Part shown: one piece after another, positions 1 to 22,153 of the stretch
Numbering within the stretch: the first letter of the stretch is position 1
Layout: every line of letters begins with the position of its first letter
Source: a virus
Reading direction: 5' to 3' (one strand)
DNA length: 22,153 nucleotides
IMG/VR virus record: IMGVR_UViG_3300033064_000349
Coordinates: 1-22,153 of that record
Position numbers and translations under genes: made by a program
Notes under the pieces: generated by a model
Databases searched by the model: none
Seen by the model: the letters and a program-made list of their open reading frames with translations, nothing else
What the model was told of the DNA's origin: nothing

Positions 1-1
1 T

Positions 2-94
2 TATAAAGCAATGAGAAAGAAAGGCACTACAAAAGATGATGATCCTGCAGTTGTTAGAAACGGTTCAATTGTAAAAGCAATCAAAGGTCTCTAA
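2..94 (+). CDS. 3' end of an upstream phage gene (partial, unknown)
   Basis: The window opens inside an open frame that ends at TAA 92-94. The visible 30 residues start YKAMRKKG and end VKAIKGL, and are rich in Lys and charged residues. The frame is open to the window edge and uses the same AT-rich codons as the genes downstream, so I read it as the C-terminus of a neighbour on the same strand. Too little is present to name a family. Its position just ahead of the virion-protein block suggests another structural gene, but that is inference only. Confidence 0.6.
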   Translation, partial: YKAMRKKGTTKDDDPAVVRNGSIVKAIKGL

Positions 95-104
95 CCAAAC
101 TCGT

Positions 105-143
105 TATACAAGATTACTAAGTTTTGTTAGTCTTCTTTGTATA
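105..143 (+). terminator. imperfect hairpin in the intergenic gap, possible terminator
   Basis: TATACAA (105-111) pairs with TTGTATA (137-143), and ACTAA (116-120) pairs with TTAGT (127-131), closing a GTTTTG loop. The two stems are separated by an unpaired internal loop (GATT opposite CTTCT). The hairpin lies 10 bp after the upstream stop. It is followed by AT-rich DNA rather than a clean T run, so terminator activity is only plausible. Its 3' arm overlaps the proposed -33 box. Confidence 0.35.
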
Positions 144-166
144 TGTAATATTTTAAATTATATTTG
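136..166 (+). promoter_or_regulatory. Bacteroidota-type promoter (TTTG - 19 bp - TAnnTTTG)
   Basis: TTTG at 136-139 is followed after exactly 19 bp by TATATTTG at 159-166, an exact match to the Bacteroidota -7 consensus TAnnTTTG with the usual -33 TTTG. Transcription would begin near 172, leaving a leader of about 10 nt before the ATG at 183. It sits in the only substantial intergenic gap of the window, so it may drive the whole block. It points to recognition by the host sigma factor rather than only by the phage polymerase. The motif is short and the region AT-rich, so chance is possible. Confidence 0.6.
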
Positions 167-182
167 TTAATTATACTATCCT

Positions 183-803
183 ATGGCATCATTCACTGGA
201 CTAATTTATCTAACAGTTAACTTGATAAATCAAAAAATTTATGTAGGACAAAGTACTATTGATAAGTTATCATATGTAGGAAGTGGTTCTGCTATTAGAA
301 AAGCTATTAAAAAATATGGCAAAAGTAATTTTAATAGGGTTATATTAAGAAACAATATAACTTGTTTAGAAGAGTTAAACTTTTGGGAAAGTTATTATAT
401 TAAATTACTAAAATCCAATAATCCTAAAATAGGTTATAATATAACATTAGGAGGAGATAATGGTGGTTGGAAACATACAGAAGAATCAATTGATAAAATT
501 AAAAATAGAAGTAATCAATTAGATAATAAAAAACGTATAAGAGAAATTCAAAAATTAGCTGCAAAAAGTTTAATAGGTAAACATAGAACAAAAAAAGATA
601 AACTTAAAATGATTTCTACGAGATTTGGTTCAATAAGAGAAATAAAAATATCTACTATGTCTGGAGAGATTTTACACACGTGTAATTTTTCTTCAGAAGC
701 GGCAGAATTTACAAATGTTAGTAGATCATCAGTTAGTAATAATTTATGCGGATTATCAAAATCTGCTGGAGGATTTATTTTTAAATATAAACAATTAAGC
801 TAA
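183..803 (+). CDS. GIY-YIG homing endonuclease with NUMOD-type DNA-binding tail
   Basis: This is a 206-aa site-specific DNA endonuclease of the I-TevI/Seg type, a selfish element that spreads by cutting alleles lacking it. The GIY-YIG core is visible as LIY (residues 7-9) and YVG (20-22), followed by YVGSGSAIRKAIKKYG, the likely catalytic Glu in FWESYY (E69) and GYNITLGG (84-91). Residues about 96-110 (WKHTEESIDKIKN) look like NUMOD3, and about 152-203 like a NUMOD1/helix-turn-helix module (SSEAAEFTNVSRSSVS). The endonuclease fold starts only at residue 6; the leader MASFT matches the MASYT start of the next gene. The TAA stop shares its last base with the next ATG (TAATG), implying translational coupling. 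Base composition is even more AT-rich than the neighbours, as expected for a mobile gene. No intron core is evident around it, so it is probably free-standing. Confidence 0.93.
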   Translation: MASFTGLIYLTVNLINQKIYVGQSTIDKLSYVGSGSAIRKAIKKYGKSNFNRVILRNNITCLEELNFWESYYIKLLKSNNPKIGYNITLGGDNGGWKHTEESIDKIKNRSNQLDNKKRIREIQKLAAKSLIGKHRTKKDKLKMISTRFGSIREIKISTMSGEILHTCNFSSEAAEFTNVSRSSVSNNLCGLSKSAGGFIFKYKQLS

Positions 804-3298
804 TGGCGAGCTATACCGATGCAATTTCGCAGTTCAATCCTTATGTCCAACAACTTCCAGTTGATTTGATGGCTAAGGTTGGTATGCAAAAGCAGGCCCA
901 ATACGATCAAGGTGTTCAAAAAATACAAAGTTATATTGATAATGTAGCTGGTATGGATATTGCACATGATGCTGATAAAGTGTATTTACAATCTAAACTT
1001 GGTCAACTAGGTAATAGACTTAAAACAGTTGCGGCTGGAGATTTCTCTAATCAGCAATTAGTTAACTCTGTTGGAGGAATGACTAGTCAGATTATTAAAG
1101 ATCCCAATATTCAAAATGCAGTAGCTTCTACAGCTTGGTATAAAAAACAAAAAGAAGAATTAGACAAAGCATATAAAGATGGTAAATCATCTATTGCTAA
1201 TATTGATGACTTTAATATACAAGCACAGAAGTGGTTATCTACTCCTGAAGCAGGACAACGTTTTACAGGAAAATATACTCCATTCATTGATGTAGATAAA
1301 CATAATCTAGAAATATTCAAAGCATTACATACTAGTGAAACTGGTAAAGATTTTGTTAACGAACGTTATCTAGATCCTATTACAGGAAAGTTATTAGATA
1401 CAGGTAAACTTGCTGCAGCAATGGAGCGTGATGGAGTTGAAGGAATTAGTGCTGCAAAAATTGAGATGGCGTTACGATCTTCATACACTCCTGATATTCT
1501 TAATCAAATGCGTATTGATGGTAACTTCCAATTTAAAGGAGTAACTCCTGAACAGTTAACAAAGAATGCATCTATTCAATATCGAAATGCTCTTCAAAGA
1601 ACAGATGAAGAAATTGAAAGATTAGAAGGTATTGTAGCAATGAGTGATGCACAACCTAAATTACAGAAACGTGCAAAGAGTTCAATTGCAGAATTACTAT
1701 CAAATAAAACTAAGCTTTCTGAGAATTACAATCAGCAAGTAAAAGATATTTTTGCTAATCCTGATAGAGCAAAACTTGAAATTTATAAAGAAGGTACAAT
1801 TGATCAATTTTCAAATGCGTTCTCTTGGGAAAAAAGAACAACACAAGTGATGGCTAATCCTCAGCTTATGGGACAATTAGCTATTGAAGATAATCAAGTT
1901 GCTAAAGCTAATTTAGTACTTTCACAACGTGCACAAACTTGGAAAGAGTTTAATGACACAAGAAATTATAACGCTGAGAATATTCCGACAGATCCATTTA
2001 TGACTATTTTAGGAGAAGCAACAGGAGGTTTACCAGCACCGTTGACTTCTATTGCTCAATCCACTGTTGCTGCAGGAAGACGAATTGAAGATAACATTGA
2101 TGTCTTATTAAGAAACAATCCAGGATTAAGAGGTAATCGTTCTGAATTACAAAAAAGATTAATTCTTTTTCAAAATGGGGATGATAAACAATTCTCTGGT
2201 CCTATGAGATCAACAGCTCAAGCTATTCTTGATGCAAGAAAAGCAGTACGTGAGAATGGATATCTTGAGCAATCTGCTAGAAATGAAATTGAATCTAATC
2301 CAGAAGTTGCTGCTAGAAAAAAACAATTCAATGCAGAGTTGTCTAAAATGCCAGGAGCTATAGTTAATGTTGATGGTAAAAATATTAAATTATCTCCAAC
2401 TCAATTATATGAGTTAAATAAAAAAGTTAAAGATTACCTTCCACTTATGTTTAGCAATCAAGGTGCACAAATGTTTGCAGGTTTTAGTGAAACAGAAAAA
2501 AAATTAATAAACCAAGGATATGGTACTGGAAAGACTGGTGGTTCGGCAGTTAGAAATGAACTTAAAAAATTTGATGATTTACTTTCTGAAAATAGAAGTT
2601 ATTTTAGAGATGTAGATAATCGTGTCAATGGACTATTAGCTAAACGAGTTGGTAAGTTTGCCCCTATTGTAGAAAACTTAGATACTCCTAAACCTGCAGT
2701 TCGTTCTGCTCTTGAAGGTGTAGTTGGTTCAGCATTACTTAGATATGATTCTGGTATTTCAGGACTATCATCAGAAGGTGGTGATGTGTTCTTAAATTCA
2801 TCAGATAGAGATAAAGCAAAGGGATGGTTAATTGGAACAGACAAAGCAGACGTTCAGTATAAGACTGTTAGGATGGGAGATAACCGTTATGTGATGATGA
2901 TGAAAGGAACTCAAAGTGTTTTAATTAAAATGACTCCTGGAGAAGCTGCTCATCCAACACTTCGTTCAGGAATTGATGTATATGGTCAAAGTATATTAGA
3001 AAAACAAATAGCATTCCACGGATCAACTAATGCTACAGGTAAAGTTGAAGATGCTGAATATCAAAGAAACTTCTTTAAGAATACTAAAAAGTATCCAGTG
3101 GTGGCTGATTTGAAATACGATCCACAAATGCCAGAACATAATTATATTAATTTACAAATTAAGATTGGTAACAGTTGGCAACCTCTTCAGTTAGATGAAA
3201 ATCCAATGACTGCAATTAAAGCACAAGGTATATTATCTAATTGGACGGATGCTGACACAGAAAAAATATTAAAGCGTAACGGAATTTCCATTAAATAA
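803..3298 (+). CDS. probable crAss-like internal virion (cargo) protein
   Basis: This 831-aa protein has no enzyme motif that I recognise. Its N-terminal part (MASYTDAISQFNPYVQQLP, then a Gln/Lys-rich helical stretch with QYDQGVQKIQ) resembles, from memory, proteins encoded just upstream of the RNA polymerase in crAss-like phages. Much of residues 25-340 looks alpha-helical and charged, with likely coiled coil around 265-320. The C-terminal third is mixed, with strand-like segments such as NRYVMMMKGTQSVLIKM. The start is fixed by the TAATG overlap with the endonuclease stop and by the family-like N-terminus. The first ten codons after ATG (GCG, AGC, ACC, TCG, CAG among them) are about 50% GC, unlike the rest of the gene. 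It ends TAA 8 nt before the next giant gene. A virion role is inferred from context; expression as a protein is very likely. Confidence 0.85.
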   Translation: MASYTDAISQFNPYVQQLPVDLMAKVGMQKQAQYDQGVQKIQSYIDNVAGMDIAHDADKVYLQSKLGQLGNRLKTVAAGDFSNQQLVNSVGGMTSQIIKDPNIQNAVASTAWYKKQKEELDKAYKDGKSSIANIDDFNIQAQKWLSTPEAGQRFTGKYTPFIDVDKHNLEIFKALHTSETGKDFVNERYLDPITGKLLDTGKLAAAMERDGVEGISAAKIEMALRSSYTPDILNQMRIDGNFQFKGVTPEQLTKNASIQYRNALQRTDEEIERLEGIVAMSDAQPKLQKRAKSSIAELLSNKTKLSENYNQQVKDIFANPDRAKLEIYKEGTIDQFSNAFSWEKRTTQVMANPQLMGQLAIEDNQVAKANLVLSQRAQTWKEFNDTRNYNAENIPTDPFMTILGEATGGLPAPLTSIAQSTVAAGRRIEDNIDVLLRNNPGLRGNRSELQKRLILFQNGDDKQFSGPMRSTAQAILDARKAVRENGYLEQSARNEIESNPEVAARKKQFNAELSKMPGAIVNVDGKNIKLSPTQLYELNKKVKDYLPLMFSNQGAQMFAGFSETEKKLINQGYGTGKTGGSAVRNELKKFDDLLSENRSYFRDVDNRVNGLLAKRVGKFAPIVENLDTPKPAVRSALEGVVGSALLRYDSGISGLSSEGGDVFLNSSDRDKAKGWLIGTDKADVQYKTVRMGDNRYVMMMKGTQSVLIKMTPGEAAHPTLRSGIDVYGQSILEKQIAFHGSTNATGKVEDAEYQRNFFKNTKKYPVVADLKYDPQMPEHNYINLQIKIGNSWQPLQLDENPMTAIKAQGILSNWTDADTEKILKRNGISIK

Positions 3299-3306
3299 AT
3301 TAACAC

Positions 3307-6300
3307 ATGCCAGATTTTGATAAAGACCTGATAGCTCCAGTTAACCTTCCTTCGGAAGATATGCGAGAACCACAAGTTAGAGCATACACTCCTGCTGAGT
3401 TATCTAGTGGTGGACCGACGTTAGCTCATACACCAGACATCTTTGATAAGCTAAATGCTGCTACACAAACTTCTAAATATGGCAAGACAGGAGCATTTGT
3501 AACATTTGCTGAATTAGATGCAAATAAACGTTACGAGGCATATAATCCTACTATTGATAATCAGGAAGACTTTGCTGCATACGGTCAAGGAACAATTGAG
3601 AAAGCTGTTAACGGTATTCTTAAAGGTGCTAACCTAGCAGCTACTACTGTAGCTGGTGGATTTGGTATGCTTGGTGGTGCAATAGCTTCTCCATTTACTG
3701 GTAAGCTTTCTACTATCTGGGATAACCCAGTGATGAATGCTTTAGATGATTGGAATAATTATGTTGATCAAGAATTACTTCCAAACTATTATACAGATAT
3801 AGAGAAGAATGCTAAATGGTATTCTACAGATAACTGGGTTACTACTAACTTCGTTTTTGATAAGTTTATTAAGAATGCTGGTTTTGCTGTTGGTGCTATG
3901 TATAGTGGTAACATTGCTAATGCATTGTTAAAAGGGGCTGGATCGGTTCTTGGTACAAGTGCGATGATAGCAGCAGATGCAGCTGAAGCATCACAAGCTT
4001 TTAAATTATTCACTCCTCTATTACGTAATACTGCTCGTGCTTTCTCTGCTGCTAAGAATTTAGAAATAGCAGCAATGATGGAACGGCAAATTAGAAACAT
4101 TGCTGAGTTAAGTGCAGTGGAATCCGAGATTGCAAACATTGCTCGTACAACAAATAAATTTGCAAAGATTGGAGATGTAGCTAGAAGAACACCTATTGCT
4201 GCTTATTCATCTGCAGGAGAAGCTTCATTTGAAGCATTGCAAACTTCTAAAGAATATAGAAATAGATTAATAGAAGATTATAAAAATACGAACGGAGGAT
4301 TAGAACCAACTGGTGATGATTTAGAAGCTATTGAACAAAGTACAAGAGATGTAGGTGCTGCTTCTTTCTTAGGAAACTTAGCAGTGCTAGGTGTTACGGA
4401 ATACTTCCAACTTAATAAATTATTGGGATCTACATACTCAGCAGAGAAACAAGCTGCTAATAGTGTAATGGGCCAAATTAATGAAACCGTTGTAAGAGAT
4501 GGTGTTCGCGTTGCTGCTTCAGAAACTCTTACTAAGTTCGGTAAGTTATATGATAAAGTTGGAAACATATCTAAATACATTGGTGATCCTAAAGAAGGTT
4601 TACAAGAAGGTTTACAATATGCGTTACAAGTAGGTTCACAAAACTACTATGCTAAAGCATTCCGTGGAAACGATGCAGACTTATTAGTTGATGGTGTATT
4701 ACATGGTTTGTATGGTAAGAACAAAGAAGGTGAAGGTGTAGGTGTCTTCAACAGTAAAGAGGGTGGTGAGAGCATGTTACTTGGTACACTTACAGGTGGT
4801 GGTATGCAAGCCTTGGGTACATATAAAATGGACAAAGCATTAGCTGCTAATACTGCAAGATTCTTAGATGAAATTAAAGTTGCTCCTACATATCATGACG
4901 CATTCATTGATCGAATGAATAGTATCAATCGTGATACTCAGTTAGAACAAGAACATTCTGATGCTGTAAGAAGTGGAGATAAGCTTGAGGCAAAAGATCT
5001 TAAAGCAGACAAGATGCATAACTATTTAGCTACTCGTATCAAATACGGTAGATTTGATTTAGTTATGGAAGACATTGCTGACATGCGTAGACTTAGTTCT
5101 ACAGAACAAGGATTAGCAAACTTAAAAGAAGAAGGTATTACTAACATTAATGATGACATTCAATCATTTCAAAAGCGTTTAAATAACCTTGAGCAAGTTG
5201 CTAAGAACACAGATGAAATCTATAGATCATTAGATCTTAGATATTCTGGTATTATGACAGAAGATGGTAAGCGTAAATACTCTAATCAAACTATTGATAA
5301 GTTGGCGTATGCGTCATCAAAAATCTATAACTATGATCAACGTATCCCACAAGTAAATCAATCGCTTACAGAGGCAGGAATCAATACGTTTGATATATTA
5401 AATAGTATTATCGAAGAAGGTGTTCCTAATAAGAAAGCTACAGAAGAAGCACTTGATTCTATTAATAAATTAAAAGTTATAAATGATACTAAGAAAGAAC
5501 TGAAGACAAACTTGTCTCATGTTATTGAAATGTCATTACGTAGAAATTCATTTATTGAAGAATACAATAAAATTAGTAATGATCCATTGGAATATGAACT
5601 TCCTGAGTTCACAGATATAACAGATCCTTTAGCTAGAGTTAGACAAGCTGTTTCTGATGAAGAAAGAGCTTTAGGAAAAAGAGCTACAAATAAAGATTTA
5701 GAAATAGGTAAAGAATACTCATTGGCTGAACCAGTGAGAAGAGAAGGTAATACAATTAACCTTGCTCCTAAGATCAAGATTTTATCTAAGACATTAGGTG
5801 GTGAGTATGAAGTGCAACTTCCTAATGGTGCAACTAAGTTCATGAAGCCTATTGACTTTAAGGATTATAACATCATTGAATCTTCTAACGAGTCTGAAGA
5901 GTTTTCTGATATCTTATCTAAAGCTATTAACACAGTATTAAGAAAGCCTCAATACCAAGATTTAAAAGTTCCAGAAGGAAGAGATCCTATTGAATGGATT
6001 AACTCATTAGATAACAAAGCTCTTGTTGATGATATTGAAAAAGTGTTTGCAACTCGTGCAAGTGCTTTTGTCAAAGAGATGGCTAAGTCTCAATACAAGA
6101 GAGAACAGCTTCTTAATAACAAAGGTGATGTACAAGAAGGTCAAGATGAATTAGAAAATGGCTCAGGAGAATTTTCTACAGGTACAGAACCTGATGAATC
6201 TATAGATCCAGGAAAGAAAAGAAAACCTACTAGTATATTATTTACATCTATCACTCTTCCTTCTGCAGGTTCTTTAAAAACAACTGAAGATAAACTTCCA

Positions 6301-9300
6301 GGATATGTTGTTAGATATAACACATTCATTAATAAAGTTCGGACATTACCTAATAGAGCTAATTTAAGATCTGTATTAGTTACAGCTAAAGATTTATCTG
6401 CTTATGGGCTAGATGGATTACTTCAGATTAACTATGAGAAATCTACTGGTCATAAATTCACTGCTGAAGAAATGAAACAATTCACAAGTGATGATCTTGG
6501 ATTTGTTGCTTCTGTATTTGTAGAACAAGAAGGTGATAAAGTATATTATGTAGATGCTAACGGAAATAGAATTGGCAACATTAAAGATGGTGTAGATGTT
6601 TCTAAAGTAGTATTTGCTACAATGCCTACAGATGAATTAACTTGGAAAGATAGTAAGACTCCTCGTTACAGAGCTGGTGAATTAGAAGAAGCTAATAGGC
6701 ATTCTAAAGCTTGGTTAAAGTATCGCAAAGAAGAATTATTTGCTAAGCCATTTGATGGAACAAATTCTATTAACTTATTTACATTTGGTATTTCTAGAGG
6801 ATTTACTGTTAACATTCCTGGTAAGGTACAAAAGAATGCTGTAGCAGATGTTCTACAACTTGATGAATCTACTCTTACACAACCAGGACTTGTTCAAATT
6901 TCCACATTAGGAACCATCACTCACACTGATGGACAAGCTTATAAGTTTGCCAAAGGACGTACAGTGGTATCGTTTGGTGATGTTTTAGAGTTCTTACAAA
7001 ATAGTAGGTTTACAGGTAAACAAGCTAAGAGTATTTTTGAAGTATTAAAATCATTTTCTAATACAGTTAAAAGTGATATTGATGCTAAGAGAAAAATTCA
7101 GTTAAAAAATAAGTATACACAATACTTACAGAATGTATTGTTTTGGAAAAAGTCTAGTAGCCCTGCTGCCAATCAAATTTTTTTAGATGAGTCTACAGGT
7201 AAACTTCATATTGGAAAAAACAATTACGATCTTATTGATATTGAAAAATTTGAGAATCAAATTATTAGTGATTTACAACAAGTTTCATTCAGTGCAAACA
7301 ATGATACATTAACTGCAAATCAAAAGTTCTACGAATTATATTTTGAAGCTGGTGAGTTAAAAGAACGTGAGTGGAAAAACTATCAACAGTTCTTATTGGC
7401 ATCTAAAAATCCAGATGGCTCTCAAAGAGATATTCCTCTTACATTAAACATTTCAGTTCCTACACCTTCTGTACCATATGCATTTACACAGAAGTATGCA
7501 TTCTTAGATGTTCCATTATCTCTTCCTGCAGCACCTGCTACACCATTAGTTTCTGAACTTCCTGTACCAGTAGCTCCGCAAGCAATAGGTGCTACTGTAG
7601 CTTCTACACCACTTACATACGAAAGTTCTAATGTAGATATTGTAAAAGCTACACTTACTAACATCGTTGATGGTAGAATAATTAGTGGACAAGTTGATCC
7701 AACAATTGGACTAGCACAAGATCTTGAAACAAGTGAAGGAATTGTTCAATTTATTCTTGAAACAAGCGGTCCTCGATTTATTGATAGTCAAAACTTAACT
7801 AATCTTATTGCAAATAATGATAAGGTGAACGCCATGCGTGATAGATTAGGATTAACTCCTGCTCCTGTAGCAACAGATCCTTTAGATGATGTATTTAATG
7901 ATTATATAACTAAACAAATATCAGGAAAATTACTATATGATAAAGTTAATAGAACTACTGATTTTAATCATTTTGTCAATAGTTTAAAAGCTACTGAGGG
8001 GATTGATTTAAAGATTAATAGAAATAATATTGGTAATTCTATTGAAGACTTTAAAAAGGCTAAAGAAATAATAGCTAAATTACAAGGTGGTCAACAAGCA
8101 ACTCCAGAAGTTTCTATAACACCAGTTATTCAACAACCTACAATAGTTCCTACACAACCTCAAGCTGGTAATACATTAAAAAATAGAAAAAACAGTTTTA
8201 CAGGAAATAGAAAAGTTGGTGAAGCTGATAAGAGAGGTCGCTCAATGACTGCTAAGGACGTAGAGTTCTTCAAAAATTGGGCAGCTAAGTATCTTCCTAA
8301 AATGCAATATGAATACCTAGCTAACATGATTCAGGTAACTGGAGGTGGTGAAGCTTGGGGTAGAATGGTTAATGGTGCTGTACAGATTGTAGAGGGTGGA
8401 TTAATTGGTACAGATTTCCACGAAGCAATGGAGTATGTGTGGAAAGGATTCTTAAGTCCAGAAGAACAACAAGCTTTACTTGATGAGTTCAGATCACAGA
8501 AAGGTACATTTGTAGACAGAGAGTCTGGTCAGACTTATACTTATAATGATCCTGCTGTAACTGACTTAATTGCAAAGGAAAGAATTATGGATAACTTTGC
8601 TGATTACATGGTTGATAAACTTCCAGCAAAGAATATTAAAGAGAAAGTTCTTAAGTTTTTCAAAGCTATTGTAGACTTTGTTAAAAATCTTTTTAACAAT
8701 AATAACTTACAACGTAAATTGTTTAATGATGTAAATAGTGCAAGATTTGCAGAGATGGTATTTCCTGAATCTAGAAAGGACGATATTATTGAATACAGTC
8801 GTGTAGCTAATATTAATTCTCAATTAGCATATGAATATGTTGAAGATATTAAAGCATCTTTCTATCAAGGAATGTATGCAACAAACCAATCATTGTTTGA
8901 TGTATCTGAGAAGAATGCTAATGCTATCTTTGATCAAATTATAAAAGATTACAAAGACAGCGGTATTGTATTAAGTGATGGTCAATTTAAAGATTTAGTT
9001 CAGCTTGCGAAAGAAAGCTTACGTTCTGATAACTTTGATTTTCAAGATGATAATTCATTTACAATTAATACAGAAGGTTCTACAAATAAAAGTTATGCAG
9101 CAGACGCATTTACTGTAGACTTTAAAAAGTCTGCTCCTTATGCTGTTAAAATCTTAACTAGTTCAATAATTAAAACAGTTGGTTACAATGATACAACTGG
9201 TGATATTGACTACGATTATTCTCCAACATTAGGAGGTATGATGTTACTATCATCTAATCAAGTGTACGTTACATTGACTAATAAGTTACAAAACACTCGT

Positions 9301-11334
9301 GATGTTAATGATTTTATTGCCAAGCTTCATGACTTAGCTAAAACTAATTCCGATTACGTTGATTTATTTAGACGTTTAGGTGGTATCATGAAGTCTGGTA
9401 AAGTAGATTTTAATAACATGACTATAGATGGAATGCGTTTATTTTCATCATTCATGCAAACGTTTACTAAACAAGCTCCTGAAATTTTAGTACAATACTT
9501 ACGTGATAACAATAGATATACAGCAGCAGCTAGTCTATCTAAAGTTTCACAAGTTGTAGAAGATCGTTGGGTTGCTAACATGCTTACAATTGCGGGTGTA
9601 AAGAATTCAATCATTACATACGACAAAACAAATAAGCAATACATTATTAATCCAGAAGCACCACTATCAGTACCTCTTACTACAGAAGCACAACTAGGGT
9701 TCTTAAAGTTGTTAGGTGTAGAGTTTGATGAAAGATCGTATAATAGATTATCTGCTGATCAGAAGATAGAGTTTAGTGATGCTGTACAACAAGTTTATGC
9801 AGACGTTACTACAGATAAAGTTCTACAACTTAAAAGAGAAAAAGGCACAGTTAAAAGAAGTATTGGTACTGGATTAATTAAACTTGCAGATTTATTTGCT
9901 GGTGTTAATTCAGTTAATTATAGTAGTGTATTATATAATGCAGAAGGTAAGCAACAACAAGCTTACACAGATGCTAATGCTCCTTCATTGTTTGAATACT
10001 ATTTCAATAGTGCTAAGACATTAGATGAGTTATTAAAAAACATGCCACAGTTACGTGATGTACATTCTAGAGGATCACAAATTCTTAAGAAAGGTGGTAA
10101 GTTCTTTGATGAGAATGGTAAGAGAACCAAGACTAAGCTTTTAGTTAAAACAATCAACGGTGAGATTAATGTTGATACAGATAAAGGAAGTTCTGTTTCT
10201 GATTTTAATATTGGTACTCGTACTATCACTGAGCTTAATCAAAACATAAATGGTGACTATTATGTATTAATTCCTGCTGATGGATCTACAGAGTGGATGA
10301 TGAGTATGGGTAATGTTATTGATTATCAAGATATTACAACAGGTCGTTGGGAAGAACAAGTTAAAAAAATCTTCAAAGGATATTTGATTGATGATATTAA
10401 ATTAGCTAGAGATTCTGCTAATAGAGATAATCTTAATAATATGAAAGGTAAGGAGAAACAATTACGTTTCTTCGAAGGATTCTTCTCACAACCAAATGCT
10501 CGTAATAAAAAAGAAAATGCAGATGCACTAATTGCTATCAATAAGTTAATCAATAAAAAGTCTGTAACTGCTGCAGATATTGAAGCTCTTGTAGATTCTC
10601 TCGGGGATGTAGTTCGTGATGCCATACTTGATTACATTGAAACATCAAGTAAGAAAACCATTGATAATTTAACAAAAACTAAAGACATTGTTGATTTAGG
10701 AGATGGTACATTTATGATGTCTAGTCTTGATAATAACTTTGCTAAAAAGAAAAATGTTAAATTAAACAAAGAAGCTCTTTCTCAAGAAGAGTTAGATAAT
10801 GTAATTAACTACACTACAGTAAATTATGTAATCAATAACATTGAATATTTTAAGATATTGTTTGGCGATCCATTCCAGTTTGCAGTTAACACTAAAAAGA
10901 ATAAAGTGATTCTTGATATTACAAAACGTATCAAATCATTTTTATCTCCACGTAGAATTACAATTAACTTCAATGAGTTAAACAGCTTATACAATAAAGC
11001 TAGAAATGTTGTAGGTGGTATTCAATTAGATTCTACTGATTTTGGATATCATGAGTATAAAGACTATGCAAAAACACTTACAGTAAGTGATGTGTATGTT
11101 GCTAGTAAGTTATATAGTGCTTTGGGTATAGTTGATACAAATGAAGCAGATGGTGCATCATGGTTAAACCCTGGTACATACAGAGAAATTAAAGATAAGA
11201 ATGGTCAATGGTCTAATGAGGCAGACGCATTTCACCAATGGCAAATGGCTTATGCTAGACAGAAACTAGCTGAGAAAGGTGTATATAAAGGATATAAAGA
11301 TAAGCCTGAATTAAAGAAACATGATTCTGAATAA
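3307..11334 (+). CDS. giant virion protein: hydrophobic N-terminus, zincin-like domain, N-terminal part of RNA polymerase
   Basis: This 2675-aa protein starts at ATG 3307, 8 nt after the previous stop in an A-rich context typical of Bacteroidota starts. Residues about 99-132 and 189-227 are Gly/Ala-rich and hydrophobic, and further such patches lie near 350-375 and 463-513, as in phage ejection proteins that contact membranes. Acidic (about 943-977) and Pro-rich linkers (about 1382-1440 and 1594-1623) separate the modules. A zincin-like domain follows (about 1645-1794). The C-terminal 850 or so residues are best read as the first part of a crAss-like RNA polymerase, including the segment DGASWLNPGTYREI near 2617-2630. 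The TAA at 11332 falls inside that polymerase and the frame continues unbroken beyond it. The protein is therefore either a natural subunit, the short product of a readthrough event, or a truncated copy. Expression is near certain; the polymerase assignment of this half depends on continuity with the next frame. Confidence 0.9.
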   Translation: MPDFDKDLIAPVNLPSEDMREPQVRAYTPAELSSGGPTLAHTPDIFDKLNAATQTSKYGKTGAFVTFAELDANKRYEAYNPTIDNQEDFAAYGQGTIEKAVNGILKGANLAATTVAGGFGMLGGAIASPFTGKLSTIWDNPVMNALDDWNNYVDQELLPNYYTDIEKNAKWYSTDNWVTTNFVFDKFIKNAGFAVGAMYSGNIANALLKGAGSVLGTSAMIAADAAEASQAFKLFTPLLRNTARAFSAAKNLEIAAMMERQIRNIAELSAVESEIANIARTTNKFAKIGDVARRTPIAAYSSAGEASFEALQTSKEYRNRLIEDYKNTNGGLEPTGDDLEAIEQSTRDVGAASFLGNLAVLGVTEYFQLNKLLGSTYSAEKQAANSVMGQINETVVRDGVRVAASETLTKFGKLYDKVGNISKYIGDPKEGLQEGLQYALQVGSQNYYAKAFRGNDADLLVDGVLHGLYGKNKEGEGVGVFNSKEGGESMLLGTLTGGGMQALGTYKMDKALAANTARFLDEIKVAPTYHDAFIDRMNSINRDTQLEQEHSDAVRSGDKLEAKDLKADKMHNYLATRIKYGRFDLVMEDIADMRRLSSTEQGLANLKEEGITNINDDIQSFQKRLNNLEQVAKNTDEIYRSLDLRYSGIMTEDGKRKYSNQTIDKLAYASSKIYNYDQRIPQVNQSLTEAGINTFDILNSIIEEGVPNKKATEEALDSINKLKVINDTKKELKTNLSHVIEMSLRRNSFIEEYNKISNDPLEYELPEFTDITDPLARVRQAVSDEERALGKRATNKDLEIGKEYSLAEPVRREGNTINLAPKIKILSKTLGGEYEVQLPNGATKFMKPIDFKDYNIIESSNESEEFSDILSKAINTVLRKPQYQDLKVPEGRDPIEWINSLDNKALVDDIEKVFATRASAFVKEMAKSQYKREQLLNNKGDVQEGQDELENGSGEFSTGTEPDESIDPGKKRKPTSILFTSITLPSAGSLKTTEDKLPGYVVRYNTFINKVRTLPNRANLRSVLVTAKDLSAYGLDGLLQINYEKSTGHKFTAEEMKQFTSDDLGFVASVFVEQEGDKVYYVDANGNRIGNIKDGVDVSKVVFATMPTDELTWKDSKTPRYRAGELEEANRHSKAWLKYRKEELFAKPFDGTNSINLFTFGISRGFTVNIPGKVQKNAVADVLQLDESTLTQPGLVQISTLGTITHTDGQAYKFAKGRTVVSFGDVLEFLQNSRFTGKQAKSIFEVLKSFSNTVKSDIDAKRKIQLKNKYTQYLQNVLFWKKSSSPAANQIFLDESTGKLHIGKNNYDLIDIEKFENQIISDLQQVSFSANNDTLTANQKFYELYFEAGELKEREWKNYQQFLLASKNPDGSQRDIPLTLNISVPTPSVPYAFTQKYAFLDVPLSLPAAPATPLVSELPVPVAPQAIGATVASTPLTYESSNVDIVKATLTNIVDGRIISGQVDPTIGLAQDLETSEGIVQFILETSGPRFIDSQNLTNLIANNDKVNAMRDRLGLTPAPVATDPLDDVFNDYITKQISGKLLYDKVNRTTDFNHFVNSLKATEGIDLKINRNNIGNSIEDFKKAKEIIAKLQGGQQATPEVSITPVIQQPTIVPTQPQAGNTLKNRKNSFTGNRKVGEADKRGRSMTAKDVEFFKNWAAKYLPKMQYEYLANMIQVTGGGEAWGRMVNGAVQIVEGGLIGTDFHEAMEYVWKGFLSPEEQQALLDEFRSQKGTFVDRESGQTYTYNDPAVTDLIAKERIMDNFADYMVDKLPAKNIKEKVLKFFKAIVDFVKNLFNNNNLQRKLFNDVNSARFAEMVFPESRKDDIIEYSRVANINSQLAYEYVEDIKASFYQGMYATNQSLFDVSEKNANAIFDQIIKDYKDSGIVLSDGQFKDLVQLAKESLRSDNFDFQDDNSFTINTEGSTNKSYAADAFTVDFKKSAPYAVKILTSSIIKTVGYNDTTGDIDYDYSPTLGGMMLLSSNQVYVTLTNKLQNTRDVNDFIAKLHDLAKTNSDYVDLFRRLGGIMKSGKVDFNNMTIDGMRLFSSFMQTFTKQAPEILVQYLRDNNRYTAAASLSKVSQVVEDRWVANMLTIAGVKNSIITYDKTNKQYIINPEAPLSVPLTTEAQLGFLKLLGVEFDERSYNRLSADQKIEFSDAVQQVYADVTTDKVLQLKREKGTVKRSIGTGLIKLADLFAGVNSVNYSSVLYNAEGKQQQAYTDANAPSLFEYYFNSAKTLDELLKNMPQLRDVHSRGSQILKKGGKFFDENGKRTKTKLLVKTINGEINVDTDKGSSVSDFNIGTRTITELNQNINGDYYVLIPADGSTEWMMSMGNVIDYQDITTGRWEEQVKKIFKGYLIDDIKLARDSANRDNLNNMKGKEKQLRFFEGFFSQPNARNKKENADALIAINKLINKKSVTAADIEALVDSLGDVVRDAILDYIETSSKKTIDNLTKTKDIVDLGDGTFMMSSLDNNFAKKKNVKLNKEALSQEELDNVINYTTVNYVINNIEYFKILFGDPFQFAVNTKKNKVILDITKRIKSFLSPRRITINFNELNSLYNKARNVVGGIQLDSTDFGYHEYKDYAKTLTVSDVYVASKLYSALGIVDTNEADGASWLNPGTYREIKDKNGQWSNEADAFHQWQMAYARQKLAEKGVYKGYKDKPELKKHDSE
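8239..8697 (+). other. zincin-like metalloprotease domain with altered HExxH (HEAME)
   Basis: Within the giant protein, residues 1705-1709 read HEAME inside GLIGTDFHEAMEYVW, followed by a helical segment with KERIMDNFADYM (E1758), the layout of a gluzincin: HExxH helix, then a downstream Glu ligand. Zincin domains are known next to the polymerase of crAss-like phages and may process virion proteins. Here the second His of HExxH is Glu, so zinc binding or catalysis may be weakened or lost. Alternatively this is a zincin-derived scaffold. Confidence 0.6.
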
Positions 11335-14300
11335 ATAGCTACACCTCGTCCTGATTATGTAATTGATGTATTAAAGCCTGTTGTAACTGGTAACAAATAC
11401 AATAAGAAATACATTGACTTAGTCTTAGATAAGTATTCTCAACTTCCTCTATACTATGAAGCTATTGAAGGTACTGCTTTAGAAGATCTTTACATTAAAA
11501 TGTTTAATGGAGGTTATGACTATGTTGTTGTAAAGTCAGGTAGAAAGGTTGGTGCTGAAGCGTTACATCCTCTTTACAAACCTAATGGTGAGTTTAATGA
11601 TGAAGCATTTAAAAATACAGTTAACATACCTTGGTCTGCATATGGTATCCAAGTAGAGAATTCATATAATAAACCTAAAGGTCAAAGATTAGGATCTCAA
11701 CCAACTAAGATTGTTACAAGTGATATGTACTCTAATGGTGTTGCTGTTTCACCAGAAGCAGAAGCAGCTGTTAAAGAACACACAGAAGCACTTGAGGCAT
11801 TATATGAAAATGGTTTTGATACTTTATTAAATGATTTAGGAATTATAGATGCTGGAGATGAATTCATCATTGAAGACAAATCTATTCTTGCTACTACATT
11901 ACGTAATGAAATGTTAAAGCAAGAAATGTCTGAAAATGCTTTAGCTAGTATTACAATTAATCCTATTACAAAAGAGTTTGAGATTCCTTTTGAGGCATCT
12001 ACAAACTACATACAGATCAAGCGTATTATTTATTCTATGGTAGAGAAGCGTATTTACTCTCCTACAATGAATGGTAACTCTGCAGTACAGGTTCCTGTAA
12101 CAATGTGGGAAGCTTCTGGTAAAGGCAGATCATTAGTACAAAAGATAGGAAAGAATACATACAAGCCTATTACAAAAGAAGCATACGAAAAGTTATCTGA
12201 TGAAGATAAAGCTGATGTTGTGTATACAGATGATACACTTAAGTTTTATGAAGATGCAGAAGGTTTACGTCATTCTGAAATATTAATTCCTTTCCCTACT
12301 CACTTACAAGGATTGTTTGATAATAAGTTTCCTAAAATGGGTGAGAAGGAGAAGATGGCTGAAATTCTTAAATACCTAAATAAGAATGCAGAACAATCAT
12401 TATTTGGTATTGGTTTTCGTATTCCTACAGATGCATTGCATTCAATGGAACGTTTTAAGATTGCTGGATTCCTTCCATCATTCATGGGTAACACTGTAGT
12501 TGTTCCTTCTGCAATTACAACTAAATCAGGTTCTGACTTTGATATTGATAAGCTGAACATGTATTTAAGATCAATGTATCTTGATTCAGATGGTGAGATT
12601 AAAATATTTGAATTAAAAGGTTCTGAAGAAGAAACAAAAGAATACTATGGTCAAGTGTTTGATAGATTGATTCAAAATAAACAAGACAATATAATTGAAC
12701 AGCTATTAAGAGATAGTGAGGTTATTGATAATGAGCGTGAGCAAACGCTTAATGATAAACTTACTAAGCTTGATGAAGAAAAAGCTACACGTGAAAAGTT
12801 TGAAAGAAAAGCTTATAGACGTGCTTTAGAGAATAGATACTACAATGCTATAGATAATATATTATCTATGGAAGATAACTTCCAGCGTTTGATTTCTGTT
12901 ACTACTACTGATGACTTGATTGAGATTTCTGAGGAAATGGATGAGTTGAGAAATGATAATGAGTATGATATTATCAATCGTGTATTGGATAGAAACTATA
13001 TGACAGGTCAAAGACAAGCTTTCGTAATGGGTAAAGCTTGGGTGGGTATTGTTGCACAGCACATCACTGGTCATTCAAATGGTCAGAAGGCTGGATTATA
13101 TGTAAATGATGAGAAGTTTACAATGTCTCTTCCTCACAATACTTTGGGTAAATATGTATCTGTATCTGGTCTATATGATTCTGATGGAAACTATATCTCA
13201 GCAAACTTATCACAATACATGAATGCTATTGTTGATATTGCAAAAGATCCATACATCATGAAACTTATCTATAGTGGACAAGTTGTAGATATTGTAATGT
13301 TCTTAGCAAGAGCTGGTGTTAGTCCAAGAAACGCAGCGTTGTTCTTGAGTCAACCAATTATTAGATCATTTGTAGAAGGTGCTGATAATAACAACAAGAA
13401 AATTAGTTCTTTATTTTCTAATAGCGAAGTTGTATCACAACAGTATGATTCATTCGGTACTTCATATGTTGCTAAACAAGCAGCAGGTGATAAGTTTGAT
13501 ATGTCTCAATTAACTGATGCTATTAAAGATTACACGGCAGATCAGACAAGCTTAACAGATAAACAAAATGCTCAACAGCAATTAATCTTTAAAGAGTTTA
13601 TACAGATTGCAAGGGCTACTAATGGTCTTACTGAAATTACTCAGTCTACAAACTTTGATACAACAAGTTTTAGAAGTGCAGAACAATTAAGTAGAAAACA
13701 ATTAAAAGTTGAACAACAAGGATTAGATCCTGATGTTATTCCTATATCTTCATCTGTAGCTGTATTAGAAAATACACACATTGGTAAGCTAGAGGAATTT
13801 TTAGATCTTTCTAACATTGCACTAGGTACTATTTTTAAATTTAACACTATTGAATTTAGAGAGTTTATTGATAGTATGATTAATAAGTTTGGTATTAATA
13901 AATATTTATCTAAAGATAAATACAATAAGATTAGTGAGCAGTTATCTGCATCGTTATTAGACTATATTATTCAGTCTAACACAAACATGTTTGTTAAAGA
14001 GTTAACCTCTGGTCCAAACTCTATAGCTGTTAAACTTGAGAAAGCTAGAGCTGCTAATCCTAATCTACAGATTCTACAAGATTTACAGATTGTTCCAGGA
14101 AAAAGCAAGAACGCTCCTTCTACAGTTAAGTTATCTGTTAGTAAACTTGATGCTGCTGAAGAAAATATGTATGCTAACATGATGCGTGGATTACGTGATG
14201 AAGCATCTACACGTGATCTATATAACGATCTAGTTAAACTTTCTATTGTACAAGGAACATATCGTACAGCTGCTTCTATTAAGAATATCATTCCTATCGA

Positions 14301-14890
14301 AGACTATGCACGTATGGTTACAGACTCAGTTAAGAATGCTAATGTTGATGATTCTGTAAAAAGATTCAAACAGTATGCATTCTTCCAAAGAAATAACTTC
14401 AGAGATGTAAACATCACTCCACAAGTTACTCTTAAGGGTATAGATCTAGAGAAAGAATCTACTATTGATGAGTTTACAGGTGATATTATTAATAAGTATT
14501 CTTTTCCATCAATCATTAATGAGAAGCTTGGTAGAACAGTTTTACGCATTAATAAACAATTTACAAAAGTTGCTGGTGCTGAATTAATTGTAATTCCTGC
14601 CGTACTTGATATTGCTGGAGACAAAGTTAATTTTCAAACAGGAAAATCAATCACCCCTTCTGACTTTGCAAGAGCTGCTACACAAGACGATAATCCTTAC
14701 AAGTATATGTATGGTTATCAGTTAGTTAAAAACACTCTTACAGGGCAACCATTAATGATTCAAACTAATCCTAGATATGCTCCTGATTATGTTTACAAGA
14801 TTGTAAATTTATATGGTGATGGTAGATTCACTACAGAGTATCCAGGCTTTCCAGTTAAATCTGAATTAGAGAATGGTACAATTAAAGTGA
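8998..14890 (+). other. crAss-like virion RNA polymerase core (approximate extent)
   Basis: The metal-binding catalytic loop DFDID is at 12535-12549 (residues 346-350 of the second part), inside the context FRIPTDALHSMERFKIAGF and then TTKSGSDFDIDKLNMY. This is the signature of the single-chain, double-psi beta-barrel polymerases of crAss-like phages, distantly related to eukaryotic RNA-dependent RNAPs and to YonO. The three Asp residues would bind the catalytic magnesium. The module before the stop (near 11141-11182, DGASWLNPGTYREI) and GGYDYVVVKSGRKVGA just after it fit the usual order of conserved blocks ahead of DFDID. In the related phage such a polymerase enters the cell with the DNA and transcribes early genes. 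The outer limits given are estimates. Confidence 0.82.
11332..11334 (+). other. in-frame TAA inside the RNA polymerase core
   Basis: The codons read CAT GAT TCT GAA TAA ATA GCT ACA. Both other frames also carry stops close by (TAG at 11336-11338; TGA at 11319-11321 and 11328-11330), so a simple frameshift cannot bypass it. One base change from CAA, GAA or AAA would create it. I see no strong stem or pseudoknot just downstream that would explain programmed readthrough. Confidence 0.85.
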
Positions 14891-17800
14891 CGCAAGAGTA
14901 TACAGATGATGAGGTGTTAGCTTTATTGAAAGGTCAAGAGATTAGACAATCTGTTGCAGAAACTCCAGTAGTTGAAGCACCTACAGCTATTGATACAACT
15001 CCTGAGGTTGAACCTACAGTATCATCAATCCAGCAAAACTTTGCAGATGGGCAAGGTGGTCGTAAGATGCAACCTCAATTTGCAGGTAAGTCTACTATGG
15101 ATCTAATCTTATCTGGTGATCGCACTCGTACAACTCGTGCTCAAACAGATATCAATAGAATGATTAATGATTATGGGCTTACTAAGATTGAAGATCTAGT
15201 AGGTAAAATAATCCCTATGACTGATAAGTCTGGTAGAGTAGCTCAAACTAGAATAATAAAAGTTGCTCCATTTACTAAAGAATATCAGGATGCTACATGG
15301 CAGAAAGAAGGTTGGGAGAAGTCAGTAACTGATAAACTAGTAGGTCAATATCCGTATGGTATTGAGTTTGAATTAGTTGAACCTGGACAAATTTCTACAA
15401 CTAGTGTTGAACCAAAAGGACAGAAGGTTAAAGAAGGTATATATGTAAATCAACAAGCTCTTACAAAAGATGAGCAAATAGAATTATTTAATTACTTAAA
15501 ACCATATCTTGAATCACAAGCTTCTAAAACTAATAAAGGAACGAATGCTAGTAAGATGATTGGTTTAGGTTTGAGATGGGATTATAAAGTAAATAATCCT
15601 GGCAAAGAAGCTAAGAATATACCAGATGTTATAAATCCAGCAAACAAAAATAAATATGGATATTATGACACTTCTATTAATGATCAACCTTTAGCACCTA
15701 TTAGTGATCGATTTAAAGAACTGATGGAAAAAGCTACAGGTGTAGATATGACTAATTATGATGGAGCTATTATCAATCTTTATGAATCTAATAGTTTCAT
15801 TAGTTCTCATAATGATGTTGATGAAAGTAGATCCGCTATTGGTTATCCTGTTATAGGAGTTAACCTTGGTGGAACAGGAAACTTTGCAATTGAGTCAAGA
15901 GATGGTGATCCTAAAAATCTACTTCTTAAGGATGGTACAGGATATGTATTTGGTGTAGATGGTGTTAATAGAGAAGTGTTCCATAGAACTTTCCCTACAC
16001 CTCAAGATAGTTTCTTACCAGCATTGACTACTCAGTTAGATGGTAAAACTTATGAGCCTGGATCTTATCGAGTTACAATTACGATGAGAAGAGTGATGCC
16101 TTTAGAACCAGGTATGCCTACTAAACCAGTTATCAAAACTACTCAACAAACACCAGCACAACCAGTTACATCTCCTAAAACAATTAATATTTATGCTGGT
16201 ACAGGAGAGAACTCAGAGTTAAGTAACTTTGCTAATAGACCTTTTGAAGATAAAACAGAGTGGAAAGGTTTAACTTTTAAATCTGTTGAAGGCGCATATC
16301 AAGCTGCTAAGATTCAATTATCAGACATGTTTGACAAAGATGATAATCTTACAAAAGAAGGAGATGTCTTATTAGATAAATTACAAGAAGCTAGTGGTGC
16401 AGAAGCAAAAGCTTTAGGTAGAAAAGTTACTGGTTTAAATGTAAGAGAGTGGGATAGAGTATCTTCTAAAGTTATGAAAGGTCTTCTTTTAGAATCATTC
16501 AAACAAAACCCAGATGCACTTGCTAAGCTATTAGCTACAGGTGATGCTGTTCTCACACATACACAAGATAAAGGTAATTGGGGTACAGAGTTTCCAAAAT
16601 TATTAATGGAAGTAAGAAGTGAATTAAGACCTAATGCTACATCAGTTACTGAAAAACCAATAGTTAATACAGTTGAATATGGTGGTAAGAAATTTATTGT
16701 TGAAGGAACACCTGACGGTGGTAACCTAGAAGTGTTCTTTACTAAGATTGATGGAAGTAAAGGTGCAGAATTAACTTCTGATAAACCTCTATATCGTAAG
16801 GTGATAGTTGCTTTTTTTGCACAAAATCGTCCACAAGATGTAGTAGAGTTAACAGAGTTACAAGGATCTCCTAAATACTTAACTACTATGGATGGAAGAA
16901 TTGTATCACTTAATCCTACAAGCTACGGTGATGTAATTACTTCTAGTGATGTTATTAGTAGAGTTCAAGCTAAGTTAAAAGAAAAAGAAAATAACGCACT
17001 TGAATCATTAACCCCAGAAGATATAACTTCTGAAGTAGGAGAAGCTAAATCTATGTTCTCTTATAAAGGTACAACAATTGAGACAGCATTCGATTTGACA
17101 GAAGGACAGACTAATGCTCTTCAAGAGTTAGCTGACTTTGTTCAAGATAATAAAGATAAGTTTATTACATTACAAGGTCCTGCTGGTACAGGTAAAACAT
17201 CTGTAATTGGTTATTTACAAAACTATCTAGGTGGTAAATATAACTTTATTTACATGGCTCCTACACATGCTGCTACAGCAGAATTAGCATTTGCTACAGT
17301 TAAGACAGGAAACAAAACACTCCCAATGACTGTTGCTTCTGGGTTTAGTACAAGATCAATTGGAGGAAGAGTTGTAAAAGCTATGACTAGAAAGTTGTTA
17401 AAGAAGCTTGCTCTTAGAAACAACGTCATTGTAATAGATGAAGTGTCTATGCTTAATTCTGCTACATTAGATATTGTAAAAGGAGCAATAGGTAGTGAAG
17501 ATGTTAAGATTATTTTCATGGGAGATATTTCACAGATTCCTGAAGTTGATCAAAGAAATCCTGCTACAAAACAAGTAAGTAGAGCATTTAATGAATTTAA
17601 CCAAGTTAAGCTTACTGAAGTTAAACGTACTAGTGATAATGATATCTTAGAAGTATTAACTGCTGTTCGTAATAACATTAATAATAAAATACCAAAAGTT
17701 GATAACACTGATGCATTAAGATATTTAAAAGTTACGGACTTCAATCGTCAGCTTGCTGAGTCCGTAGAAAAGAACCCAGAAGAAACTATGTTAATTGCTT

Positions 17801-18780
17801 ATACAAATTCTGCTGTATCTGAATACAACAAAAAGATAAGACAAGAGCTAGGTAGAACTGGAGACTTACAAAAAGATGATGTGATCATGGGTTATCTAGG
17901 ATATTCTAGTAAACAAATTGAAAAAGGTGATATTGCTAATAGTATTCAATACACTATAAAGAATATTCAAAAATATGATAGTGTTTATAGAATTACAGCA
18001 ACTTCTAAAAAGCTAGATAATCTTAGAGAGAAAGGAGTTCAACAAATTTATGAAAATTCCACAACAGGATATTATCAACTTAGTCCTAATGATGTATTTA
18101 CATTTTCTGATATTACATCTGCTGACATGATAACTAATAATAATAAAGTTAGTGAGTTGATGAAAGCAATATATGATGCTAAGACAAAAGCTATTGCTAG
18201 TGGATCTTCAAGAGACTGGGTTAATTTCTATGAAATAGTAGAGTTAGTATCCCAAGCAATGTCAAAAATTGATTTAGGTAGAGATTATATCTACGATCCT
18301 TCAACTAATAAAATGGAAAGATATAGTGCAGATAAATATTTTCAATTTAAAAAAGACTTTGCTGAAGTATATGTTGAGAAAGGAATTGATTTAGGTCATG
18401 CATTAACTATCCATAAGTCACAAGGATCTACCATTAAGAATGTATTCTTTGATGCAAACAGTCTTCCTAAAGGATCATCATCTAAATTATACAATGGTGA
18501 TACATTAATAGGAACAGAGAAACAATCGCTAATCTATGTAGGTATGTCTCGTACATCAAATTTATTAGCTATAAGTGATGATATATCAGAAAATTTTTAT
18601 AACTTGAAAACTTATGATCCTAGTCAAAACTTAAGTGGTCAATCTGTTAACGAACAATCTTATCGCTTAGCTGATAATAAAATATACAAGGCTAGTGAGA
18701 TCACTGTAGAGCTAATGGAGAAGATGGGATATAGTAATGACATTATTGGTCAATTCTTCAAAAAATTAAATGGATGTTAA
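11500..18780 (+). CDS. giant protein: RNA polymerase catalytic part, ASCH, AlkB, NADAR and SF1 helicase domains
   Basis: This is 2426 aa if started at ATG 11500, but the frame is open back to 11335, so the true N-terminus may be earlier or joined to the preceding protein. Domains in order: RNA polymerase with DFDID at 346-350 (to about 1130); a Thr/Pro/Glu-rich linker (about 1150-1178); an ASCH-like domain (about 1178-1297); an AlkB-like Fe(II)/2-oxoglutarate dioxygenase (1308-1534); a Pro/Thr linker; a NADAR/YbiA domain (1563-1711); a small unassigned domain (about 1715-1830); and an SF1 helicase (about 1865-2371). The C-terminal tail has no known fold. The ATG at 11500 follows ATTAAA, acceptable for Bacteroidota, but it would begin in the middle of a conserved-looking polymerase segment. 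It ends TAA 16 nt before the next gene. The domain set suggests transcription coupled to template unwinding and repair of modified bases. Confidence 0.9.
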   Translation: MFNGGYDYVVVKSGRKVGAEALHPLYKPNGEFNDEAFKNTVNIPWSAYGIQVENSYNKPKGQRLGSQPTKIVTSDMYSNGVAVSPEAEAAVKEHTEALEALYENGFDTLLNDLGIIDAGDEFIIEDKSILATTLRNEMLKQEMSENALASITINPITKEFEIPFEASTNYIQIKRIIYSMVEKRIYSPTMNGNSAVQVPVTMWEASGKGRSLVQKIGKNTYKPITKEAYEKLSDEDKADVVYTDDTLKFYEDAEGLRHSEILIPFPTHLQGLFDNKFPKMGEKEKMAEILKYLNKNAEQSLFGIGFRIPTDALHSMERFKIAGFLPSFMGNTVVVPSAITTKSGSDFDIDKLNMYLRSMYLDSDGEIKIFELKGSEEETKEYYGQVFDRLIQNKQDNIIEQLLRDSEVIDNEREQTLNDKLTKLDEEKATREKFERKAYRRALENRYYNAIDNILSMEDNFQRLISVTTTDDLIEISEEMDELRNDNEYDIINRVLDRNYMTGQRQAFVMGKAWVGIVAQHITGHSNGQKAGLYVNDEKFTMSLPHNTLGKYVSVSGLYDSDGNYISANLSQYMNAIVDIAKDPYIMKLIYSGQVVDIVMFLARAGVSPRNAALFLSQPIIRSFVEGADNNNKKISSLFSNSEVVSQQYDSFGTSYVAKQAAGDKFDMSQLTDAIKDYTADQTSLTDKQNAQQQLIFKEFIQIARATNGLTEITQSTNFDTTSFRSAEQLSRKQLKVEQQGLDPDVIPISSSVAVLENTHIGKLEEFLDLSNIALGTIFKFNTIEFREFIDSMINKFGINKYLSKDKYNKISEQLSASLLDYIIQSNTNMFVKELTSGPNSIAVKLEKARAANPNLQILQDLQIVPGKSKNAPSTVKLSVSKLDAAEENMYANMMRGLRDEASTRDLYNDLVKLSIVQGTYRTAASIKNIIPIEDYARMVTDSVKNANVDDSVKRFKQYAFFQRNNFRDVNITPQVTLKGIDLEKESTIDEFTGDIINKYSFPSIINEKLGRTVLRINKQFTKVAGAELIVIPAVLDIAGDKVNFQTGKSITPSDFARAATQDDNPYKYMYGYQLVKNTLTGQPLMIQTNPRYAPDYVYKIVNLYGDGRFTTEYPGFPVKSELENGTIKVTQEYTDDEVLALLKGQEIRQSVAETPVVEAPTAIDTTPEVEPTVSSIQQNFADGQGGRKMQPQFAGKSTMDLILSGDRTRTTRAQTDINRMINDYGLTKIEDLVGKIIPMTDKSGRVAQTRIIKVAPFTKEYQDATWQKEGWEKSVTDKLVGQYPYGIEFELVEPGQISTTSVEPKGQKVKEGIYVNQQALTKDEQIELFNYLKPYLESQASKTNKGTNASKMIGLGLRWDYKVNNPGKEAKNIPDVINPANKNKYGYYDTSINDQPLAPISDRFKELMEKATGVDMTNYDGAIINLYESNSFISSHNDVDESRSAIGYPVIGVNLGGTGNFAIESRDGDPKNLLLKDGTGYVFGVDGVNREVFHRTFPTPQDSFLPALTTQLDGKTYEPGSYRVTITMRRVMPLEPGMPTKPVIKTTQQTPAQPVTSPKTINIYAGTGENSELSNFANRPFEDKTEWKGLTFKSVEGAYQAAKIQLSDMFDKDDNLTKEGDVLLDKLQEASGAEAKALGRKVTGLNVREWDRVSSKVMKGLLLESFKQNPDALAKLLATGDAVLTHTQDKGNWGTEFPKLLMEVRSELRPNATSVTEKPIVNTVEYGGKKFIVEGTPDGGNLEVFFTKIDGSKGAELTSDKPLYRKVIVAFFAQNRPQDVVELTELQGSPKYLTTMDGRIVSLNPTSYGDVITSSDVISRVQAKLKEKENNALESLTPEDITSEVGEAKSMFSYKGTTIETAFDLTEGQTNALQELADFVQDNKDKFITLQGPAGTGKTSVIGYLQNYLGGKYNFIYMAPTHAATAELAFATVKTGNKTLPMTVASGFSTRSIGGRVVKAMTRKLLKKLALRNNVIVIDEVSMLNSATLDIVKGAIGSEDVKIIFMGDISQIPEVDQRNPATKQVSRAFNEFNQVKLTEVKRTSDNDILEVLTAVRNNINNKIPKVDNTDALRYLKVTDFNRQLAESVEKNPEETMLIAYTNSAVSEYNKKIRQELGRTGDLQKDDVIMGYLGYSSKQIEKGDIANSIQYTIKNIQKYDSVYRITATSKKLDNLREKGVQQIYENSTTGYYQLSPNDVFTFSDITSADMITNNNKVSELMKAIYDAKTKAIASGSSRDWVNFYEIVELVSQAMSKIDLGRDYIYDPSTNKMERYSADKYFQFKKDFAEVYVEKGIDLGHALTIHKSQGSTIKNVFFDANSLPKGSSSKLYNGDTLIGTEKQSLIYVGMSRTSNLLAISDDISENFYNLKTYDPSQNLSGQSVNEQSYRLADNKIYKASEITVELMEKMGYSNDIIGQFFKKLNGC
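15031..15390 (+). other. ASCH-like (PUA-fold) domain
   Basis: Residues about 1178-1297 contain QPQFAGKSTMDLILSGDRTR, followed by TTRAQ, VGKIIPMTDKSG and RIIKVAPFT. This matches the ASCH pattern of an L-I-L-S-G-x-K/R-T-x-T-x-R helix and a beta-barrel that binds RNA or modified nucleosides. The role here is inferred to be nucleic-acid or modified-base recognition. It follows a flexible linker, so it is a separate module from the polymerase. Confidence 0.6.
15421..16101 (+). other. AlkB-like Fe(II)/2-oxoglutarate dioxygenase domain
   Basis: Residues 1308-1534 carry the iron-binding triad H1437-x-D1439 (SSHNDVDES) and H1495 (REVFHRTFP), with a 2-oxoglutarate-binding Arg in YRVTITMRR (R1524; R1530 and R1531 also candidates). 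YDGAIINLYESNSFISSHND matches the AlkB segment leading to HxD. AlkB enzymes oxidatively remove alkyl groups from bases in DNA or RNA. All expected catalytic residues are present, so the domain is probably active. Confidence 0.82.
16186..16632 (+). other. NADAR (YbiA/DUF1768-like) domain
   Basis: Residues 1563-1711 have the NADAR order of motifs: NIYAGTGENSELSNF at the start, GLTFKSVEGAYQAAK, WDRVSSKVMKGLLLESF, LLATGDAVLTHTQ and then GNWGTEFPKLLMEVR. NADAR enzymes hydrolyse N-glycosidic bonds. Some act on riboflavin-pathway intermediates, and others remove ADP-ribose from guanine in DNA, countering DarT1-type toxins. Its length is normal for a stand-alone NADAR domain and the key motifs look intact. 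Confidence 0.85.
17092..18612 (+). other. SF1 (Dda/RecD/Pif1-like) helicase domain
   Basis: The motifs are complete: Q-motif-like LTEGQTNAL (about 1865), Walker A GPAGTGKT (1893-1900, K1899), Walker B VIDEVS (D1980, E1981), motif III MGDISQIPE (D2009), motif IV-like MLIAYTNSAVSEYN, motif V HALTIHKSQGST (2300-2311) and motif VI YVGMSRT (R2351). An insertion of roughly 200 residues lies between motifs IV and V. The set fits a 5'-3' SF1B helicase such as Dda or RecD2. Fusion to the polymerase-containing protein suggests DNA unwinding during early transcription or genome entry. Confidence 0.9.
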
Positions 18781-18781
18781 A

Positions 18782-18793
18782 TAATAATAATAA
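18782..18793 (+). other. four tandem TAA triplets ahead of the next start codon
   Basis: The stop of the helicase protein runs into a TAA-AT repeat. Read in the frame of the next gene, the codons at 18782-18793 are TAA four times, then CTG, then the ATG at 18797. The stretch also gives the A-rich, unstructured leader favoured at Bacteroidota start codons. It may simply be a low-complexity leader. Confidence 0.5.
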
Positions 18794-18796
18794 CTG

Positions 18797-21700
18797 ATGT
18801 CAACTTGCCCTAACAAATCATTATCGGAATGGAAAGAACTTGTAGCAAGCAGAGGTGAATCCGCTGCTTATTACTTGTGGTATAAGAATGATGGTAATAT
18901 TTCAGACCTTATAAAACCAAAAGGAGTATCAGAGTCTAGTAAGGTTTCTGTAATTAATGATTTTTTAAATCGTATAGGGGTTGATATTGAATCAGTTGAT
19001 ACGATTGTTGTAGATGGCGTTAAGCAAGATGCCACAGGTGTTGCGTTGATTGCACAGAAACTTATTCAGATTGTTAATGGTAAAGAAGATGTAACTCTTC
19101 CAGAAGAAGCTATGCACTTTGCTGTAGAGATTATTAAACAAAAGAATCCTGCATTATATAAAAAACTATTGGGTGAAATCAATAGCTATGAAATTTATAA
19201 TCAAGTAGTTAAACAATACGGCACTCGTCCAGATTATCAAACTCCTGATGGTAAGCCTGATATTTTAAAATTAAAAGAAGAGGCTATAGCTAAGGTATTA
19301 GCTTCTACTTTAAATAACAAGATTGATAATACAGAACAATTTACAGAGAATCCTGTACAGTCTATGTCTATGTGGCAGAGGATTAAAGATTTCTTAAGAG
19401 ATTTATTTTCTACATCTGGATTTGATCAAGCTGCGATGAGTATAATCAATGGTGACTTCCAAGGAACAGTTGAAGACATACGAGCTAATTTTCCTTCTGT
19501 ATTCTATCAGTTAGATGTGAAGAATGCTGTAGACGAAGCTTATGATAAAGTTGTTGCAGTTGATAAGGATATGGAAGTAATTAAAGATTCACCTGATTAC
19601 AATCCTGAAACAGGACAAGGAAAGAAACGTCATTATTTATACAAAGGTGAAGAAGTTGCTACATCTGTAACATCATTGATTTCTGATGGAGATAGGTTTA
19701 AAGGAAGAAGTGCTGAAGATAAAAAACAAGATACTGACAAAATGCTTTGGGGATCAGAGGGTCATAACTTTATAGAGTATTATGCTAAGACTAATCTACT
19801 TGATGAGAACGGATATATTCTTGATGAGTTTAAAGATGATCCCATCACTACACAACTTAATCCAAATGTTCAGCAAGTTCTTAAAAAATATATAAGAGAT
19901 TTAATATTAGGATATAAAATTGCTGATGCTCAGCGTACAGATGGTGCTAAGACTCGGATATTAGTTGAAGTTATGGTAGTTAATACCAAGAAAAAAGGAA
20001 TGGTAGCATCTACAATTGACTTTATGGCACTTATTCCAGACGATGTTGTTGGTGTTAAAGTAGATACATTAGACTGGAAATTTACAAATATTGATAAATC
20101 CAAAGATCAAGACATTCCATGGTACAAAAGAGGTAAATGGAATGATCAAATGAAGGAGTATGTTATAATGTACTTAACTGATTTGTATGGATTTAATAGT
20201 AAACAAATGGGTAAATCAAGAATGATCCCGTTCACCGCAAATTATATATATGTAAATCCACAAGATAAAAAAAATAGTCGTCTATACTTAGGATCTGTTG
20301 AAGCAGGTGATGCAGATAGTGCAAGAGAACAAAATATATATTTACTTGCTGTACCTACAGAATCTGAATCTACAGGTAATGTAAAGATTGATGAATTATT
20401 AACTGCATTACGTATTCAATATAATAAGTTATATCAATCATCACCAATTGGAGATAAGCAAATAGCTGAGAAGAGTATTCAGTTGAATCAATTAGCTATA
20501 GCTATTCGTTCCTTACATGTTAGATTAGATTTTTCTCCACTAGCTATGTCTGGCGCAAACTACATTAGTGATGTATCAAATGTATTAAAGAACTTTGAAG
20601 GTATTGATTATGAAAATTTAACTTCTGAAGAGATCAATTCAAAACTAGAAGAGCTTATTGGATATGAGAATGCTATTGGTAAGTACACTAGACTAGATGA
20701 TATATTCCTTTCTAAGTTTGATGAAAACGAATTAGATGCTGAAGCACAAGCAGAATTAAATAAACTAAGAGGATTAACTAGAGAAACATATGACGTGTTG
20801 AAAAAAATCAAACGTCTATATGATGACTACACAGTTTACTTAGCTCTTAAGATGGAGGTTGTTGCGGAAGATGAGAAAGAAGATGTACTACAAGCAGAGC
20901 TTGAGATTCCTGGATTAGTTAAATCTTTCTTAGAAGCATCTAAACTTGGTTCTGTAATTATTCGCTTAGCTTCTAATTTAATCATGCGAGCTAGAAGTTT
21001 ATCTAGAATTAAAGCAAATCGTGTAATCAATGAATTTACTAAACTATTAAACTCTGTAGAAGAAGAAGCTAAGCGTTCTGGTAAAACTGCATTTGATTTA
21101 ATTGGTAGTGCCGAAGGAGGAAACTTACGATTAGTTAATGAACTATCTGCTGACTTTTGGAAACAATATGATGCGGCTATTACTGATAAAGATAAAAAGT
21201 TTCTATTAGATAACTTAGATAGAGATAAATACAATGAGTTAGCTAAAGCTTATTTAAAAACTAATATTGAATCTATTATTAGTAAGAAGCATAATGATAA
21301 TCCTAATATAGATGATTTAATTAAACAGTCTAAGATTTCTACATTAAGAAGAAGTGTAGATATTGAGAATGATGAATTTAATGGGTTTAATGATTATCAC
21401 TTTAAAAAGTTTTATTTACAAACAGTAAACCGTGATAAGTGGTATTCATCAGATTATACTAAATTACAACAAAGTCCTAATGCATTAAAACTTTGGGAGT
21501 TTATGCGTAGTCTTAATCAAAAAGCTAAGGATATGGGATATCTTTCTAAGAAAGAAAAACTATCATTCTTTCCATTAATTGAAGCATCTTTTATTACAAA
21601 AGCTGCTCAGTCAGGTGATATTGTAAAAGAGGGAATGGACTTCTTTAAGAGTATGTATCAATTACATTCTGAAGAAGAACAGAAGTATTCTAAATTAGAT

Positions 21701-22153
21701 CCTGAAACAAACAAACTAAAAAGACAAATTCCTATATTCTTTACTAATAAGAATAAAGAAGTAACAAAACTATCTAAGGATTTGAATAAGGTGGGTATTA
21801 TGTGGATTAAATCTTTGATGGAATACGAAACATCTAAAGACTTAGAAACAACATTACACATCTTACATAAAGTTGAAGAGGGTAAAGGTTTACTTATTAC
21901 AGATGAAAACAATAGACTTGTAAGAGATTCTGCAGGCGTACCAAAGGTTGATATTAATAATAAAAAGAATGCTGATATATTAAAAACAATGATAGATGAT
22001 CACATCTATGGTTTACAAGAGAATGAAAACTCTTGGGGTAATATTCAGATTGCAAAAATTGCTACAAAGGTTGCAGGAAGTGATGAGGAGAAACAACAAA
22101 CTTTAAAACTTAATACAAAGAAGATTGTAAATACAATGAATAGTTATATTCAA
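18797..22153 (+). CDS. giant protein with degenerate zincin motif and RecB-type PD-(D/E)XK nuclease (3' end beyond window)
   Basis: The frame is open from ATG 18797 to the window end (1119 codons seen, no stop), so this is an incomplete gene. The start follows the previous stop by 16 nt. Residues about 97-190 contain LPEEAMHFAVE (EEAMH at 103-107) and then KLKEEAIAKVLA, a zincin-like layout lacking the first His of HExxH. Residues about 315-460 are a RecB/Cas4-type nuclease: H323 (SEGHNFIEYY), E391 (LVEVMVV), D408 (STIDFMAL), D426-W-K428 (DTLDWKF) and Q451/Y455 (QMKEY), the complete H-E-D-DxK-QxxxY pattern. The rest (about 550-1119) looks mainly alpha-helical and charged, with no recognised domain. 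Context makes it another likely virion or early protein of the polymerase block. The nuclease could degrade or process host or phage DNA; the substrate is unknown. Confidence 0.88.
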   Translation, partial: MSTCPNKSLSEWKELVASRGESAAYYLWYKNDGNISDLIKPKGVSESSKVSVINDFLNRIGVDIESVDTIVVDGVKQDATGVALIAQKLIQIVNGKEDVTLPEEAMHFAVEIIKQKNPALYKKLLGEINSYEIYNQVVKQYGTRPDYQTPDGKPDILKLKEEAIAKVLASTLNNKIDNTEQFTENPVQSMSMWQRIKDFLRDLFSTSGFDQAAMSIINGDFQGTVEDIRANFPSVFYQLDVKNAVDEAYDKVVAVDKDMEVIKDSPDYNPETGQGKKRHYLYKGEEVATSVTSLISDGDRFKGRSAEDKKQDTDKMLWGSEGHNFIEYYAKTNLLDENGYILDEFKDDPITTQLNPNVQQVLKKYIRDLILGYKIADAQRTDGAKTRILVEVMVVNTKKKGMVASTIDFMALIPDDVVGVKVDTLDWKFTNIDKSKDQDIPWYKRGKWNDQMKEYVIMYLTDLYGFNSKQMGKSRMIPFTANYIYVNPQDKKNSRLYLGSVEAGDADSAREQNIYLLAVPTESESTGNVKIDELLTALRIQYNKLYQSSPIGDKQIAEKSIQLNQLAIAIRSLHVRLDFSPLAMSGANYISDVSNVLKNFEGIDYENLTSEEINSKLEELIGYENAIGKYTRLDDIFLSKFDENELDAEAQAELNKLRGLTRETYDVLKKIKRLYDDYTVYLALKMEVVAEDEKEDVLQAELEIPGLVKSFLEASKLGSVIIRLASNLIMRARSLSRIKANRVINEFTKLLNSVEEEAKRSGKTAFDLIGSAEGGNLRLVNELSADFWKQYDAAITDKDKKFLLDNLDRDKYNELAKAYLKTNIESIISKKHNDNPNIDDLIKQSKISTLRRSVDIENDEFNGFNDYHFKKFYLQTVNRDKWYSSDYTKLQQSPNALKLWEFMRSLNQKAKDMGYLSKKEKLSFFPLIEASFITKAAQSGDIVKEGMDFFKSMYQLHSEEEQKYSKLDPETNKLKRQIPIFFTNKNKEVTKLSKDLNKVGIMWIKSLMEYETSKDLETTLHILHKVEEGKGLLITDENNRLVRDSAGVPKVDINNKKNADILKTMIDDHIYGLQENENSWGNIQIAKIATKVAGSDEEKQQTLKLNTKKIVNTMNSYIQ

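Follow-up and report, generated by a model that had tools for sequence, protein, structure and literature searches.

A PD-(D/E)XK nuclease domain in the large transcription-associated proteins of crAss-like phages has already been published by Yutin et al. 2021 (PMC7886860), who also place other PD-(D/E)XK nucleases, with roles not known, in the structural and replication blocks of these phages; the accessible part of that paper states neither the active site of the domain nor the protein that carries it. According to the same source, which cites work on phi14:2, the vRNAP accompanies the DNA into the cell and there transcribes the early genes. In crAss001, gp45, gp46, gp47, gp49 and gp50 were detected in virions by mass spectrometry, and ejection of these virion cargo proteins into the cell has been proposed (Bayfield et al. 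2023, PMC10172136); the main text of that paper contains no word beginning with 'nuclease'. The accessible part of a 2023 review calls the function of the domain unclear, and among the open-access titles and abstract openings listed none claims a test of a link between the nuclease and the virion.

Here we analyse a stretch of 22,153 nt (the window), a single-contig virus record (IMGVR_UViG_3300033064_000349, positions 1-22,153), which shares its phage group, gene block and nuclease superfamily with the crAss proteins of Yutin et al. 2021 (PMC7886860). This 22 kb fragment of a crAss-like phage covers the transcription/cargo block. Its architecture is known from earlier work on this phage order, and it is a divergent new member, not a new kind of system; what is new is a divergent family with a predicted complete active site on a gp49-type carrier, the tie of this nuclease to the vRNAP and the occurrence of one domain on both gp47-type and gp49-type cargo.

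Results

The gene block of the window

All genes in the window lie on the plus strand. A GIY-YIG homing-endonuclease-like protein (183-803) adjoins the cargo block and is followed by an 831-aa protein (803-3298), a giant gp47-type protein of 2675 aa (3307-11334; crAss001 gp47, E 4e-25 in a set of 46 proteins), a giant vRNAP protein of 2426 aa (11500-18780) and the giant gp49-type terminal protein of the block, which has an ATG start and runs past the window end (18797-22153). With gp47-, gp50- and gp49-type proteins all encoded together, the window belongs to the crAss RNAP/cargo block. Residues 103-204 of the 2675-aa protein share 49.5% identity with PhiCrAssBcn phages, and the 2426-aa protein matches RNA polymerase proteins of crAss-like phages (crAss001 gp50, tblastn E 3e-14) and carries at residue 346 a DFDID motif (12535-12549), which has the DxDxD form of giant vRNAPs. 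C-terminal to the vRNAP, residues 1313-2358 of the same protein (15436-18573) hold an AlkB-like 2OG-Fe(II) oxygenase, a NADAR and a Dda/RecD-like SF1 helicase; NADARs reverse guanine ADP-ribosylation (PMC11125620). These additions look lineage-specific, because AlkB was detected in 0, NADAR in 5 and helicase in 2 of the 52 kin loci described below. A lone in-frame TAA (11332-11334) splits the 2675-aa from the 2426-aa protein while the 165 intervening bases stay open, and the counterparts of the two proteins share one open reading frame in 49 of 52 kin loci; the TAA may be a natural split, a site of readthrough or a sequence error.

The terminal protein

The open reading frame from 18797 was seen over 1119 codons with no stop before the window end, and homologous frames, counted from stop to stop, span 1,429-2,234 codons in 56 of 60 cases (the other four 900, 1,163, 1,371 and 4,893; some frames end at contig ends). 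Homologues in IMG/VR are 23-52% identical in the best segment. Residues 1-260 match crAss001 gp49 (E 6.5e-5 in a set of 45 proteins), and these N-terminal 260 residues also match the last RNAP-block protein of other crAss-like phages. A full-length model of middling quality (pLDDT 77.2, pTM 0.64) is mostly helical outside the nuclease and bears out both the helical regions proposed on its two sides and the embedding of the nuclease in a giant, mostly helical protein. The earlier label of 'accessory protein' is better refined: the protein is of gp49 type and belongs to the RNAP/cargo block, and its counterpart in crAss001 has been seen in virions. In the window, the nuclease-bearing chain shows no recognised helicase domain.

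Upstream of the nuclease the terminal protein has an EExxH motif (19103-19117), present in 56 of 61 proteins, and comparison by eye gives HExxH for cr4_1 and cr55_1. Compared in the same way, the 2675-aa protein reads HEAME at residue 1705 (8419-8433), where crAss001 gp47 has HEAFH. Both EExxH and HEAME may be degenerate zincin-like motifs.

Fold of the nuclease domain

AlphaFold2, applied to residues 245-560 with 60 aligned sequences, gave a model (pLDDT 92.5, pTM 0.90) with a predicted alpha-beta-beta-beta-alpha-beta core, its helices and strands following one another as in RecB; the alpha-beta-alpha nuclease core, whose presence in a structure prediction had been set as the test of the nuclease assignment, is thus predicted. 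On the model and its structural matches, a RecB-type PD-(D/E)XK nuclease domain is placed at residues 279-524 (about 19631-20368). The span previously given, 19700-20165 (residues 302-456), does hold the motifs but is too short, as the strands at 279-282, 471-485 and 496-503 belong to the fold.

The best 21 rows of a VIA-align comparison are all AddAB, AdnAB, RecBCD, MGME1 or Cas4 (Z 10.4 to 8.3), headed by AddA at 10.4, MGME1 at 9.3 and RecB at 9.2; since background can reach a VIA-align Z of 7-8, what counts is that the top rows are all of one superfamily. Weaker rows, at Z about 6, are DXO/Rai1 and eIF3d. Foldseek returned no PDB entry at E <= 1e-3 (best 4.8e-3), and against BFVD it ranked Virus NIOZ-UU157 first (E 1.6e-21) and crAss phage cr108_1 next (1.1e-10). 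The first of these entries, A0A7S9SUA1, is 24% identical to the nuclease domain. In cr108_1, gp52 occupies the same gene position as the window protein and shares all seven active-site positions.

RecB, AddA, AdnA and MGME1 resemble the window domain in fold and motif set, but sequence identity is 10-17% and the carrier in the window is a phage cargo protein. Cas4 and AddB nucleases carry an Fe-S cluster bound by four cysteines. The window domain is of the same fold class yet has no cysteine, and at most one occurs in any column of the 60 aligned members, which rules out the Fe-S type of Cas4/AddB.

The divergence of the family is evident in sequence searches. The window sequence alone had no significant Pfam, PHROG or NCBIfam match (the NCBIfam scan gave one irrelevant match), and tblastn against 50,697 phage records gave no significant match for the whole protein (E 1e-5) or for the domain alone (E 10), the window protein being too divergent for a match there. 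Two phmmer searches of PDB sequences gave one chance match at E 1.4 and none, and the sole match of the family profile to PDB sequences was an unrelated tail protein (E 0.039). Among the 60 aligned members, however, 10 matched Pfam PDDEXK_1 at E <= 0.1 (best 3.5e-6) and 16 matched the PHROG exonuclease phrog_298 at E <= 1e-3; a profile search for PD-(D/E)XK families, as the preliminary description proposed, succeeds with these homologues but not with the window sequence itself.

Active site

The seven residues picked out earlier as a full RecB-family pattern (H323, E391, D408, D426, K428, Q451 and Y455) all stand at those positions in the frame from 18797, and all are nearly invariant in 61 non-identical proteins (60 from IMG/VR and the window; 10 of 70 kin loci were removed as identical and near-copies kept). 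The helix-A histidine H323 (19763-19765) is kept in 59 of 60 proteins with a letter, the exception being Tyr, and both E391 on the first core strand (19967-19969) and D408 on the second (STIDF; 20018-20020) are kept in 60 of 60. The DxK motif D426-W427-K428 (20072-20080) occurs in 61 of 61; as DWK formed part of one of the two search patterns, it was partly selected for in most kin, but L074, L086, L089 and L092, the four found by the other pattern alone, have it too. In the QxxxY motif Q451...Y455 (20147-20161), Q is invariant (61 of 61), while residue 455 is Y in 57 proteins and F in 4. The D...(D/E)xK catalytic residues sit on predicted core strands, D408 on 403-415 and D426 and K428 on 419-430. 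We take H323, E391, Q451 and Y455 to correspond to RecB residues, and D426 presumably has its counterpart in RecB D1080. The change D1080A is a nuclease-dead one in RecB (PMC5030088).

Predicted fold, structural matches and conserved motifs agree on the RecB-type identity first proposed, and the domain is, on the model and the alignment, a putative RecB-type PD-(D/E)XK nuclease with a complete, conserved active site. Conservation in 61 proteins together with the confident predicted fold rules out a chance motif.

Kin loci

Single-sequence searches for related loci found no kin with either the whole protein or the domain alone. Kin were reached through the preceding protein, a search with which gave eight loci, and the gene behind it was then read. 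The terminal gene was homologous over its length in four of the eight, L018 (= L019), L020 and L023, with identities to the window of 39% over 1068 aa (L023), 36% over 1054 aa (L020) and 25% over 743 aa (L018). An alignment of these terminal genes then yielded 67 loci. Gene context was counted in the 52 of 60 non-identical kin loci that have at least 8 kb upstream, near-copies being kept. The vRNAP lies upstream of the nuclease gene in 52 of 52, whereas a helicase was detected in 2 of 52 (phmmer with the helicase of the window, E <= 1e-3). The nearest kin locus, L026 (52% best-segment identity, also closest in the domain tree), has both the helicase and AlkB, and its upstream sequence is too short for it to enter the 52. 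In Chitinophaga sp. YR573, the vRNAP motif DFDID and the nuclease motif DWK lie on one open reading frame, of 4987 codons in the stretch read and 5491 in the open frame. Judged by gene order, the nuclease is a neighbour of the vRNAP and not of the helicase, because of the 52/52 against 2/52 loci and the YR573 one-frame fusion, and a special tie to the helicase is not supported.

The crAss-like element of Chitinophaga sp. YR573 (L093/L097) lies at about 3.73-3.75 Mb within a 4.83-Mb bacterial contig. The accessible part of a review describes crAss-like phages as strictly lytic and mentions the YR573 element itself.

The converse of the vRNAP association fails. Among the eight loci found with the vRNAP protein, the terminal gene encodes the nuclease only in L018 (= L019), L020 and L023; in L021 and L025 a different open reading frame, upstream of the vRNAP protein, carries it, and a profile search found none in the scanned block proteins of L022 and L024. 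The nuclease thus appears not to be essential to the phage order, because vRNAP loci exist in which none was found.

The same domain on other cargo proteins

We searched crAss proteins with a mixed profile built from the window family, cr108, cr4, cr55, azo, Kolpuevirus, cr106 and cr116. The terminal protein matched in cr108_1, cr4_1, cr55_1 and cr1_1, the gp47-type protein in Kolpuevirus 'frurule', cr106_1, cr116_1, crAss001 (E 5e-12) and Dulem virus 41 (E 5e-5), and gp16 in Azobacteroides phage ProJPt-Bp1; given the make-up of the profile and the 99.8% identity of cr1 to cr55, the independent finds are crAss001, Dulem, L021 and L025 only. No domain was found with it in crAss001 gp49 or in the scanned block proteins of cr50_1 (two), cr118_1 (two) and cr126_1 (gp2 and gp3). 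It gave no match in cr130_1 either, but the L021 frame matches cr130 gp79 at 1627-1817 across the nuclease region (E 0.001), so that cr130_1 may still carry the domain.

Detection of the crAss001 gp47 copy, at residues 1718-1874 (E 5e-12 among 46 proteins), needed this mixed profile. The family profile with default filters matched 0 of 28 other crAss proteins; with filters off, cr108, Kolpuevirus, cr116, cr106 and cr4 passed the threshold, which cr55, cr1, azo and crAss001 gp47 did not reach. When 423 windows from the 28 crAss proteins were compared by hhalign, the best 18 were all from carriers, crAss001 gp47 reached 60% probability, the top window of a domain-less protein reached 3.9%, and azo was not among the best 30 of the 423. 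PDDEXK_1 was the best Pfam match for all seven scanned segments, five of them above the curated cut-off and two below it, crAss001 (0.0026) and Kolpuevirus (3e-4).

The copies differ in their active sites. In a comparison of 24 rows, the Glu is present in all 16 terminal-protein copies and the His in all except one, which has Tyr, whereas the gp47-type copies keep His in 0 of 5 and Glu in 1 of 5 (cr116). The crAss001 gp47 copy is diverged in this way, with Asn at the E391 position and no aligned His. crAss001 is like the window in its gp49-type N-terminal homology and in a homologous nuclease region in gp47, but it differs in having that region, with a diverged site, on gp47 and none on gp49, where the window has an intact site on a gp49-type protein. 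In the tree of the 24 rows the label 'terminal protein' needs at least two changes, but L021, azo and cr108 are long branches, so that this does not amount to a count of moves. As far as alignments tell, gp47-type and gp49-type cargo proteins both carry the predicted domain. A third kind of carrier is not claimed, as the L025 frame is weakly gp47-like (E 0.003-0.007), azo gp16 is weakly gp49-like (E 0.006) and the L021 frame stays unassigned.

Discussion

We consider it probable, at about 70%, that the nuclease is virion cargo which is injected with the vRNAP and cuts DNA at the start of infection. The gp49-type terminal protein would be packaged as cargo together with the vRNAP, would thread through the tail at infection and refold inside the cell, and its nuclease would cut DNA at the very start of infection, either in end trimming or processing or in an attack on host DNA. 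We infer the packaging of the window protein from the mass spectrometry of its crAss001 homologues, of which gp47 has a diverged copy of the nuclease and gp49 none, neither being the intact-site version; the nuclease activity, its timing and its substrate are putative too. The role early in infection that the preliminary description had suggested is plausible from the linkage to the vRNAP.

A nuclease of this kind might instead work in the cell that makes the virions, where it would process genomes or help to package them by end trimming or branch removal before or during head filling, with its presence in the virion at most a left-over. The block does adjoin virion structural genes in annotated relatives, and crAss-like phages have further PD-(D/E)XK nucleases in their structural and replication blocks (PMC7886860), but the vRNAP linkage in 52 of 52 loci and the one-frame fusion point to an injected complex, as does the detection of homologues in virions (PMC10172136), and we regard this role as unlikely. 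That the Dda/RecD-like helicase and the RecB-type nuclease form a RecBCD- or AddAB-like pair is suggested by their adjacency in the window and again in L026, L068 and L070; it is nonetheless very unlikely, as no constant SF1 helicase partner was found (2 of 52 kin loci, which rules the pair out as the defining unit), and cr118_1 and cr50_1 have the helicase while no nuclease was found in two scanned block proteins of each. Most improbable of all is that the domain is a catalytically dead remnant with a structural or DNA-binding role: all five gp47-type copies compared have lost the His position, and four of the five also the Glu position, yet the window family keeps all catalytic positions, with one His exception, at identities as low as 23%.

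Injection with the vRNAP, the reading we prefer, could be extended. The injected vRNAP complex might be a multi-enzyme first-strike package in which RNA polymerase, AlkB-like dealkylase, NADAR, helicase and RecB-type nuclease act on the entering phage genome, by repair, unblocking or protection, and disarm the DNA of the host ahead of phage gene expression, the nuclease being a module set on different cargo proteins by lineage; this we put forward as a speculation and think improbable as a whole. The occurrence of the domain on both gp47-type and gp49-type cargo suggests that delivery, and not a particular partner, has been selected for. If injection is true, crAss-like phages would begin infection by bringing in a DNA-cutting enzyme that is joined to their RNA polymerase or packed next to it, which would bear on host takeover by very abundant phages and would give the domain a testable role.
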